Assembly: GCA_012799605.1 (NCBI GenBank)
Contig: JAAZKX010000011.1
Coordinates: 1 to 64,000, forward strand
From: Bacillota bacterium
Lineage (GTDB): Bacteria; Bacillota; DTU030; DUMP01
Direction of reading: 5' to 3'
Length of the DNA stretch: 64,000 nt
Shown: positions 1 through 64,000 of the stretch, piece by piece
Position numbering within the stretch: the stretch's first letter is position 1
How the letters are laid out: every line of letters begins with the position of its first letter
Notes under the pieces: model-generated
Told to the model about the DNA's origin: nothing
Databases searched by the model: none
The model's input: only the letters and a program-made list of their open reading frames with translations
Position numbers and translations under genes: made by a program

Positions 1-3
1 AAA

Positions 4-32
4 ATAAAGCCTATCCGGGGATGCTTTTTGGC
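4..32 (-). terminator. possible terminator after alr
   Basis: Read on the minus strand, an imperfect hairpin (AAAGC-ATCC paired with GGAT-A-GGCTTT, with a small bulge) is followed by ATTTT. It lies about 110 nt past the alr stop. The stem is bulged and the U-tract short, so this is a weak call. The rest of positions 33-144 shows no gene or other signal that I recognise. Confidence 0.35.
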
Positions 33-144
33 TATAGTTTTCCCTAATCCTCCCCTATTCGCGCTTTACCCTTACCTTCTTGTCACTTTTAATTCTAGAC
101 CTTCAAGCAGCTGATGTCAATCACTGCCCGGCAGCCTTTGCGGC

Positions 145-1260
145 CTACCGGTAAATTCGCGGTACCCGGGCCCCAATACCGCACAAGATATCTAAATCGA
201 TAGTGCCAGCAAGTGAGGCCACCTCGGCTGCGCTTATGCTATCTTCGTGTTGGCTGCCAATAAGTACTACTTCATCCCCCAAGCTAACTCCCGGTACTTC
301 GCTTACATCCACAATGCACTGATCCATGCACACACGTCCCACTACCGGGCAGCGTTGGCCTCTGATCAGCACCTGGCCCCGATTGGACAAACAGCGGGGA
401 AACCCATCGGCATATCCTACCGGTAGTGTAGCCAACGTTCGTTGGCAAGAGCTAATATACGTCCGGCCATAGCTAATTGAGGTGCCAGCAGGAATCTTCT
501 TTAAATAGACAATCCGGGTCTTAAATGCCAAAGTAGGTTCCAGCGGCAGGGAATTGTTTGTATTCGGCCCGGGCCAACAGCCGTACAAAATGCAACCCGG
601 CCGCACCAAATCAAAATATGATTCGGGATAGTCCAAAATACCGGCGCTGTTTGCTATATGCCGCCGGGGAAAAGTATACCCATGGCGGGTTAAATTATCC
701 AGGGCCTCCCGGAACCGGACTAGCTGCAAGCTGGTATATTCTTGATCAGCTTCGTCAGCGGAAGCAAAGTGGCTGAACACACCGGTAACTTGAAGGCCCG
801 GAAGCTCCCTGATCTTGCTCATAAATTGAGCTGCATCGTCTACATGGACCCCTATACGGCCCATTCCGGTATCTATTTTTAAATGGACAGTAGCCGTCAA
901 CCCCAATTCTTGGCTGCTGGCTGACAACGAGCGAGCTAATTCCTCCGTGCACAAGGCTTGGGTAATATTATGAACAGCCGCAGCCTCAACCCCGTCGGCC
1001 GGGATATTCGTACCCATAACCAAAATCATGGGTTTGAGCCCGGCTTCTCTCAAAGCCACGGCTTCATCCAGTGTAGCTACTGCCAAACATTCAGCACCCG
1101 CTTTGATAACCGCTTGGGCCACTTCTACTGCCCCATGACCGTAGGCGTTTGCTTTTACTACAGCCATCAACTTGACTTTGGGTCCTACCAATTTTTTTAC
1201 AGCCTGTAAGTTGAGCTGTATTTTCTTCAAATCTACCTCGACCCAAGTCGGGCGCAACAT
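145..1260 (-). CDS. alr: alanine racemase
   Basis: PLP-dependent racemase that interconverts L- and D-alanine in the cytoplasm, supplying D-Ala for peptidoglycan. At 371 aa it has the normal family length. The PLP lysine is K36 in VVKANAYGHG, and the second catalytic base, a tyrosine, is in SISYGRTY near residue 264; the MDQ(C)IVDV strand is also present. A good AAAGGAGG lies upstream of the ATG. Next upstream in transcription order come a Na+/alanine symporter and alanine dehydrogenase, so alanine import, oxidation and racemisation are grouped. A terminator hairpin separates alr from the symporter gene, so alr probably has its own promoter. Nothing odd in the protein. Confidence 0.96.
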   Translation of the reverse strand: MLRPTWVEVDLKKIQLNLQAVKKLVGPKVKLMAVVKANAYGHGAVEVAQAVIKAGAECLAVATLDEAVALREAGLKPMILVMGTNIPADGVEAAAVHNITQALCTEELARSLSASSQELGLTATVHLKIDTGMGRIGVHVDDAAQFMSKIRELPGLQVTGVFSHFASADEADQEYTSLQLVRFREALDNLTRHGYTFPRRHIANSAGILDYPESYFDLVRPGCILYGCWPGPNTNNSLPLEPTLAFKTRIVYLKKIPAGTSISYGRTYISSCQRTLATLPVGYADGFPRCLSNRGQVLIRGQRCPVVGRVCMDQCIVDVSEVPGVSLGDEVVLIGSQHEDSISAAEVASLAGTIDLDILCGIGARVPRIYR

Positions 1261-1363
1261 ATCATCAAGACCTCCTTTGTTCGTAACTCGCTGTTATAGA
1301 GTTCGCCTTCCATAAATAAAGCCCTGCTTAATTTATGTTTGGGTTATGGCCTAGACCCCCAAA

Positions 1364-1393
1364 CTAAAAGCTGCCCTGGTGGGCAGCTTTTAG
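1364..1393 (-). terminator. terminator after the alanine symporter
   Basis: Perfect 13-bp inverted repeat (CTAAAAGCTGCCC / GGGCAGCTTTTAG) around a TGGT loop, 15 nt past the symporter stop. The U-run is supplied partly by the stem's own TTTT. It ends the symporter transcript before alr. Confidence 0.75.
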
Positions 1394-1407
1394 TAAGAGA
1401 CGAAAAT

Positions 1408-2760
1408 TTACTTAGAGTTCCTTACTTCGGTAAAATACTCCTTGGTGATCTTAACTACAATTGGTGATAGCCCGAGCAGCCCGACTAAGTTAGGAATAGC
1501 CATCAACCCATTTAGGGTGTCAGCCAGATCCCAAATAACTTCTAATGCTCCAACTGCACCGATGAATAAAAAGGGAATGAAGAAAATCCTGTAGCCTAAG
1601 CGAATTCCCGGCCCGGCTAAATATTCCAGGCATTTTTCACCATAATATTCCCAGCTTAGCATGGTCGAGTAAGCAAATAAAACTACGCCAGCGACAACAA
1701 GGTAAGGGCCTACGCCAGGGAGCGCCCGCCCGAAGGCTAACGCTGTCAATCCAGCGCCGGTTTCACCGGTTTGCCAAGCCCCAGTCAAGATAATACTAAG
1801 GGCTGTGATGGTGCAAATAACCAAAGTGTCGGCAAATACCTCAAATATGCCCCAAAAACCTTGTTCGGCCGGGTGTTTGACCCGGGCCGCAGCATGCACG
1901 ATGGGGGCACTACCGAGGCCGGCTTCGTTACTGAAAATACCGCGGGCCACACCCCGGCTCATAGCTAATGCTACCGTACTACCCAAAAAGCCCCCCACAG
2001 CCGCTGTCCCGGTAAATGCGTTACTTACAATAAGTCCAATGGCCGCCGGCACTTGGCCAATGTTCATAATTATTATAACGATACCAGCAAAAAAGTAAAA
2101 GACACACATAAAAGGCACCAGTATTTCAGTAACCCTGACGATACTTCTTAAACCTCCGATAATTACTGCTCCGACCAAAATGACCAGTGCAATACCGGTA
2201 ACCATGGTCGGTATATTGAAGTAAGTTTCCAGTACTTGCGAGATGGCATTAGCCTGGGTCATATTTCCGATACCTAAAGCGGCCAGCGCTCCGAAAACCG
2301 CAAAAATTGATGCAAGCCATTTGGCGTTTAGCCCTTTTTCGATATATTTAAACGGGCCACCGATCACGGTTCCGTCAGGCAGCACATCACGATAATGGAC
2401 CGCTAAAATCGCTTCCGAATATTTGGTAACCATACCAAAAAAGGCTGATATCCACATCCAAAAGACGGCTCCCGGCCCGCCGCTGGCAATAGCCGTGGCC
2501 ACACCGGCGATGTTACCTACCCCGATAGTCCCGGCCATAGCTGTAGCCAGGGCTTGGAACGGGGTGACTTCGCCCCCAACGCCTTCTCCTGTTTCCCTTA
2601 ACCGACCTAATGTCATTTTAATGGCATAACCAAATTCTCTCACTTGCAGCCAATTGACCCTGAATGTTAAGTAAATACCGGTACCAATCAGCAAAATCTG
2701 CATTGGAGGACCCCAAACCAGGGCATTTACTTGGGCATTAAGCTCCATTAAGGCTTCCAT
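1408..2760 (-). CDS. sodium:alanine symporter (AGCS family)
   Basis: Integral membrane carrier importing alanine or glycine with Na+. About ten hydrophobic segments are visible, and the family stretch with PFQALATAMAGTIGVGNIAG lies near residue 60. The open frame extends 12 codons further upstream, but I place the start at the ATG at 2760 because AAAGGAGATGG sits just in front of it and the translation then begins MEALMELNAQVN as in family members. That gives 450 aa, normal length. It lies between ald and alr; with ald it would let the cell use alanine as a carbon, nitrogen or electron source. Substrate is inferred from family and neighbours. Confidence 0.9.
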   Translation of the reverse strand: MEALMELNAQVNALVWGPPMQILLIGTGIYLTFRVNWLQVREFGYAIKMTLGRLRETGEGVGGEVTPFQALATAMAGTIGVGNIAGVATAIASGGPGAVFWMWISAFFGMVTKYSEAILAVHYRDVLPDGTVIGGPFKYIEKGLNAKWLASIFAVFGALAALGIGNMTQANAISQVLETYFNIPTMVTGIALVILVGAVIIGGLRSIVRVTEILVPFMCVFYFFAGIVIIIMNIGQVPAAIGLIVSNAFTGTAAVGGFLGSTVALAMSRGVARGIFSNEAGLGSAPIVHAAARVKHPAEQGFWGIFEVFADTLVICTITALSIILTGAWQTGETGAGLTALAFGRALPGVGPYLVVAGVVLFAYSTMLSWEYYGEKCLEYLAGPGIRLGYRIFFIPFLFIGAVGALEVIWDLADTLNGLMAIPNLVGLLGLSPIVVKITKEYFTEVRNSK

Positions 2761-2898
2761 TGTCCATCTCCTTTCTCTAGCTACAAACCTGATCACACTT
2801 ACCGGACTAAATATTTAATCCTATTTGCCCGCTTATCACTCCTTTCACTATTCAGTTAGTTTGCACTATGTTAGAGCCCCTTTAGATTAAACCCGGAT

Positions 2899-4017
2899 CT
2901 AGCCTAGCACTTGTTCAACTGGGGTGTATTCCAATTCTTGCTCTTCAGCTACAGCCTTGAAGGTCACTTTTCCATCAGCCACGTTTAAACCCTTGGCTAA
3001 GGCTGGGTCATCCTTCATGGCCTGCTTCCAGCCTTTGTTGGCCAATTGCAGCGCATAAGGCAAGGTAGCATTTGCTAGGGCAAATGTCGCTGTGCGTGGT
3101 ACTGCACCGGGAATATTGGGCACTGAGTAATGCACAACCCCATGTTTGATAAATGTGGGATCACTGTGGCTGGTAATACGGTCAGCAGTCTCGACTGAAC
3201 CGCCTTGATCAATAGCCACGTCGACGATTACCGATCCTGGCTGCATATCTTTAACCATTTCTTCTTTCACCAACACCGGTGTGCGTGCACCCGGGATTAG
3301 AACTGCTCCGACCACGAGATCAGCTTCTTTTACTAAATTGGCGATATTAAAAGCGTTAGACATCAATGTCTTTACCCGGCCTTGGAACATGTCATCCAGC
3401 TGTACTAACCGTTGGGGTACAATATCGACGATAGTTACATCAGCCCCCAACCCCAAGGCTTGACGGGCTGCATTATAACCTACTGTGCCGCCGCCGATCA
3501 CGGCTACTTTACCCGGCAGCACACCCGGAACGCCGGAAATAAGAACGCCCTTACCACCATTTTGTCGCTCCAAAAAGTGAATTCCTATTTGAATCGACAT
3601 GCGGCCGGCAATCACACTCATCGGTACCAATAGCGGCAGTCCGCCATTGGCTAACTGAACCGTTTCAAAAGCAACGCCAACAATTTTCTTCTGGAGCAGA
3701 ACTTGGGTCAACTCTTTTTCTGGGGCCAAATGAAGGTAAGCAAAAATAATCTGCTCTTCCCTCATTAAATCATATTCAGCCGGAAGCGGTTCCTTTACTT
3801 TTATTATCATATCGGCAGCACTATAAACATCAGCAGCCGTAGCTACAATCTCCGCTCCGCCTTGAATAAACTCTTCATCAGTAATTCCACTGCCCAGTCC
3901 GGCTTCTGTTTCTACAATCACGCTGTGCCCGGCTCCCTTAAGAGCTGCCACTCCGGCCGGTGTCATACCTACTCGATACTCGTTGTCTTTGATTTCTTTT
4001 GGAATGCCAACAATCAT
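2899..4017 (-). CDS. ald: alanine dehydrogenase
   Basis: NAD-dependent oxidative deamination of L-alanine to pyruvate and ammonia, reversible, cytoplasmic. 372 aa, the standard size. It starts [20 protein letters not shown]; the nucleotide-binding glycine motif is [12 protein letters not shown] near residue 175, and the catalytic H96/D269-type region ([15 protein letters not shown]) is intact. Start supported by AAGGAGG 5-6 nt upstream. About 260 nt of AT-rich leader separates it from the upstream MBL gene and its terminator, so ald is transcribed from its own promoter; I could not find a convincing -35/-10 pair or operator there. Confidence 0.96.
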
Positions 4018-4202
4018 ACTCTAATCCTCCTTATTTTGGTACTAGTGCCCCGATGAGCAAATTGCACCATGAGTCTACTACTTCTACAAAAGTAGGTGAA
4101 TTCCTCCCATTGGGTCCAATTATTATCATTGGGTAAGTTTTGAAGGTGATAACTAGTTACCCTTGGTTTTATTGGGGGAATTATCGGTAAATTGGGCCAG
4201 GA

Positions 4203-4241
4203 TTAAGCCCTAAAACCTACCCCAGTGGTTTTAGGGCTTAA
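4203..4241 (-). terminator. terminator after the MBL hydrolase
   Basis: Perfect 15-bp inverted repeat (arms 4203-4217 and 4227-4241, core AAGCCCTAAAACC) with a 9-nt loop, beginning 37 nt past the stop at 4278. It closes the recJ-relA-dtd-MBL transcription unit. Only a short U-run follows. Confidence 0.7.
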
Positions 4242-4277
4242 TGCAGACAGTATTTTAAGACGGGCCTACCGTTATAT

Positions 4278-4904
4278 CTATTCTAAAAAGGGATTGCTTT
4301 GTTTTTCCTGACCGATGGTAGTAGCCGGTCCATGGCCCGGATAAACTACCGTCTGGGCTGGCAGGGTAAGAAGTTTCCCCCTGATGCTGGCCAAAATATC
4401 AGTCAAAGAGCCCCCCGGGAAATCTGTGCGCCCGATAGATCTTTTAAACAGGGTGTCCCCAGTAAAAACAACATCGGCTACAGACAAGGAAATACTGCCG
4501 GGCGTATGCCCAGGGGTGCTAAATACGGTAAATGTTGTATCAGCGCAGGTAATCGTATCACCATCGGCGAGCAGTCGGTCCGCTGGCGGACTCGTGATTC
4601 CGCCCGGGATCCAGGTGGAAAGATTATCGCGGGCTGATAATAACATATGAGCATCAGCGGAATGAATCAGTATTTCCGCCCCGGTCTGCTCCTTGATGTA
4701 CCTATTGCCGCCAATATGGTCTCCGTGACCATGGGTATTAATTATATAGCGCAGCTTGAGGCCTTTTTCATCAGCTGCAGCCAAAATTTTTTTCCCTTCT
4801 GCCCCGGGATCTATCACCACTGCTTCTCCGTCCGGAGAACAACGAACCAAATAGCAGTTTGCGGTAACAATTCCGACTACCAGACGTTCAATCTCGATCC
4901 TCAT
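4278..4904 (-). CDS. metallo-beta-lactamase-fold hydrolase, glyoxalase II-like
   Basis: Cytoplasmic binuclear metal hydrolase of the GloB-like group. The metal motif THGHGDHIGG (about residue 59) gives HxHxDH, followed by the third His in FSTPGHTPGS, the bridging Asp in FTGDTLF and the last His in VYPGHGP, so the metal site is complete. 208 aa, typical for the short bacterial members that lack the C-terminal glyoxalase II substrate domain; the substrate is therefore uncertain. Start chosen at the ATG with GGAGGG seven nt upstream, overlapping the dtd stop by one base. The dtd-MBL-relA grouping is common in Firmicutes. Confidence 0.88.
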   Translation of the reverse strand: MRIEIERLVVGIVTANCYLVRCSPDGEAVVIDPGAEGKKILAAADEKGLKLRYIINTHGHGDHIGGNRYIKEQTGAEILIHSADAHMLLSARDNLSTWIPGGITSPPADRLLADGDTITCADTTFTVFSTPGHTPGSISLSVADVVFTGDTLFKRSIGRTDFPGGSLTDILASIRGKLLTLPAQTVVYPGHGPATTIGQEKQSNPFLE

Positions 4905-5353
4905 CAATTTTCCCTCCGGCTGTTTAAAATTAGCGTTACTGGCCCTTGGTTGTGAATCTCAACTGTCATCTCGGTACGAAACCGGCCAGTCCCCACCGTT
5001 ATGCCGGCTGATTTAACTCGCTCGACAAATTCCTCGTATAAAGGCTCGGCCTGCTCCGGCGGAGCCGCATTAACGAAACTGGGGCGCCGTCCCTTCCTGC
5101 AGTCTCCAATAAGCGTGAACTGGGATACAACCAGCAGTTCACCTTTTCTATCCAATAATGATAGATTCATTTTGCCAGCGCTGTCGGCAAAGATACGCAA
5201 ATTAATTATTTTATCGGCCAAATACACTGCGTCTTCCTGTGTGTCCCCGACCTCAACCCCAAGCAGCACCACCAGCCCTGGGCCAATCGACCCTACTATT
5301 TGGCCCGCAGTGGTTACTTGGGCCCTGGTTACTCGTTGAACTACAGCGCGCAC
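4904..5353 (-). CDS. dtd: D-aminoacyl-tRNA deacylase
   Basis: Hydrolyses D-amino acids mistakenly attached to tRNA. 149 aa, the normal size. Family signatures are visible: [13 protein letters not shown] at the N-terminus, SQFTL(I)[11 protein letters not shown] in the middle and the GTGRFRTEM(T)V gate near the C-terminus, where the usual Gly-cisPro is present in a degenerate form. It starts with GTG, with a strong GGGGGAGGA just upstream. It lies 13 nt after relA and overlaps the MBL gene, so they are co-transcribed. Confidence 0.94.
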
Positions 5354-5365
5354 ATTCCTCCCCCT

Positions 5366-7525
5366 TTAGCTTGGCGACGCCCGCTCCACACTAAATACAT
5401 CCCGAACCGAACTCAAACGGTCAATCACAACCCTCAGCTCATCAAGATTTTTAATCTCCAGCCGTAAGCTAATCAAGGCCTTCATATCGCGGGTTGTCTG
5501 GGCATTTACAGCGTTTATACGGGTTCGCATATCGTTTAAAATATTCATAATGTCACTGAGAAGTTCCGGCCTATCCATGGCAGCAAGCTTGATATCGGCG
5601 GTGAAAAAAGCCGTTTGCTCCCGGTCCCAGCCCACCTCGATAAGCCGCTCCGGGTCACTGAGAAAAGCCACATTGGGACAGTTAACCCGGTGCACGGAAA
5701 CGCCCCGGCCCCGAGTAACATAGCCTACAATGGGATCGCCGGGTACGGGGTTGCAACAATGTGATAAGCGAATCAGCAAATTGTCTACACCCTTTACCTT
5801 AACCCCCCGCCCGGTATCGGCAGACCGTTGGCGGGGTTTTAGATCCGGTATTTCAGCCTCGATTGCCTCCTCAGGGTGTAAACGGCGATATTGCTGCCGC
5901 AGATGTGTGATCACCTGATTTACGGACAAACCGCCATAACCGATCGAGGCCAACAAATCCTCGCTGGTTGAAAAAGAAAATCGTTTCAGAACTGCCTCCA
6001 AAATATTGTCTGCTAGCAGTTCATGCGGTTCGTACCCTAGTTTACGAATTTCCTTTTCGATTATTTCTCGCCCGCGGGCTGTGCTTTCCTCTTTGCGTTC
6101 TCGTTTAAACCATCGTCGTATTTTAGCTTTGGCCTGGGGCGTCCGCACCAATTTGAGCCAATCGCGGCTCGGCCCGGCTGCCAACTTGCTGGTTACAATC
6201 TCGACAATATCACCATTCTGCAGCTTGTAATCCAAAGGCACCAAGTGTCCGTTTACTTTAGCACCAATGCAGCGATGCCCTATATCAGTATGAATGCGAT
6301 AAGCAAAGTCGATAGGGCATGATCCAGCTGGCAAATCAATGACGTCCCCACGGGGCGTAAATACGAATACTTCATCGGTAAACAAATCTATTTTTAGCGT
6401 TTCCATAAATTCACGGGCATCGCGTAAATCATGTTGCCATTCCAGTAGCTGCCGCAACCATAATAGCTTTTGATCAAATTCGTCACTGCTTGTGGTTCCT
6501 TCTTTGTAGCGCCAATGGGCCGCAATACCATATTCCGCCGTCTTATGCATATCCCAGGTACGAATCTGTATCTCCAACGGTTCCCCTTGGGGGCCGATTA
6601 CGGTAGTATGCAGTGACTGGTACATATTGATTTTGGGCATAGCAATATAGTCCTTGAAGCGCCCCGGTACCGGTTTCCAAAGGGTATGAACTACACCTAA
6701 CACACCATAACAGTCCTTAATGCTGTCCACAATTACCCGGATAGCTGTTAAATCATATATTTCACGGAACTTTTTGTTTTGGCGGTCCATCTTATTATAT
6801 ATACTGTATAGGTGCTTGGGGCGTCCCTGCGTCTCGGCCTTAATTCCAATCTCTTTAAGCTTAGGTTCAAAGATAGCCATAACCTGCCGGATATAAGACT
6901 CCCGCTCCTGCCGGTTCTTAGCAACTTTATCTACCAGTTCATAATATTTTTCTGGTTCCAGATAACGAAAAGCTGTATCTTCTAGTTCCCATTTGATCCG
7001 GAAAATGCCCAACCGGTGCGCTAACGGCGCATATACATCCAATGTTTCCTGGGCAATTTGTTTCTGTTTTTTGACCGGCAGGTACTTCAAAGTGCGGAGA
7101 TTGTGCAAACGATCAGCGAGCTTAATCAAGATAACACGGATATCTTTGGCCATGGCAAAAAACATTTTTCTTAAATTCTCCACTTGCAACTCTTCTTTGG
7201 ACTTATACTCTATCCGGCTAAGCTTGGTAACACCATCTACTAGCAAAGCAATCTCTTCGCCAAACTCCCCTTCGATATCCTGAAGGGTGTATTGGGTATC
7301 TTCCACCACATCATGCAATAAGCAAGCAGCAATCGTAATTGAGTCTAATTCGAGCTCTGCCAAAATATACGCTACTCCCAGAGGATGGTGGATATAAGGA
7401 TCGCCGGAAATGCGAAATTGCCCTAAGTGGGCTGTGGACGCAAAATCGTATGCTTTGACCACTAGGGCGAGATCGTCATTGGAGCTGTAACTTTTAAGCT
7501 TATCGTATAGTTGCTCAGGATTCAT
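5366..7525 (-). CDS. relA: bifunctional (p)ppGpp synthetase/hydrolase
   Basis: Makes and degrades the stringent-response alarmone (p)ppGpp. 719 aa, full Rel length. Domains in order: HD hydrolase (about 25-190, with HHP and LLHDVVEDT both intact), synthetase (about 225-370, with DLTAIRVIV, GRFKDYIAMPK and YQSLHTTV), TGS (about 390-450), zinc-finger/helical region with an HCC motif (SHCCNPVPGD), and ACT at the C-terminus (about 640-715). Intact motifs in both catalytic domains suggest a true bifunctional Rel. Starts ATG with AGAGGGA upstream. It follows recJ in the usual Firmicute order, but the apt gene often found between them is absent. Confidence 0.96.
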   Translation of the reverse strand: MNPEQLYDKLKSYSSNDDLALVVKAYDFASTAHLGQFRISGDPYIHHPLGVAYILAELELDSITIAACLLHDVVEDTQYTLQDIEGEFGEEIALLVDGVTKLSRIEYKSKEELQVENLRKMFFAMAKDIRVILIKLADRLHNLRTLKYLPVKKQKQIAQETLDVYAPLAHRLGIFRIKWELEDTAFRYLEPEKYYELVDKVAKNRQERESYIRQVMAIFEPKLKEIGIKAETQGRPKHLYSIYNKMDRQNKKFREIYDLTAIRVIVDSIKDCYGVLGVVHTLWKPVPGRFKDYIAMPKINMYQSLHTTVIGPQGEPLEIQIRTWDMHKTAEYGIAAHWRYKEGTTSSDEFDQKLLWLRQLLEWQHDLRDAREFMETLKIDLFTDEVFVFTPRGDVIDLPAGSCPIDFAYRIHTDIGHRCIGAKVNGHLVPLDYKLQNGDIVEIVTSKLAAGPSRDWLKLVRTPQAKAKIRRWFKRERKEESTARGREIIEKEIRKLGYEPHELLADNILEAVLKRFSFSTSEDLLASIGYGGLSVNQVITHLRQQYRRLHPEEAIEAEIPDLKPRQRSADTGRGVKVKGVDNLLIRLSHCCNPVPGDPIVGYVTRGRGVSVHRVNCPNVAFLSDPERLIEVGWDREQTAFFTADIKLAAMDRPELLSDIMNILNDMRTRINAVNAQTTRDMKALISLRLEIKNLDELRVVIDRLSSVRDVFSVERASPS

Positions 7526-7596
7526 GGCCTGTCCCTCTTCCTGCCGAGCTGATCGTTAACGTAAGTTTAACATATTAGCTAGTTTTCGGCCAATAG

Positions 7597-9891
7597 TTAG
7601 CCTTCACATTCTCTCCACATACGCCCCAATGCTTCGGCCAATATGGCTGGCGGGGCTTGGCTAAAAAAGGCCATCATTTTCGCCTTTTGATTCAGCTGTT
7701 TAAAGGTGGGCGATTCATTGAGATCTACCCGCTCTTTGCGCCTCTTAACAGTAAAGCAGAGAGTATTTCCCCGCAGGGTTTTTTCCACCAGGCCTAATTC
7801 TGTCAAAATCGTAAGTGTAACCTGCACTTTATGGTTCACTTCTTCCTCCGGCCTGTAAGTGCTTAGAGCCTCGGCTATAGTTAGGGCGGAAATTCCGGCA
7901 GATCCCGCCTGTTTTATCAGCAAATATACCCGGGTAATAAAATCGCGGTCCGGGTATTTCCCCTCAATTTCATCCCCGGCAGCAGCCACTTCGTCTGAAC
8001 TAAAACATAGACAGATTTGCCCCCGGGGCGGCACCTTGACAATCTGCTGCCGCAGTTCGGCCAATCCCAGTGGGAGCTTGCTAAGTACAAGATCGTAGCC
8101 AGGCATCACCGCAGCCATTTCTTGATCATCAAGCAGTTGGTCAATTTTCCTCCAGTCCACAATTGTAGGTGCAGCTTCATCACTAGGTTGGCAACAGATT
8201 TCAGCCGGAAAGTCTGCGGTTCGAATATCTAGCAGACGGAATTCGAGGCCGATTCTCTCTTTCCATTCTGTAATCGCTACCTGCCCGATAATATCTAGTT
8301 TGGCCGCCGTTAATTTTTCAGCTTTATCGCCCAGCCAAAAACCAACTGCCGGCAATGTTTGTCCGTCTTGGCTCAAGGTCAGTCGCAAATGCGCACCTTC
8401 AGCCCCGATCTGCCGGATCGCCCGGGCTTTAACATCCCGAAGCATAAAAACCGGTTTTGGATTCCCGTAGCCAAACGGGGCTAGCCGTTCCAGTTCCTCG
8501 ACAATAGATAAATTTAGCTCTTTTAGGCTCGTTTCACTGTCAACCCGCAAACTCGCAACACAATCTTTGGGTTTTAAGTGGCTGATGGCAGCCGCGGCAA
8601 AAGCCCGGCGAAAAAACGGTAGCTGTTTTTTTTCCAGACTAAAGCCGGCAGCCAAACGATGGCCACCGAAGGCTGTTAAATGTGAACTGCAAGCCTTTAA
8701 TACTTCATACAGGGAAAAATTTGGTATACTACGGCCGGAACCCTTGCCGATATCCTCTAGTAGCGAGATCACCAAAACCGGACGGTGCCATTTATCGACT
8801 AGCCGGGAAGCCACGATCCCAATCACTCCGGGATGCCAATCCTCACCAGCCGCAACTAAGGCTGTTTCCGACTCAAAATCAGCCGTTTGTTCTATCTGGC
8901 TGGAAGCCTCGGCCAATACGTCGGTTTCCAGCTGCTGCCGTTTACGGTTCATCTGATCCAGTTGCTGGGCAATCTTATAAGCTGTAGTTTTATCTTCAGT
9001 AAGAAAGAGTTCAACCGCCGGAACTGCACTTCCCAAGCGGCCGGCTGCATTTAACCGCGGGGCAAGTCTAAAGCCAATGGATCCAGCATTGACAGAGCCA
9101 AGATCTACTTCGGCCAGTTTAGCTAGAGCCTGTATGCCAGCAAAACCTGTGGCGCCTAAAGCCTTTAACCCTTGAGTAACAATAACCCGGTTTTCACCCG
9201 CCAGAGGCACAACGTCAGCCACAGTGCCCAAAGCCGCCAACTCCAACCAACGCGGATCAATGCTATCGAACAACGCACAGGCCAGTTTAAAAGCCACCCC
9301 CGCCCCGCACAAGTTTTTTAACCAAGGGTCATCGGTCGAGATATTGGGGTTTAAAATAGCCGCTGCTGGAGGTAAAGCCCCGGCCGGAAGATGATGGTCG
9401 CAAATAATCACGTCTAGCCCCTTTTCCCGGGCCCACTGTAAATCGGCGATACTGCTGATACCGCAGTCGACCGTAATAATCAATTCAGCTCCGTCCCGGC
9501 TTAAATCCTGCAATCCCGCTCGGTTTAGGCCATAGCCCTCGGTCAAGCGGTTGGGTAACCGGTAGCTAACATTCAGTCCAAGTTCCCTAAGAGCCATAAC
9601 TAATAAGGCCGTACCGGCAATACCATCGGCATCGTAATCGCCAAAAATTCCCACTTGCTCCCCCCGCTTACAGGCCTGCTGTATTCTTGTTACAGCAGCT
9701 TCCATTCCGTCTAAGGCAAACGGTGTTCGGAGATGGGATACTTCGGGGGCTAAAAACTGCTCCGCCGCTTTTTCATCAGCCAAACCTCGCTGCACGAGCA
9801 TAGCAGCGAGCAATTTGGAAATTCCAAGCCTGTTACTGAGCGCATCAACTTTCTCACTGACTGGCGGTGCTGTCAGGTTCCAGCGCTTCAC
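7597..9891 (-). CDS. recJ: single-stranded-DNA exonuclease RecJ
   Basis: 5'-3' ssDNA exonuclease acting in recombination and mismatch/base-excision repair. The DHH phosphoesterase motifs are present: IFGDYDADGIAGTALL (about residue 80), TVDCGISS and CDHHLPAG, then the DHHA1 domain with SGRSIP and AFGGHRLAAGFS. 764 aa, matching the long Firmicute form: after the OB region (about 460-560) a C-terminal part ends in a winged-helix-like segment (about 640-720). GTG start overlapping the LapA stop in GTGA, so the two genes are translationally coupled. Confidence 0.95.
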   Translation of the reverse strand: MKRWNLTAPPVSEKVDALSNRLGISKLLAAMLVQRGLADEKAAEQFLAPEVSHLRTPFALDGMEAAVTRIQQACKRGEQVGIFGDYDADGIAGTALLVMALRELGLNVSYRLPNRLTEGYGLNRAGLQDLSRDGAELIITVDCGISSIADLQWAREKGLDVIICDHHLPAGALPPAAAILNPNISTDDPWLKNLCGAGVAFKLACALFDSIDPRWLELAALGTVADVVPLAGENRVIVTQGLKALGATGFAGIQALAKLAEVDLGSVNAGSIGFRLAPRLNAAGRLGSAVPAVELFLTEDKTTAYKIAQQLDQMNRKRQQLETDVLAEASSQIEQTADFESETALVAAGEDWHPGVIGIVASRLVDKWHRPVLVISLLEDIGKGSGRSIPNFSLYEVLKACSSHLTAFGGHRLAAGFSLEKKQLPFFRRAFAAAAISHLKPKDCVASLRVDSETSLKELNLSIVEELERLAPFGYGNPKPVFMLRDVKARAIRQIGAEGAHLRLTLSQDGQTLPAVGFWLGDKAEKLTAAKLDIIGQVAITEWKERIGLEFRLLDIRTADFPAEICCQPSDEAAPTIVDWRKIDQLLDDQEMAAVMPGYDLVLSKLPLGLAELRQQIVKVPPRGQICLCFSSDEVAAAGDEIEGKYPDRDFITRVYLLIKQAGSAGISALTIAEALSTYRPEEEVNHKVQVTLTILTELGLVEKTLRGNTLCFTVKRRKERVDLNESPTFKQLNQKAKMMAFFSQAPPAILAEALGRMWRECEG

Positions 9892-10208
9892 AGACTGGCT
9901 TCTCCCTTCTTATCAGGCTGCGTCTTTTCCTTTTGTTCGGCTGCTTGTTGTTGTAAGCGCTCCAGTTGTGATTTTAGTTGATCAGCCTTTAAATTCGCTT
10001 CTCTCAAGGTTCGGCTTTGCCTGATTAACCTTATGGTCCCCAGCAAAAAAGCAGCCGCGGCACCCAATGCTGCAGCCCCTAAAATAATTAATACCAGTGA
10101 TATTTTGAAGTGCCAGGCCAAAAAAGCCACCGCCACCGGCTTCGCATTTTGGACAGCAAAAACCGCCACCAGCAAAGCACAAATCAGTGCCAGTACCAGA
10201 ATCAACAC
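9888..10208 (-). CDS. LapA-domain small membrane protein
   Basis: 106-aa protein with two N-terminal transmembrane helices (about residues 1-22 and 36-62) and a charged, coiled-coil-like cytoplasmic tail rich in Q, K and E. This is the layout of LapA/DUF1049 proteins, named for lipopolysaccharide assembly in Gram-negatives; its role in a Gram-positive is unknown. GTG start, with GGGAGGG upstream; that ribosome binding site forms one arm of a hairpin. Its stop overlaps the recJ start by 4 nt. Confidence 0.75.
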   Translation of the reverse strand: MLILVLALICALLVAVFAVQNAKPVAVAFLAWHFKISLVLIILGAAALGAAAAFLLGTIRLIRQSRTLREANLKADQLKSQLERLQQQAAEQKEKTQPDKKGEASL

Positions 10209-10212
10209 CCAA

Positions 10213-10242
10213 AAACCCTCCCTTTTTCCCCGGTGAGGGTTT
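10213..10242 (-). promoter_or_regulatory. hairpin covering the lapA ribosome binding site, or terminator
   Basis: Minus-strand inverted repeat AAACCCTC / GAGGGTTT (8 bp, 14-nt loop) followed by five T. The downstream arm contains the GGGAGGG that should serve as the lapA ribosome binding site. It could end transcription after the VWA gene, hide the lapA start, or both. Confidence 0.4.
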
Positions 10243-10269
10243 ATTCGTCACAGAGCGGAATTATTCCTG

Positions 10270-12006
10270 CTAATTAGCACGACGTCGCTGCAGCTCTTTA
10301 TGTACCAGTTCGGCTAAAACCGGTGTATCCAATTCCCCTACTATATACAGCCGTCCACCGCTTTTTTGGCTAAGTTTTTCCAAAAATAACTGGTTCGGAT
10401 CAAGGCCGATACAAACAAGTTCAGCGGGCAGGGCTTGAAAATCCCCGGCCACATTTAATGCATCAGAAGCCGGGTCACCGCCTGCTAAGGGCACGGTCGG
10501 GATACCATCAGTTATAAGCACGACCAGCGGCCTGCAGGCCCGGAATTTACGCACAAATGAAGCCGTCTCTTTGAGAGCATAAGCTAGCGGGGTCAAACCC
10601 ACCGCCTTCAAAGCTGAAAGCTGCCGCTGGATTTTAGCCAGCGATCTACTAAAACCTGCCGGAACGAGCACACTCTCGCCCTGGAACGCGATGACAGCTA
10701 CTTTTCCTCTTATCGATAAAACCAGGTGTTGAGCCAGGAGGCGGGCTGCGCGCAACCGCTTGCCGCTCATAGAAGCACTGCTGTCCACTAGCAGGATTAT
10801 ATTGGTAGCACGTTGCCTATGCGGACGACTGTAGCACCAAGCCCGGTAATGGATACAGCCTGGCCGGCTCTGTCCTTGGATCCAATGACAGGCAGCCTTA
10901 GCCGCAGTAGCAGTTAAATTAAACTGATCCCCTTGATTAATAGGTTTTGCCTCCGGCTTAGTTCGCATTCTTTTCCGTCCCACTTCGGCTCCGGTACCCG
11001 TCTTTGAACGCGAATATTCGTTTTCAGCCGTAAGGCGGCGTAAAAATCGGCGCAACATGCTCTCCAGTTCCGGCAGCCGTAAATTAATTACCTGCTGCAG
11101 CCGTTCACCCTCAGCTGTCAACGTCCATAGGCCCCGTTTGCGCTGGATATAATTCTTATTCTCCAGTAGGTCTAAAATATGATCGATTTCCCCCCAACGC
11201 TGGCCCAACTTGTCACCAGATTCTAGCGGAAACGAGCGTAATAGCTGGAGCAGTTCCGCCGGCGGCAAGGTTTCAATACTTAAATTACAAGCTTCCTCCA
11301 TCGTCCCGGGCACGGTGTTTCGGGCAGCATTTTGAATCATCCTCTCTCCCGGGGCAACATCTTGACTTTTTTCTGTCCGGTTAGCGCCGGGGGAGCTACC
11401 TTTTTCTTTTAACAAAGAATCGCTCTGGCTGCGATAGGCAGACAGGTCAAGTTCAGCTTCCGAGTTCCCTTTCCGATCCAACACGACCTTTTCCACCTTG
11501 CGAATTTCCAAGCCTTGCTTCAATATTTCCGCCTCCACCGCGGCTACCGTAGCCACCGCCACAGCAAGCTGCTCCGGTGCTAATTCTACTGCCAGATGGA
11601 CATGATTGGCATGAGCACGCCGCACTGATTTTCCGCGACCGTAGGATAGGTTTCCAGTAATACGGCCGCCGCCTGTAGCTGTTTGGATATCCATCCGATC
11701 CAGTAGCCCCGAGGCAACAGGATAATTTTGGACAGCGTTTAATATCGCTCGGGCAACAGCGCGATGATCGATGCTGCCGACTTGATGGAATATATCGATA
11801 TGGTAAATGGTACCTTTTTCCTGGCGCCCATAAAAAGCACTGCCAGCATCAGCTGCCAGTATTCTTACTTCCTCCGGTTTATCGACAGATATCATATGGA
11901 CACGGCGGCTGATCACCGTACTTTCGCCAAGCCGTACAGCTTCAGCCTTCGTCAGCTTCATTGCCAACTGTTGTCCTAATTGCCTTACCTGCTCTCGTTG
12001 GATCAT
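10270..12006 (-). CDS. VWA-domain protein, Mg/Co-chelatase subunit D-like
   Basis: 578 aa. The N-terminal part (about 1-200) resembles the degenerate AAA-lid region of chelatase D subunits; a charged linker follows; the C-terminal von Willebrand A domain (about 390-575) carries a full MIDAS: DSSAS, a Thr in VGLTPLAYAL and DGIPT. In Mg- and Co-chelatases subunit D forms a two-ring complex with subunit I that remodels the large chelating subunit. Start placed at the ATG at 12006, with GAAGGAG 8 nt upstream inside the preceding AAA+ gene; the two genes overlap by 65 nt, which fits a fixed-ratio complex. No BchH/CobN-type subunit is in this window, so the client is unknown. Confidence 0.72.
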   Translation of the reverse strand: MIQREQVRQLGQQLAMKLTKAEAVRLGESTVISRRVHMISVDKPEEVRILAADAGSAFYGRQEKGTIYHIDIFHQVGSIDHRAVARAILNAVQNYPVASGLLDRMDIQTATGGGRITGNLSYGRGKSVRRAHANHVHLAVELAPEQLAVAVATVAAVEAEILKQGLEIRKVEKVVLDRKGNSEAELDLSAYRSQSDSLLKEKGSSPGANRTEKSQDVAPGERMIQNAARNTVPGTMEEACNLSIETLPPAELLQLLRSFPLESGDKLGQRWGEIDHILDLLENKNYIQRKRGLWTLTAEGERLQQVINLRLPELESMLRRFLRRLTAENEYSRSKTGTGAEVGRKRMRTKPEAKPINQGDQFNLTATAAKAACHWIQGQSRPGCIHYRAWCYSRPHRQRATNIILLVDSSASMSGKRLRAARLLAQHLVLSIRGKVAVIAFQGESVLVPAGFSRSLAKIQRQLSALKAVGLTPLAYALKETASFVRKFRACRPLVVLITDGIPTVPLAGGDPASDALNVAGDFQALPAELVCIGLDPNQLFLEKLSQKSGGRLYIVGELDTPVLAELVHKELQRRRAN

Positions 12007-13381
12007 CAATCAATTCTCCTTCAGTAATAGCACCCTCACGGGCCAAACTCAATAAGGGTCGGGCAACTTCAGGTGGAGCCACCAATGGCATCTCCAGTGG
12101 ATTTTCCGGCTTCAACTGCGGGCGGCGACCTATACCTGCCAGTTTATTGCCGCCGGCAGACGCTTCTTTCCGTTTTGCTGCCGCCGGATAGCGATCACGT
12201 CGGCGGCCTAACACTCTTTGGCACCAGGCTACGATTCTGCTCCAAATGCCGCCTGATTGCTTCTGCTGTCTATGTCGGTCAGCTGACCCAGGTTCGTTTT
12301 GGTCGCAGTCAGCACAGGCAACAACAGCGCGGCTGTTAACCAGATCGCGTTCTTGTTTTAAATCCTGAAGCACAGCTACAAGCTGCTCCGGACTGAGCCG
12401 ATGCCTTAGGGCAGCCGGAGTTACAGTCAAAACATCATTCCAACCTACTTCAGGCCTGTTCCAGCGGGCAGCGTTTAAAATAGCCCCGGTTTTAATCGCT
12501 TCCAAAGAACGTAAACTTTCTAGATGATGTTTGATATAAATTTGGGCTAAAGACCGCACTATAGTAGTTGGGATTTTTACGGCTCCAACCCTACTTGCTT
12601 TCTGAACCAAGTATTTTCCTAACTCTAGGTCGGCTGCTGGAATTTTGCCCCTTAAATGTTCTGGTTTGTGGTCAAGGTTTAAGATCGATACCAGGGCCTC
12701 AGCTTCAACCGAACGCTCCATTTGAACCATAAAATCAAAGCGGTCGCTAAGCTGCTTTCTGATGTCCATCAGCGAACCTGGGTCTTCATCCGGATTAGAA
12801 GTAGCCCAAACACTTATTGATAAAGGCAAGGCCACTGTTGGCAGCCCGGCTTCCTCCATTTGCACCCGTCCCGGCTTGGTTCCCATTGCATCTAACAATA
12901 TATCGGTAAGTTCCGGAGCAGTGTCGGCCAAGCGGTTGACTTCATCAACTAATACGATCCCGCGGTGAGAGCGCGGTAACGTGCCAGGCAGCATAGCAGC
13001 TTCCGGCTGCTCGGTGTCGGTCAACCGGGCCAAATCCAAACTACCTGCTATGGTGCCGATTTTAGCCGAATGCGATATCTCCAAAAAAGGAACCGGTATT
13101 TGTTCTACTACCACCGTGCCCAGTTCATCTTTGGTTAAAACTTTGTGCCGGGGACAGTGGGGAAATTGCGGGTTGCAATTAAACAAACAATCTTTAATCC
13201 GGCTAATCTTGGGCAAGATATGCCGCGCTGCCCGTAAAATAGTTGTCTTTCCGGTACCACGCAACCCTTCCACATGCAAATGTATGGGTATGTCAGCAAT
13301 AATCCCAATAGCAGCCAATTCAACAAAGGTAAATAACTCCCGGTTACCTTCGTGGCGGATTAAGGAACTGTAAGAATGCAC
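11942..13381 (-). CDS. AAA+ ATPase, Mg/Co-chelatase subunit I-like
   Basis: AAA+ motor of the ChlI/MoxR group. Walker A GLRGTGKT (residues 39-46), Walker B IVLVDEVNRL (142-151), sensor 1 in SVWATSNPDEDPGS and the arginine-finger-type RKQLSDRFDF follow in order. A Cys-rich insert after Walker A has C65, C69 and C76 with H75 and H79, and CxxC occurs again in the C-terminal basic tail; these could bind a metal or cluster. The frame runs upstream through a terminator, so I start it at the GTG at 13381, which has AAAGGGG upstream; 479 aa. It overlaps and partners the VWA gene. Function unknown. Confidence 0.72.
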   Translation of the reverse strand: MHSYSSLIRHEGNRELFTFVELAAIGIIADIPIHLHVEGLRGTGKTTILRAARHILPKISRIKDCLFNCNPQFPHCPRHKVLTKDELGTVVVEQIPVPFLEISHSAKIGTIAGSLDLARLTDTEQPEAAMLPGTLPRSHRGIVLVDEVNRLADTAPELTDILLDAMGTKPGRVQMEEAGLPTVALPLSISVWATSNPDEDPGSLMDIRKQLSDRFDFMVQMERSVEAEALVSILNLDHKPEHLRGKIPAADLELGKYLVQKASRVGAVKIPTTIVRSLAQIYIKHHLESLRSLEAIKTGAILNAARWNRPEVGWNDVLTVTPAALRHRLSPEQLVAVLQDLKQERDLVNSRAVVACADCDQNEPGSADRHRQQKQSGGIWSRIVAWCQRVLGRRRDRYPAAAKRKEASAGGNKLAGIGRRPQLKPENPLEMPLVAPPEVARPLLSLAREGAITEGELIDDPTRAGKAIRTTVGNEADEG

Positions 13382-13442
13382 AGCAAAACCCACCCCTTTC
13401 TGGTCTAAAGCTAGTCTGCCCGAAGACAGTCGGCTCAATAAC

Positions 13443-13468
13443 AAAAAAACGCCCCGCGGGGGGGCGTT
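13443..13468 (-). terminator. terminator after secDF
   Basis: Minus-strand stem AACGCCCC / GGGGCGTT with a 5-nt loop, followed directly by TTTTTTT; 40 nt past the secDF stop. A typical strong intrinsic terminator, and the reason the longer reading of the AAA+ gene is rejected. Confidence 0.88.
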
Positions 13469-13508
13469 GGTTTTTAAATGGCAACCGGGGAAATTCAAAA
13501 CTGTTTGA

Positions 13509-15581
13509 TTAGAGCTTGGCCTTGGACTTGCTGTGCCAGAAAAACCATAGTGGGGAAGCGATAAAAATGGAGGAGTAAGTACCAGCTATCAAACCTATAA
13601 ACAATGCCAAAGCAAAAACCTTGGTCGTGTCTCCACCGAGCAGCAATAGCGCTACTACTGCAAATAAAGTGGTCAGCACCGTATTCAATGATCTGGTTAA
13701 GGTTTCTATAATGCTCCGATTTACAGTTTGGGCTACCGGTTCTTTCTTCGCCGATTTTAAGTTTTCCCGCAGGCGGTCAAAGACCACAATGGTATTGTTT
13801 ATCGAATAGCCTACAATTGTAAGTATAGCAGCTACAAACGTACTGTCGATTTCTATATTCGCCAAAGCAAATATACCCACCGTCACCATAACGTCATGAA
13901 CAAGCGCCAGAACCCCAGCGACCGCAAATTTAAATTGAAACCGTAAGGCAATATATATCAGCATCAAAACCGCAGCTACTGTTAGAGCTAGCAGGGCATT
14001 TTTCTTCAGCTCAGCGCTGATAAGTGCTCCCACCTTTTCGGCCCTGATCAGCTCATAAGGGCCAATTTTCGTTTTTAATCCTTCTTGAAGATCATGCTGA
14101 GCCTCATCGCTCAGCTCCCTGGTCCGTATTAAAAATCCTCCGGCCGACGTTTGTTGGAGAATACTGTTTTCAAGCTGGTAATCGGCTAACACAGACCGTA
14201 CTTGTTCTAATGAAGCCATCTGATCAAATTTTAGTTCAAACAAATTCCCACCCCGAAAATCTATGCCAGCATTTAAGCCGCCATGGGCGATCAGCGCAAC
14301 TATAGTTATGGCAATTATAAAGCCAGACAAGGTAAACCAAATTTTGGTTTTGCCGACAATATCTAGTTTTGTTTGGCCTAATACCCCCGTTAGTCGGATA
14401 TCGACTGGCCAGCCTAAATTTGTGACCAAGCGGAGAATATATTTGGTTGCGAGCACTGCGCTGACCATGCTGGCCAAAATCCCAACGCCCAAGGTGACGG
14501 CAAAGCCACGGATAGGCCCCGTTCCCAGGTAATAAAGAACGCCAGCGGCAATCAATGTAGTAACGTTAGAATCAATAACGGCAGCTAGCGCCCGGTCGAA
14601 GCCAGAACCGACCGCGGACCTAATAGTTTTACCGTTACGCCGCTCTTCCTTTATTCGTTCAAAAATAATAACATTGGCATCTACCGCCATCCCGATGGAA
14701 AGGATGAAACCGGCAATGCCCGGTACGGTGAGGGTAGCACGTAAAGCAGCCAGTGCAGCCAGCGTCAATAGCACGTATAAAATTAGGCAGTAGTTGGCTA
14801 CCAATCCAAATAGGCCATAATAAATTACCATGTATAACAGTACTGCAGCTAACCCGATAACCAAAGCCCGTTTACTTTTGGCAATTGAATCCATACCCAA
14901 GGTCGGGCCCACCATACGACTTTCTACGATTTCGACTTTTACCGGTAATGCACCGGAGCGTAGAGCAATAGCATACCGCTGGGCTTCTTCGGCTGATTGA
15001 ATTCCACTAATAACTGCCCGGCCATCGTGAATAACACTTTTGACTACCGGAGCGGTAATAAGTTCATCATCCAGTAGAATACGCAGCGGTTGGCCCAGGT
15101 TAGCCTCTGTTGCTGTAGCAAATTTCTTGCTTCCTTCCGAACCAAATTCGAGACTAACTACGGGCTTATTTTCCTCATAAATAAACCGAGCATCCTTCAG
15201 ATCTTTCCCCGTTAGCCATACTGTTCCGTTTTGGTCTTCGAATTTTAGCTGGGCGGTCATCTGAATAACGCGAATTGCTTCCTCCGAGTCCTCGAGCCCA
15301 GGTAACTCAACGATAATCCGGTGTGATCCCTCCGGTATGATGAGCGGCTCGGTAACCCCGAACTGATTGATCCGGTCATTGATGATCCTGATAACACCTT
15401 GGCGGGCTTGTTCGTCCACCTTAGCCTCCGCAGTATCCACTAAATTGAGCACAAGGTGAGTACCGCCGCGTAGATCGAGCCCTAACCGGATATTGTTATA
15501 AATAGGATTAACCGCTCCAACAGCTAGTACAATAACTATCGCTACTAAAGCAACCACATTCATTACCTTGGACCACTTCAA
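13509..15581 (-). CDS. secDF: fused protein translocase subunit SecDF
   Basis: Membrane partner of SecYEG that pulls preproteins out using the proton gradient. 690 aa with both halves in one chain. SecD half (about 1-405): a first transmembrane helix, LGLDLRGGTHLVL, a large extracellular loop, then five transmembrane helices with IGMAVDANVIIFERI. SecF half (about 410-690): another first helix, GIDFRGGNLFE, a small loop, then five helices with TIVGYSINNTIVVFDR. The fusion is the Bacillus-type arrangement. It is linked to yajC, its usual partner, by dacF, GNAT and TIGR04086 genes. Followed by a strong terminator. Confidence 0.95.
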   Translation of the reverse strand: MKWSKVMNVVALVAIVIVLAVGAVNPIYNNIRLGLDLRGGTHLVLNLVDTAEAKVDEQARQGVIRIINDRINQFGVTEPLIIPEGSHRIIVELPGLEDSEEAIRVIQMTAQLKFEDQNGTVWLTGKDLKDARFIYEENKPVVSLEFGSEGSKKFATATEANLGQPLRILLDDELITAPVVKSVIHDGRAVISGIQSAEEAQRYAIALRSGALPVKVEIVESRMVGPTLGMDSIAKSKRALVIGLAAVLLYMVIYYGLFGLVANYCLILYVLLTLAALAALRATLTVPGIAGFILSIGMAVDANVIIFERIKEERRNGKTIRSAVGSGFDRALAAVIDSNVTTLIAAGVLYYLGTGPIRGFAVTLGVGILASMVSAVLATKYILRLVTNLGWPVDIRLTGVLGQTKLDIVGKTKIWFTLSGFIIAITIVALIAHGGLNAGIDFRGGNLFELKFDQMASLEQVRSVLADYQLENSILQQTSAGGFLIRTRELSDEAQHDLQEGLKTKIGPYELIRAEKVGALISAELKKNALLALTVAAVLMLIYIALRFQFKFAVAGVLALVHDVMVTVGIFALANIEIDSTFVAAILTIVGYSINNTIVVFDRLRENLKSAKKEPVAQTVNRSIIETLTRSLNTVLTTLFAVVALLLLGGDTTKVFALALFIGLIAGTYSSIFIASPLWFFWHSKSKAKL

Positions 15582-15715
15582 AACATCTTCCTCCTTCTAC
15601 CCCCACAGTGCACCCGCCGCCAGTTTGAGTCAGATCCATTATCATCCATAACACTAACATTGTAGGCGGTAGCATAACAGCTGTCAATCGGTAGGCGGAT
15701 AAAAACTTGTTCCGG

Positions 15716-16249
15716 TTAGAGTTTGCCCAAATGGGCTTTAAACAAGCGTTGATCTATGTACATCAGATAAATATCACGATTTTGGCCCCCGTAGCGATAA
15801 CGGTTTCTAAGCACCGCTTCTTTTTTAAATCCGCAGCGCAGATAACATTTTAGCGCCCGGGTATTGTAATGGTACACCCGCAAATATACACGTTTGAGTT
15901 TAAGTTCATCAAAGGCTTTGATTAATATTGCTTGCAAAGCCTTTTTACCCAAGCCCCTCCCCCAATAAGCCCGATTACCGATGCAAATTCTCAGCTCAGC
16001 TTCACGAACACGCCAACAAATTTGGCTCAAACTTATTTCCCCAATAACACACCCCTGCCCGGTCTTTATCGCCCACAGACGATGATTCGGTTGCCCTAAC
16101 AAATCAGCACACCGTTCCCAGTATTTGGTTATCCCATCCAGCCCCAAAAGATAGTTTATTTCGGCATCTTCACCCCAGGCTGCCATCTGTTTAAGATGCT
16201 CTTTAAGAAGTGGCTCTAGACTTATTTCTTCTTCTTGATGATTTGGCAC
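15716..16249 (-). CDS. GNAT-family N-acetyltransferase
   Basis: 177-aa acetyl-CoA-dependent acetyltransferase of the RimJ/RimL-like group. It has the beta-strand pair with IGEISL, the acetyl-CoA loop in RAYWGRGLGKKAL (R/Q-x-x-G-x-G/A type) and the late motif YNTRALKCYLRCGFKKEAVLRNRY. The GTG at 16249 is preferred because AGGAGG lies 8 nt upstream; the frame could extend nine codons further. It sits between dacF and secDF. The substrate cannot be read from sequence. Confidence 0.82.
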   Translation of the reverse strand: MPNHQEEEISLEPLLKEHLKQMAAWGEDAEINYLLGLDGITKYWERCADLLGQPNHRLWAIKTGQGCVIGEISLSQICWRVREAELRICIGNRAYWGRGLGKKALQAILIKAFDELKLKRVYLRVYHYNTRALKCYLRCGFKKEAVLRNRYRYGGQNRDIYLMYIDQRLFKAHLGKL

Positions 16250-16339
16250 TGCCTTTACCTCCTGTGATGTAAACAAAATACCTTACCATCTTCGGCAGTG
16301 CCTGCCCTTATCCTTCCGGTAATTCGAACCAGTGGCCAG

Positions 16340-17482
16340 CTATAGTACATGCCATTTTTTTAGCCATGCCAGTAGGGGCCGGTAGCCACGCCAAATCAAT
16401 ACTGTAAACCAATTCCGGGCTGGCATAGTCACCGCTGCCAATAAATTTGTTCTAGCAAGTAAATTACCATCCAGCCAGACTTGAATTTCCCCGACTTTTT
16501 CCCCCCGAAATACCGGCGATTTTAGGTTTGGCAACGTAACGTATTTTGTATTCACCTGTGGGACCTTGGCTGCAGGAAGAACTATATATAAATCCGATGC
16601 TGTGCGGCAATCAAGCCCCGGTTCCAACCCGTCTGCTAGTTTGATTTTGACTGGCTGGCCGGCGGCAGCTATTTTAACTAGCTCGGTATGATCGAAACCG
16701 TAATCAAGCAACCTGGCGGCATCTTCCCACCGGTTATCACTATGGAGCACAACAGCCACTAATTGCCTTCCCCGACGGCTGGCTGATGCTACCAGACATT
16801 GGCCGGCCTCCCGGGTCGTACCGGTTTTAACTCCATCACAGCCGCTGTAGCTCCAAAGCAAACGGTTTGTATTTATATATGACCTGGCCATTCCGGTTTG
16901 GTCTGGCTTTTTTTCACAGGTCCTAACTATTTGCTGAAACTTCCTGTTGCGCAAAGCATACCGAGCCATAAGCCCCAAATCATAAGCAGTTGAATAATGT
17001 TCAGGATCGGGCAGGCCATGCGGGTTTACAAATTGTGTATCCCAGGCACCGATAGCTTTAGCTTTTCTGTTTTGCAGGTAGGAAAACTCATATTCATTGC
17101 CAGCCAAATATTCAGCAATTGCTACACAGGCATCATTCCCTGATTCTAGCATAGCACCCCAAATCAACTCTTCCAAGGTTATTTTTTCTCCCGGCTGTAA
17201 ATAAATACTAGAACCTTCCGTATAAACGGCATCAGGGCTTACAAGCACCTGATCATGCAGGCGGCCGGTTTCGAGGGCGATTATTCCGGTTAATATTTTA
17301 GTGATACTAGCCGGTGGCCGCCTTTGATAAGAACTAGAACCATAAATAATGCTGCCAGTCCGAGCATCAAGAACCACTGCAGCATCAGCAGTAATTTTAG
17401 GCGCCCCCAAACCAGACCTGGACAAAGCGATAACCATCATAACCAGCAATATAACGGTAAGAAGATTAAAACGCTTGGGCAT
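16340..17482 (-). CDS. dacF: D-alanyl-D-alanine carboxypeptidase (DacF/DacB type)
   Basis: Penicillin-binding serine carboxypeptidase that trims peptidoglycan side chains. 380 aa. The N-terminal signal peptide (about 1-26, ending near GLGA) directs export. Active-site motifs are complete: SITK (SxxK nucleophile, about residue 57), SGN in LESGNDAC and KTG in DGVKTGTT, followed by the PBP5-type C-terminal beta domain and a terminal hydrophobic/amphipathic anchor. Start set at the ATG with GGAGG 7 nt upstream; the 66 codons further upstream belong to the preceding gene's region. DacF in Bacillus acts in sporulation, which fits the setting, but here the exact role is inferred. Confidence 0.9.
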   Translation of the reverse strand: MPKRFNLLTVILLVMMVIALSRSGLGAPKITADAAVVLDARTGSIIYGSSSYQRRPPASITKILTGIIALETGRLHDQVLVSPDAVYTEGSSIYLQPGEKITLEELIWGAMLESGNDACVAIAEYLAGNEYEFSYLQNRKAKAIGAWDTQFVNPHGLPDPEHYSTAYDLGLMARYALRNRKFQQIVRTCEKKPDQTGMARSYINTNRLLWSYSGCDGVKTGTTREAGQCLVASASRRGRQLVAVVLHSDNRWEDAARLLDYGFDHTELVKIAAAGQPVKIKLADGLEPGLDCRTASDLYIVLPAAKVPQVNTKYVTLPNLKSPVFRGEKVGEIQVWLDGNLLARTNLLAAVTMPARNWFTVLIWRGYRPLLAWLKKWHVL

Positions 17483-17493
17483 AAAAGAGCCTC

Positions 17494-17895
17494 CTACAGA
17501 TTGGCCCCTATCGTCCCACCGACCAAGCCCAAAAAAGCCCCTGGAAAAAGACGCCACCATAGAATATTCGACAGCGCCGGTGCAGCAGGCAAAATGAAGC
17601 CGCCTAAAAGCGATATTGCCACCATAAACAACGTCCCCGCGCCAAAACCATGTAGCCAACCTGATTGTTCTGCTAACCAACCCGCCACCAGACCGGTAAT
17701 TAGACTGGTCAAATACTGGGCTATATAAGCCAACATAGGTAGCCGTATTTCAAGATCCTCAAGAAAATTAATGACGATTGTTGTCAACAAAGCCAGGGCC
17801 AGATAGAAAATAAGGCCCACTAGTACAGCTTTCACTGCCACGGCCAGGGAAAATGACAGCTGTGGTTTTGTTCCTGCTCCAGGATCGGTTTTCAT
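17494..17895 (-). CDS. TIGR04086-type four-helix membrane protein
   Basis: 133-aa hydrophobic protein with four predicted transmembrane helices (about 15-42, 52-75, 80-105, 112-130). It matches the pattern of TIGR04086/YrzE-like proteins found beside yajC-secDF in Firmicutes. Glycine-rich helices at the end (GAFLGLVGGTIGA) suggest tight helix packing. ATG with GAGGTGA upstream; 11 nt before dacF, so they share a transcript. Function unknown; the position hints at the Sec or cell-wall machinery. Confidence 0.68.
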   Translation of the reverse strand: MKTDPGAGTKPQLSFSLAVAVKAVLVGLIFYLALALLTTIVINFLEDLEIRLPMLAYIAQYLTSLITGLVAGWLAEQSGWLHGFGAGTLFMVAISLLGGFILPAAPALSNILWWRLFPGAFLGLVGGTIGANL

Positions 17896-17968
17896 TGGCT
17901 ATCACCTCTTAGTGGTTTAGTCCTAATGGTAATGTACGCCCTAAAACGTGATAGCATGACAGCAGTAA

Positions 17969-17997
17969 GCAAAAACAGGCTAAATGCCTGTTTTTGC
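17969..17997 (-). terminator. terminator after yajC
   Basis: Perfect 12-bp inverted repeat GCAAAAACAGGC / GCCTGTTTTTGC with a 5-nt loop, 54 nt past the yajC stop. It ends the ruv-queA-tgt-yajC unit; the T5 lies within the stem. Confidence 0.75.
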
Positions 17998-18050
17998 CAA
18001 GTCGCATCTCAGTTTTCAGAGCCGCCCATTTGATCCTCTTCAACCGCAGT

Positions 18051-18362
18051 TTAAGAGTCGGCTGTATCGGAGTTTTCTTTTTTACTTTCTTTAACCTTCG
18101 CCTCTTTATGCACATAGCCAACAGCATCGCGGTTTAGCCTCAACTCCACGTTATTGGCTACCTTAAGCCGTACCTGATGCTCTTTAACGTCAACTAGGGT
18201 ACCATGAATGCCTCCAATGGTAACAACCTTGTCACCCTTCTTCAGGGCGTCGAGCATTTGTTGGCGTTCTTTTCGTTGTTTTTGCTGAGGTCGAATAAGA
18301 AAGAGATAGAAAATAGCAAAAAAGACTATCATGGGCAGTAGGCTGACTAACTGTTGTGGCAC
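18051..18362 (-). CDS. yajC: preprotein translocase subunit YajC
   Basis: Small single-span component associated with SecDF. 103 aa: one N-terminal transmembrane helix (about 6-25) ending in FLIRPQQKQRKE, then the conserved soluble part LKKGDKVVTIGGIHGTLV. GTG start with GGGAGGG upstream; the frame extends seven codons further but without a better site. Lies downstream of tgt as in most bacteria and is followed by a terminator before the TIGR04086 gene. Confidence 0.93.
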   Translation of the reverse strand: MPQQLVSLLPMIVFFAIFYLFLIRPQQKQRKERQQMLDALKKGDKVVTIGGIHGTLVDVKEHQVRLKVANNVELRLNRDAVGYVHKEAKVKESKKENSDTADS

Positions 18363-18419
18363 AAGAATCCCTCCCTGGATCATCTTACTAACTCTTCGCC
18401 GAGAAGAGATAAAATCCTT

Positions 18420-20596
<2,177 letters not shown>

Positions 20597-20614
20597 ATCG
20601 TCGATGCTCCTTAG

Positions 20615-21925
20615 TCAATATGAATAAGGTTCTATTTCAATCCCTCGATAGTAATGGCCCAAAATTTCGCGGAAAACATCATCCCCTGCTGACATTCTCT
20701 GTTCCGCCATCGCTTTGGCCCCCCATTGGGACAAGCCCACCCCGTGCCCATAACCGCTTCCCTGAAAGTATATCTGGCCCTCCTGGGCCGATCCCCCCCG
20801 GCTCGCTTCAGATGCCCGCGAGGCCAAAACTACCACACCACGGTCGGTAACTACGTGGGTCCCGGGAGCCACATCAGTAGTGTACATGCCCTCGTTGGAA
20901 CAGATTGTAACAGCCACAGTCCTGGGTTCTGTACCGGCCCCGCCTATACAAATATCAAACAGAGTACTGTTTAAATTCAAAGCTGTTCTCAAAACCGTAG
21001 CAGCAATCGTAGCCGAACCCTGGCTTCCGCTTACAAAAACGGAAGCTGCGCGCCCGGAAGAGGTGCGTTCCGTTACCTGCAGCTCCTTTACCGGGCCTAA
21101 GAAGTAGCCTGCATCGGCCAGTCGTTCACCCAACTGATGCGGTGTAAAATGCTGTTGCCATAAAATATAAGGGCAGGAAGGATCGAGTTCATCCTCTACT
21201 ACAGTCAAGTAAGGGCGATCGCTTCCCCAAACAGCAGCAGCTGTTTCAGTATACCCCCCCGAACTAGCATGGTAGAAAGCATCGATAAGGACACCATTAT
21301 ACTTCATAACTAAGCCGGCTGTTTCGTTTACGGCAGCAGTCGAAGCAAGGCATTCTGCCCTTACACCGCCGTATGCCTGACAATGCGAGGTATCACATAA
21401 ACCGAAGCCATCCTGTTGATGGCGGCTGGAGTTTTTGAGGGCAAAAGTCCGCGCCGCAACTGCTTGAGCTTTTAAAGCTTCCCGCGGCCAAGAAGGCGGC
21501 ATCTCCAATGGTACTACACCAAGAAGGTAATCTTCCACCTCAAGTTCATTGACCAGGCGAATTTTATTTCCGACAGCGCTGATGATAATGTCCCCACGAA
21601 AAGGCGAGCCATTTATCCGCAAATAGCCTGTGGGGCTATTTGTGGTTGGGGTAAAGCGCAGCTTAGAAAAAGAAGCCGTCCCCAAAAACACCTGCCCATT
21701 GACCGCTGACAACTCCAACCTGGTATTATCATCCGTTTGGCCTATCACGTTGCCATTGATATCAACCAGCGTGCCGGGGCCTTCTATTTGTACCACCGGC
21801 CCTTCGATAGTAGAAAGTCCTATGCGCACCAAAGAAGCAGCTTGTACCATGGGCGTTGATATCAACAACAAAAAGACTACCATTATCAAAGCTACCCGGA
21901 ATGTTCGCCAGCCTAATATCTCCAA
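20615..21925 (-). CDS. SpoIID/LytB-domain protein
   Basis: Exported protein of the SpoIID/amidase-enhancer family; SpoIID is a lytic transglycosylase acting on denuded glycan during engulfment. 436 aa. Signal peptide about 8-30 (ending VQAA). The SpoIID domain (about 125-425) has EDYLLGVVPLEMPPSWP with the catalytic-type Glu, SHCQAYGG, FYHASSGGYTE and the closing GYGHGVGLSQWGAKAMAEQ. The start is a TTG at 21925, with GGAGG 7 nt upstream; the frame's first TTG overlaps that site and is rejected. It lies among recombination and queuosine genes, so its job in sporulation or vegetative wall remodelling is open. Confidence 0.86.
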   Translation of the reverse strand: MEILGWRTFRVALIMVVFLLLISTPMVQAASLVRIGLSTIEGPVVQIEGPGTLVDINGNVIGQTDDNTRLELSAVNGQVFLGTASFSKLRFTPTTNSPTGYLRINGSPFRGDIIISAVGNKIRLVNELEVEDYLLGVVPLEMPPSWPREALKAQAVAARTFALKNSSRHQQDGFGLCDTSHCQAYGGVRAECLASTAAVNETAGLVMKYNGVLIDAFYHASSGGYTETAAAVWGSDRPYLTVVEDELDPSCPYILWQQHFTPHQLGERLADAGYFLGPVKELQVTERTSSGRAASVFVSGSQGSATIAATVLRTALNLNSTLFDICIGGAGTEPRTVAVTICSNEGMYTTDVAPGTHVVTDRGVVVLASRASEASRGGSAQEGQIYFQGSGYGHGVGLSQWGAKAMAEQRMSAGDDVFREILGHYYRGIEIEPYSY

Positions 21926-21952
21926 TGTAGCAACCTCCAAAATATCAAAAAT

Positions 21953-21981
21953 ATTATAATCGACTTCATCGAGCTATCCAA
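21953..21981 (-). promoter_or_regulatory. sigma-A-type promoter for the spoIID-like gene
   Basis: Minus strand: -35 TTGGAT (21976-21981), 17-nt spacer, -10 TATAAT (21953-21958), about 28 nt upstream of the TTG start. It lies in the only sizeable gap (about 105 nt) in the ruvC-to-tgt run. Confidence 0.6.
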
Positions 21982-22031
21982 AGAAAAATCGGATCGGCGC
22001 CAGCGTGTACTATCAGGACACCAATGGCAGA

Positions 22032-22259
22032 TCAGCGCCGGATAAATCTTATAGCAAGGCTTAGCAAGATACTGAGGGCAATGCATGTAGAAACAGGAAA
22101 ATAAAAAGTAAAATTATCCCGTCGCACCACTATATCCCCTGGTAGGTGCCCAAGACGTAAAAACCGGCCGCCAAAGGCAAAGAGGGCTCCCATAGCAAAC
22201 AAAAGAGCGCCCATAACCATAAATAGCTTGCCTGGATTAAAGTCGGGCATGATTTTCAT
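22032..22259 (-). CDS. DUF2905 small membrane protein
   Basis: 75-aa protein with two transmembrane helices (about 9-30 and 48-70) around the loop [25 protein letters not shown], which is the family signature of DUF2905. Four-base overlap (ATGA) with ruvB. Members often lie beside ruvB or queA; function unknown. Confidence 0.85.
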
Positions 22260-23284
22260 TCCCTCCCTATCTCCATTTGCTCCAACTGTAGCGGAACCTT
22301 TAAGCCCAAATGCCTGTAAGCCAAGGGGGTAGCTATACGCCCGCGGGCCGTACGGGCAATAAGACTTTGTTGAAGCAAAAACGGTTCATAGACTTCCTCT
22401 ATAGTCCCAGCATCCTCGCTCAATACTGCTGCTAACGTATCCAATCCCACCGGTCCGCCATTGAAGTTTTTAATCAGCGCTTCCAACAGCTGCCGATCCG
22501 AACGATCCAACCCTAACGGATCAATCTCCAACGCCTCAAGGGCAGCTTTAGCTGTTTCCAAAGATATTGTAGACTCAGATTTAACTTGAGCAAAATCACG
22601 CACTCTTTTCAGCAACCGATTGGCTATCCGCGGTGTACCCCGGGCCCTGCTGGCTATTTCCAGCGCTGTTTCTGGCGTTATGTCCACTTCCAAAACCGCC
22701 GCTGTCCGGAACAATATCTCCTGCAATGCTTGCGGTTGATAGTATTCCAATCGGGCCACAACTCCAAACCGATCCCGTAGCGGGGAAGTTAGGAGCCCGA
22801 TCCGAGTAGTAGCCCCCACCAAGGTAAAATGGGCCAGCTCAAGCCGCAACGAACGGGCACTGGGTCCTTTGCCAACCACGATATCAAGAGCAAAGTCCTC
22901 CATGGCTGGATAAAGTATTTCTTCAACCGTCCGACTCAGGCGGTGAATTTCATCGATGAACAGGACATCACCACGGTTAAGGCCGGTAAGAATAGCAGCC
23001 AAGTCGCCAGGACGCTCGATGGCTGGGCCCGAAGTAACATGGACATTCACTGCCAATTCGCGGCCAATTATCCGGGCCAGTGTAGTCTTTCCTAAACCGG
23101 GCGGACCATACAACAGGACATGGTCTAGGGCCTCTTCCCGCAACAAAGCTGCCTGTATAAAAATCTCCAGATTCTTTTTAGCCCGTTCTTGGCCAACAAA
23201 ATCCTGTAACCGTTGCGGGCGTATGGTGATTTCTAATTCTTTGTCCCCAGGCTGGGCTTCGCCAGCAACAATTCTTTTTCGCAT
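22256..23284 (-). CDS. ruvB: Holliday junction branch migration helicase RuvB
   Basis: AAA+ motor that drives branch migration with RuvA. 342 aa. Walker [12 protein letters not shown], Walker [10 protein letters not shown], sensor [18 protein letters not shown], and a C-terminal winged helix ending in [16 protein letters not shown] start. Transcribed after ruvC and ruvA. Confidence 0.97.
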
Positions 23285-23293
23285 AGATAAATT

Positions 23294-23884
23294 CTACCTC
23301 TCCCTTAAAACTTTCAAAGCCGCCCGCACCCGTTGGGCTTCTTCCCCAGCTTCTTCCCCATCTGCCGCCACCTGAGCGAGCGCCTGCTCGATCTCTCGCC
23401 TTGAATAACCCAATTGCAACAAAGCTGCCACTGCTAAATCCTGACCCTCCGCAGGCAGGTATTCATCTTCCACCGGCTCCAGCCGGCGGAGTTTATCTTT
23501 CAGTTCCAATATGATCCTTTGGGCTGTTTTTTTGCCCACTCCGCTCACCTGCAGCAAAGCGGCCGTGTCCCCGCTATTGACCGTTTGGATAAAAGCTGTC
23601 GCCGTAAATGTAGATAAAACAGTCTGGGCTATTTTGGGGCCAATCCTGCCTACATTTAACAACAGGGTAAACACCTTGCGTTCCAACGGAGAATAAAAAC
23701 CAAACAGGGTCAGATTATCTTCACGCACGTGAAGGTAGGTGTAGATTTTACATACCTGCCCTGTCGGCGGTAATTCGTGGAAAGTGCTCGCCGTTGTGTT
23801 AACGGCAAAGCCTACTCCCCCCACTTCAATCACGGCCTTATCGGGCGTACTATGTACCAATATACCTTGAATGTATTCGAACAA
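23294..23884 (-). CDS. ruvA: Holliday junction-binding protein RuvA
   Basis: Binds four-way junctions and recruits RuvB. 196 aa. N-terminal OB domain (1-62), the helix-hairpin-helix pair with VGRIGPKIAQTVL and VSGVGKKTAQRIILEL, and the C-terminal UBA-like domain III (about 150-196) with LLQLGYSRREIEQAL. It begins with TTG and the GGAGTG site is close; no better in-frame start is visible. Confidence 0.96.
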   Translation of the reverse strand: MFEYIQGILVHSTPDKAVIEVGGVGFAVNTTASTFHELPPTGQVCKIYTYLHVREDNLTLFGFYSPLERKVFTLLLNVGRIGPKIAQTVLSTFTATAFIQTVNSGDTAALLQVSGVGKKTAQRIILELKDKLRRLEPVEDEYLPAEGQDLAVAALLQLGYSRREIEQALAQVAADGEEAGEEAQRVRAALKVLRER

Positions 23885-23890
23885 TAGGTT

Positions 23891-24385
23891 TCACTCCTTC
23901 GGTTGTAGCCGGCGCTTAAAACGGGCCACTTGGGCATGACAAAAGGCTACGGCTAGAGCATCAGCAGCATCATCCGGATGGGGTAAGGCAGCAAGACCCA
24001 AAGTCTGTTGTAACATCAACTGTACTTGCCGTTTTTCAGCCCGGCCATAACCTACAACCGCTTGTTTAACCTGTGGCGGTGTATATTCAAACACCGGAAC
24101 ATTCAGCTCGGCGCATAAAAGCAAAACCATCCCGCGGGCCTCGGCCACTTGGAGTGCTGTCCGCACATTTTTATTAAAAAAAAGAGCTTCCATAGCCAGA
24201 GCTTGTGGCTGGGCCGTTAGTATTTTTTTTAGCTGCCCGTACAAATAATGAAGCCTTTGCGGCGTGGGCATGCCAGCAGGGGTTTCGAGGCAACCTAGGC
24301 TTTCAACTTCCGACTTTAGCCCGTTTTGTTTCAATAGGGCATAACCTAGACGAGCGATGCCAGGGTCCACCCCACAAATACGCAC
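23891..24385 (-). CDS. ruvC: Holliday junction resolvase RuvC
   Basis: Metal-dependent endonuclease that cuts Holliday junctions. 164 aa. The four acidic residues are present: D7 in GVDPGIARLGYA, E66 in AMEALFFNKN, and the DD pair in HPDDAADALAVA. GTG start with GGAGGCGGG upstream. Followed within 7 nt by ruvA. Confidence 0.96.
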   Translation of the reverse strand: MRICGVDPGIARLGYALLKQNGLKSEVESLGCLETPAGMPTPQRLHYLYGQLKKILTAQPQALAMEALFFNKNVRTALQVAEARGMVLLLCAELNVPVFEYTPPQVKQAVVGYGRAEKRQVQLMLQQTLGLAALPHPDDAADALAVAFCHAQVARFKRRLQPKE

Positions 24386-24461
24386 ATATCCCGCCTCCTT
24401 CCCTACTTCAAATTTCTACAAACCAGCCGCAAAACCCTGCTCTAAAAAAAATAGGCCTCTT

Positions 24462-25001
24462 TTAGTTCATAAGGCCTTCCAAAAGTTGAAGCAGTTCTTG
24501 TTGGCTGTTTACCGGTATTCCTGATCGCAAATCAGTTACCGCTTGAGGGGGTAGTTTTCTTACCGGTATGTTTGTTTGTTCCTTAAGTTGATGAGGTCCT
24601 GCCGGGCTGCCATAGAATACCGCCGCTTTATCTTGATAAATTCCAACAAAAACCTGTTCCTTACAGCGAGGGCATAATCCAGGTTCGCTTTTTTGCACCG
24701 TCAGCCTATACTCGCTTACTTGATAGACAGCAGCATTATACAGTCGGGCCAGTTCCTGAGGAGCGAGTCGCCTAAGATCCGGTGCTAGTTCTTGCTCTTC
24801 TGTTATATTGTGCCCGCAACCTTCATAGTAGCAATCTTCTACCAGCAAAGAAGGCGATTGTTGCTTAACTACTGTTTTGCGACTACCGTGACGCTGAACA
24901 TCACCGCCAAGCCGATTAAGGGAAAAGAGAGCAATGATTATCAAGATTGATATTGCAATTAGAAAGCGCCTGGCCCGTGAATTAAAACATGGGGATCGCA
25001 T
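24462..25001 (-). CDS. BofC-like membrane-anchored protein
   Basis: 179 aa, one N-terminal transmembrane helix (about 10-30). The soluble part has two Cys pairs, one in EDCYYEGCGHN and one in GLCPRCKEQVFVGIYQDKAAVFYG; the latter half resembles the BofC C-terminal domain, including the terminal 'ipv.klP...v..L..GI.V.s..EL..LLEG' pattern. BofC restrains SpoIVB protease signalling in Bacillus, where bofC also lies by ruvA. The start is the ATG with GGGAGG 8 nt upstream; the longer frame would run into the yebC terminator. Family call is from pattern and position, so moderate. Confidence 0.6.
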   Translation of the reverse strand: MRSPCFNSRARRFLIAISILIIIALFSLNRLGGDVQRHGSRKTVVKQQSPSLLVEDCYYEGCGHNITEEQELAPDLRRLAPQELARLYNAAVYQVSEYRLTVQKSEPGLCPRCKEQVFVGIYQDKAAVFYGSPAGPHQLKEQTNIPVRKLPPQAVTDLRSGIPVNSQQELLQLLEGLMN

Positions 25002-25068
25002 AACCAGATTCCTCCCTAAGGCTGCATTGTTATCAGTAAAGTATTCCCTTTTTGTAGATGATGTATAC

Positions 25069-25097
25069 AAAAAAAGCGCCTTTGCGGCGCTTTTTTT
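25069..25097 (-). terminator. terminator after yebC
   Basis: Perfect 12-bp inverted repeat AAAAAAAGCGCC / GGCGCTTTTTTT with a 5-nt loop; T7 on the minus strand. It begins at the yebC stop codon. The A-rich left arm would also allow termination on the plus strand. Confidence 0.88.
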
Positions 25098-25851
25098 ACT
25101 GGGCCAATTCGGCTAGAATCTCATCCGGAATATCGAAATTGGAATAAACCTCCTGGACATCATCTTGCTCTTCCAGCTCTTCCAAAAGTTCCAGGACACG
25201 ACCGGCATCATTGCGGTCTAATTTTACCGTGTTTAAAGGCACCCGGGCGATTTTGGCTTCGACAAACTTATATCCTTTGGTGGTTAAGGCCTTTTGAACA
25301 GCTGCAAACTCGCCAGGGTCCGTCAATATTTCAATACTCTGTTCATCTTCTTGTACATCCTCAGCCCCGGCCTCGAGAGCATCCAGCAGCACCTCGTCTA
25401 TTTCTGCCCCGGTGCTGTCCATTTCCAAAACAAGGGTTCCTTTTTGCACAAACATCCAGGCCACGCAACCGTTTTCCCCCAGATTACCGCCATGGCGGGA
25501 AAAAATATGGCGAATTTCCGAAGCTGTGCGGTTCCTATTGTCCGTAAGCAGTTCGAGCATAATAGCCACACCCCCCGGGCCGTAGCCTTCATATACGAGC
25601 TCCTCCAGTGTTGCTCCGCCTAAAGTACCGTCAGCACGTTGAATTGCTCTCGTAATATTTTCATTAGGCATATTAGCAGCCCGGGCCTTATCTATGGCCA
25701 ACCTTAGCTGAAAATTAGCTTCCGGATCCGAACCCCCCTCGCGCGCAGCTATAGTGATTTCCCGGCCCAAGCGGGTAAATATCCGCCCCTTTTGCGCATC
25801 CATTTTAGCTTTTCTGCGTTTAATGTTAGACCATTTAGAATGCCCAGCCAT
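25096..25851 (-). CDS. yebC: YebC/PmpR-family protein (TACO1-like)
   Basis: 251-aa three-domain protein beginning MAGHSKWSNIKRRKAKMDAQ, the family hallmark, with NMPNENITRAIQRADG and YEGYGPGGVAIM(L)E following. The family has been described as transcription factors and, more recently, as translation factors easing ribosome stalling on proline-rich stretches. Start at the ATG preceded by GCGAGGTGA; the frame runs 12 codons further upstream. Upstream of the BofC-like and ruv genes but separated from them by a terminator. Confidence 0.94.
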   Translation of the reverse strand: MAGHSKWSNIKRRKAKMDAQKGRIFTRLGREITIAAREGGSDPEANFQLRLAIDKARAANMPNENITRAIQRADGTLGGATLEELVYEGYGPGGVAIMLELLTDNRNRTASEIRHIFSRHGGNLGENGCVAWMFVQKGTLVLEMDSTGAEIDEVLLDALEAGAEDVQEDEQSIEILTDPGEFAAVQKALTTKGYKFVEAKIARVPLNTVKLDRNDAGRVLELLEELEEQDDVQEVYSNFDIPDEILAELAQ

Positions 25852-25987
25852 ACATTCACCTCGCTTATCATTGTTTAATTTAGGCATAAATTACCCGTTA
25901 CAGAAGCCACGGGTATAATTGGTTTTTATCAGCTTAGCCGCCGGGGTTGACATTAGAGTTGAATCAGATCAGTATCAGCCGCCTTAA

Positions 25988-26710
25988 CTAAAAATCCGGC
26001 CGCAACGAAGGTATCCGCTTGTGCTTGCTCCTTTGTTTTAAATCTAAAATACGTCGCGCTGCTTTAGACGATGCTTGCCCCGATAAAATAAAACAATCAA
26101 GATCATCATAACTGAGTCCCATCTCGGCTTCATCCGTCTGACCAGGCCAAAGGCCGGCCGAGGGCGGTTTGTTAATTATCTCATCGGGTAGCTTCAGGTG
26201 ACGGGCTAAGTCTACAACCTGCCTTTTGACCAAATTGCCTAACGGTAAAATATCACCTACATCACCATGTTTGGTAAAATACCCCACAGTTAGCTCACTT
26301 TTATTAGTAGATCCTATAACTAAGTAGCCGCGCTGGGCTGCAAAGTAGTATAATGTAATCATGCGCAGCCTCGGTTTCAAGTTGGCTGCAGCCAGTAGTT
26401 CAGGCTCATTTTGGTCAGCTTGCTTCAGCGCCTCAAGGAGGACATCATATATTTGATCCAGAACAATTTCGCGCACAGGCAAAGACAATCTTTGGGCTAC
26501 TAGCCGCGCATGAGCAGCATCCTGCGCATCGCTATAGCAAGGCATAATTACGCCCAGGGAAGCCTTGGGAAACGCACGTTTAGCCAGGGCAGCCACCACC
26601 GCTGAGTCCAGCCCGCCGCTTAACCCAAACACAACCCCCTTGCCTCCAGCGGCCACCACCTGGTATCTTATCCACCTTGTAAGCCGTTCGGCCAACGCTC
26701 CGGAATCCAT
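25988..26710 (-). CDS. nadE: NAD synthetase, ammonia-dependent
   Basis: Amidates deamido-NAD to NAD using ATP and ammonia. About 240 aa, the short form without the glutaminase domain. The PP-loop is FGLSGGLDSAVVAALA near residue 33; GSTNKSELTVGYFTKHGD and the C-terminal PSAGLWPGQTDEAEMG are all present. Three ATGs lie close together after AAAGGGG; the one at 26710 has the best 9-nt spacing. A promoter is readable upstream. The next gene, mgtE, is divergent. Confidence 0.94.
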   Translation of the reverse strand: MDSGALAERLTRWIRYQVVAAGGKGVVFGLSGGLDSAVVAALAKRAFPKASLGVIMPCYSDAQDAAHARLVAQRLSLPVREIVLDQIYDVLLEALKQADQNEPELLAAANLKPRLRMITLYYFAAQRGYLVIGSTNKSELTVGYFTKHGDVGDILPLGNLVKRQVVDLARHLKLPDEIINKPPSAGLWPGQTDEAEMGLSYDDLDCFILSGQASSKAARRILDLKQRSKHKRIPSLRPDF

Positions 26711-26742
26711 CAACATCATCCCCTTTTGACCCTGTCAAAATC

Positions 26743-26772
26743 ACTATATCATTTTTTCTTGGCTAGGGTCAA
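26743..26772 (-). promoter_or_regulatory. promoter for nadE
   Basis: Minus strand: TTGACC (26767-26772), 18-nt spacer, TATAGT (26743-26748), about 33 nt upstream of the chosen start. Good consensus match in a short divergent intergenic region. Confidence 0.55.
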
Positions 26773-26869
26773 CGAGAGCCCAGCAACATGAGATGCAAAA
26801 CCTGGTTATTGCCTGCTCCGACGGTTTACAAAAGGCCAAACCTACGCACCCTACAAAGGAGGGATTTTA

Positions 26870-28201
26870 ATGCAGCAAATCATGGATTTAGTTGAGCGCA
26901 ATTCATACGCTGATGCAAGGGCATTACTGCAACAAATGAATGCTGTGGACATTGCTCTGGTATTGGAGGAGCTACCACTTGAACAATCTTTAATCTTATT
27001 TCGTATCTTACCTAAAGATAGCGCGGCCAGCGTATTTTCCTACATGTCCATCGAGCAACAAAAATACGTGGTCGAAAATATAACTGACCGCGAAATTCGT
27101 TCCATTTTATCGGATCTTCGCTTTGATGACACCGTGGATTTCCTAGAAGAAATGCCAGCCAATTTCGTCAAGAAAGTATTAAGGCACGCCGATGAAAATA
27201 CTCGCCGCTTGTTAAATCAGTTCCTGGCTTATCCCGAAAACTCTGCCGGTAGCCTTATGACGATCGAATTTGTTGATCTTAAAAAAGAAATGACCGTAAA
27301 AGAAGCCTTAAAACGTATTAAAGAAACCGGGTTTGATAAAGAAACTATTGATACCTGTTATGTAATTGATAATGAACGTACCCTGGAAGGGATAGTTACT
27401 ATCCGTAGGATTATTCTCAGCGATGAAAACGACTTGATAAAAAACATTATGGAGACCAATATCGCTTTTGCCCACACTTTGGACGATCAGGAAAATGTAG
27501 CCGCGATGTTTATTAAGTATGACTTGTTCTCCCTACCTGTGGTCGATAATGAGAACCGGCTAGTCGGGATCATTACTGTCGACGATATTTTGGATATCAT
27601 CGAAGAGGAAGCTACCGAGGACTTCCAGCTTATGGCCGGTATTTCCCCGGTTGAAGAGGCATACTTAAAAACCAATACCTTCACTTTAGCCAAACACCGC
27701 ATAGGCTGGCTGCTATTTTTAATGATTTCGGCCACTTTCACAGCCAGCATCGTGCAACAATTTGAAGATATATTGCATTCCTCTGTACTTTTAGCCGCCT
27801 TTATCCCGATGCTGATGGATACCGGCGGTAACGCCGGCTCCCAGTCTTCGACTTTAGTAATAAGGGGTATCGCTTTGGGGCAGATAGACTCCGATGATAT
27901 CGGGCAAATTATTACTAAAGAAATGGCTGTAGGCACCATCGTTGGGATTGTTCTGGCCGGTACAAACCTACTCCGCCTTTATTTTATCAGTAAAGTCTCC
28001 TTCACCATCGCGGTGACCGTATCAATTAGCCTTTTTTTTACTGTCCTGATGGCCAAAGTTGTCGGCGGTATCTTGCCGATAGCAGCCAAACGGTTTAACG
28101 TCGATCCGGCGATCATGGCCAGCCCGCTGATTACGACAATCGTCGATGCTGCTGCGCTGATGATTTATTTTTCCATCGCCCGTAGCCTATTGCGCATTTA
28201 A
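26870..28201 (+). CDS. mgtE: magnesium transporter MgtE
   Basis: Mg2+-gated channel for magnesium uptake. 443 aa in the standard order: N-terminal helical MgtE_N domain (about 1-125), two CBS domains (about 130-250) with the acidic linker, then five transmembrane helices (about 275-443) with PMLMDTGGNAGSQSSTLVIRG, the ion-pore signature. AAAGGAGG lies 7 nt before the ATG. The 97-nt upstream gap is too short for an M-box Mg2+ riboswitch and I see no match to one. Ends at a shared terminator facing ftsZ. Confidence 0.95.
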   Translation: MQQIMDLVERNSYADARALLQQMNAVDIALVLEELPLEQSLILFRILPKDSAASVFSYMSIEQQKYVVENITDREIRSILSDLRFDDTVDFLEEMPANFVKKVLRHADENTRRLLNQFLAYPENSAGSLMTIEFVDLKKEMTVKEALKRIKETGFDKETIDTCYVIDNERTLEGIVTIRRIILSDENDLIKNIMETNIAFAHTLDDQENVAAMFIKYDLFSLPVVDNENRLVGIITVDDILDIIEEEATEDFQLMAGISPVEEAYLKTNTFTLAKHRIGWLLFLMISATFTASIVQQFEDILHSSVLLAAFIPMLMDTGGNAGSQSSTLVIRGIALGQIDSDDIGQIITKEMAVGTIVGIVLAGTNLLRLYFISKVSFTIAVTVSISLFFTVLMAKVVGGILPIAAKRFNVDPAIMASPLITTIVDAAALMIYFSIARSLLRI

Positions 28202-28264
28202 ATCCAGCCAGGCACTTTACCGCCGCTAAGGTTTGAATCCCTGGACAGGGAAAGATTGGGAAAT

Positions 28265-28302
28265 ATTGCTAACCCCCGCGCCAAAGTGCGGGGGTTAGCA
28301 AT
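28265..28302. terminator. bidirectional terminator between mgtE and ftsZ
   Basis: Perfect 15-bp stem (ATTGCTAACCCCCGC / GCGGGGGTTAGCAAT) with an 8-nt loop between two convergent genes; 63 nt past the mgtE stop and immediately after the ftsZ stop. U-runs are poor in both directions but the stem is very stable. Confidence 0.75.
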
Positions 28303-28305
28303 TGG

Positions 28306-29364
28306 TTATTGCCGGCGTAAAAAAGGCGGGATGTCCAACACTTCGTTGGTAAGGGGTTGAAACTCAAGGTTTTTTAACAGCTTGTCGCTGCGTTTACCTC
28401 GTTTCCCGCTCTGGGATTCAAACCCAGTAGCAATCACTGTTACTTTAACTTCATCACCCATAGTTTCATCTATTACTGCCCCGAAGATGATATTGGCCTC
28501 CGGGTCAGCTGCCTCAGCGATAATGGCCGCAGCTTCGTTAACTTCAAACAGGCCGAGATCAGTTCCACCGGTAATGTTGAGCAATACGCCTTTGGCTCCA
28601 TCAATGGAGGTTTCCAGCAGTGGGCTAGCAGTAGCCATCCTAGCTGCTTCCACCGCTCGGCTCTCCCCATTAGCCTGCCCGATTCCCATCAGGGCAGAGC
28701 CTGTATCGGCCATAATAGTTTTTACATCAGCAAAATCTAGGTTTATTAAGCCCGGAACAGCTATCAAGTCGGAGATCCCTTGGACTCCCTGGCGCAAAAC
28801 ATCGTCCGCAATCCGGAAGGCTTCCAGGATCGAAGTTCGTTTCTCCACCACCTGTAGCAACCTGTCATTGGGTATGATGATCAAGGTATCAACCTTTTCT
28901 CTTAATTCAGCGATCCCAGCCTCTGCTTGATTTTGACGTTGCCGTCCCTCAAAGGAAAACGGTTTTGTTACCACACCTACCGTCAACGCTCCTGCTTCTT
29001 TGGCCACCTCAGCTATGGTAGGACTGGCACCGGTCCCGGTACCTCCCCCCATACCGGCAGTAACAAACACCATATCCGCACCCTTAAGCGACTGTTGGAT
29101 CAGTTCACGGCTCTCGTCGGCAGCTTTTTTTCCAATGGTTGGGTCAGCGCCAGCCCCCAAGCCACGGGTAATTTTTTCACCAATTTGGATCTTACGGCTC
29201 GATTGGGATAAAAGCAGCTGTTGGGCATCAGTGTTAACAGCGATGAATTCAACCCCCTTGAGGCCTGAAGCGATCATGCGATTGACGGCGTTGTTGCCAC
29301 CTCCCCCAATCCCTACGACTTTTATGTCGGCAAAGCGGTCATTGTCTAGTTCGAATTCTAACAT
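28306..29364 (-). CDS. ftsZ: cell division protein FtsZ
   Basis: Tubulin-like GTPase that forms the division ring. 352 aa. GTP-binding glycine motifs [13 protein letters not shown] and the tubulin signature [10 protein letters not shown] are intact, the T7 loop reads [11 protein letters not shown], and the C-terminal peptide DIPPFLRR, which binds FtsA/SepF, is present. ATG start. It is not next to ftsA or the division/wall cluster; its neighbours are mgtE and an M48 protease. Confidence 0.97.
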
Positions 29365-29465
29365 TTATAGTGCCCTCCTCGCTCCCTCGCGGTTTTCATA
29401 AAGATCAGCCTGTGATTCTAAGATTCAACAGCGAGGCAGTTTTTCCCTTTTTTGACCAGCAAGTT

Positions 29466-30734
29466 TTAAGGCTGTTTTTGCCCTGAATCAAGTTGCAAAA
29501 AGCCGGTATCATTTTGTTTAGCCATCTCTAGCAGCTTGATTCGCCGCCAAGTGCTAGGGTGGGTGTAAGCAAACCATTCGATAAACTGAGGCGGCATTAT
29601 ATCGGAATAATTCCGGCTGGCAAGGTTTAACTGCAAAGCAATGGCTCCATCAGGGTTTCCGGTCAACCTTACTGCTTGCCGATCTGCAGCCCGCTCCATC
29701 CGGCGTGAAATAGCCGTTTGGACTGGAGTGGTAACAAACGATGTTAACACTATAAATAAAAGGGCAACTGTCCAGACCCGGAGAGGGTAGCATCCCGGAT
29801 ATACGTCAGCTGCTAGCGGCTTTAGCACCATAGCTAATAAATAAAATTGAGTAACCCCTGCCAACCCTCCCAACAATACCCCGGATCGAATATGGCCTAA
29901 CTGCCAGTGGGCCATTTCATGGGCTATCACAGCTTCGATTTCCTCCCGGCTGAAATTGGCCAGTAAGGTATCATAAAGAACAATTCTTTTTGTATTACCC
30001 AGACCGGCAAAATATGCATTAGCTTTACTAGTACGGCGACTGGCATCCATAACTAACACTTCTTCAACCGGGATCTTTGCCCGGGCAGCGAGCTGATGCA
30101 CAGCTGCTTTTAGGTCAGAATCTTGAACAACCTCAAAGCGATTATAAATGGGAGCCACCAAAGTAGGCCAAAGCAGGGTCTGGATAGCTATCCAGGCTAC
30201 CATTAGCAAACTGGCAGGCGCCCACCAGGTTTCAGGCCACCGTTTAAGAAGACTAAAAAATAGTATTGCCCCCAGAGCAGAAAACACCAAGTCTAAAGCA
30301 GCACTTTTGACATAATCCTGTAGCCAGTCGCTTAGGAACTGGGTTGAAAAACCCCACCGCTGCTCAAGCACATAGCTACGATAATAGCTAAATGGCAAGT
30401 TCAGCAGTTGCAAAACAACCCAAACAATCAAAAAAAATAATAAAATAGCCCCGGCCCTGTGCCCTCGTGTAGCTTGTAGAGCGTACCGTTCACAAGCTAC
30501 AGCCCCAGGGCCAATGGCTAAGGCTGTTAAGGCCAGTATCCGTACCAAAAGCCCGGCTAGATACCATAATTGCCGCTCGCGGCTGTACTGGCGCCCTAGG
30601 ATTATTTGTTCTTCCGAAAAATACTCCAAAGCCCCAGCAGTAATCTGGGCCGGTTGAAGGGTAGAAAATATATATAGCGACAGGAAGATTGCTGTGACCA
30701 TAAACAGCACAGCCCAAATCAGCTTAGCCCGCAT
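29466..30734 (-). CDS. M48-family membrane metalloprotease (Ste24/HtpX-like)
   Basis: Zinc protease embedded in the membrane. 422 aa with an N-terminal helix, further spans at about 55-80, 97-120, 145-170 and 175-200, and two more after the active site. Zinc motif VIAHEMAHWQLGH (HExxH) near residue 268, with the third ligand Glu in ERAADRQAV. The long form with the N-terminal CAAX_prenyl_protease_1-type region resembles Ste24-like rather than the short HtpX. Probably clears damaged membrane proteins. Sits alone between csrA and ftsZ. Confidence 0.9.
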   Translation of the reverse strand: MRAKLIWAVLFMVTAIFLSLYIFSTLQPAQITAGALEYFSEEQIILGRQYSRERQLWYLAGLLVRILALTALAIGPGAVACERYALQATRGHRAGAILLFFLIVWVVLQLLNLPFSYYRSYVLEQRWGFSTQFLSDWLQDYVKSAALDLVFSALGAILFFSLLKRWPETWWAPASLLMVAWIAIQTLLWPTLVAPIYNRFEVVQDSDLKAAVHQLAARAKIPVEEVLVMDASRRTSKANAYFAGLGNTKRIVLYDTLLANFSREEIEAVIAHEMAHWQLGHIRSGVLLGGLAGVTQFYLLAMVLKPLAADVYPGCYPLRVWTVALLFIVLTSFVTTPVQTAISRRMERAADRQAVRLTGNPDGAIALQLNLASRNYSDIMPPQFIEWFAYTHPSTWRRIKLLEMAKQNDTGFLQLDSGQKQP

Positions 30735-30769
30735 CTTGGTGCCCCCTTAACCTCGCTTGCATTCCTTGT

Positions 30770-30991
30770 TTAGGTGGATTTGGGTAGCGATGACAGGTTT
30801 ACGTCTCGTTGCTGAACTGCCTCGATGTTTTCACATAGAACAGCTTCGTATATTTCCCGCCGGTGCACAGATACTTCTATGGGAGCTGTTATCCCCAGCG
30901 ATACTTGGCCATCTTTCCAAGCTAGCACTCTAACTTCTATGTTGTCACCGATCATAATGCTCTGACCAGGACGCCGACTTAAAATAAGCAC
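30770..30991 (-). CDS. csrA: carbon storage regulator CsrA
   Basis: RNA-binding translational repressor that in Firmicutes blocks the flagellin mRNA. 73 aa, starting MLILSRRPGQSIMIGDNIEVRVL, with VHRREIYE (RNA-contacting Arg) conserved. GTG start; overlaps the fliW end by 13 nt, so the repressor and its antagonist are co-translated. The flagellin gene hag, often next, is not here. Confidence 0.96.
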   Translation of the reverse strand: MLILSRRPGQSIMIGDNIEVRVLAWKDGQVSLGITAPIEVSVHRREIYEAVLCENIEAVQQRDVNLSSLPKST

Positions 30992-31455
30992 GTATCGGCC
31001 CCCTTTGCCTGCTCCTCATTTGGAGTGGGCTTAAACAGCGGTTCGCGGATCATGTAACTAGTATTTTCCAATACTAGTTGGCAACCTAACCGTTCTTGGC
31101 TGTTTACCACTAGCGGAGCCAAGAAATTCGCACTGATGCATTCTGCTTTACCGGTGGGAGGTATACGGACAATAACATACACCGAAACTTCATCCGGTTG
31201 GCTCACTTTCAGCAACTGACGCTCATTGTGCGCCAAACGTATTGTATAATCCGGGCGGAATAAAAAAGGGTCGGTCAATAAAAATGCAACTTCAGCCGCC
31301 TCCGTAGCCTGCAACCAAATAAAATGTTTATTTTCAGCTACAGGATAAAAGAAAAACTTCCTCAGCCCGTTGAAGCCCGGGAGTCCGCGCGGAAAGTTAA
31401 TTATGTTCTCCGGGGCCACACTAACCGGGCCAAAGCGAGTAGTTGCATATTCCAT
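30979..31455 (-). CDS. fliW: flagellar assembly factor FliW
   Basis: Binds CsrA and relieves its repression of flagellin; itself titrated by free flagellin. 158 aa. Signatures include FPRGLPGF near residue 27 and the late ANFLAPLVVNSQERLGCQLVLE. The ATG at 31455 is preferred because AAGGTGAGG lies 6 nt upstream; the frame's earlier GTG lies within that site. Within the flgK-flgL-yviE-fliW-csrA operon. Confidence 0.95.
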   Translation of the reverse strand: MEYATTRFGPVSVAPENIINFPRGLPGFNGLRKFFFYPVAENKHFIWLQATEAAEVAFLLTDPFLFRPDYTIRLAHNERQLLKVSQPDEVSVYVIVRIPPTGKAECISANFLAPLVVNSQERLGCQLVLENTSYMIREPLFKPTPNEEQAKGADTCLF

Positions 31456-31485
31456 CTTAAGCCTCACCTTAATAATAATTATTCC

Positions 31486-32043
31486 TTATACTACTACATC
31501 CAGGCCAGTCCAAGTTATTTCAATGGCAGCTTGCTGCCGCAAATAGACCCGGACCGCACCCGGCTCATAAGAGCGTGGGTTCGGCGCCTCATCTAAACGT
31601 ACCGCTGCTGATCCCCGCTGGTAATTGATATTTGTAGCCCCCGGATCAACTTCGATTGCTACTGGGTTGGGAGAAACCGGGTAAAGCAAAACCGGCGCTG
31701 CCGGGGTAAATTCGGCGGCCAGCTCCTCTATTTTATTGCCTGGCTCCCAAAAAGCAGCCAGTCGATCCCCTTCCTCTGCCATACGCGCGGTTGCTGCAGT
31801 AGCATCACGCCAACTTTGATCACGAAGGCGCAAAACCAATTCGGTCGGCTGGGGAAAGCCCAGCCCAGCCCAACCTGCAGTGCTATCGAGCACAATTTGG
31901 GGCAGTTTGTTCTTAATTTGGAAAACAGGATCCGTTTTCTCAATGGAAAATGGGGCCAGCTCGGTACGTACCGGTGCCCGGGCTTTTTTCACCTTAAGGC
32001 CTATAAGAGCCGGTTGGGTTCGGATATTAAGCCTTACCTGCAT
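31486..32043 (-). CDS. DUF6470-family flagellar-operon protein (YviE-like)
   Basis: 185 aa, no signal peptide or membrane helix. It begins MQVRLNIRTQPALIGLK and ends in an immunoglobulin-like beta region; this, with the position between flgL and fliW, matches Bacillus YviE. The function of YviE is not established. Small overlap-free gaps (30 nt and 98 nt) suggest it is in the same operon. Confidence 0.75.
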   Translation of the reverse strand: MQVRLNIRTQPALIGLKVKKARAPVRTELAPFSIEKTDPVFQIKNKLPQIVLDSTAGWAGLGFPQPTELVLRLRDQSWRDATAATARMAEEGDRLAAFWEPGNKIEELAAEFTPAAPVLLYPVSPNPVAIEVDPGATNINYQRGSAAVRLDEAPNPRSYEPGAVRVYLRQQAAIEITWTGLDVVV

Positions 32044-32141
32044 TAAACCTCTTCCCTAGTTTATAGTTTTTTAGGATTTTTAATCAAAGCAGCCCAGCAC
32101 TCTACAGCGCGGCTTTTTCTTCAACTAAATATTTATCCAGA

Positions 32142-33113
32142 TCAACGCAAGAAATCGATTAGGGTTGGCTGAATGATTCGTGCTCCGGTAGCTAGCGCCG
32201 CCCGATAGACATTTTCTTGTGCTTTTAGGTGTACAATCGTTTCAGCAATATCCAAGTCCTCAGTTTTGGACAGCAAATTGGTGAAATTTATGTTAGCAGA
32301 CTCTAGCCGGGCCTGGGTATTTTCCAGCCTATTTACTTTTGCCCCTATCTCCGTCCTCTGTGCCACCAAGTGGTCTAGGGCTTCTTGAAGCTTCCCAATG
32401 GTAAAATTAGATATTTCATCCGTTTTGCCCTGGCGCAGATGATCCGATAGTTCGATCAAGCTGTCAAAAACGATTGATGACCAGCTGTCATCCTGCTCAT
32501 TCTTTTTCATGCCAAAGGCTTCGGCACCAGTTACATTGTAGGTGAAGTTGATCCCAACTCCAATTTCGGTGGCCCGCTTCTCGTCATTGCCATTGTATTG
32601 AACATAGCGTTGGCTAAAAGATTCTTCATTATCATTTTCCTCTTTCTCTTTTAGCTCAAATGGCTTGTAGGCTGCTTCAGCATCAGTCGCCCTGGTTTTG
32701 GTCCCGCCGAATAGGTACTGACCGGCTTGAGACGAATTAGCAATTTGAATTATATGCTCAAGCAGCTGGTCAACTTCATCCGCAATCGCATCAAGCGCAT
32801 CTTCCGGGTTGGTACCGCTGGCCCCGGTTACCGCTAACTCGCTTGCTCGTTGAAAAATATCGCCGGCATAAAGAAGGGCATCTTCGGTACTCCCCAGCCA
32901 AGATAAGGCATGGTCAACATTGGCGCTAAATGTTTCTATGTCGGCCAGATCAGAGCGCAAGCGCAAAGCATTCACAATCGCAACCGGGTCATCCGATGGA
33001 CGGCTGATTCGTTTTTCCGTAGCCAATTGATGCTGATACCGGGCCAGCCGGCGGAGATTATAGTTAAGGTCGTGCTTAAACGTGTTGATAATCATCCCCT
33101 GGGTAACCCGCAT
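32142..33113 (-). CDS. flgL: flagellar hook-filament junction protein 3 (FlgL)
   Basis: Second junction protein between hook and filament. 323 aa with flagellin-like N- and C-terminal coiled segments: MRVTQGMIINTFKHDLNYNLRRL at the start and the terminal LDIAETIVHLKAQENVYRAALATGARI, with NALRLRSDL and SQAGQYLFGGTKT in between. Seven nt after flgK. Confidence 0.95.
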   Translation of the reverse strand: MRVTQGMIINTFKHDLNYNLRRLARYQHQLATEKRISRPSDDPVAIVNALRLRSDLADIETFSANVDHALSWLGSTEDALLYAGDIFQRASELAVTGASGTNPEDALDAIADEVDQLLEHIIQIANSSQAGQYLFGGTKTRATDAEAAYKPFELKEKEENDNEESFSQRYVQYNGNDEKRATEIGVGINFTYNVTGAEAFGMKKNEQDDSWSSIVFDSLIELSDHLRQGKTDEISNFTIGKLQEALDHLVAQRTEIGAKVNRLENTQARLESANINFTNLLSKTEDLDIAETIVHLKAQENVYRAALATGARIIQPTLIDFLR

Positions 33114-33119
33114 GATATT

Positions 33120-34547
33120 TTACCTCCCCACTAGCCCGGTACGGCTGATAAGCACTTCCAGCATTTCGTCTATAGCGCTGATTAAGCGTGCCGAAGCATT
33201 GTATGCCTGTTGAAAACGAATCATATTGACCATTTCTTCATCCAGATTTACACCCGAAACAGACAGCCGCCGGTTATCGATTTCCCCCACTAACACAGTT
33301 TGATTATCCACCATACGTTCGGCCTCCTGGCCCTGAACACCTAGCTCGGCTACCAGGGCATTATAAAAATCACCAAAAGTAGCAGTAGGCTGGTCATTGA
33401 TTTTCACTGCCAGCTCATGGCGCAATTGAGCAATAGAAAGGGCGTTTGAGCCATCGCCAGGTGCATCCTTTTTGGTAGCTGCTGCAATTTTACCCAGCCC
33501 GTCGATACCCAGCAATTCATCGTTTACCTTCACGCTACCAGCACCGTCCTCGGAGTTAAGTTCGTCAAAAAATAAAATATCTGTGCTATTATCTAACCCA
33601 ACTCCTTCTTGGTGCAGCGCGTTCACCTTGTCGACTATAGCCCTGGCTAAAATATCCAGCCGCTGTTGATAGCTTTGAATCAGGCCCGGGTTAGAATTAT
33701 CTTCCCGGACCGCCTCCAGCAGCCCTTCCAAAACTCCATAAGGCTGGTGGCCAGGACGATAATTTTCTCCGTCCGGCCAGGTAACTTCACCATTAGCATT
33801 TGTGGATAAGCTGTTTATTTTTTGTCCGGTCAAAAGCGTGTGATCGCGGACCACGATAGTCACGGCTCCAAACCGATCTTCTTCAACTTGCACCGGTACG
33901 ATCTCGGCCAACTGATCGAGCAATAAATCGCGACGGTCGCGCAGATCGTTTGCCGCCATATTACCGGCTTCGGCTTTTACAATTTGCGAATTCAGATCTC
34001 TGATCTGGCGGGCCAAGGAATTGATTTCATCTATTTTGGCTTCAATGGAGCTGCCTATATCAGCTTTTAGATCATTGATTTGGTCGGTCAAGTGGCGAAA
34101 AGCATCAGCCAAGGCCATACCTTCTTGCCGTAGTGCCGAGCGGGCACCTTCGCTGTCAGGATAACGGGCAACATTCTGCCAGGCATCAAAAAAGCGGTTC
34201 ATCAATTGGCTCAGTCCTTCATCTGTAGGTTCGTTAAAAATAGCTTCTAGTTTTTCAAGGATATCCTGGCGTATTTGCCATCTGCCCAGAGCCTTGACCT
34301 CGTTTCGATATTGGTAATCCAAAAATTGTTCGCGAATGCGCCGTATTTCTTGGGCTTTGACCCCGGTTCCCTGCTGGCCGGCCCCCATACCGGGATAAGA
34401 GTAGGGTGAAGTGGTAGTCAAAATTACTCGTTGGCGGGAATAGCCATCGGTATTGGCATTAGCAATATTATGCCCGGTGGTTTCTAACGATAGCTGTTGA
34501 GTGCTAATTCCCCGTCGTCCGATTTCAATGCCAAAAAAAGTGCCCAT
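33120..34547 (-). CDS. flgK: flagellar hook-filament junction protein 1 (FlgK)
   Basis: First junction protein. 475 aa. The N-terminal rod-type motif (TTGHNIANANTDGYSRQRV) and the C-terminal EEMVNMIRFQQAYNASARLISAIDEML are both intact, so it is full length. It is preceded by its chaperone gene flgN. Confidence 0.96.
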   Translation of the reverse strand: MGTFFGIEIGRRGISTQQLSLETTGHNIANANTDGYSRQRVILTTTSPYSYPGMGAGQQGTGVKAQEIRRIREQFLDYQYRNEVKALGRWQIRQDILEKLEAIFNEPTDEGLSQLMNRFFDAWQNVARYPDSEGARSALRQEGMALADAFRHLTDQINDLKADIGSSIEAKIDEINSLARQIRDLNSQIVKAEAGNMAANDLRDRRDLLLDQLAEIVPVQVEEDRFGAVTIVVRDHTLLTGQKINSLSTNANGEVTWPDGENYRPGHQPYGVLEGLLEAVREDNSNPGLIQSYQQRLDILARAIVDKVNALHQEGVGLDNSTDILFFDELNSEDGAGSVKVNDELLGIDGLGKIAAATKKDAPGDGSNALSIAQLRHELAVKINDQPTATFGDFYNALVAELGVQGQEAERMVDNQTVLVGEIDNRRLSVSGVNLDEEMVNMIRFQQAYNASARLISAIDEMLEVLISRTGLVGR

Positions 34548-34559
34548 TATGTCTCCCCC

Positions 34560-35006
34560 TTATACCCGACGATCCATCAGTTTAGGCCCCGGCCCGGTTT
34601 TTTCTAATGTGCTTTGAACAATATCAAGAGCCCCCTGGATAATAGTTTGGCAACGTCGGTTTCGATCTTTTAGTTCCAATAAAATAGCACTGAGTTCTTT
34701 TCCGGCCCGCTGGCAGCGGGCTGATAGTTTTTCATCAGCCATAGTCCGGACAAAATCTAGTGATATTTGATCTATCGGCAAATTTTGAGCAGCTGCCAGC
34801 TCTTTTTGGGCGGCATAACGCCGCTTTTCCAGCTCCGCAATTTTTAAAATAAAGGTTTGTTCGGTATTGATGATATGATCCAAGGCCGCGACATCCGCTG
34901 TGGAAAGTGCCTGCTCCTTACGCTCCGCCAACTCGTTTAGGGTGCGATAAAGTTGCACTTGTTCCTCCAATAGTTGGACTTGATGCAGAACTGGATCAGA
35001 GGCCAT
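34560..35006 (-). CDS. flgN: FlgN-type flagellar export chaperone
   Basis: 148-aa all-helical protein with heptad-like leucines throughout (LLEEQVQLYRTLNELAERKEQAL), the FlgN pattern; carries FlgK and FlgL to the export gate. ATG start. Lies between flgM and flgK as in Bacillus. Confidence 0.85.
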   Translation of the reverse strand: MASDPVLHQVQLLEEQVQLYRTLNELAERKEQALSTADVAALDHIINTEQTFILKIAELEKRRYAAQKELAAAQNLPIDQISLDFVRTMADEKLSARCQRAGKELSAILLELKDRNRRCQTIIQGALDIVQSTLEKTGPGPKLMDRRV

Positions 35007-35008
35007 GA

Positions 35009-35311
35009 TTACACCCCCCGTCGGTATTGCTGCACCTTAGTAAGAATAGAATCAGCTACTTTGGCAGGATCAACCCGGTAGCAGCCCCGTTCTATGGTTT
35101 TAGCCAGGCGAGATACCTCATCCGCTCTTACAGCTGAGCTTTCTGCTACAATCTTCAAAGCCTGTTTTAACTTTCGGGCTTGGTCTGACAGCTCAACCTG
35201 ATCCTTGGCTGTAGCTCGGGTTTTGCCATCTAGCATAGATCGATCGGCACTCAATCTCGATTTATACGCATTTGAAACCTTGCCTAGTCCCGGCAACAGT
35301 GATATATCCAT
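35009..35311 (-). CDS. flgM: anti-sigma-D factor FlgM
   Basis: Holds sigma-D (FliA) inactive until the hook is done. 100 aa; a disordered N-terminal half is followed by the conserved C-terminal sigma-binding part with VELSDQARKLKQALKI and a final segment ending DSILTKVQQYRRG. First gene behind a sigma-D promoter, so it is autoregulated. Confidence 0.9.
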   Translation of the reverse strand: MDISLLPGLGKVSNAYKSRLSADRSMLDGKTRATAKDQVELSDQARKLKQALKIVAESSAVRADEVSRLAKTIERGCYRVDPAKVADSILTKVQQYRRGV

Positions 35312-35379
35312 AAGCCCTGGCCTCCTAACCTTGGTATACCCAGCCGGCAGTTTAAAACCTCACGGGGATCTTTGTATTC

Positions 35380-35407
35380 TTATCGGCAAACTAGGGCCAA
35401 AACATTA
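35380..35407 (-). promoter_or_regulatory. sigma-D (sigma-28) promoter for the flgM operon
   Basis: Minus strand: -35 TAAT (35404-35407), 16-nt spacer, -10 GCCGATAA (35380-35387). The -10 is a perfect match to the sigma-D/FliA consensus; the -35 differs by one base and the spacer by one from TAAA-N15. It is about 70 nt upstream of flgM and should drive flgM through csrA. Confidence 0.82.
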
Positions 35408-35417
35408 ATCGCAGATA

Positions 35418-35442
35418 GAAAAACGCTGACCTTAGTGTCAGC
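35418..35442 (-). terminator. terminator after yvyF
   Basis: Minus-strand stem GCTGAC / GTCAGC with a 6-nt loop, then GTTTTT. The first arm includes the last bases of yvyF. It separates the comFC-yvyF transcript from the sigma-D-driven flgM operon. Confidence 0.65.
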
Positions 35443-35860
35443 GGCGTAAGCGTCCCCGTTTTTCCAGCAGATCAGCAATATGCATCCGCTGGTCGCTACT
35501 TTTAGATTCCTCCGGCCGGCGTTGCCGGGGAGCTTTTTTCCCGGTCAATCCGCCTCTTAATTGGGCCGCACAATCTTCGCAAATACGTCCCCGGTTAATC
35601 GGTTGGCCGCAGATTGCACAACGAAATTGGTTGTTTGCTGTCAGAGTAACCAGCCGGCCCCGGCGGATGAAATCCAAAATAATCTCTTTAGCGATCCCCG
35701 TCCCTTCAGCAACAGCCTCTAAATTTGCCCCTGGATGTTCCCGCAAATACTCATCCACCTGTTCAAATAATTTTGTTTCCTCTTTAAAACAATTGGGGCA
35801 TAAACGCTGACCAGTATATGCGTAAAGTTTGCCACACCCCGGGCAGTTTCTGACTTCCAT
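35438..35860 (-). CDS. TIGR03826-type flagellar-region zinc-ribbon protein (YvyF)
   Basis: 140 aa. Two zinc ribbons, NCPGCGKLYAYTGQRLCPNC at the N-terminus and FRCAICGQPINRGRICEDC near the end, with a helix-turn-helix-like stretch (AVAEGTGIAKEIILDFIRRGRL) between them. Position between comFC and flgM is that of Bacillus yvyF. Probably a regulator; target unknown. Confidence 0.85.
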   Translation of the reverse strand: MEVRNCPGCGKLYAYTGQRLCPNCFKEETKLFEQVDEYLREHPGANLEAVAEGTGIAKEIILDFIRRGRLVTLTANNQFRCAICGQPINRGRICEDCAAQLRGGLTGKKAPRQRRPEESKSSDQRMHIADLLEKRGRLRR

Positions 35861-35891
35861 GTTTTCCCCCCCTTACTTGCTGTTTCAATAT

Positions 35892-36647
35892 TCAACGGCA
35901 ACAACGTCTGCTTGCTATGGCTACAGTAGCTACATATACCTGTGCCGCGCCAGCTTTGAGCAAAGCTTGACTGGCTGCCTCGGCCGTTGCCCCTGTAGTA
36001 TAGATATCGTCGATTAGCAGCACCTTTTTCCCGCTGAGGTCGCCTTCAGCTACAAAAGCACCAGAAACATTTAGCCAACGTTTGTTTTCGGGCAATTCAG
36101 ATTGTGGTAGGGTTGGGCGTAAGCGTCGTAATACTTTTTTAGCCATCGGCCACCTATAAACCCGGGCCACTTCAGCGGCCAATAGTTCCGCTTGATTAAA
36201 TCCCCTTTCGTGCAGTCTTTGGCTATCAAGCGGCACCGGGACTAAAAGCGGAAATCGCAATATCCCTTTGGCGGCTTGCAAGCGTTGGGCTAAAAGCGAA
36301 CCTAAAACTGGCGCTAGACAGGTCGCCCGCTCATACTTAAATCGATGCAAACACTTTCGCAGCACCCCTTGATAAACTGCTGCTGACCAAGAGCGTATGA
36401 AAGAGTAGGTTCGAAAACAGCATAGATCACACAGACCGGGGTAGGCCAGCGGCCGGCCACAGCAGCTGCAGGTAGGCTCGGTTAAAGGAGCTATTTGTTC
36501 CCGACAGACTGCACAAATACATTTTTCGCCTTTGTAAAGCATTGCTCCACAGCAGACACAACCGGCAGTTGGCGGAAACAATAGGTCAAGAACAGCCGAA
36601 ATTACATCCTTAGCCTGGCGGTGCCACCTTTCAATTTGACCAGCCAT
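35892..36647 (-). CDS. comFC: ComF-family phosphoribosyltransferase-like protein
   Basis: 251 aa. An N-terminal zinc ribbon (CVCCG, CAVC, CSCCG, CDLC) is followed by a type I phosphoribosyltransferase fold whose PRPP motif is VLLIDDIYTTGATAEAASQAL. ComFC is needed for DNA uptake in Bacillus, though its enzyme activity is unsettled. No comFA helicase gene is present upstream in this window; instead there is a GGDEF gene 4 nt away. Confidence 0.9.
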   Translation of the reverse strand: MAGQIERWHRQAKDVISAVLDLLFPPTAGCVCCGAMLYKGEKCICAVCREQIAPLTEPTCSCCGRPLAYPGLCDLCCFRTYSFIRSWSAAVYQGVLRKCLHRFKYERATCLAPVLGSLLAQRLQAAKGILRFPLLVPVPLDSQRLHERGFNQAELLAAEVARVYRWPMAKKVLRRLRPTLPQSELPENKRWLNVSGAFVAEGDLSGKKVLLIDDIYTTGATAEAASQALLKAGAAQVYVATVAIASRRCCR

Positions 36648-36650
36648 GCT

Positions 36651-38369
36651 TTATCTACAGCCCGCCAGGGGCCCACCGCTGGTTTGGTCGTCAGCATTCA
36701 CGGGCCGCACAATTTGTCTGCGGCCTATGGCCCTGTCCCCGCCTAATTCTTTTGCTTTATACATAGCCCGATCTGCGGCAGCCAAAAGCTGCTCAGCCGT
36801 ATCTCCGTCTTGGGGGTAACCGGCAAGGCCAATACTGCATGTAACCGGCAACACTTCAGCCGCTGTAAGACTGCGAACAGCCGCGCAGATGCGCTTTGCA
36901 GCTGTATAGGCTTTAAGTGGCGTTGTTTCAGGTAAGATAACGATAATCTCATCACCACCGTAGCGACCTACCATATCTACTGAACGTACTTGGGCCTGGA
37001 TCGAAGCTGTAATTTTGCGCAGTAAGGTATCGCCAGCCATATGCCCGAAAGTATCATTAACCCGTTTAAAATCATCCAAATCTACCATCAGGACCGATAG
37101 CCTCAAATCATAGCGCCGGCACCGGGCCAGCTCACCGGTTAAATTCTCCAATACCGCCCGGCGGTTCAGCACCCCGGTCAAGCCGTCGAGACGGGCTAAC
37201 ATGGCCATATCGGAATACAGGCGGGCATTTTCCAAAGCGGAAGCCACCTGCCCAGCTAAAATGGACAACAGTTGGATTTCATGATCCTCAAAAGCCGATC
37301 GCTGCCGCTCCAGCAACAGTACTCCTACCAGATGTTCTCCAGCAGTCAGTGGCAGTGCCAATTGATGTGACCGAGTTACTCTGCTGGAGCCATCAATTTC
37401 GCTTCTGGTAGCAATTTCGGCCTTCCGTCTCTGGGCCGCCACACCTACTAATCCCTGTCCTTTTTCAACCTCACTGTACCGAACAGCGTCTGGTACCGGC
37501 CCTTGGTGCGCTACCGGCATCAGTACATAGCCATCGACAAGATAAACTATGCCCTGATCAAACGGGGTTAAGTTTTGGGCCTGTTCCAGGCTTAGTTTTA
37601 AAGTTGTGTTCAAGTCAATACTCGTGCCGATTTTACGGCTCGCACTATATAGCTTAGTTATTTCTTGATGGGCTTGTCGTACCTTAACATAAAAATGCCC
37701 CAGGCAATGAAGGACCAAAAGCGGAATTGCGGCCATAACTACCATTTGTAGGCTCAATTGTATGTATATTTGACTTAAAAAAAAGCCTACTGGCCAGGCC
37801 ACTATGGCAGCCAGCAGCGTCCAGCCGGCCGCAGCACTATATTCCGGCCATAAAAATTCGCCAGTCTCCAGCCCAAGCCAAATACTGGCCAGGGAGAAGT
37901 TGATCATATTGTAAGCGAGTATAAATGCCATCTGTAGCCCGGCGAAGGCTCCAGATGCAGCACCAACCGGACCACCTAAAGTTTGATAAAGGTACGATGC
38001 TACCGAAGCTGCCAGCGTTGCTTGGGCTGCGCCGAAGATGGTAGCTTTACCAAACCGGCGGCGAACAAAATCAGCGAGGATATAACCGGCTGCCGCCACT
38101 GCCTGTGCTGCCGGCATACCCATAGTGACCCCGGCTGCTAGCACCACACCGGAAGTTAGGCTTAAAGACCCGTATCCTTGTTCGATACAGCTGGCTTCCA
38201 TGCCGGCAGCCAACATCGAGTAGATGATGACCGGATATAGCTCAAATCCGCGCGTAGGGATCCCTAGCACTATGGACCCGATCCCCAGCAGCAGTATTAG
38301 GTAACGATAGCCTACCTTAAAATAGCCTTTGACTTCCACGCTCTCACCATCCAAACTTATTGCCAGCAT
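36651..38369 (-). CDS. membrane-bound GAF-GGDEF diguanylate cyclase
   Basis: Makes the second messenger c-di-GMP. 572 aa. About six to seven transmembrane helices (residues about 18-215), then a GAF domain (about 235-385) and a GGDEF domain (about 400-560) with the active site read as RYGGDEIIVILPE, so GGDEI. The substrate Asp in LMVDLDDFKRVNDTFGH is present. The allosteric I-site RxxD is unclear. Start could be the ATG at 38369 or a GTG eleven codons on. Grouped with comFC, and a HD-GYP protein lies 6 kb away. Confidence 0.9.
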   Translation of the reverse strand: MLAISLDGESVEVKGYFKVGYRYLILLLGIGSIVLGIPTRGFELYPVIIYSMLAAGMEASCIEQGYGSLSLTSGVVLAAGVTMGMPAAQAVAAAGYILADFVRRRFGKATIFGAAQATLAASVASYLYQTLGGPVGAASGAFAGLQMAFILAYNMINFSLASIWLGLETGEFLWPEYSAAAGWTLLAAIVAWPVGFFLSQIYIQLSLQMVVMAAIPLLVLHCLGHFYVKVRQAHQEITKLYSASRKIGTSIDLNTTLKLSLEQAQNLTPFDQGIVYLVDGYVLMPVAHQGPVPDAVRYSEVEKGQGLVGVAAQRRKAEIATRSEIDGSSRVTRSHQLALPLTAGEHLVGVLLLERQRSAFEDHEIQLLSILAGQVASALENARLYSDMAMLARLDGLTGVLNRRAVLENLTGELARCRRYDLRLSVLMVDLDDFKRVNDTFGHMAGDTLLRKITASIQAQVRSVDMVGRYGGDEIIVILPETTPLKAYTAAKRICAAVRSLTAAEVLPVTCSIGLAGYPQDGDTAEQLLAAADRAMYKAKELGGDRAIGRRQIVRPVNADDQTSGGPLAGCR

Positions 38370-38414
38370 CCACTTTGTTCCTGTTCGGAGCCAAGTTGAC
38401 CCAAGCCTGAAACT

Positions 38415-40367
38415 CTACATGCGGGTTAGGACTGGAATGCCGAGGGTAGCGAGCGCATTGCTCATGGCCTGCTTAAAGCTGATTACCAATGCTACGCGAA
38501 AGCGCATTCGAGCTGGGGTTGCCGTAAGTACCGGGGATGTTTCATAAAAGTTCATAAAACCGGTAGCCAATCTATACACATATTCCGCAAAAAGTGAGCC
38601 TTGTAGTGTCTCTGCTGCCCGCTGAGTAGCAACCGGCAGTTCGGTGATCAAACGGATTAGGTTCTTTTCATTCACAGTCAAATCTTCCGGCACTGGCACA
38701 GTACGCAGATCTACATCATCTAATATTTCTCGGTCAACCCTTCCCAGAATATTGGCTGCCCGAGCATAGGCGTATTGCAAATATGGACCTGTATTGCCTT
38801 GCATATTCAAAGCTTCATCGAAATCAAACACCAGTACGCTAGATATATTGAAGCGAACCATATAATAACGAATAGCCCCGATGGCGATGTCAAGCCCCAG
38901 TTTGCGATGTTCCTCCGGAGACATTTCCGGATGACGCTTCGCCACTTCAAAAGTAGCATGCTTGATCACCTGTTCCACCATATCGTCAGCCTTGACTCCA
39001 ATTCCTTTACGGCCTGACATAGCATAGACGGTTTTATCATCCTCATCATCGACCGGGACTCCCAATTCACGGGCGGTTTTGGCCGATAAGGCTACGACCT
39101 CATAGCCAAAATGGACAGAGTTTTCACCTTCCTGCTCAAAACCAAGCTTGATCAAGGAAAAACGCAGCACGTCTTGTAAATATCTTTGCCGCAGATCAAT
39201 GACATTAATTACCCGATCGGCCCGACCGAAACGTTCCATTTTGGTTCCTTCGCTACTCGTGGTCCATAAAACAGTCCCATTCGGCTGTAGACAGCAGCGA
39301 TCGTAAAAAAAGTCCTTTCCGAGAACACCAAACTTCCACAGTTGATAAGCAATATCTTTAGCCGTATAAGTTGCCGTACCGTTGGAACGAACTAGAACTT
39401 TATCCGGATTTTCCAAGTCTTCAAACCCAGGTACATCTCCTAACCTGACCACCCAACAGCCAGCGTTTGGACCCTCTTCTTCGTAAACTAGCTGGCCCTT
39501 GCTTTTCAAGAGGTTAAAAGCTTGATCCCAAAAGCCCAGCCGGATGATATCGCTTTCCCAATTTAACAGGTTGTAATAAATGCCTAGCCGCCACATGGTG
39601 TTTAAGTGACATTCCACAATTTTTTGAGCCACGTCTTTGGCTAATTCGGCTGTAGGGTTGTCACCCTCTTCGATCAGCCTCAGCACCTCATAACGTTTTT
39701 CTTGCAGCTTAGGTTCTTGTTCGTAGCGGCGATTGATCTCGGTATACAAATCCCAGCAATAATAATCGAATTTTTCCTCCGGCAGCTCTGCCGCCAACTC
39801 CTGTATCGCAACTACAACATCAGCCACGGCCATACCAGTATCGTCAATATAATTTTGAACTTCAACATCATACCCGGCCCGTTTTTTAAGACGGGCCAAT
39901 GTGTCCCCCAAACAAGCATTTCGAAGGTGCCCTATATGTGCCGCCTTGTTGGGATTAATATTCGTGTGTTCAATTACGACTTTTAGGCCCTTGCCGATTT
40001 CAACCTGGCCGTACTCGTCCTTATCCACGGCAATTTGATCGAAGACCGAACGGGTAAGCGCCTGCATATCTAGCCAGGCATTAGCATAGCCTGGGGCGGT
40101 TACGGCAAATTCTTTTACATAAGGCGGTTTTTGTTCGGTCAAGTATGTGCATATTTCCTGCGCTATATCAAGCGGTCTACGGCGCAGCTTCCGGGCGAGC
40201 CGCAGCGCTACCGGAGTGGACAAATCGCCGAATTCCGGTTGGGGTGGAATTCCCCAGACAATATCATCCAATGGTAGAATGAAATTATATAGCTCACTTA
40301 CCGCTTCCCTTGTTAAAGATTGCAACAATAATTCCAGTTCATAAAAATGGTAGGAATTGCCCTCCAT
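38415..40367 (-). CDS. argS: arginyl-tRNA synthetase, long variant
   Basis: Charges tRNA-Arg. 650 aa, roughly 90 longer than the usual 550-565. N-terminal tRNA D-loop-binding domain (about 15-120), the class I HIGH motif in NPNKAAHIGHLRNA (about 140), YIDDTG, an extended insert after it (about 190-270), and a KMSKS position reading YAMSGRKGIGVKADD; ArgS often has a degenerate KMSKS. The anticodon-binding C-terminal helical domain follows (about 530-650) but its end differs from the common ALxxLGIxxxxRM only slightly. ATG at 40367 chosen for GAGGAG 7 nt upstream. No T-box seen in the short leader. Confidence 0.92.
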   Translation of the reverse strand: MEGNSYHFYELELLLQSLTREAVSELYNFILPLDDIVWGIPPQPEFGDLSTPVALRLARKLRRRPLDIAQEICTYLTEQKPPYVKEFAVTAPGYANAWLDMQALTRSVFDQIAVDKDEYGQVEIGKGLKVVIEHTNINPNKAAHIGHLRNACLGDTLARLKKRAGYDVEVQNYIDDTGMAVADVVVAIQELAAELPEEKFDYYCWDLYTEINRRYEQEPKLQEKRYEVLRLIEEGDNPTAELAKDVAQKIVECHLNTMWRLGIYYNLLNWESDIIRLGFWDQAFNLLKSKGQLVYEEEGPNAGCWVVRLGDVPGFEDLENPDKVLVRSNGTATYTAKDIAYQLWKFGVLGKDFFYDRCCLQPNGTVLWTTSSEGTKMERFGRADRVINVIDLRQRYLQDVLRFSLIKLGFEQEGENSVHFGYEVVALSAKTARELGVPVDDEDDKTVYAMSGRKGIGVKADDMVEQVIKHATFEVAKRHPEMSPEEHRKLGLDIAIGAIRYYMVRFNISSVLVFDFDEALNMQGNTGPYLQYAYARAANILGRVDREILDDVDLRTVPVPEDLTVNEKNLIRLITELPVATQRAAETLQGSLFAEYVYRLATGFMNFYETSPVLTATPARMRFRVALVISFKQAMSNALATLGIPVLTRM

Positions 40368-40474
40368 TCCGTACTCCTCCTCAGTGGGATGCATCTTCCA
40401 AGTATTATATCATATGTGTTGGGATGTAGCCAGAGTAAGGTAAAAAGAGGAAAAGAAGCCAGTTTTAGAAGGCT

Positions 40475-41143
40475 TTATTGGTTTTTTGTTCGACCCCGTT
40501 GAACGGGGAGCCAAAGAATAAATGATGTCCCTCCGCCCTGGTCGCTTTCAACCTCCAACCGCCCGCCATGAAATTCAGCAATCCGTTTACATAGCGGCAG
40601 CCCTAAACCAGTCCCTGTTTTTTTGGTACTGAAATAGGGCCGAAAAATATGGTCAATATCAGCTGCCGGAATACCAATACCGGTATCACGGCATATAAGA
40701 CGCAACCAGTTGGCATCTACCGGTTCTAATTCTAATAAAATTTCACCCGAATCCGGTAAAGCAGCCAACGCATTGGCGACAAGATTCCATAACAGATGTT
40801 GCAACAGCTCGGGTACTCCGTATATAGCCGGACATGGATTTGTGTTTACCTTGATTTCAATACCGCTTCCTTGAGCCAAACAAGCTGCTCGGTCGGTTAT
40901 TCGTTTCAGTATTGCTGCCAGATCACATTTACCAAGCGGTATATCGCCGGCCCAACTGAAGTAAAGTCCGTCTTCTATTAGCCGCCCCAGGTGATCAAGT
41001 TCGCTGGCCAGTATGTTGACATAGCGCCGTGCTCGGGTATTGTCCCTTACTTCCCGCACCAACAGCTGCAAGAAACCATTTATGGTAGCAGTAGTGTTCT
41101 TTATTTCGTGCACTACCCCCATAAACAGTTTTTCCTTGGTCAA
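40475..41143 (-). CDS. sensorless histidine kinase
   Basis: 222 aa with only HisKA (about 5-70; phosphoacceptor His in VVHEIKNTTATINGF) and HATPase_c (about 100-215; N box LLWNLVANALAAL, G1 DTGIGIPAADI, F/G2 STKKTGTGLGLPLCKRI). No sensor, membrane or receiver domain and no response regulator next to it. The H-box HEIKN is of the type in NtrB and sporulation kinases. It could feed a phosphorelay or serve as a cytoplasmic kinase driven by a partner. A weak hairpin follows the stop. Confidence 0.85.
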   Translation of the reverse strand: MTKEKLFMGVVHEIKNTTATINGFLQLLVREVRDNTRARRYVNILASELDHLGRLIEDGLYFSWAGDIPLGKCDLAAILKRITDRAACLAQGSGIEIKVNTNPCPAIYGVPELLQHLLWNLVANALAALPDSGEILLELEPVDANWLRLICRDTGIGIPAADIDHIFRPYFSTKKTGTGLGLPLCKRIAEFHGGRLEVESDQGGGTSFILWLPVQRGRTKNQ

Positions 41144-41265
41144 ACATGCCCCCTCCTTAACAGCAAGCCTTGTAAGTTATATTCAACCCGTTTCAAACAG
41201 TTTCCTTCCGGGGGCAGGGCGGGACCCAAATATTCTGCTTTGAGGGCTAGGTTTATAAGATAAAT

Positions 41266-43035
41266 CTAATATAACAGCAGCGTGCCCTCTCGATCCAACC
41301 GAGCGTGAATACCTTGCTCAGTTTCTTGAAACTTATGTTGCCGGGTACCGACTTGGATAGTCACATTGGGATGCACCTTCTTAGCTACCACCGTTCCTCC
41401 TCTGTCCACTTTTAACAAAGTGGGGCTGCCGCGGGGAGATCCGGCTTCACTTACCACAATCCGCTCCCCGGCTTGAACTACTCCCCCCCGCATGATTCCA
41501 GGAATGCCTTCCAGTCGAACCGAGCGTCCGGCATAAAGGTAGGACTGATAGCAACCTTTACCGGTGATAATAATATCACCGCTCGCTTCCACGCGCGCTC
41601 CCTGAACATAATTGGCAGTAAAAGACACCTCTTCCTCAGTGGTGTCTTTTAGGTCGTTAACGATCCTTCTCGCTTGGTTAACCAAATCCCAGATCTGATG
41701 CACACCGTTTATCTGCAAAACACCCCGCCGGCTCACCGCTTGCTGAAAACTGGACAAAGCATTATCCATCTCCTTGCCGATAATGCCAGCTACTTCCCGG
41801 TAAGCGCCGGCTATTTCGTTGACTAAAGGTGGCAGGTAGGCAAACTTAGTATCCAACAGCCTCGACATAACCCTTCCCCAGCCTTGCCGGCTGGCCGCCG
41901 GGCCTAGTTCCGGGTGCTTAGAAATTTGGGTCAGGGCGGTAGCGCAATCTTCCAAGCCCTGGACTAGCTGCCCCCACGATTCCTTCATGCGTAAATGCAC
42001 CACATCTACACCGCCGGAACGCACAATCCCACCGATTACATTGCGGCGGACGTAAACTTGTCCGCCAGCTGTAAGATTGGCATGGGTAGAGTCCCCAGCA
42101 ACTTCTATGTTGCCCTCGGCAGATACAGCCATGGTTTCGTCCACATTTCCTCTCACTAATACATCGCCATTGAATTTAATGTTGCCGCTAGCCAAATTGA
42201 CGCCTTTTTCAGCTACCAATAAGGGATAAACCTCAAGTTTACCCCGGGAATAAACCGGCCGGCCGCTACGCGTGGCTACCACCCTGGATCCCCCATTTAC
42301 AACCTTGGCCCCTTCCCCGGCTACCAGCTCAACATCTAGGGGTACTTTGGGATCTAGTGGTTCTCCGGTAACTGTTACACCCGGTTTACCTAAAATAGGT
42401 GGATGTTTAATTGCTAATTCGTCGCCAGTTTCTACCGTGGGAATAACCATCAGCTCGCGCCAATTTACTTTGTGCTCCTCTTCATCCGGCAGCATTTGTT
42501 GCCGGGCCTTAAATTTCAATTCAATGCGTGCATCCTGTCCGGGGACGGGCAGCTTGCCCTTGGCCACGATTTTGGCTTTGCCCGTATCCTGGCTGATTAA
42601 TGCTTGGATCGCTTTTTGGTCTATGCCAACAAAAACGCCCTTTTCCCGTAAAGCTTGTTCTATCGTCCTGGCTTCCACCTGCGGCAGGTGCAGCTCTTCC
42701 CGGGTCGATAAAATCAAATGTTGCCGCGGTACACTGTCTTCTAGATAAAATCTTGTTTCAGGAATGAGATCCAGCCTAGCTTCGGCAGTAAGCCCATCAG
42801 CGGAAATATTTACCTTAACTTCGGCTTGTCCGGGTTTGCTTTGCAATTCGATCCGGATCTTGTCTTTGCTGCTGACTTCTCGGGGTCCCGTAACCTCGAT
42901 CTCATTTACATATAGCTTCAGCCCCGGTCCGGGCTCAAGCACAGCTCGCTGCCCGCCACCACTTTCATCGGTCACAATAACACGGCCTTGAAATACACTG
43001 ACACTTCCATCACGTACCTGTCTTTCCTCAGCCAA
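41266..43035 (-). CDS. FapA/DUF342-family protein
   Basis: 589 aa. The central part (about 120-330) has the FapA N-terminal domain and the right-handed parallel beta-helix pattern (repeated GNI..NGDVLVRGNVDE, NIEVAGDSTHANL, GQVYVRRNVIGGIV), followed by a helical segment (about 350-480) and further beta turns to the end (EASGDIIITGKGCYQS). DUF342 proteins are linked to flagellar placement and polysaccharide assembly; function here unknown. AGGGGGGG precedes the ATG. Near c-di-GMP genes and UDG. Confidence 0.85.
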   Translation of the reverse strand: MAEERQVRDGSVSVFQGRVIVTDESGGGQRAVLEPGPGLKLYVNEIEVTGPREVSSKDKIRIELQSKPGQAEVKVNISADGLTAEARLDLIPETRFYLEDSVPRQHLILSTREELHLPQVEARTIEQALREKGVFVGIDQKAIQALISQDTGKAKIVAKGKLPVPGQDARIELKFKARQQMLPDEEEHKVNWRELMVIPTVETGDELAIKHPPILGKPGVTVTGEPLDPKVPLDVELVAGEGAKVVNGGSRVVATRSGRPVYSRGKLEVYPLLVAEKGVNLASGNIKFNGDVLVRGNVDETMAVSAEGNIEVAGDSTHANLTAGGQVYVRRNVIGGIVRSGGVDVVHLRMKESWGQLVQGLEDCATALTQISKHPELGPAASRQGWGRVMSRLLDTKFAYLPPLVNEIAGAYREVAGIIGKEMDNALSSFQQAVSRRGVLQINGVHQIWDLVNQARRIVNDLKDTTEEEVSFTANYVQGARVEASGDIIITGKGCYQSYLYAGRSVRLEGIPGIMRGGVVQAGERIVVSEAGSPRGSPTLLKVDRGGTVVAKKVHPNVTIQVGTRQHKFQETEQGIHARLDREGTLLLY

Positions 43036-43064
43036 TGTTTCCCCCCCCTACCGAAGGCAAGCTG

Positions 43065-43697
43065 TCATCCTTTCATTTGTTCATAACGGCGCATCACTGC
43101 CTGAATGTCATCCCATACTGGCTTTTTCTTTTTTGGATCCCGTAGCAAGGCTGCTGGATGAAATGTAGGCATGATAAGCAAACCATCTTTGCTAATCCAA
43201 CGGCCCCGGTCACGGGTAATACGTACAGATGGGTCTATCAAAGTCTGGCTGGCTAAAGCACCTAAAGAAATTACTATCTTCGGTTTTATAATCCTCAGCT
43301 GGGCCCGAAGATAAGGCAAGCATGCTCTCACTTCATCCGGTGTCGGCAAGCGATTCCCTGGCGGCCGGCATTTGACTACATTGCATATAAATACCTCCGC
43401 CCGCTGAAGCCCGGCAGCAGAAAAGATTTTATCCAATAGCTCTCCCGCAGCCCCCACAAATGGTCGCCCTATTTCGTCTTCAGCCCGGCCGGGTCCCTCA
43501 CCTACTAGCATTATTTCCGCTTTAGAGTTGCCTTCACCGAAAACTACCTGGCGACAGCTGTCACGTAAGCGGCAGGAGCGGCAATCACTGACTATTTGTT
43601 CCAGCTCTTCCAGCGAACGGGCCTGTTCCCACGGGGGTTGAAATTTTTCCCGTTTAGCCTCGGGCAAAAAACTAAGTTGTTTTTGCTTCCGTGTCAT
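43065..43697 (-). CDS. uracil-DNA glycosylase, family 4 (iron-sulfur)
   Basis: Removes uracil from DNA. 210 aa. Motif 1 LVGEGPGRAEDEIGRPFVG (family 4 type), KCRPPGNR, and motif 2 FHPAALLRDP. Candidate cluster cysteines are in DCRSCRLRDSC and FICNVVKC. Length and motifs match the thermostable UDGa group. Start ATG. Confidence 0.93.
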   Translation of the reverse strand: MTRKQKQLSFLPEAKREKFQPPWEQARSLEELEQIVSDCRSCRLRDSCRQVVFGEGNSKAEIMLVGEGPGRAEDEIGRPFVGAAGELLDKIFSAAGLQRAEVFICNVVKCRPPGNRLPTPDEVRACLPYLRAQLRIIKPKIVISLGALASQTLIDPSVRITRDRGRWISKDGLLIMPTFHPAALLRDPKKKKPVWDDIQAVMRRYEQMKG

Positions 43698-43765
43698 GCT
43701 AAACCCTCCTGAACAGTATAATTGGCTATACTAGGTAGGGCTTCCTGCCGCCGGGAGCAAAAAAG

Positions 43766-44422
43766 TCAAAGCCAGCTCTGATAAACGAACTCGCTCATGC
43801 CGGGCCATAAACACAGCTGCTCAAAAAGTTTGCGCGTAGCTCGGCTGAGCATGTTCTTGGGAAATCGCTCTTTTTCCAAACTAGCAAGAAAAGCTTTCAC
43901 TACTTGGGGATCAAACTGGGTGCCGCTGCACACCAACAGTTCATCGACCGAAGCCTTGATCGAGCGGGCTGAGCGGTACGGGCGCACGGTGGTCATGGCA
44001 TCGAAAGCATCCGCTACAGCTATAATTCGCCCTCCGATAGGAATATTTTTGGCCCGAAGCCCATCCGGATAACCATAGCCATCGTAACGCTCATGATGGC
44101 TACGGATCAAAGGTGCCAATGGGGCAAGGCCGCGAATTCTATTCGCTACCCGTTCCCCCACAATTGAGTGCTGTTTTACCTGGTCATACTCTTTTGCAGT
44201 CAGGTGGCCTGGTTTAATTAATACGGATCGGGCTACCGATATTTTCCCGATGTCATGGAGTAAAGCGGCGCGTTCGATGATTGAAATTTCCAGCGGGGAA
44301 AGTTGTAGTTTCTGGGCGATAGCAGCAGAATAACCGGCTACCCGCACACTGTGGGCATATATATTACAACCTTCCATTTTCATGGCGGCGATTGTACGAA
44401 ACAGCTGCTGATCAGCAATCAT
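43766..44422 (-). CDS. HD-GYP domain protein
   Basis: 218 aa, cytoplasmic. HD-GYP domain from about residue 15 to 185: metal ligands in AHSVRVAGYS, LLHDIGK, IRSHHERYDGYGYPDGL (HHE...GYP) and VADAFDAMTT. No receiver or sensor domain. Such domains break down c-di-GMP to pGpG or GMP, or act as other HD hydrolases. It complements the GGDEF protein at 36.6 kb. Confidence 0.9.
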   Translation of the reverse strand: MIADQQLFRTIAAMKMEGCNIYAHSVRVAGYSAAIAQKLQLSPLEISIIERAALLHDIGKISVARSVLIKPGHLTAKEYDQVKQHSIVGERVANRIRGLAPLAPLIRSHHERYDGYGYPDGLRAKNIPIGGRIIAVADAFDAMTTVRPYRSARSIKASVDELLVCSGTQFDPQVVKAFLASLEKERFPKNMLSRATRKLFEQLCLWPGMSEFVYQSWL

Positions 44423-44654
44423 GTTTCAGCCCCCTTGCTAAATTAAAGTGGACCCAAGCAAAGAATAAATCAGGAAAAATACTTGTTTAGCGCAGTTAAC
44501 AGCAATACGGGGGAAGGCAAAATAATTAAACCAGTGTTTCTACCCATACAGCCAGGTTAAGCTTATATTGACCGCCGATTCCCAATTATTATTTTATCAA
44601 TACAAATTAGGGCTTGTCTATCAGACGATAGTCTTAGCCTTTTATGTAACAAAA

Positions 44655-44680
44655 GACCCTAGCTGTTGTCGGTTAGGGTC
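44655..44680 (-). terminator. terminator after the glycosyltransferase-like gene
   Basis: Minus-strand stem GACCCTA / TAGGGTC with a 12-nt loop, then CTTTTGTT. It follows the stop at 44695 by 14 nt. The remaining 44423-44654 holds no gene that I can see. Confidence 0.6.
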
Positions 44681-44694
44681 CCAATATGACAACT

Positions 44695-45147
44695 TTATCC
44701 GTTTAACACCTTCTCTAGCGCCCGGCAAGTTACACGAATTGGCTGCTTGGCCAGATCCATAAGAAAAACTACCTCGCCCCGGCACAGTGCCAGTCCTTCT
44801 TCATAAACCCGGTTGCGCTCGACCGCTTTAACTACCAGGCCGGCTTTCTCCCGGGCCAAGCGTTTCAAGATAGCCGCCGTCTCATCGGCTGAACTTCCGC
44901 TGATAGCGACTAATTCAAAGTTGGGCCGGCTGTAAGCATTTACATAACCTAAGCCCAATAGCCAACGAATAACGCCTTCAATCCGAACTTCATCATCATA
45001 AGCAATGACCAATATGCTAACAAAAGGCTTATCCCGTCGCTTACCCGGGCTGTATTTTCGCCCTAGATCACGGCCGATCGACCAAAGACCGTAGACCGCA
45101 AATAAAAACAGACACAGCCTGGCTACTGAGTCTTCAGCCCAAAGCAT
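44695..45147 (-). CDS. stunted glycosyltransferase 2-like protein
   Basis: 150 aa. One N-terminal membrane helix (about 5-24), then a segment like the front half of a GT-A glycosyltransferase (VSILVIAYDDEVRIEGVIRWL, with SSADETAAILKRLA and the GEVVFLMDLAKQP strand). The DxD metal motif is not present where expected (MDLA) and the acceptor half is missing. It has its own GGAAGTGAAGG site, start and terminator, so it may be a true short gene rather than a fragment. Sits just downstream of degU. Confidence 0.55.
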   Translation of the reverse strand: MLWAEDSVARLCLFLFAVYGLWSIGRDLGRKYSPGKRRDKPFVSILVIAYDDEVRIEGVIRWLLGLGYVNAYSRPNFELVAISGSSADETAAILKRLAREKAGLVVKAVERNRVYEEGLALCRGEVVFLMDLAKQPIRVTCRALEKVLNG

Positions 45148-45201
45148 ACCTTCACTTCCTTTACCTCAAGGTATGCCCGGAGCTATCTCCATGTGCCAAA
45201 G

Positions 45202-45855
45202 CTAGTTCAATTCCACCAGTCCTTTTTTTACCGCATAAAGGGCGGCTTCAGTCCGGTCACCAACCTTAATTTTTCGGAAAATGCTGGTAACATGATTTTT
45301 GACCGTCTTTTCACTGATCGATAACGCGGCCCCAATCTGTTTGTTGCTATGGCCCCGGGCCAACTGTAGCAAAACTTCCTCCTCGCGGGCAGTCAAGCCA
45401 TCTAGTTTATCATCTTCATGCCCATCAGCTAGCCTGGTAAATTCACGCATCAATTTCTTAACCGCCGGCGGTGACATATACGAATAGCCTTCAGCGACAG
45501 CACGAATCGCGTTGATCAGCTCACCGGGCTCCGCATCTTTAAGTACATAGCCAGCAGCCCCGGCTCGCACCATCTGTAGTATATGGTCACGATCATCATG
45601 GATGGTCAGGGCAATAACACCAAGGTGCGGAAACAGCCTTTTGATTTCGGCAGTAACTTCAATCCCGCTCCTGTCCGGTAGGTCCAAATCCATCAACACT
45701 ACATCCGGTTTAGTACTAGCCACCTTCCTTAGGGCCGCTTGTGCTGTTCCCACTTCAGCTACAACTGCAACATCATCTTCCAATTCCAGCACTTTTTTTA
45801 TTCCACTACGTACTACCGGATGATCATCAACCACCAAAACGCGGATTCTTTCCAC
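45202..45855 (-). CDS. degU: DegU-like NarL/FixJ response regulator
   Basis: 217 aa. Receiver domain (about 4-120) with phosphoacceptor D56, acidic pair D10-D11 and K105-region VLKDAEPGEL; LuxR-type helix-turn-helix (about 150-215) with LTAREEEVLLQLARGHSNKQIG. Output DNA target unknown. Directly after the degS-like kinase gene (32 nt), forming a two-component pair that in Bacillus governs motility, competence and exoenzymes. Confidence 0.88.
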   Translation of the reverse strand: MERIRVLVVDDHPVVRSGIKKVLELEDDVAVVAEVGTAQAALRKVASTKPDVVLMDLDLPDRSGIEVTAEIKRLFPHLGVIALTIHDDRDHILQMVRAGAAGYVLKDAEPGELINAIRAVAEGYSYMSPPAVKKLMREFTRLADGHEDDKLDGLTAREEEVLLQLARGHSNKQIGAALSISEKTVKNHVTSIFRKIKVGDRTEAALYAVKKGLVELN

Positions 45856-45887
45856 GCCCGATCTCCCCCTGTTTGCATGTTGTCAGC

Positions 45888-47093
45888 TTACCTGCGACCC
45901 CCCTCAATGTCGGCTTGATCAGATGCAACCTGTTGGCTACTTTTAATCGGCAAGTGAAGGGTCACGCGCGTTCCTGCTCCCGGCTTGCTGTTAATTTTAA
46001 GGTCGGCATCGATAAGCTCTGCCCGTTCACGCATTCCCACCAAGCCCAAACGGTCAAAGCGCGACATTTCGCCAGTTATAGCCGATACATCAAATCCACA
46101 ACCGTTATCCAGTATCTGGACGGCTAAAAACTGCGGAGTAAATTCTAGCCGTACTTTAATCTCGGTGGCACTAGCATGCTTTACCACATTGTTTAACGCC
46201 TCCTGAATGATGCGAAAAACACTGGTTAAAGCAGTACTGTCAATGGGCTGCTCTTCGCCATAGACAGTCAGCAATATTTCTTTACCTGCGCGTTCCTCGA
46301 TTTGAGCAATTAGCTTTTTTACCGCCACTTCGAGTCCTGTATTGCCCAAAGCCAGCGGTCTGAGGTTGAATATAGCTTCCCGGGTCTCCTTGAGGCCACC
46401 GCGTATAATTTGTTCCACATTTTGGAGTTCATGCTTAGCCCGCTTGGTATCGCTTTCCAGGATCTTTTGGGTCACTTCTAGGCCTAAAATAGCCCCAGCC
46501 AACTGTTGGGCCAGCCCATCGTGCAAATCCCGAGCCACCCGCCGACGTTCTTTTTCTTGGGCTTGGATGATCCGGATTGCAACCCCTCGCTTTTCTTGTA
46601 AAGTGCCGATAGTACGAGACAACTCCTCTAGATTGCCGCTTAGATAATCCAATGCCACCCCAACTTGGGTCGATAAGGTTTCGGCCCGGGACATCAGTCG
46701 CGAGACATTCTTCAATGTGCGAGCCAGCCCGTCACGTTTGGCCCGGAGCTCCTTTTCCTGTTCTGTCAGCACAATAAGGCGAACTTGGGCATCGCGGGCA
46801 TATGTATATGCCAGCTGGATTTCTTTTTCGTTGTAGCGCTTAAAGTCCTTGCTTACCTGCACAAGGTACAACCGCGATTGCTGTTCTTTTTTGCGGGCGA
46901 CATCAACTTTATCTATTACCGCCAAAGTTTCCTGTTTAACTTTTTCCAGTTCACGTTTAAGCCGCGCCGCCTCGGTGCGAGCATCGGCGGCGATAGAATT
47001 TATTTGATGTTGGCTGTCCCGAATAGCTGCTAACGTCTGCTGCAGAATTTCGTCTAAACGTGCAAAATCCGATTGAACCCCCACCCGCTTCAC
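45888..47093 (-). CDS. degS: DegS-like soluble histidine kinase
   Basis: 401 aa, no membrane segment. An N-terminal long coiled coil (about 10-190) of the DegS sensor type is followed by HisKA_3 with RRVARDLHDGLAQQLAGAIL (phosphoacceptor His near 197) and HATPase_c to the end with DNGCGFD and LGLVGMRERAEL. Partner of the downstream regulator. The input signal is unknown. Confidence 0.88.
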   Translation of the reverse strand: MKRVGVQSDFARLDEILQQTLAAIRDSQHQINSIAADARTEAARLKRELEKVKQETLAVIDKVDVARKKEQQSRLYLVQVSKDFKRYNEKEIQLAYTYARDAQVRLIVLTEQEKELRAKRDGLARTLKNVSRLMSRAETLSTQVGVALDYLSGNLEELSRTIGTLQEKRGVAIRIIQAQEKERRRVARDLHDGLAQQLAGAILGLEVTQKILESDTKRAKHELQNVEQIIRGGLKETREAIFNLRPLALGNTGLEVAVKKLIAQIEERAGKEILLTVYGEEQPIDSTALTSVFRIIQEALNNVVKHASATEIKVRLEFTPQFLAVQILDNGCGFDVSAITGEMSRFDRLGLVGMRERAELIDADLKINSKPGAGTRVTLHLPIKSSQQVASDQADIEGGRR

Positions 47094-47186
47094 CTCTATA
47101 AGATTATTCTACTTCCAACTATTGCCTTCCTGCTCTTTTTTGTCGCCTTTTGAATTAAAAATTGATTCCTTGTCAAATAATCCAAT

Positions 47187-47218
47187 TAAACAGCCGGGGC
47201 TTCCTCCCCGGCTGTTTA
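47187..47218 (-). terminator. terminator after metK
   Basis: Perfect 13-bp inverted repeat TAAACAGCCGGGG / CCCCGGCTGTTTA with a 6-nt loop, 19 nt past the metK stop. It separates metK from degS. Confidence 0.8.
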
Positions 47219-47236
47219 GGAATAATTGCTTGACCG

Positions 47237-48427
47237 CTATAATTTGGCCGCAGCCTGCTTCAATTCTTCAGTTTTATCCGTTTGCTCCCACGGCAAGTCC
47301 AGATCAATGCGGCCGAAATGTCCGTAAACTGCCAGCGGCCTGTAGATCGGCCGCCTCAAGTCCAGCCCGGATATTATGCCCGCTGGACGCAATTCGAAAT
47401 GTTCCCGTACAAGCTGGCTGATCGCAATATCGGGGATTACCCCCGTGCCAAAAGTATCGACTGTAATAGAAACCGGCCGGGCCACCCCGATAGCATAAGC
47501 TAGTTGAACCTCGCACTTTTCGGCCAGACCCGCAGCCACGATGTTTTTGGCTACATAACGAGCGGCATAACTGGCAGAACGATCTACCTTAGTCGGATCT
47601 TTTCCAGAAAAAGCCCCGCCCCCATGGCGGGCGCTACCACCATATGTGTCCACAATGATTTTACGCCCAGTAAGTCCGCAGTCAGCCGCCGGCCCCCCCA
47701 ATACAAACCGCCCGGTCGGGTTAACGTAAAATTTTGTTTTCGCATCTAAAAATTGTGCCGGGACGACCGGTTTAATCACCTCTTCAATAACATCAGCCCG
47801 GATCTGGGCCAAAGCGACATTTGGGCGATGCTGGCCTGAAACCACCACCGCGTGCACTCTCAGCGGCCGGTCGCCTTCGTACTCTACCGTAACTTGAGTT
47901 TTGCCATCGGGGCGTAAATACGGCAGCAATTCGTTTTTCCTCACCTCTGCCAACCGGCGGGCCAAACGATGGGCTAAAGATATGGGCAAGGGCATCAGCT
48001 CCGGCGTTTCCCGGCACGCATAACCAAACATCATACCTTGATCACCAGCGCCGAGTTGGTCCACAGAATCTGTCGCACCTTTTTTTGCCTCCAGGCCCTT
48101 GTCTACACCCAGGGCAATATCAGGAGATTGTTCATCAATAGCTGTCAGTACTGCACATGTATCCCCGTCAAAACCAAACTTGGCTCTGGTATAGCCAATA
48201 TCTTTCACCGTCTGACGAACCAAGCTTGGAATATCAACATAGCAGCGGCAAGAAATTTCCCCCGTTACCAATACTAATCCGGTCGTAACAACCGTTTCGC
48301 AAGCTACGCGGGCGTAGGGATCGCAAGCTAAAATAGCATCCAAAACTGCGTCAGAGACTTGATCGGCCACCTTATCAGGATGTCCTTCGGTGACAGATTC
48401 AGAGGTGAATAAATAACGACCCTGCAA
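47237..48427 (-). CDS. metK: S-adenosylmethionine synthetase
   Basis: Makes S-adenosylmethionine from methionine and ATP. 396 aa. Signatures: [29 protein letters not shown] and [17 protein letters not shown]. The upstream frame is open through a riboswitch and cannot be used; the start is a TTG at 48427 with GAAAGGAGG 7 nt upstream (an ATG there is out of frame). Expression is set by the SAM riboswitch. It supplies the methyl donor for the cobalamin ring methylases encoded next door. Confidence 0.96.
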
Positions 48428-48445
48428 CAAACATCCTCCTTTCAA

Positions 48446-48591
48446 TAAAAAAGACCGCTTCAATCCGGAAGTGGCCTTTCTGCTCCTATCTTCCAGAATT
48501 GATATTCTGCAGGAATTGGCACATGGCCAGAAAGCCTCTGGCATGCTGCCGGGCTTCATTGGGCCAGTCCCTCCACCGCTCTGGATAAGAG
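48446..48591 (-). promoter_or_regulatory. SAM-I (S-box) riboswitch with terminator, upstream of metK
   Basis: Minus strand. P1 closes perfectly (CTCTTATC 48584-48591 with GATAGGAG 48483-48490). Between them are the canonical S-box blocks: CCAGAGCGGTGGAGGGA, TGGCCC-ATGAAGCCCGGCA, then GTGCCAATTCCTGCA and GAAGATAGG. Downstream, GGCCACTTC / GAAGCGGTC followed by T6 (48446-48476) forms the expression platform. Known behaviour: bound S-adenosylmethionine causes termination before metK. Confidence 0.95.
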
Positions 48592-48626
48592 TCTTCTATC
48601 GGATTGTAATCAAGCTGTCCTGTCTG

Positions 48627-48656
48627 ATCGTAGCACAGCCGGCTAGAAGCTGTCAA
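48627..48656 (-). promoter_or_regulatory. promoter for the metK leader
   Basis: Minus strand: TTGACA (48651-48656), 18-nt spacer, TACGAT (48627-48632). Predicted transcription start is about 30 nt upstream of the riboswitch P1, which fits. Confidence 0.65.
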
Positions 48657-48696
48657 GAAATTCTGCTCAACTAGGTAATGTCCGTGGAGTGCAAGT

Positions 48697-49644
48697 TTAT
48701 GTCCTTTTACGCGCGGGACGCACGAATGAAGGCTGCTTCCCGCCGGTATGACCGCCGGTCGCCGGATCGGCGCCATGGTCAGATACAACCCGGATAGTAT
48801 GGTTAGATGCCAACAGTTCTGGCAGTACCACCTGATCGATTTGCATAAGAAAGGCTTCTTTTTCCCTTTTATCCATCCTATGCGCTGCTTCGTCGCAACC
48901 GCCAATATGCAACATGGTAAATGGGTATTTTTTTGCCAGTGCCAAGGTTAGACGGGTTTTTGTACCAAGATCAGTATCGGTATCACCAGTCATTCCAGTA
49001 AGCGACACATGGTACATTTTTAGTGCCTTTGCCAGGCCCCGAATTATATTTGTAGCGCTGACAACAGCTGCTTTTACCGGAAAGGGCGGCAGGGGTTGCG
49101 CTACAGATGCCGCCCACGGAATTATTAGCCGCCGAGGATTGCTACTGTTTAGCATGATCAGGGCCTCTCTCAGTGCCGGGATGTCAGGGCTGAAGAAGTC
49201 GCGGGCATTTCGACCCAGCATTTCAAACGGTAGTAAGGCCGGGATAGAGTCGACAAAGGATGCACCTTTCGGAATAATCAGCAAGCCCTTGTAGCCGCCC
49301 AATGAAACATATCGCGCTCGCTTCAACTTAGGTAGCTTGTCCGGTTCATCACAAAAACCGATGCCGATACCCTCATCGTCCACTTCAACCCAACTGCCAC
49401 GAAAAATCAAATCATCCGGCTTAAGGTCTATCCCTGCCCCCAGGGCCTCAATCCATCCTCGTATATTTTTGGGCGGGGAAGTAAAGCCAAGAAGTGATAA
49501 CACACAAGGTAGCGTCCCCGCTTTAAAGCCGTCTGGAACCGTATTCACATGCTCACGCCTAGGAAAAGAGGCTAAGGTAGGATATTTCTTTACATTAAAG
49601 TCAGGGTCATTCATGCCATCGATAATACATAGTATCTCAGACAT
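48697..49644 (-). CDS. ApgM-like alkaline-phosphatase-superfamily metalloenzyme
   Basis: 315 aa. Fold marks of cofactor-independent/archaeal phosphoglycerate mutase (ApgM): metal Asp in CIIDGMND (D9), nucleophile position KAGTLPCVLSLLGF with Thr44 where ApgM has Ser, second-site D/H in GGCDEAAHR, and SDHGADPATGGHTGG for the remaining metal ligands. The start is the ATG with a GGGG site, overlapping the cbiC end by 8 nt; the longer frame is rejected. Last gene of the cobalamin operon. Glycolytic mutase work is unlikely from this place; a phosphatase or phosphomutase on a cobalamin intermediate is one inference. I do not know an assigned role. Confidence 0.7.
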   Translation of the reverse strand: MSEILCIIDGMNDPDFNVKKYPTLASFPRREHVNTVPDGFKAGTLPCVLSLLGFTSPPKNIRGWIEALGAGIDLKPDDLIFRGSWVEVDDEGIGIGFCDEPDKLPKLKRARYVSLGGYKGLLIIPKGASFVDSIPALLPFEMLGRNARDFFSPDIPALREALIMLNSSNPRRLIIPWAASVAQPLPPFPVKAAVVSATNIIRGLAKALKMYHVSLTGMTGDTDTDLGTKTRLTLALAKKYPFTMLHIGGCDEAAHRMDKREKEAFLMQIDQVVLPELLASNHTIRVVSDHGADPATGGHTGGKQPSFVRPARKRT

Positions 49645-50272
49645 GGTAGTCCCCTGTGGCAATTCGAAGCAAGGCGTTACAAATGGCAGCAGCAACACTA
49701 CTGCCGCCTTTACGCCCCCGTGCTGTAATATACCGTAGGCCCGAGCGCATAAGAACATCTTTAGATTCCACCACATTTACAAAACCCACCGGCACCCCGA
49801 TCACAAGTTCCGGCAAAAGCCTTCCCGCCTGTTTGAGTTTACATATTTCTAATAGGGCTGTGGGTGCGTTACCGATGGCAAAAATAAGCGGCTTGTCAAT
49901 TGCCGCCGCTTTATTCATCGCCGCTTTGGCCCGGCTGCTACCATTTTGTTTAGCCGCCCTTACTACATCCGCATCGTGCATAAAGCATAGGAGATCCCCA
50001 CCGAATGCTGCCAGCCGCTTTTTATCCACTCCGGCTTTCACCATCTCGGTATCGCTGACGATGGATACACCCCTTTGCAGGGCCGCTACCGCATGCTCTA
50101 TGACACCTTCCGAAAAAACAAGGGTTTCCAAATATTCAAAATCAGCAGTGGCATGAATGACGCGCATAATCACCGGGGCAAGGTTTGGATTGAGAGGGAG
50201 AGGCAGTTCATTTTCTATCAACTCAAAACTGCGCCGTTCAATTTCAGCCGGTTTTATAAACTTCATAGTCAA
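49637..50272 (-). CDS. cbiC: cobalt-precorrin-8 methylmutase
   Basis: Shifts the C11 methyl to C12 to give cobyrinate. 211 aa. Family signature VIHATADFEYLETLVFSEGV with the catalytic His (about 40) and SDTEMVKAGV; later FAIGNAPTAL and PVGFVNVVESK. The start may be the TTG at 50272, whose AAGGGA site is at 7 nt, or the ATG two codons on. Overlaps the cobO stop. Confidence 0.93.
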   Translation of the reverse strand: MTMKFIKPAEIERRSFELIENELPLPLNPNLAPVIMRVIHATADFEYLETLVFSEGVIEHAVAALQRGVSIVSDTEMVKAGVDKKRLAAFGGDLLCFMHDADVVRAAKQNGSSRAKAAMNKAAAIDKPLIFAIGNAPTALLEICKLKQAGRLLPELVIGVPVGFVNVVESKDVLMRSGLRYITARGRKGGSSVAAAICNALLRIATGDYHV

Positions 50273-50796
50273 AATTCAATCCCTTCGCGGGCCGCAATTC
50301 CCCTATCATGGGGATGCTTGCACTTGATAAATTTTGTTATATAATCTGCTACCTCGATAAAATGGTCTGGGACGCTCCTACCGGTTAGTACCAGCTCCAA
50401 CCCAGCTGGTTTGTTCAAAATTAGCTTATCGGCTATTTCAGTATCGAGCGCACCCTGGGCATAAGCTACGCCGATTTCATCCAGAACCAGCAATTGACAC
50501 AAGCCACTAGCAACCAGACAGCGTGCTTTCAATAGGTTTTCATTGTTTTGACATCGCATTTCTGCCCGGTCTTGGTCAGAAGCAGAGCTGTAAAAGCCAA
50601 AGTCGCGGCTATTTCGCAGGACGGTTACACCAGCTAATTGCGCCAGCGCCCGTATTTCTCCAGTTTTGCGCCCCTTGAGAAACTGCACCAACACAGTCCG
50701 CATACCGCTTCCGTAGGCCCGAAGGAGCAGACCCAATGCTGCCGTCGTTTTCCCCTTCCCGTCCCCGATATAAAGATGAATCAAGCCCTTCCTCAT
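50269..50796 (-). CDS. cobO: cob(I)yrinic acid a,c-diamide adenosyltransferase
   Basis: Transfers the adenosyl group from ATP to reduced cobalt. 175 aa, CobA/BtuR family. P-loop GDGKGKTTAALGLLLRAYG at residues 12-30, with VLVQFLKG and LLVLDEIGVAYAQG. ATG with GGAGG upstream. After a 230-nt gap from cbiA. Confidence 0.94.
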   Translation of the reverse strand: MRKGLIHLYIGDGKGKTTAALGLLLRAYGSGMRTVLVQFLKGRKTGEIRALAQLAGVTVLRNSRDFGFYSSASDQDRAEMRCQNNENLLKARCLVASGLCQLLVLDEIGVAYAQGALDTEIADKLILNKPAGLELVLTGRSVPDHFIEVADYITKFIKCKHPHDRGIAAREGIEF

Positions 50797-51026
50797 GCCT
50801 CAGCCTCCATTATTTTATTTATAACTAAGCCCAAGATCCAAATACTTTCGCTGCGCGGCCCCAAGATCCTCCCCTCCAGCCGCCGATTTCACCCGGGCCG
50901 CAAATCGAATCTTCTATTTTATTGATATTAACGGGCAACCAGGCCAGACCCCGGGGGCGGTTTGCCGCAACGTTCTTCCAGAAGGGCGATACCCGGGCAG
51001 AAAATTTCTACCTGATTATGATAATG
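50797..51026 (-). other. 230-nt gap between cbiA and cobO
   Basis: The only large gap in the operon. The cbiA frame stays open for about 32 codons past its TGA, giving a tail with a CPGIALLEERCGKPPPG stretch, before TAA. The rest has GC-rich segments that might fold. I see no ribosome binding site for a gene, no second cobalamin box and no clear terminator. Confidence 0.4.
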
Positions 51027-52352
51027 TCATTTTGGGCAAAGCACCATCCTCCTCACAAAGCTAGCGGCGAAAGCAGGGTTAGAGGGAAAATAAAGATATG
51101 GGAATCCGGCATATAAGTTAGCTCTTGTATGAATACAAGGATAGCTAAGATCACGCCCGGCTTTCTTGGCCACGAAATGGTCACCGGGACTATCGCTATC
51201 CCAATAATGGAACTCATGCGAACGGATAGATTCACCGGCCCCACAGAGCAAATTATCCCGCCGCGCAGTCAAGGTAATGTACCCAAAACGCTGAAGGCGT
51301 TTTCTAGTAAATGCAGCCCCCCGAATTAGTCCGCACATGGGCATCCCATCTAAACTGTTGTGTAAGTAGACAAAGCCGCCCCCCTCTGCTATAGTCGGAA
51401 GGCCCCCTTCCACTGCTTGGCGGATGCTCTCGCGCATGGTTTTGTTTTTTGATAGAGCCCTGACATAACGTTCTGGGTAGCCGCCGCCCAAATAGAGCCC
51501 ATGGATCTGCCTTGGAATAGCACGATCGCGAAGCGGGCTAAAAAACAGCAATTCACAGCCTAATGCCTCAAGTAACTCCAGATTTTCCTTATACGAAAAA
51601 CAAAAAGCCTCGTCCCGGGAAAAAGCCAGCCGTACTTTCTTTTTTTGATAGTGCCGTATTGCTCGGGCAGCAGGCAAAGGAGGAGCTGTCTCCGCTAACG
51701 CCAACAGACCGTCCAGATCCAGGCCCCGAGCTGCTTGGCGGCCCAAAGCTGACAGAGCAGCGGTAAGAGCCGCCATCTCATCCGGTTTCAAAAGGCCGGG
51801 ATGGCAGTCTGGTAAGGCCCATTCATTCCTAGACGGCATTGCGCCATAAGAGGCAAGTCCCGCTTCCTCGGCGAAAGCCTTTAGATCAGGATAGCGGGCT
51901 GCACTGGCATGGTTAAAGATAACCCCGCTAATATGACTGGGGTGACGGTAGCGGGCAAAGCCCTTGATAGAAGCAGCTAATGACTTTCCGGCCCTCGCGG
52001 CGCTGACCACAAGGATGGTGGGCGTATTTGTCTCCCTGGCTACGGTATAGGCCGAGGCATCGTCGCTGGCACCGATACCGTCATAATAACCCATCGCCCC
52101 CTCTATCACCGCCACCTCCCCCGCCCGGCGGGCCAAATGGGAACGCAATCCATCGCCATCAAGGAAAAAGGGATCCAGGTTATAGGCACCAATAGCAGAA
52201 ACTGACCGGTGAAAGATGGGATCTATATAGTCAGGCCCGCATTTAAAGGCTGTGGCTATCACACCGCGCCCTTTCAGCGCCGATAAAATGGCGCAAGTCA
52301 CAGTAGTTTTACCACAGCCGCTGTGCGTTCCCGCAATCAGCAGCCGTTTCAT
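51027..52352 (-). CDS. cbiA: cobyrinate a,c-diamide synthase with altered glutaminase site
   Basis: ATP-dependent amidation of cobyrinate side chains a and c. 441 aa. N-terminal dethiobiotin-synthetase-like ATPase (about 1-190) with P-loop AGTHSGCGKTTVT and IEGAMGYYDGIG; C-terminal glutamine amidotransferase (about 238-435) with GLYLGGGYPE and the His in SHEFHYW (H379). The nucleophile position, normally Cys in AECGG, reads IAEGGGFVYL, so Cys is Gly324 (codon GGG, 51381-51383). The rest looks intact, suggesting an enzyme fed by free ammonia or a misread base. Overlaps cbiET by 4 nt. Confidence 0.92.
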   Translation of the reverse strand: MKRLLIAGTHSGCGKTTVTCAILSALKGRGVIATAFKCGPDYIDPIFHRSVSAIGAYNLDPFFLDGDGLRSHLARRAGEVAVIEGAMGYYDGIGASDDASAYTVARETNTPTILVVSAARAGKSLAASIKGFARYRHPSHISGVIFNHASAARYPDLKAFAEEAGLASYGAMPSRNEWALPDCHPGLLKPDEMAALTAALSALGRQAARGLDLDGLLALAETAPPLPAARAIRHYQKKKVRLAFSRDEAFCFSYKENLELLEALGCELLFFSPLRDRAIPRQIHGLYLGGGYPERYVRALSKNKTMRESIRQAVEGGLPTIAEGGGFVYLHNSLDGMPMCGLIRGAAFTRKRLQRFGYITLTARRDNLLCGAGESIRSHEFHYWDSDSPGDHFVAKKAGRDLSYPCIHTRANLYAGFPYLYFPSNPAFAASFVRRMVLCPK

Positions 52353-53542
52353 AAGTTATCCCCGCCTACACTCAAGATGGTAATAGGGTTTTGAGCTTGC
52401 ATCAGATGCAAATCCCCGCTTCTCCTGCCCCGGGCGACATTTAGCTGCACAATTTCCGGCTCTAAACCAAGGGCAGAGAATTTGCTAATTGCTTGAGCCA
52501 CAGTTTCAATGGTCACTGCGGTAATAACAATTCGCGCTCTCGGATTCTTGGCCAAAACGGCGGCCAGGATCGCCTGTACTTTGCCGCCGCTGCCGCCGAT
52601 GAAAACTGCATCAGGCGGAGGAAGGGCCTCCAATACCTCCGGGGCTTCCCCACCGATGAGGGAAACGTTCCCCACCTTAAAGGCAGCACAGTTTTCCTTA
52701 ATCAAGGATAGGCCCTCATCACGGCGCTCCACAGCATATACATGACCGTCATAGGCATTAAGCGCCATCTCTACCGTCACCGAGCCAGTTCCGGCACCGA
52801 GGTCCCAGCAGACAAAGTTTGGGCGTAGGTTTAGCTTCGACAGCACAACCGCCCGGGTTTCACTTTTAGTCAGGGGAATCGTAGCCGAGCGAATAAAACA
52901 ATTGTCTGGCAACCCGACTGGGGTTGTATCGTCAAACGCTTCGTTTTCAAGCAGTAATACTGACAGCGATGGGAAATCCCCCTGCGCCAGGGCCTCCAGC
53001 TGTGTTTCATAAACACGTTCGTCCTCCGTACCCAGGTTTTCCCCCACGAAGGCCCTTATTTTTTTGAAGCCGACATCGCCTAACATAGCGCCGATTTCGT
53101 TGACCTTGTTCCCTGTGAGACAAAATGTTAGGCGATTGCGCCGTACTGTATCGATGATAGCCAAGTCCCTCCCATGGGTACTCACAAACACCGCATCCTG
53201 CCAGGGCAGCTTTAACCTAGCAAAAAAAGCAGCGACAGTAGAGATGCCCGGTACGAGGCGGACCTGATAGGCTGCCAACGCCGTCGTCAGTCCTATCGCT
53301 GCACTATAAAAGCCCACATCACCAGATACGAGCACAGCAAATTCCGCCGCCTCCTCCTTAGCAACAATAGCTGATACCTCCTGGGGTAAATAACAGGGAT
53401 AAGAACGAGCGTGAGATCCTTTGAATAAATTCAACAGCCTGGGCGCGCCCAAGAGAACATCAGCCTGCGCTATCGCTTGCCGCGCGTCCCCCGTAATAGT
53501 GCCCTCCCCCAAACCTACACCGACAATATTTATCCTCTTCAT
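52349..53542 (-). CDS. cbiET: cobalt-precorrin-7 C5,C15-methyltransferase (CbiE-CbiT fusion)
   Basis: 397 aa, two enzymes in one chain. CbiE half (about 1-205): tetrapyrrole methylase with GVGLGEGTITGDARQAI, VSGDVGFYSAAIGL and VPGISTVAAFFARL. CbiT half (about 210-397): Rossmann methylase with DLGAGTGSVTVEMAL, the S-adenosylmethionine motif, and the decarboxylation at C12 follows. Equivalent to CobL of the aerobic pathway. ATG. Confidence 0.93.
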   Translation of the reverse strand: MKRINIVGVGLGEGTITGDARQAIAQADVLLGAPRLLNLFKGSHARSYPCYLPQEVSAIVAKEEAAEFAVLVSGDVGFYSAAIGLTTALAAYQVRLVPGISTVAAFFARLKLPWQDAVFVSTHGRDLAIIDTVRRNRLTFCLTGNKVNEIGAMLGDVGFKKIRAFVGENLGTEDERVYETQLEALAQGDFPSLSVLLLENEAFDDTTPVGLPDNCFIRSATIPLTKSETRAVVLSKLNLRPNFVCWDLGAGTGSVTVEMALNAYDGHVYAVERRDEGLSLIKENCAAFKVGNVSLIGGEAPEVLEALPPPDAVFIGGSGGKVQAILAAVLAKNPRARIVITAVTIETVAQAISKFSALGLEPEIVQLNVARGRRSGDLHLMQAQNPITILSVGGDNL

Positions 53543-54291
53543 AGGCCCAACCTCGCAATGTGTCTACAGGCTATTTCTACGGAAACACCTCCGCGGTCAT
53601 TCGGTTTTGCCAGTACCGCCGTGAGCATTCCTAGGCTTTTGGCCGCGCGAATTTTTTCGGGAAATCCACCTGTACGGCCTGAATCCTTGGTCACGAGAAT
53701 TCTAGCTCCGGTGGCCTTAAACATGGCCCGGTTGAGCTCCTCCGAAAACGGTCCCTGCATACAAATAAGCTTGTCCGGACCGTAGCCAAGAGCAAGGCAG
53801 TGACTGAGACTATTTATACAGGGTAAAACGCGCAGCCAGACTCGCTGCTGATATTGTGGCAAGCCTACAAACACCCTAGCCGAAGACGAACCTGTGGTCA
53901 CAAAGATGCCGCCTGGCTCCCCTTTGAGCCAATCTATCAAATCATCCATATTATCGAAGTAGATGCAGGCTCGCTCTTTGACACTTTCTCTAACAATGCG
54001 TACAAGAGGAATATTCGCTCGCCTACAAGCGAGAGCGATATTTCGGCTGGCTTCCTCAGCATAGGGATGGGTGGCATCATAAACTTGGGCAGGAACGTTT
54101 TCAAACAACAGTTCAGCCATCTGGTCTACCCCCAGCCGCCCAATCCGCACCTCCACCAGCGGCAAGGCTTCAACCGCGCGAGCACCGGCCTCAGTTGCAA
54201 CAGAATATATAATCGGAACCCCACAGTGGGCGCCAATCTCACATAGTTTCCGCCCTTCGCTGGTGCCCCCGAAAACAAGAGCCTTAATCAT
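53539..54291 (-). CDS. cbiJ: cobalt-precorrin-6A reductase
   Basis: NADPH- or NADH-dependent reduction of the macrocycle. 250 aa, CbiJ/CobK family with FGGTSEGRKLCEI at the start, DATHPYAEEASRNIALAC, GGIFVTTGSSSARVF and the terminal TKDSGRTGGFPEKI. Start at 54291 (ATG, GGGG 8 nt upstream); overlaps both neighbours. Confidence 0.92.
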   Translation of the reverse strand: MIKALVFGGTSEGRKLCEIGAHCGVPIIYSVATEAGARAVEALPLVEVRIGRLGVDQMAELLFENVPAQVYDATHPYAEEASRNIALACRRANIPLVRIVRESVKERACIYFDNMDDLIDWLKGEPGGIFVTTGSSSARVFVGLPQYQQRVWLRVLPCINSLSHCLALGYGPDKLICMQGPFSEELNRAMFKATGARILVTKDSGRTGGFPEKIRAAKSLGMLTAVLAKPNDRGGVSVEIACRHIARLGL

Positions 54292-55015
54292 GACCATATC
54301 CCCTGGGTGTAACCATGCGTCCGCCGATATTACGGGTTCCTGTGTTACCGATAAAAACGATTTCCGTCATCCCAACTACTTCCGTTCGTAGTTTACCTAA
54401 AGTCGTAATCGAAATCGATTGCCCTTCCCGAGCAATATTACGGGCAATTCCACAGAGGCGATCTTCCGGTATTTTTTCTAGCAAGATATTACAGGCAGCG
54501 CGCAAATGCCCTGCTCTTTGCTTGCTGCCGGGATTGTATAAGCATAGAACAAAATCGCCCTCAGCGGCAGCCCGCAAGCGCTTTTCGATAATTTCCCACG
54601 GGGTCAATAAATTGCTGAGGCTGATCACGACAAAGTCATGACCGATGGGCGCGCCTAGCAAGGCTGCCCCGCTTACTGCCGCTGTCACGCCTGGAATAAC
54701 CTCGATCTCAATTTCCGGCCCCTTTTCAGCAAGTTCATATACTAGGCTTGCCATCCCATAAACCCCACTGTCGCCGCTGGAGACAAGGCTTGCAGTTTTT
54801 CCGCTTTCCACCAATTCGATGGCTTTGCGGCAGCGTTCTACTTCTTTCCCCATCCCTGTTTCGTAATAATCCTTATCCGGAAATAGCGGACGCAACCGTT
54901 CGATATAGGCCGTGTAACCTACGATAACATCTGATTCGCGCAGGCACTTGCAAGATAATTTTGTCATATTCCCAGCGTCGCCGGGTCCAAAACCAACAAC
55001 ATACAATTTACCCAC
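54284..55015 (-). CDS. cbiH: cobalt-precorrin-3 C17-methyltransferase
   Basis: Ring-contracting methylase. 243 aa, tetrapyrrole methylase fold with LYVVGFGPGDAGNMT, SSGDSGVYGMASLV, VIPGVTAAVSGAALLG and LVLCLYNPGSKQR-type NPxS motif. A GTG at 55015 has AAAAGGGG upstream and overlaps the cbiG stop by 8 nt; two TTG codons further up are less likely. Confidence 0.93.
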   Translation of the reverse strand: MGKLYVVGFGPGDAGNMTKLSCKCLRESDVIVGYTAYIERLRPLFPDKDYYETGMGKEVERCRKAIELVESGKTASLVSSGDSGVYGMASLVYELAEKGPEIEIEVIPGVTAAVSGAALLGAPIGHDFVVISLSNLLTPWEIIEKRLRAAAEGDFVLCLYNPGSKQRAGHLRAACNILLEKIPEDRLCGIARNIAREGQSISITTLGKLRTEVVGMTEIVFIGNTGTRNIGGRMVTPRGYGHD

Positions 55016-55823
55016 TTGCAATCCCCTTTTCAAACACCGCCACGGCTACGCCATCTTTGGCTGTTTTTTGTAAAATTAGTTTACCAGCGCGACCGCACAA
55101 GGCAGCCGCGCGTTCACAGACATTATCAACCCCTACCGTCCGCAAGACCAGATCGGAAGAGGTAAATTCACCTTGGACTTGTGCCAGTTCTGCCGCCGAA
55201 TAAAAGTGAAGCGGAAGATTGTGCGCCGCTGCAAAGCCGAGCAAACCTTCCTCCTGCCGCTTAAGATCGAGCGTGGCTAGCTGGCAAATTCGGCTGAGGG
55301 AGATTTTTTGATCTCCCAGTAAAATGGTCACCGCCCGTTCGATGGTTTTGGCTGAAGTCCCCCGCCGACAACCGATCCCCAAAACCAGGTTCTGCGGCTG
55401 CTGCTCGCTTAAGCTGACAGCGTAACAAGCGCTGGCAGTGGTAATTACCGGAGTAGCGTTGACCAAGGCGGCTATTTGCTCCGTTAATTGATTTGCCCCC
55501 CCTGCGTGTCCCGACAGGAGGCTAATAGCAAAACGCCCCCTTTCATCACAAACCACCACAGCCGGATCAGTTCTTTTGTCCTTCACCAGCGGTGCGATCG
55601 CCCGCACTGCAATGCCACAAGCACCGACGAAAACCAATGCATCCTTCTGGTCAAATAGTCGGAACGCAAGTTCATAAACAGAATCGAAGGGTTCAAACAC
55701 CCCCCCTTTGGCCTGGCGTGCAGCTAGATAATAGCTTATTTCGTGTCCTCGGTCCTGCAAGGCCCCCAACCGCTCCATTAGGGCGGCACCGCTGGTCGAG
55801 AAAGCAATGGCAGCGATCCTCAT
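55008..55823 (-). CDS. cbiG: cobalt-precorrin-5A hydrolase
   Basis: Opens the lactone and releases acetaldehyde in the anaerobic pathway; its presence identifies that pathway. 271 aa. N-terminal CbiG_N with FVGACGIAVRAIAPLVKDKRTDPAVVV split region and SLLSGHAGGANQL; C-terminal CbiG_C starting LVLGIGCRRGTSAKTIERAV. Overlaps cbiF by 4 nt. Confidence 0.93.
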   Translation of the reverse strand: MRIAAIAFSTSGAALMERLGALQDRGHEISYYLAARQAKGGVFEPFDSVYELAFRLFDQKDALVFVGACGIAVRAIAPLVKDKRTDPAVVVCDERGRFAISLLSGHAGGANQLTEQIAALVNATPVITTASACYAVSLSEQQPQNLVLGIGCRRGTSAKTIERAVTILLGDQKISLSRICQLATLDLKRQEEGLLGFAAAHNLPLHFYSAAELAQVQGEFTSSDLVLRTVGVDNVCERAAALCGRAGKLILQKTAKDGVAVAVFEKGIASG

Positions 55824-56581
55824 TCCTTTTTCCCCCGATATTCAGTAGAGAAATCTGGGGAATACAGGCGGGACAAGTGGTAAAGATCTCCGAGAAAATC
55901 ACCAATACAAACGAGCGCAGTTTTGCTGATCTGATTCTCAGCGGCACTTTTGGCCAGGCTGCTGACAGTACAGCGAATGATTGTCTCTTGCGGCCAGCTT
56001 GCCTTATAGACAATAGCGGCCGGAGTATTAGGCCCATATCCGCCGGCAATTAAATCTTTGGCTACAGATTCCAATAAGCCAGCGCTAAGAAATAATATCA
56101 TTGTTGCCCCATGTGCGGCTAGCATACGAATGCTTTCTTTTTTCGGCACTGGAGTCTTGCCGGCAGCCCTTGTAATGATAACGGTTTGGGAAATTCCAGG
56201 CACAGTGTACTCGCTTTTTAAAGCAGCCGCAGCAGCAGAAAAACTTGACACCCCAGGGCAGATCTCATATTTGATACCGAGGGCACTTAATTTAGCCATC
56301 TGCTCCCGTATAGCCCCATACAAGCTCGGATCGCCTGTGTGCAAACGCACAACAGTCTTGCCCTGACCGACGGCGGTCTTCATAATTTCCACCACTTCAT
56401 CCAACGTCATCTTAGCGCTATTGTGAACCTCACTTTCGCGCCTAAGATCCAAAAGCAGCTTAGGATTCACCAAGGAACCGGTGTATATAACTACATCCGC
56501 CCCTTCAAGCAGTAACTTTCCGCGCAAGGTGATCAAATCCGGCGCCCCGGGTCCGGCTCCGACAAAATGCACCATACTCAT
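55820..56581 (-). CDS. cbiF: cobalt-precorrin-4 C11-methyltransferase
   Basis: 253 aa, tetrapyrrole methylase with VHFVGAGPGAPDLITLRG, VVRLHTGDPSLYGAIREQM and CPGVSSFSAAAAAL. Good GGAGGAG upstream. Four-base overlap (ATGA) with cbiD. In the anaerobic route it acts after CbiH. Confidence 0.95.
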   Translation of the reverse strand: MSMVHFVGAGPGAPDLITLRGKLLLEGADVVIYTGSLVNPKLLLDLRRESEVHNSAKMTLDEVVEIMKTAVGQGKTVVRLHTGDPSLYGAIREQMAKLSALGIKYEICPGVSSFSAAAAALKSEYTVPGISQTVIITRAAGKTPVPKKESIRMLAAHGATMILFLSAGLLESVAKDLIAGGYGPNTPAAIVYKASWPQETIIRCTVSSLAKSAAENQISKTALVCIGDFLGDLYHLSRLYSPDFSTEYRGKKE

Positions 56582-57672
56582 ATCGAAAACAACTCCTCCA
56601 TTTTTTCGCCCCTTCCGCTAAAGCAAACCAGGCTAATATCAAGACAGCGGGCAAAATGTCGTTCCAGCATATCTTGGATCCGGTCGCGTAACAATCGTAT
56701 TGTAATATCCATCCATTCTGTTTCCCGCAGGCAATCAAGGGCAGCATCAGTAGTGACCTGATCCTTTATTTGGTGGAGCAATTCCAAAGGTGCCCCTGCT
56801 TGCAGCGCCACGGCGATCAGGGCCTCTATCCGCCCATCGCCATAACTAGAATGAGTGTTTGTGATGCCAATAGCTAGCTTGATGATCTTTCCAATATGCC
56901 CAATTAACAAAGCACGTCTAAATCCCCTTTCCGCCGCGGCCGAGAGGGTTTCACCGATGAAGTTCGAGCATTTGACATGGGATTCCAGAGACAGACAGAG
57001 TTTGTTTCGGGCAAATTGTTCACCATAATTTCCAATAGTCAAAACCACTTCCCGGTAACCAGCCACATATAAAAGGCTGAGCTGGGCCCTAAGGGTCCCT
57101 ATTATTGCGCTTTCACTCCTGGGTTCAACGATACCAGTTGTACCGAGAATGGAAAGCCCGTCCGCAATGCCTAAACGCGGGTTAAACGTACGCCGGGCTA
57201 ATTCCTTACCGTCTGGGATGGAGATAATAATCGACAAGCCGCCGCTATAATTATAGTTCCTACAAACAGTTTTACACTCTTTATAAATCATTTGGCGCGG
57301 TATCGTATTGATGGCATGGGCACCCACAGGCTGATCGAGTCCGGGCTTAGTTACGCGCCCGATCCCTTGGCCACCGCTGATTTTAATCCCAGCGGGCGCA
57401 AGGGATACAGAAGCATAAACGTAGCAGCCGTTTGTTACATCCGGGTCATCACCACTATCTTTTTGGATGGCGCAGGAAACACACCCCGGCAACAGCTTGA
57501 TATCCAGCACCTTCAACCTTAAGGTAATTCCGCTCGGTGTTACTAATGTCACCGCCTGACAAGGAGTTTGCCTCAAGAGCATTGTGGTCGCCGCTTTTGC
57601 CGCCGCTGCCGCGCAAGATCCTGTGCTATAGCCTCGGCGTAGCATTTTTCCACCAATAAAACGAAATTTCAT
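56578..57672 (-). CDS. cbiD: cobalt-precorrin-5B C1-methyltransferase
   Basis: 364 aa. CbiD signatures: RRGYSTGSCAAAAAKAA near the start, IGRVTKPGL, GGLSIIISIPDGKELA and TSGI-type LSILGTTGIVEP. ATG at 57672, GGGG upstream, next to the ABC ATPase stop; the frame's longer version overlaps that gene and is rejected. CbiD is specific to the anaerobic pathway. Confidence 0.94.
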   Translation of the reverse strand: MKFRFIGGKMLRRGYSTGSCAAAAAKAATTMLLRQTPCQAVTLVTPSGITLRLKVLDIKLLPGCVSCAIQKDSGDDPDVTNGCYVYASVSLAPAGIKISGGQGIGRVTKPGLDQPVGAHAINTIPRQMIYKECKTVCRNYNYSGGLSIIISIPDGKELARRTFNPRLGIADGLSILGTTGIVEPRSESAIIGTLRAQLSLLYVAGYREVVLTIGNYGEQFARNKLCLSLESHVKCSNFIGETLSAAAERGFRRALLIGHIGKIIKLAIGITNTHSSYGDGRIEALIAVALQAGAPLELLHQIKDQVTTDAALDCLRETEWMDITIRLLRDRIQDMLERHFARCLDISLVCFSGRGEKMEELFSI

Positions 57673-57673
57673 A

Positions 57674-58432
57674 CTACAATTCCCCGAACAGCTCGGTATA
57701 GGTTCCAGCTGGCAGATCATAAAGTCGGCTAATGGTTTCTTCCGTAAAAATAGCCTCCGGTTCACCGAGCTCCATAACATAGCCATTTTTTATACAAATC
57801 ACAAGATCAGACACCCGTCTGGCATAATTTAATTCATGTAGGGACATAATCACCGTCACCTTGCGCTCAGTAGCTAGCCGGTGCAAAACATCGAGGATTT
57901 CCACCGCATACCGTATATCTAAAAAAGAAGTCGGCTCGTCCAAAATGATGATTTCCGGCTCCTGGCAAAGCGCCCGGGCCAACATGATACGCTGCAACTG
58001 ACCATCGCTCACTTCAGTTAAATTTCTGTCCATTAACTCCAGAGCCTTAACCAAGGACAGGGCTTCAGCAATCTTTTCTTTGTCTTCGTCGGATAAAATC
58101 CCCAGCTTGCCCGTGTAGGGATAGCGCCCCACCGCCACTAGTTCTCCGCAGGTCATCAGCTCCGGCTGAGGCCGTTCAGTCGACACAATGGCCATCTGGC
58201 GGGCTAGCCTTTGGGGATTGATAGCTTCAAGTGGGGTGTCATTGATCAAAGCCACACCGCTAATGGTTTTCAGCTGACTGGCCATGCTTTTAAGTATGGT
58301 TGATTTACCAGAGGCATTGGGGCCAATTAAGGTGGCTATCTGTCCCTTTTTGACAGACGCTTCAATGTCTTTGACAACAGGCCTACCATTGTAACCCACG
58401 GTGAGTTTTTCGGCGCGGAAATAATATTCCAC
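57674..58432 (-). CDS. corrinoid/iron-siderophore-type ABC transporter ATPase
   Basis: BtuD/FecE-like. 252 aa. Walker A LIGPNASGKSTILK, Q-loop near STERPQPE, signature VSDGQLQRIMLARAL (slightly altered LSGGQ, reading VSDGQ), Walker B IIILDEPTSFLDI. The start is a GTG with GGAGGAG that overlaps the permease stop by 1 nt. Operon position points to cobalamin or precursor import. Confidence 0.9.
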   Translation of the reverse strand: MEYYFRAEKLTVGYNGRPVVKDIEASVKKGQIATLIGPNASGKSTILKSMASQLKTISGVALINDTPLEAINPQRLARQMAIVSTERPQPELMTCGELVAVGRYPYTGKLGILSDEDKEKIAEALSLVKALELMDRNLTEVSDGQLQRIMLARALCQEPEIIILDEPTSFLDIRYAVEILDVLHRLATERKVTVIMSLHELNYARRVSDLVICIKNGYVMELGEPEAIFTEETISRLYDLPAGTYTELFGEL

Positions 58433-59427
58433 TACTCTCCTCCCACCCTCCCGGCCATAATCCAAATGACTACCGGCGCGCCCAACAAGGAGCTGACCGA
58501 ACTGATACTCATCTCCATTGGAGCATAAATTGTTCGGGCAACCAGATCGCAACCGAGACAAAATACTGCGCCGCCAAGGAAACAAAAGGGAATCACAATG
58601 TGTGGCTTGGAGGTCCTGGTAATAGCCTTAATAAGATGTGGCACGGCAACTCCCACAAATGAAACCGGGCCGGCAAAAGCTGTTACACAGGCGCATAAAA
58701 TACTAGATAGTAAAATGAGTAAGATCCGAAACACCCTGATGTTTACCCCCACACTTTGCGCATAACTTTCACCCAGCCGATAGGCACTGATGGGCTTAGA
58801 AAGAAAAAAAGTAGTAACCGCTGCCACAAAGATCACCGCCGCCATCACCCGGACATCGGCCCACGATGTCCCAGAAAAACTGCCCTGTGACCAATGGTGC
58901 AGGTTGACAATATTTTCATCACTTGCAAATACAACCACGAAATCAGTAATGGCCGAGCAGATATAACCAATCATCACCCCACTGATAATGAGTGACGAGG
59001 TGCGATTGACCCGCCGCGCCACCGCTAGCACAAAAGCCATTGAAAGCATGGCCCCGACAAAAGCTGCAGAAACTATCATCTTTGAATTGACAGTAAAACC
59101 CCGGCCCAGGACAAATACCATAACCAAAGCCACAATCAACTTTGCCCCCGCAGAAATGCCCAACACAAATGGCCCCGCGATGGGATTGCCAAAGAAAGTC
59201 TGGAGTAAAAAACCTGACAGCGCCAAGGCGCCGCCTAAAACAGTAGCGGCAGTCAAACGCGGAAGTCGCACTTTCCACAAAATATCGTGTTCGATTGTGT
59301 TTGGGATCAGAGCCTGGCCCAGCGGCATCTTGACACTGCCCATTTTGATGTTCAGCCCCACTAAAGCGAAAAAAAGTAGGAAGAGCACGAGCGCTATCAA
59401 TAGCTGGCGCATGCGCCAGGTTCTCAT
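58432..59427 (-). CDS. corrinoid/iron-siderophore-type ABC permease
   Basis: BtuC/FecCD family, 331 aa, about ten transmembrane helices. Signature stretches: TVLGGALALSGFLLQTFFGNPIAGPFVLGISAGAKL and FAGPVSFVGVAVPHLIKAITRTSKP with the ATPase-coupling loop; LDLVARTI-type ending CDLVARTIYAPMEM. ATG at 59427 with GGAGTAG. Partner of the flanking lipoprotein and ATPase. Confidence 0.92.
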   Translation of the reverse strand: MRTWRMRQLLIALVLFLLFFALVGLNIKMGSVKMPLGQALIPNTIEHDILWKVRLPRLTAATVLGGALALSGFLLQTFFGNPIAGPFVLGISAGAKLIVALVMVFVLGRGFTVNSKMIVSAAFVGAMLSMAFVLAVARRVNRTSSLIISGVMIGYICSAITDFVVVFASDENIVNLHHWSQGSFSGTSWADVRVMAAVIFVAAVTTFFLSKPISAYRLGESYAQSVGVNIRVFRILLILLSSILCACVTAFAGPVSFVGVAVPHLIKAITRTSKPHIVIPFCFLGGAVFCLGCDLVARTIYAPMEMSISSVSSLLGAPVVIWIMAGRVGGE

Positions 59428-59452
59428 TACTACTACTCCTTCCTTCACTGTA

Positions 59453-60610
59453 TCACTGTAATTTATAATAATAATTCAGCTTTGTCTTGTTATTTGTTTT
59501 ACCCGTAAATATCCGATTCAGGTCTGCTATCATCGAGCCAAACTCGGTCGTCTCCTGAAAGAGATTCTTGTTAGTACACCAGACATTTCCGCTTTTTACC
59601 GCCTCGAAATCAGCCAGCAAATGGCTTTTTGCCAACAGTTCAGCCAGGCTATGCACTTCACCATCGATAGCACTATTGTATATAATGATGTCTGCCTTCT
59701 TGGCCCTAGTATAGAAATGCTCCAAGTCAAGATTCATCGGTCCCGCTCCATTATCAGAGTCGCCGCTATCGGCAAATACATAACGTCCGCCCGCAAGCTC
59801 TATCATCTTACTGGTGTAGTCGCCACCCTTGCGCACCACCGCATTGCCAGCTGAACTGATATAGAAGAAGGCAACGCTTTTACCGGTACTCTCAGACGGT
59901 ATCCGGTGAAGATATGTGACCTGTTCATCAAACAAGGTTTGGGCTCGTTCTTCTTCCCCACATAGCAATCCGTATAGCTTAATCCATTCGGTTCTTCCCA
60001 AAGGATGGGGCTCATAGCTGGAGCGTTCCACCAGGACCGGGATACCCAGGTCCTCCAACTTTTCTTTAACCTCTGGCGTATGCAAAATCATTGTGGACTC
60101 AATGGCTAGATCGCAGCCTTTTGAAATCAACAGTTCATAATCCGGTGCACTGTACTTACCTGCATAAACAATATCGCCTTCTTCCATCGCCACCCGTGCC
60201 TTTTCAATGTACCAGCCATCTGCCTTCGTGCCACTCATGGAAATATGGTCCAATGAGTTTAAGGCATCAAAAAGGCACATAGCCGAGGTTGCTGCTAAGT
60301 AAATGTTTTTCAGCGGCTGGCGGAGGATAGTGACATCGCTACTGATATTGGCCGGAGGCTCCTTCCCTTCGGGGACCAGAAGGAAACACCCGCTTTCGCT
60401 TATTGATATTAAAGAGCAGCCATTAGCCAGATGGTCAACAATAAATTGCTGCGCGTATTCAAGATCCATTCTGTCCACGATCTTTAAACCATCAAAGTTT
60501 ACTGCATCTGGCCCCTGGCCACAACCGGGCAGTGCCAGGGCCAGAAGTAACGCAAACAAAATGGGCCTTAAAATTTTACTGGACTGAAGCCGGGTCGAAT
60601 CGCAAATCAT
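59453..60610 (-). CDS. ABC transporter substrate-binding lipoprotein (BtuF/FepB-like)
   Basis: 385 aa. Signal sequence to about 30 with lipobox LALPGC; then a periplasmic-binding class III fold with ISMSGTKADGWYIEKARVAM, LISKGCDLAIESTM and LVERSSYEPHPLGRTEWIKL. The ligand may be cobalamin, a corrinoid or heme. Start at the ATG with GAAGGAG. Overlaps the CbiK-like gene end by 35 nt. Confidence 0.88.
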   Translation of the reverse strand: MICDSTRLQSSKILRPILFALLLALALPGCGQGPDAVNFDGLKIVDRMDLEYAQQFIVDHLANGCSLISISESGCFLLVPEGKEPPANISSDVTILRQPLKNIYLAATSAMCLFDALNSLDHISMSGTKADGWYIEKARVAMEEGDIVYAGKYSAPDYELLISKGCDLAIESTMILHTPEVKEKLEDLGIPVLVERSSYEPHPLGRTEWIKLYGLLCGEEERAQTLFDEQVTYLHRIPSESTGKSVAFFYISSAGNAVVRKGGDYTSKMIELAGGRYVFADSGDSDNGAGPMNLDLEHFYTRAKKADIIIYNSAIDGEVHSLAELLAKSHLLADFEAVKSGNVWCTNKNLFQETTEFGSMIADLNRIFTGKTNNKTKLNYYYKLQ

Positions 60611-62201
60611 ATTCAATCTCCTTCGGAGTACTCATGGCAACGGTACAAGCCTTGATCGGTAAGTCCACATCAAATTCAATGGGGATTTCAAAGGTAGAGT
60701 TACCCTCCACGTTAATGGGCATAAATTTCACCCCATCCACCAACAGGTAAGTATAGTTGGGGCTACTCCAGACAATACGCGCCATATTTGTTCCCTTGCG
60801 ATAAAATAGGGTTGCCGGAGACTCTATGCTAGCTTTTCCTGCTCCGCCTGTCATTTCAACCTTTACCTGGGCCGGAATAAAAGCCTCCTCCGGTATATTT
60901 TCTGATTGAAAGATAATAAGATGATCATACCAGTTCCCGCTCTTGGTTCCTTGTCCCGCACAATCGAGATCAATATCTAGGGCGGCCACAGGCACGGTAA
61001 AGGTATGTTTGCCGTCAAGAAGGAGGGGGCTGATCTGATTTGCTTCGTCAGCCGCTGCCTCCGCCCCTTTACCCATGTAAAGGGCGGAATATCCGCGACC
61101 ACTTAGTGTAATAGTGGCCATCATCTTCTTGTCTTCTACCGTCAACTGGCAATCTACAATTTTGAACATCGCGGTATCAGAATCAACCTCAATTGAATAG
61201 GTGCCATTTTGAATTCGGGCCGCGGTAACACCAGCGGCAGCTGCCGCTGGTACTGCCTCAACAGGGTCTCCAGCAATTGCCTCTTGAAGATGGCGAATAT
61301 AAATATCTTGTATACCCTTGATTTGCCCGAGACCTTTAAGCACAGTTTCTACCATGTAGCCATCTTCCTCAAGGATTGTCCGCCATGAATCTTCGCCGGC
61401 CCCGGCCATATCATTATTAGCATGATCCCCGGCAACCACCATCAGCGGCCGCAGAACCACCTTGCTAATACCCATTTGGGACAGCTGTTCTCGCACTTGA
61501 TCGATCTCAATCCCCCGCTCCACTGTTCCAATAATATAATCATGGTAGCCCTTGGCCGCCAGGACAGCCTGAAGTTTTACATAAGTGGCCCTGGCCTCAT
61601 GTTCTGTGCCGTGCCCCATGAATACAAGTGCTGTATCATCCGCCCTGAACTTTGCAGTTTCTTTTACAATTAGCTCGCTAACTTCATCATAGTCAGCCTC
61701 ATCAGCGAGGAGCCACTTGCCAATTTTGAGGCTGTCAAACTTGTCCGCAAAAGGCATCACTTCCTTAATCATATCTTCGTACTCAAAGCCATTCATCACT
61801 GTGGTCGGTTGGACTATAACTTCCTTGACCTTATCGAGCACCAGACGGTTCATCGCCTCAGTTACGTTATCAATGACCAGGCCTTCGCGTTTGGCCAGCT
61901 TATCGATGATAATTTGGCTGGTAAATGCCCTCCGCACCTGGTAATTAGGAAAAGCGTTTTGGATTGCGGTTTCAATGCCACCAATGTTAAGGTTTCGGCT
62001 TTGGTTATAGCTGGTACCAAAGCTAACCACTAAAATCACCTTGTCAGTGGCTGATGTGTTGACAATATCATCTGTTTCAGAAATACCCACTTCATAACCA
62101 TTAGAATAGTCCCCATTATTTACAGTGGCTGAGCACCCGGCAATTAGCGCCAGTGATAAGGTAATAACCAGTACGAGCGCTAAAATCCTACCTTTTCTCA
62201 C
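60576..62201 (-). CDS. exported CbiK-type cobaltochelatase lipoprotein with tandem beta domains
   Basis: 541 aa. Signal sequence with lipobox LALIAGC (Cys about 23), so membrane-anchored outside. Chelatase domain (about 52-310) of sirohydrochlorin cobaltochelatase CbiK with its catalytic residues: His197 in FMGHGTEHEA, Glu228 in IGTVERG, His260 in MVVAGDHANND. Then an Ala-rich linker and two beta-rich repeats (about 325-435 and 445-535), each with a Tyr-rich strand (RGYSALYMGKG; PNYTYLLVDGVKF), that look like NEAT-type modules, but weakly. GTG start with GGGAGG. First gene after the cobalamin riboswitch. Confidence 0.82.
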   Translation of the reverse strand: MRKGRILALVLVITLSLALIAGCSATVNNGDYSNGYEVGISETDDIVNTSATDKVILVVSFGTSYNQSRNLNIGGIETAIQNAFPNYQVRRAFTSQIIIDKLAKREGLVIDNVTEAMNRLVLDKVKEVIVQPTTVMNGFEYEDMIKEVMPFADKFDSLKIGKWLLADEADYDEVSELIVKETAKFRADDTALVFMGHGTEHEARATYVKLQAVLAAKGYHDYIIGTVERGIEIDQVREQLSQMGISKVVLRPLMVVAGDHANNDMAGAGEDSWRTILEEDGYMVETVLKGLGQIKGIQDIYIRHLQEAIAGDPVEAVPAAAAAGVTAARIQNGTYSIEVDSDTAMFKIVDCQLTVEDKKMMATITLSGRGYSALYMGKGAEAAADEANQISPLLLDGKHTFTVPVAALDIDLDCAGQGTKSGNWYDHLIIFQSENIPEEAFIPAQVKVEMTGGAGKASIESPATLFYRKGTNMARIVWSSPNYTYLLVDGVKFMPINVEGNSTFEIPIEFDVDLPIKACTVAMSTPKEIEYDLRFDPASVQ

Positions 62202-62284
62202 ATTCAATCCTCCCTACTCAGTTTGCCTTACAGTTAAGGCGTTTTTGTCAGCGTCTGTTATTTTGTTGGCCCATTGGGAACAGC

Positions 62285-62571
62285 AAAAAAGCGAAGATGC
62301 AATGCATCTCCGCAACCGATTTCTCGCAGACCCCCTATCTCCTGTACTCGCAGGTTAGATATGGCAATCAAAGCCGGTCTCCTGACTCTCGTGTTGGTGG
62401 TATAAACCACAGTCCATTGCTCTGCCTTACCGTATAAATCACAGTGGCTGACTTGCGCCAACGAACAATGGACACACGCCTACAGTGGCGGTACCGTGCG
62501 GTTAAACGCAAAGCGCTCTCCGCGTTCCCAGTTAATCCGGTCGGCAACCCCTCTTAAGTTATTTCCCAATG
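62285..62571 (-). promoter_or_regulatory. cobalamin riboswitch with terminator
   Basis: Minus strand. The B12 box GAGTCAGGAGACCGGC lies at 62373-62388 (consensus AGYCAGGAGACC), and the core CCGCCACTGT at 62482-62491. GGTTGCCGACCGG and TTAACTGGGAACGCGG occupy the 5' part. The expression platform is a stem GCGGAGATGC / GCATCTTCGC followed by T6 (62285-62313), which would end transcription when corrinoid is bound. It controls the operon that begins at 62201. Confidence 0.92.
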
Positions 62572-62624
62572 GATAATGTTGGCCGCCGGAACACTTTGAT
62601 AGAAAATATTAACTTTTCATCTAT

Positions 62625-62653
62625 AGATTACCATAGGGTAAAAAACGTGTCAA
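62625..62653 (-). promoter_or_regulatory. promoter of the cobalamin operon
   Basis: Minus strand: TTGACA (62648-62653), 17-nt spacer, TAATCT (62625-62630). Start would be near 62618, about 50 nt before the riboswitch core, giving a roughly 417-nt leader. Apart from this, 62580-62746 contains only a short palindrome CCTAC-t-GTAGG at 62683-62693. Confidence 0.75.
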
Positions 62654-62746
62654 TAAATTTTATAATACCCAGATAGTGTCAGCCTACTGTAGGATAAAAG
62701 TAATCTTACCTCCCGCCATTTGGGAACCTAAACTTATTTAATAAAA

Positions 62747-62890
62747 CTAAATACCACCCACATAACTTGCAATCCATTTCAAAAGCGGGGCGAATGATCC
62801 AGTGCCAGTTCGGGGAGATGGAATGTTAGTTAAGGATTCTTTTATTACCTTCAGGAAGCTATCTAGTAAGCCTTTGAATGCTTTTGCCAT
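62747..62890 (-). CDS. possible 47-aa amphipathic peptide
   Basis: Begins MAKAFKGLLDSFLKVIKES and ends KWIASYVGGI. The first twenty residues form a clear amphipathic helix with a net positive charge of about +4 overall, no Cys and no signal peptide. GAGGTGGG lies about 9 nt upstream of ATG, the best argument that it is real; the longer frame (72 aa) has no such site. No family recognised. It lies between queT and the cobalamin leader. Confidence 0.4.
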   Translation of the reverse strand: MAKAFKGLLDSFLKVIKESLTNIPSPRTGTGSFAPLLKWIASYVGGI

Positions 62891-62907
62891 GGAAGATCCC
62901 ACCTCTT

Positions 62908-62921
62908 GAGTATTTATACTC
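62908..62921. repeat. small palindrome before the 47-aa ORF
   Basis: GAGTAT-tt-ATACTC (6-bp arms), ending just upstream of the ribosome binding site of the minus-strand peptide. It could be an operator or hide that site in a hairpin. A possible -10 (TAGTAT) and -35 (TTGAGC) sit further up but with a 19-nt spacer. Confidence 0.3.
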
Positions 62922-63073
62922 GCTCTGGCAGATCGGTGAGATCTTCTTCTATTTCCAGGGGACATATTCTTATACTACAGTAACTTTACACTAACCGCTC
63001 AACTATTCTTTAATTGTCCGCCCGTATGCTTTATAATAAATTGGAATTGAAATATCACGAAGGGGGCCTAACT

Positions 63074-63532
63074 GTGCAAGAATCTGTTAAATATTGGATC
63101 CGGGCTGCATTAATTGCCGCTTTGTATGTAGCCATAACATATGCTTTACAGGCCACAAGTTTTTTGCCAGCCCAGTTCCGCCTGGCCGAAGCTTTGACCT
63201 TGCTGCCCATGTTGTTTCCGGAAGCCATTTGGGGAATTGGGGTCGGCTGTTTCATCGCCAATCTCTTTAGCCCGGCCGGATTAATCGATGTAGTGCTAGG
63301 TAGCCTTACCAGCCTACTAGCCGCTTTTATAACTTATCGTTACCGCTGGCATGCCATTGGTTTTTTATCCCCGATTGTACTTAATGCTCTCGTCGTCAGC
63401 GCTTACTTGCGCCTGTTAGCCGGCCTTCCTTATTGGGTTACAGCCATAGGCATTGCCGCCAGCGAAGCCGTAGTAGTTTTGGGAGTTGGGGTGCCATTAG
63501 TATTATACCTAAGAAAGTGGTTGCAATCTTAA
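63074..63532 (+). CDS. queT: QueT-family queuosine-precursor transporter
   Basis: 152 aa with five to six transmembrane helices; QueT family (ECF S component) signature FRLAEALTLLPMLFPEAIWGIGVGCFIANLFSP. Imports queuosine precursors (preQ0/preQ1). GTG at 63074 with GAAGGGGG upstream; the 20 codons further up carry no site. tgt and queA lie at 18-20 kb. A TATAAT at 63032-63037 may be its -10, but I see no preQ1 riboswitch. Confidence 0.9.
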   Translation: MQESVKYWIRAALIAALYVAITYALQATSFLPAQFRLAEALTLLPMLFPEAIWGIGVGCFIANLFSPAGLIDVVLGSLTSLLAAFITYRYRWHAIGFLSPIVLNALVVSAYLRLLAGLPYWVTAIGIAASEAVVVLGVGVPLVLYLRKWLQS

Positions 63533-63546
63533 TCCTTCATAAACTG

Positions 63547-63562
63547 ATCAGCATATGCTGAT
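63547..63562. repeat. 16-bp perfect palindrome between queT and the LysM gene
   Basis: ATCAGCATATGCTGAT, a perfect palindrome 14 nt after the queT stop and about 20 nt before the LysM start, with no U-run after it. It could be an operator or processing site rather than a terminator. Confidence 0.45.
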
Positions 63563-63583
63563 AGCAAGAAGGAGTGGTGCAAC

Positions 63584-64000
63584 ATGAAAACATGGCTAGT
63601 ACAGGCGGGGGACACCCTGGATCAAATCGCCAAACTACATCGGGTGCCGATTTCCCAACTGCTATCGGCCAATCCAGCTCTAGATCCTGATAATTTGGTT
63701 AGCGGGCAAAAAATTGTTATCCCCCCGAGCCAAACGGAAACCGATCCCCCGTGCCCAAGCGGTATCTTTTGGGTAGTTACCCCCGGGGATACTCTATACA
63801 GCATCGCCCAGGCAGCCGGAGTAGATCTGGCTGACCTGGTAGCTGCAAATCCCGGGGTGGATCCTTTAGATTTACGCCCGGGGCAGAGCCTTTGCCTCCC
63901 CCCCAGAGCAATTGTACCGCCAGAAATACCGCCATGCGCCAGCGGGGTTTTTTGGGTGGTGGAGCCCGGGGATACCCTATTTAAAATCGCTCAGGCTACC
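63584..64000 (+). CDS. multi-LysM protein, 3' end beyond the window
   Basis: Open to the window edge; 139 codons visible. ATG with GAAGGAGTGG upstream. Three LysM units in a row begin WLVQAGDTLDQIAK, FWVVTPGDTLYSIAQ and FWVVEPGDTLFKIAQ; the linkers are Pro-rich with a repeated CPSG/CASG before FWVV and Cys at the end of unit two. No signal peptide. LysM binds peptidoglycan or spore cortex; similar no-signal proteins (SafA-like) go to the spore surface. Whether a catalytic domain follows cannot be seen. Confidence 0.88.
   Translation, partial: MKTWLVQAGDTLDQIAKLHRVPISQLLSANPALDPDNLVSGQKIVIPPSQTETDPPCPSGIFWVVTPGDTLYSIAQAAGVDLADLVAANPGVDPLDLRPGQSLCLPPRAIVPPEIPPCASGVFWVVEPGDTLFKIAQAT

Follow-up and report, generated by a model that had tools for sequence, protein, structure and literature searches.

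CbiU, an ApgM-like metalloenzyme encoded at the end of a Bacillota cobalamin operon, as a probable L-threonine phosphotransferase

The terminal gene of a cobalamin biosynthesis operon in a Bacillota bacterium (positions 48,697 to 49,644, minus strand, of the 64-kb stretch of DNA that was analyzed, hereinafter the window) encodes a protein, CbiU, of the alkaline phosphatase superfamily that we consider to be, with a probability of roughly three in four, an L-threonine phosphotransferase ('kinase') that makes L-threonine-O-3-phosphate for CobD and replaces PduX. CobD is the decarboxylase of this compound. The direct evidence on CbiU comprises the predicted fold, the set of presumed metal ligands, the placement in a single clade, the gene context and the absence of PduX. 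The protein belongs, as a distant relative, to a family for which the same function was proposed in 2015, and the comparative evidence presented below independently supports that function; new here are the comparative test itself and the finding that PduX and full-length ApgM-type proteins almost exclude each other among CobD-bearing Bacillota.

The cbiU-type gene and its operon

The first-pass annotation, made from the DNA letters of the window, had placed the gene at the end of the cobalamin operon, translationally coupled to cbiC. Both the coordinates and the terminal position are upheld, the operon of corrin-ring genes starting behind a cobalamin riboswitch. In the following list, the genes from cbiC to cbiD are named from the best NCBIfam match, which in some cases is below the curated cut-off.

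48483..48591, minus strand: SAM riboswitch (RF00162) of metK (the next gene, by eye), bordering the far side of the operon end
48697..49644, minus strand: CbiU-type ApgM-like gene, 315 aa, Thr44 at the nucleophile position, final gene of the operon, confirmed as real
49637..50272, minus strand: cbiC, sharing 8 nt with the start of the CbiU gene
50269..50796, minus strand: cobA/btuR, adenosyltransferase
51027..52352, minus strand: cbiA
52349..53542, minus strand: cbiET fusion
53539..54297, minus strand: cbiJ
54284..55033, minus strand: cbiH
55008..55823, minus strand: cbiG
55820..56581, minus strand: cbiF
56578..57786, minus strand: cbiD, with the profile match from residue 49 on
57674..58585, minus strand: ABC transporter ATPase (labeled by eye; similar genes in other cob clusters)
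58432..59448, minus strand: FecCD-type permease (labeled by eye)
59453..60616, minus strand: substrate-binding protein (labeled by eye)
60576..62207, minus strand: cbiK-like chelatase with a C-terminal extension (labeled by eye)
62355..62567, minus strand: cobalamin riboswitch (RF00174, 37.7 bits, gathering threshold 31.5), heading the operon

The ATG of the CbiU gene (49,644) lies within the 3' end of cbiC (stop at 49,637) and is preceded by AGGGG; given this signal and the 8-nt overlap, the claimed translational coupling is plausible. The 230-nt gap between cbiA and cobA makes a second promoter possible, and the onset of the cbiD profile match at residue 49 implies that the real cbiD start is probably more internal. 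CobD, CbiB and CbiP of the same genome are encoded on a different contig.

The cbiK-like gene of the window codes for 543 aa in total, the C-terminal extension being long, and the equivalent place in locus L065 is occupied by a frame of 1763 aa that resembles CbiK. The operon of the window is nearly complete except for CbiL, of which no match over the cut-off was found in this genome (best match 45.8 bits, at the cbiF gene; assembly 92.5% complete). Four genomes encode a CbiP (cobyric acid synthase) of only about 290 to 330 aa (L055:572-1477, in the genome of the window, G000:C54; L142:151-1020, in G004; L058:9012-10004; and L073:5005-5883), in which the synthetase domain joins the last ~30 residues directly and the entire glutaminase domain is gone. 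These short forms align with one another across the junction and are possibly ammonia-dependent or supplied by a separate glutaminase.

Protein family, predicted structure and active site

The identification of the protein as an ApgM-like metalloenzyme holds: it passes the Pfam cut-offs for PF10143 (39.7 bits, cut-off 21.5) and for PF01676, the metalloenzyme/alkaline phosphatase superfamily (34.4 bits, cut-off 24.3). The AlphaFold model, built from 23 sequences (pLDDT 93.3, pTM 0.91), matches archaeal ApgM (2ZKT) over the whole length (Z 27.3, 3.5 A over 293 aligned residues); the matches to iPGM, phosphopentomutase and alkaline phosphatases have Z scores of about 15 to 17.5. The model for the phosphonoformyl transferase PhpG (NF038358) is matched weakly. 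The window protein shows no GHMP kinase match in the Pfam search and no match to the CobC family of histidine phosphatases (TIGR03162) in Pfam and NCBIfam, and it lacks the motif PG(S/T)CGELVQG that is present in the alignment of Bacillota PduX-type proteins and that we take to be characteristic of PduX. In addition, no ATP-binding motif was identified in CbiU, which counts against the kinase reading.

When 27 CbiU relatives are aligned with 28 ApgM-type proteins of full length and a single archaeal ApgM, the columns D9, D251, H255, D289, H290 and H299 are invariant in all 27 clade members; by reference to iPGM, we assume that these residues are the metal ligands and that residue 44 is the nucleophile. 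The earlier observation that all ligands are present and that Thr occupies the nucleophile position thus stands, and this column contains Ser in 19 and Thr, as in the window protein (Thr44), in 8 of the 27 members, so that Thr is ordinary variation rather than a lesion. Also invariant in 27/27 are R62, R82 and K229, and the clade is further marked by Leu or Met replacing the Asp after the nucleophile, Cys47, Asn248-Gly249 and Gly297; the window protein departs from this signature in having Gly at residue 248.

The predicted ApgM fold would agree with a phosphoglycerate mutase, but this function is highly improbable for CbiU. The window protein falls far short of every NCBIfam model of the family, the apgM models included (117.1 bits against a cut-off of 320 for TIGR00306; 95 against 489 for NF003104); the DRRAGR motif, which presumably has a role in ApgM, is absent from all 27 CbiU sequences and present in the archaeal ApgM row; and the same genome encodes a separate 533-aa metalloenzyme-family protein (contig C44, 267.5 bits) that, by its length, is an iPGM. 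Nor do the homologs occur mainly in glycolytic contexts: all clade loci with enough flanking sequence are cob clusters. The score, the second phosphoglycerate mutase candidate and the cob context led us to drop this reading.

A CbiU clade linked to CobD

In a tree of 56 sequences, all 27 CbiU proteins lie on one side of a branch with 100/100 support, apart from the ApgM/TIGR02535 proteins; the tree has long branches, including that of the window protein (1.54), the exact place of which within the clade is unsure. An alignment-based scan of public genome contigs produced 23 loci, of which 22 belong to the clade and the other encodes an archaeal ApgM; L015 clusters with the archaeal ApgM in the tree. 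The titles of the clade loci include Oscillospiraceae, Peptococcaceae, Clostridium vincentii, Sedimentibacter and Peptoniphilus. Single-sequence pattern scans of genome and viral contigs detected no relative, and a tblastn search against plasmids retrieved three Bacteroidales ApgM-type matches, the one inspected being located between thrA and thrC.

CobD and a cob cluster accompany CbiU at 21 of the 22 public-genome loci, the exception being a 3.5-kb contig, and in 14 of these loci CbiU directly adjoins CobD. With six loci from a search of the phylum added, CobD is present in 27 of 28 loci, which correspond to 26 distinct places (L040 is the same as L063, and L044 the same as L075). Among the best-scoring 30 CobD loci of the phylum, a PduX-type gene lies beside CobD in 24 and CbiU in none. 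The genome of the window does not display the adjacency, which counts against the kinase reading: its CbiU follows cbiC, and CobD is on another contig (C54). In two of the clade loci, a conserved protein of 120-140 aa is encoded between cobS and cobC (L044:8371-8742 and L042:13445-13840), and similar genes are found in L064, L072, L073 and L077; it matches no NCBIfam family, one possibility being a CobU-like fragment.

The CobD neighborhood would also be expected if CbiU acted elsewhere on the linker arm, as a kinase of L-serine (for norcobamides), ethanolamine or free (R)-1-amino-2-propanol, substrates that differ by a single methyl or carboxylate. We consider this unlikely, given that the CobD of the same genome exceeds the cut-off of the L-threonine-phosphate decarboxylase model (316 bits).

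The first-pass annotation had favored a phosphatase step in cobalamin assembly, with alpha-ribazole phosphate or adenosylcobalamin phosphate as the substrate, and had suggested a search for co-occurrence with cbi operons that lack cobC. The involvement in cobalamin assembly is retained, whereas such a non-orthologous CobC is improbable. CbiU does belong to the alkaline phosphatase superfamily and sits in a cob operon, and no CobC-like gene was recognized in the fetched flanks of 13 of the 22 public-genome loci; at the other 9, however, CobC-like histidine phosphatases are encoded in the same cluster (the two in-cluster proteins that were scanned score 90.7 and 97.4 bits, below the TIGR03162 cut-off of 162.9), and the genome of the window itself has, outside the window, a CobC-like protein that scores close to this cut-off (160.5 bits). 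Moreover, the constant neighbor of CbiU is CobD, and the absent enzyme is PduX. A genome-level CobC search (E 1e-12) was left out as evidence, being positive in 22 of 23 CbiU genomes but also in 13 of 14 controls; the argument draws on the in-cluster genes and on the near-cut-off protein of the window's genome. This first idea was dropped because CobC-like genes occur in the same clusters.

Phyletic patterns of CbiU, PduX and ThrB

In a sample of 398 Bacillota genomes, CobD was detected in 213, PduX in 119 and CbiU, which is accordingly rare, in seven (profile matches of 342 to 413 bits, the next match scoring 173.5). All seven genomes, which come from four families, four of the seven from a single one, carry CobD and none carries PduX (p 0.004 for the exclusion among CobD-positive genomes, uncorrected for kinship); at E 1e-30, no further ApgM-type protein was matched in any of the seven. 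PduX is likewise absent from 22 further CbiU genomes, including two of the seven, and from the genome of the window (0/23; best match 30.8 bits, compared with 138 to 461 bits for accepted PduX calls), where the best match, of 29.1 bits, falls on the ThrB gene. The PduX profile consists of Bacillota sequences encoded beside CobD, the identity of which as L-threonine kinases rests on the neighborhood, on weak GHMP matches and on the motif mentioned above, and a very divergent PduX could escape it.

A missing PduX alone proves little since both PduX and CbiU are absent from 92 CobD-positive genomes of the sample. Under the thresholds applied, 40 of these also lack an ApgM-type match, which makes it probable that there is another threonine kinase or a divergent PduX. 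From the window's family, six other genomes were sampled (G001-G003, G005-G007); these encode neither CobD (E 1e-70) nor CbiU and are therefore uninformative on function. According to Shelton et al. (PMC6461909), the majority of verified producers lack pduX.

CbiU could also be a TIGR02535-type homoserine kinase that merely travels with cob genes, in line with its profile similarity to this family and with the location of some full-length relatives next to homoserine dehydrogenase and threonine synthase genes (in part assigned by eye). This reading is very doubtful: the score of 89.6 bits is far below the 446.3-bit cut-off of this 'proposed homoserine kinase' model; no thr genes were recognized around CbiU in the fetched flanks of the public-genome loci; and the GHMP homoserine kinase ThrB exceeds its cut-off in 22 of 27 CbiU genomes, that of the window included, so that CbiU is not needed as a homoserine kinase there. 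The presence of ThrB and the low TIGR02535 score were the grounds for dropping it. With CobC-like genes often in the same clusters, the phosphatase and homoserine-kinase roles are thus mostly filled. The similarity to TIGR02535 by itself fits phosphate transfer to an amino-acid hydroxyl, as in the L-threonine phosphotransferase that we propose.

Full-length ApgM-type proteins and PduX

For the wider census, every genome with an A3 profile match between 123 and 174 bits was assigned to the ApgM class. Of 11 full-length Bacillota/Bacteroides ApgM-type proteins checked against NCBIfam, 10 pass the TIGR02535 cut-off, the eleventh being that of G004 (366 against 446.3 bits). Of the CobD-positive sample genomes that lack CbiU, those with PduX encode an ApgM-type protein in 1 of 114 cases and those without it in 52 of 92; when a single genome is taken per family, the respective numbers are about 1/34 and 28/53 (median p 3.5e-7). 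In the three families that hold both classes, every genome has either PduX or an ApgM-type protein, never both. A homoserine-kinase role cannot account for all these proteins because 29 of the 52 PduX-less genomes also have ThrB over the cut-off.

An ApgM-type protein is encoded within a cob cluster in G004, from the window's own family (CobD-BtuR-ApgM), and in G323 (CbiP-ApgM-CbiA). Most of the other ApgM-type/CobD pairs are far apart, as judged by eye from the listed coordinates, which argues against ApgM having a cob role throughout, and 34 of the 185 CobD-negative sample genomes also carry an ApgM-type protein. The exclusion of PduX and ApgM favors, without proving, a wider use of the ApgM fold as a threonine kinase. 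It is conceivable, and we suggest this only tentatively, that Bacillota generally replace PduX by phosphotransferases of the alkaline phosphatase superfamily, with CbiU as the specialized clade and TIGR02535-type proteins recruited separately, as in G004 and G323. If so, a homoserine kinase and a threonine kinase would have arisen in each of two unrelated superfamilies, GHMP (ThrB/PduX) and alkaline phosphatase (TIGR02535/CbiU), and the two enzymes of the latter would relay phosphate, possibly with no need for ATP.

Proposed reaction and its implications

In the proposed reaction, D251/H255/H299 and D9/D289/H290 would hold a pair of divalent metals (Mn or Zn) that activate Thr44. This residue would accept phosphate from a donor such as ATP, phosphoenolpyruvate or some other phospho-compound to form a putative phospho-enzyme and pass it to the beta-hydroxyl of L-threonine, the candidate substrate. 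CobD would then turn L-threonine-O-3-phosphate into aminopropanol phosphate, the cobalamin linker, for CbiB. If CbiU is the enzyme, the gap is closed in one group of Clostridia, and the substrate and the assay can be named at once. An enzyme of the alkaline phosphatase superfamily would then act as an amino-acid kinase, which would caution against the annotation of such proteins as phosphoglycerate mutases.

Comparison with known systems

In Rupakula et al. 2015 (PMC4285132), Dehre_1608 of Dehalobacter restrictus is proposed to be an L-threonine kinase and the gene is named cbiU; the protein is ApgM/TIGR02535-like, and its cob operon has a cobalamin riboswitch and lies in a genome described as lacking pduX. 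The window protein resembles it in being of the ApgM type with TIGR02535 similarity, in its riboswitch-led cob operon and in its genome, which has CobD but no PduX. It also shares a clade with the Dehalobacter-type proteins (L042, L043 and L045 among the 27 CbiU rows, the name Dehalobacter being presumptive). The latter are 374 aa long, compared with 315 aa for the window protein, which is 32% identical to them, comes from another bacterial family and follows cbiC, whereas Dehalobacter CbiU follows CobD. In a literature search that covered a minority of subscription papers, the name cbiU was not used in later cobalamin papers, no other relevant paper joined 'L-threonine kinase' with 'phosphoglycerate mutase', and no measurement of L-threonine kinase activity of CbiU was found.

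PduX of Salmonella and BluE of Rhodobacter are L-threonine kinases according to PMC6249242 and PMC8123684; in the engineered B12-producing E. coli of PMC6249242, threonine phosphate comes from either of the two. The proposed product of CbiU, which would serve CobD, is the same, and PduX-type genes also adjoin CobD, but the Bacillota PduX-type proteins give weak GHMP-kinase matches whereas CbiU is a metalloenzyme of the alkaline phosphatase superfamily.

The TIGR02535 and bacterial ApgM-type proteins have the fold and the ligand set in common with CbiU and likely represent its ancestral stock. They differ in length (~400 aa) and in their Ser-Asp at the nucleophile, the corresponding residues of CbiU being Ser/Thr-Leu/Met, with an invariant Cys three positions further. 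They also have His-x-Glu-Ala in place of the His-x-Asn-Gly of CbiU and fall in a clade of their own. According to the GapMind paper (PMC7311316), BT2402, a TIGR02535 protein, matters for growth without threonine; it failed to complement an E. coli thrB mutant, which we count against the kinase reading of CbiU. The archaeal ApgM structures (2ZKT, 3KD8 and 3IDD) match the CbiU model over the whole length (Z 27.3 to 19.5) at 20-22% identity, CbiU being shorter and devoid of the DRRAGR stretch. Finally, PhpG, the phosphonoformyl transferase, is a named relative in the family that relays a group between different molecules, and the relay proposed for CbiU can be likened to it.

Follow-up and report, generated by a model that had tools for sequence, protein, structure and literature searches.

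The presence of a corrin pathway without synthesis of its ring precursor has been a puzzle for more than 20 years, and in Porphyromonas gingivalis it was called an "enigma" (Roper 2000, as cited in PMC13227078). Shelton et al. (PMC6461909) recognise tetrapyrrole-precursor salvagers as a class of their own, whose members are for the most part Firmicutes and host-associated; ALA dependence was shown in three salvager species, the supply of the precursor is discussed as open, and P. gingivalis is given as lacking precorrin-2 synthesis. The ihtABCDE operon of P. gingivalis encodes a BtuB-like receptor, an outer-membrane chelatase and an ABC cassette, with a B12 riboswitch upstream (PMC3764172). 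A review credits FetB of this organism with the formation of Mn-protoporphyrin (PMC13402209), and FetB activity towards protoporphyrin and heme has been reported. An exported relative is also known from Desulfovibrio vulgaris, which has two functional CbiK proteins according to the title of Lobo 2008 (cited in PMC12654859). A literature search, with most subscription journals outside its coverage, returned no paper combining "NEAT domain" and "cobalamin riboswitch".

We analysed a window of 64,000 nucleotides from a Bacillota bacterium (contig JAAZKX010000011.1, positions 1 to 64,000), which holds on its minus strand a gene for a predicted exported CbiK-NEAT-NEAT lipoprotein (60576-62201, stop included). 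The gene was delimited from its open reading frame, profile search and inspection of the start site. Its GTG start at 62201 is preceded, 7 bases 5' and thus at good spacing, by GGGAGG; the open reading frame list opens the same frame 6 bases earlier at TTG 62207, and residues are counted here from that TTG (543 aa). A plus-strand reading of 60576-62201 was rejected, as no open reading frame is present there. By inspection, the signal peptide runs through the lipobox LIAGC with Cys25 (62133-62201, minus strand). In the set of 81 homologous CbiK ORFs, a lipobox is recognisable in 73, and another 5 show a stretch that resembles a signal. The lipobox claimed in the initial annotation is common in the family, and it suggests that the protein is exported and lipid-anchored at the surface.

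Residues 56-311 (61275-62042, minus strand) are predicted from Pfam, PDB alignment and the structural model to be a complete CbiK chelatase domain. They match Pfam CbiK (PF06180) over profile positions 1-261 of 262 with E=1.5e-78 and 264 bits, against a cut-off of 26.2 bits. Glu142 (codon 61782-61784), His199 (61611-61613) and His262 (61422-61424), all on the minus strand, align with the metal-site residues Glu89, His145 and His207 of Salmonella CbiK, and this triad is invariant in all 87 CbiK domains of the window and its relatives, so that the catalytic residues are kept as first noticed. The protein differs from the classical cobaltochelatase equivalog (NF047852): it scores 231 bits where 400 are needed, and it bears a lipobox where classical CbiK has no export signal. 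When the whole-protein model was compared with the PDB, Salmonella CbiK (1qgo), P. gingivalis FetB (9b86) and the Desulfovibrio periplasmic CbiK were found with TM 0.90-0.94 of the target, and in the sequence comparison 9b86 was the second-best match. We take IhtB to be the same protein as FetB and presume that it belongs to the CbiK family, consistent with this sequence match.

The chelatase domain is followed by two beta-rich repeats on the same strand, aa 331-443 (60879-61217) and aa 444-543 (60579-60878), as the initial annotation had described; they are homologous to each other with a profile-profile probability of 98.7%. That annotation had guessed a NEAT identity and proposed a structure prediction and a PF05031 search as the check. 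The Pfam NEAT profile weakly matched 24/44 and 23/44 family members in the searches for the two repeats, while the window's own two repeats gave no match at the gathering score. The family profile of repeat 1 matched NEAT5 of IsdX2 with E=3.5e-4. The search with the whole model returned only chelatases, so the repeats were folded on their own; the predicted model of the pair reached pLDDT 96, and NEAT tandems ranked first in the structure search. Repeat 2 matched single NEAT structures with Z up to 11.6 over 101 residues, against 5.6 for unrelated entries, and the fold of repeat 1 was covered by the tandem IsdH/IsdB alignments together with its sequence profile. An Ig-like (Big) identity was rejected: aBig_2 matched weakly, but the best 44 structure matches were NEAT throughout, the 38th in the repeat-2 comparison being the related Shp. 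The profile searches and modelling bore out the NEAT guess, and both repeats are, in the predicted structures, divergent NEAT domains with a clear fold.

Neither domain keeps the YxxxY heme-ligand motif of the last strand, since the first Tyr, which is the usual heme ligand, is absent in both. In repeat 1, in which MF and YD are invariant, the canonical Tyr position holds mostly Lys, Gly, Arg or another residue, and Ser in the window. In repeat 2, the family motif is HxxxY and the window has KxxxY; His occurs at the Tyr position or at most two residues away in 41/44 relatives, the position being read from a gapped profile alignment whose placement is uncertain by two residues.

Between the gene start and a divergent QueT gene, we found a cobalamin riboswitch aptamer (RF00174, 62355-62567, minus strand, 37.7 bits against a gathering score of 31.5) with the B12 box GAGTCAGGAGACC. 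A terminator-like hairpin with a T run (62291-62313, minus strand) lies between the aptamer and the gene, and is likely the expression platform of the riboswitch, judging from its sequence and position. Downstream on the minus strand, profile search identified a BtuF-like substrate-binding lipoprotein (Peripla_BP_2, 59453-60616), a BtuC-like FecCD permease (58432-59448) and a BtuD-like ATPase (57674-58585), which together form a Peripla_BP_2, FecCD and ABC ATPase set. The permease scored 197 bits on the BtuC equivalog, where 334 are needed, with BtuC still its best family, and a search of the BtuF-like protein against the PDB found no sequence match. Both the cobalamin riboswitch and the adjoining BtuFCD-like system had been claimed for this locus and were recovered. 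The gene order then continues on the same strand with CbiD (56578-57786, profile search), a CbiF-type methyltransferase (TP_methylase, 55820-56581, assigned as CbiF from order and similarity), CbiG (55008-55823), CbiH (54284-55033), CbiJ (53539-54297), a CbiE-CbiT fusion (52349-53542) and, by profile search, CbiA (51027-52352), a CobO/BtuR corrinoid adenosyltransferase (50269-50796) and CbiC (49637-50272).

The last gene of the cob operon, which overlaps cbiC, encodes a phosphoglycerate-mutase/metalloenzyme-like protein (48697-49776, minus strand) that may serve as an alternative phosphatase in the nucleotide-loop branch. Directly past this operon of SAM-consuming Cbi methyltransferases, a SAM riboswitch (48483-48591) and metK (47237-48559) are found, both on the minus strand.

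One scan of GTDB contigs yielded 80 loci with relatives, mostly from gut Clostridia. BtuF-, BtuC- and BtuD-like genes were present at 67, 66 and 65 of these 80 loci, the operon often continued into cbi ring-building genes in the same survey, and a cobalamin riboswitch lay upstream of the module in 26 of the 31 related loci scanned. The NEAT part was found fused to CbiK, encoded by a separate neighbouring gene, or fused to BtuF, the last in 12 ORFs of relatives. In two loci (L024, whose operon is similar and which encodes a relative of the window protein, and L059), CbiK, one or two NEAT domains and BtuF formed a single chain. A one-off fusion artefact was rejected as an explanation, because more than 590 matching stretches were found to encode relatives, with split forms occurring alongside fused ones. 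The fusion of CbiK to NEAT represents one version of a conserved operon that is headed by a cobalamin riboswitch and is widespread in gut Clostridia. The swapping of fusion partners among CbiK, NEAT and BtuF suggests a physical hand-over between these parts.

Several other architectures were observed. At L039 (7350-9227), a CbiK-NEAT protein with predicted export bears three SLH domains and no recognised lipobox; SLH domains tether proteins at the cell surface. Tandem CbiK-CbiK arrangements in one predicted exported chain were present at L018, L019, L025, L063 and L078, with catalytic residues intact in both copies, and L078 also encodes a single 980-residue protein (3365-6307) in which five NEAT-like domains precede a BtuF-like part. 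Another kind of exported CbiK, lacking NEAT, was found at L105, L109, L110, L112-L114, L119, L120, L122 and L123; some genomes of this group have a second, cytosolic CbiK, and FecCD-type genes are near some of these loci.

The gene content of 37 carrier genomes, including that of the window, was tested family by family. These genomes are mostly drafts of unstated completeness; they were picked for their resemblance to the window protein, and because of common descent the counts are not independent. CbiD was found in 36/37 and HemB in 11/37, with HemB not detected in 26/37, and the presence of HemC and Met8 tracked HemB closely. The module is thus not confined to auxotrophs. In 23/37 carriers, all with CbiD, the search detected none of HemB, HemC, Met8, CbiX, CobN and a second CbiK, which leaves the exported CbiK as the only cobalt-chelatase candidate detected there. 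The 23 include Butyrivibrio sp. FCS014 (L027 = G019), whose record is not titled as a metagenome bin, and the window's own genome (G000), a 92.5% complete assembly in which CbiD was found and HemB, HemC and Met8 were not. With these early genes undetected and corrin-ring genes present, G000 fits a tetrapyrrole-precursor salvager, a call made from HemB, HemC, Met8 and CbiD. Absence in one draft genome is weak evidence and repeated joint absence is stronger. In the two searched genomes of the window's genus, neither CbiD nor HemB was found.

For 15 of the 23 (G000 and 14 more), the search gave no CbiL, so sirohydrochlorin would be unusable by the classical route in those genomes. Where CbiL is missing, the entering ring may already be methylated at C20, or the step may be performed by an unknown enzyme. 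CbiL is missing also in the HemB-positive G017 and G029, and the anaerobic corrin pathway of G000 and the 14 seems otherwise present.

As a control, 299 genomes of the phylum were sampled. HemB was present in 40 of the 47 CbiK carriers searched and nearly always in genomes with cytosolic CbiK, while just 4 of the 10 genomes recognised as carrying CbiK-NEAT lacked it. The HemB contrast between exported-only and cytosolic CbiK (6/18 vs 2/26, p=0.048) was weak, with classes assigned by hand from N-termini.

From computed features, namely the catalytic residues, the export signal, the NEAT fold, the riboswitch, the operon, the fusions and the loss of both ring synthesis and any other chelatase, we infer a ligand, a direction of metal exchange and a hand-over. 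The module would be the entry part of a route that makes cobamides from salvaged tetrapyrroles. At low cobamide, the riboswitch would permit reading of the operon; outside the membrane, the lipid-anchored CbiK would bind a metal-free isobacteriochlorin obtained by scavenging, either sirohydrochlorin or a near derivative like factor III, and insert cobalt into it there. The two NEAT-like domains would accept the product and hand it to the BtuF-like protein, the BtuCD-like proteins would import it, and cytosolic Cbi enzymes would complete the corrin ring. There is good support for the anatomy, the regulation and the NEAT fold, and to this capture, extracellular cobalt loading and import of a sirohydrochlorin-type ring we give an even chance.

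The main rivals to this salvage route are corrinoid capture and heme use. The cobalamin riboswitch and BtuFCD-like neighbours would suit a surface binder likened to the Bacteroides surface lipoproteins, in which CbiK and NEAT have lost metal insertion and hold cobalamin or cobinamide for the importer. Such capture seems unlikely, as the triad invariant in 87 domains is unexpected in a mere binder, the ring-building cbi genes often in the operon are needless for a corrinoid salvager, and the search of the 23 carriers turned up no further cobalt chelatase. Alternatively, as proposed for IhtB/FetB, the exported CbiK might strip iron from heme or swap its metal, and NEAT might deliver the heme or porphyrin to the importer. 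This agrees with FetB, described as a heme/porphyrin chelatase, as the second-best PDB match and with the classical role of NEAT domains as heme carriers, but both domains lack the canonical ligand Tyr; because of the cobalamin riboswitch and the cbi gene partners, a plain heme system is not favoured, and we consider heme piracy rather improbable.

The initial annotation had proposed "cobalt or tetrapyrrole capture" at the surface. Its cobalt half, in which the chelatase fold holds Co2+ at the surface and concentrates it for uptake, is in line with cobalt supply as a limit on B12 synthesis and with the crystallisation of Desulfovibrio periplasmic CbiK with cobalt, but the FecCD-type importer and NEAT are better suited to a ligand the size of a tetrapyrrole than to a bare ion, and we regard this half as very improbable. 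The tetrapyrrole half is the best fit to the genomes: since many carriers lack both tetrapyrrole synthesis and another detected cobalt chelatase, extracellular loading of a scavenged precursor is preferred over capture of cobalt or heme. The 11/37 carriers with HemB, the CbiL gaps, the weak phylum contrast and the action of FetB on protoporphyrin and heme count against the salvage route. In its wider form, that many gut bacteria perform the committed cobalt-insertion step of B12 outside the cell through a chelatase-NEAT-binding-protein relay, on a factor III-like ring if CbiL is missing, the proposal is tentative and somewhat short of an even chance. If it is true, CbiL-less carriers would point to later ring intermediates being shared between species.

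Compared with known systems, the window protein shares its fold (TM 0.94) and metal-site residues with Salmonella CbiK (1qgo), which is cytosolic and single-domain. It resembles D. vulgaris periplasmic CbiK (2xvx) in predicted export and in fold (TM 0.92), whereas the solved D. vulgaris chain has no NEAT domains. The NEAT part resembles that of Isd and the IsdX hemophores (4h8q, 4myp, 3qug) in fold and in a tandem surface arrangement feeding an ABC importer, but differs in that the ligand Tyr is absent (NEAT2 having the His, or Lys in the window, noted above), it is fused to a chelatase and it is under cobalamin control; the salvage reading would give NEAT domains a role beyond heme. The host resembles the tetrapyrrole-precursor salvagers in having corrin-ring genes without tetrapyrrole synthesis; the excerpt of PMC6461909 names this phenotype, an uptake system not being found in that text, and the operon offers concrete candidates for the parts that would catch a precursor, load it with cobalt and bring it into the cell. 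The nearest relative is IhtB/FetB (9b86) of P. gingivalis with its B12-riboswitch operon. Both systems combine a CbiK-family chelatase located outside the cytoplasm (by prediction in the window protein), with kept catalytic residues, an ABC cassette, a B12 riboswitch and a host without precorrin-2 synthesis. P. gingivalis, in contrast, is Gram-negative and uses an outer-membrane BtuB-like receptor, and its chelatase, solved as a chain without NEAT, was studied as a heme/porphyrin protein; the operon described here suggests re-examining such heme-centred readings of IhtB/FetB.
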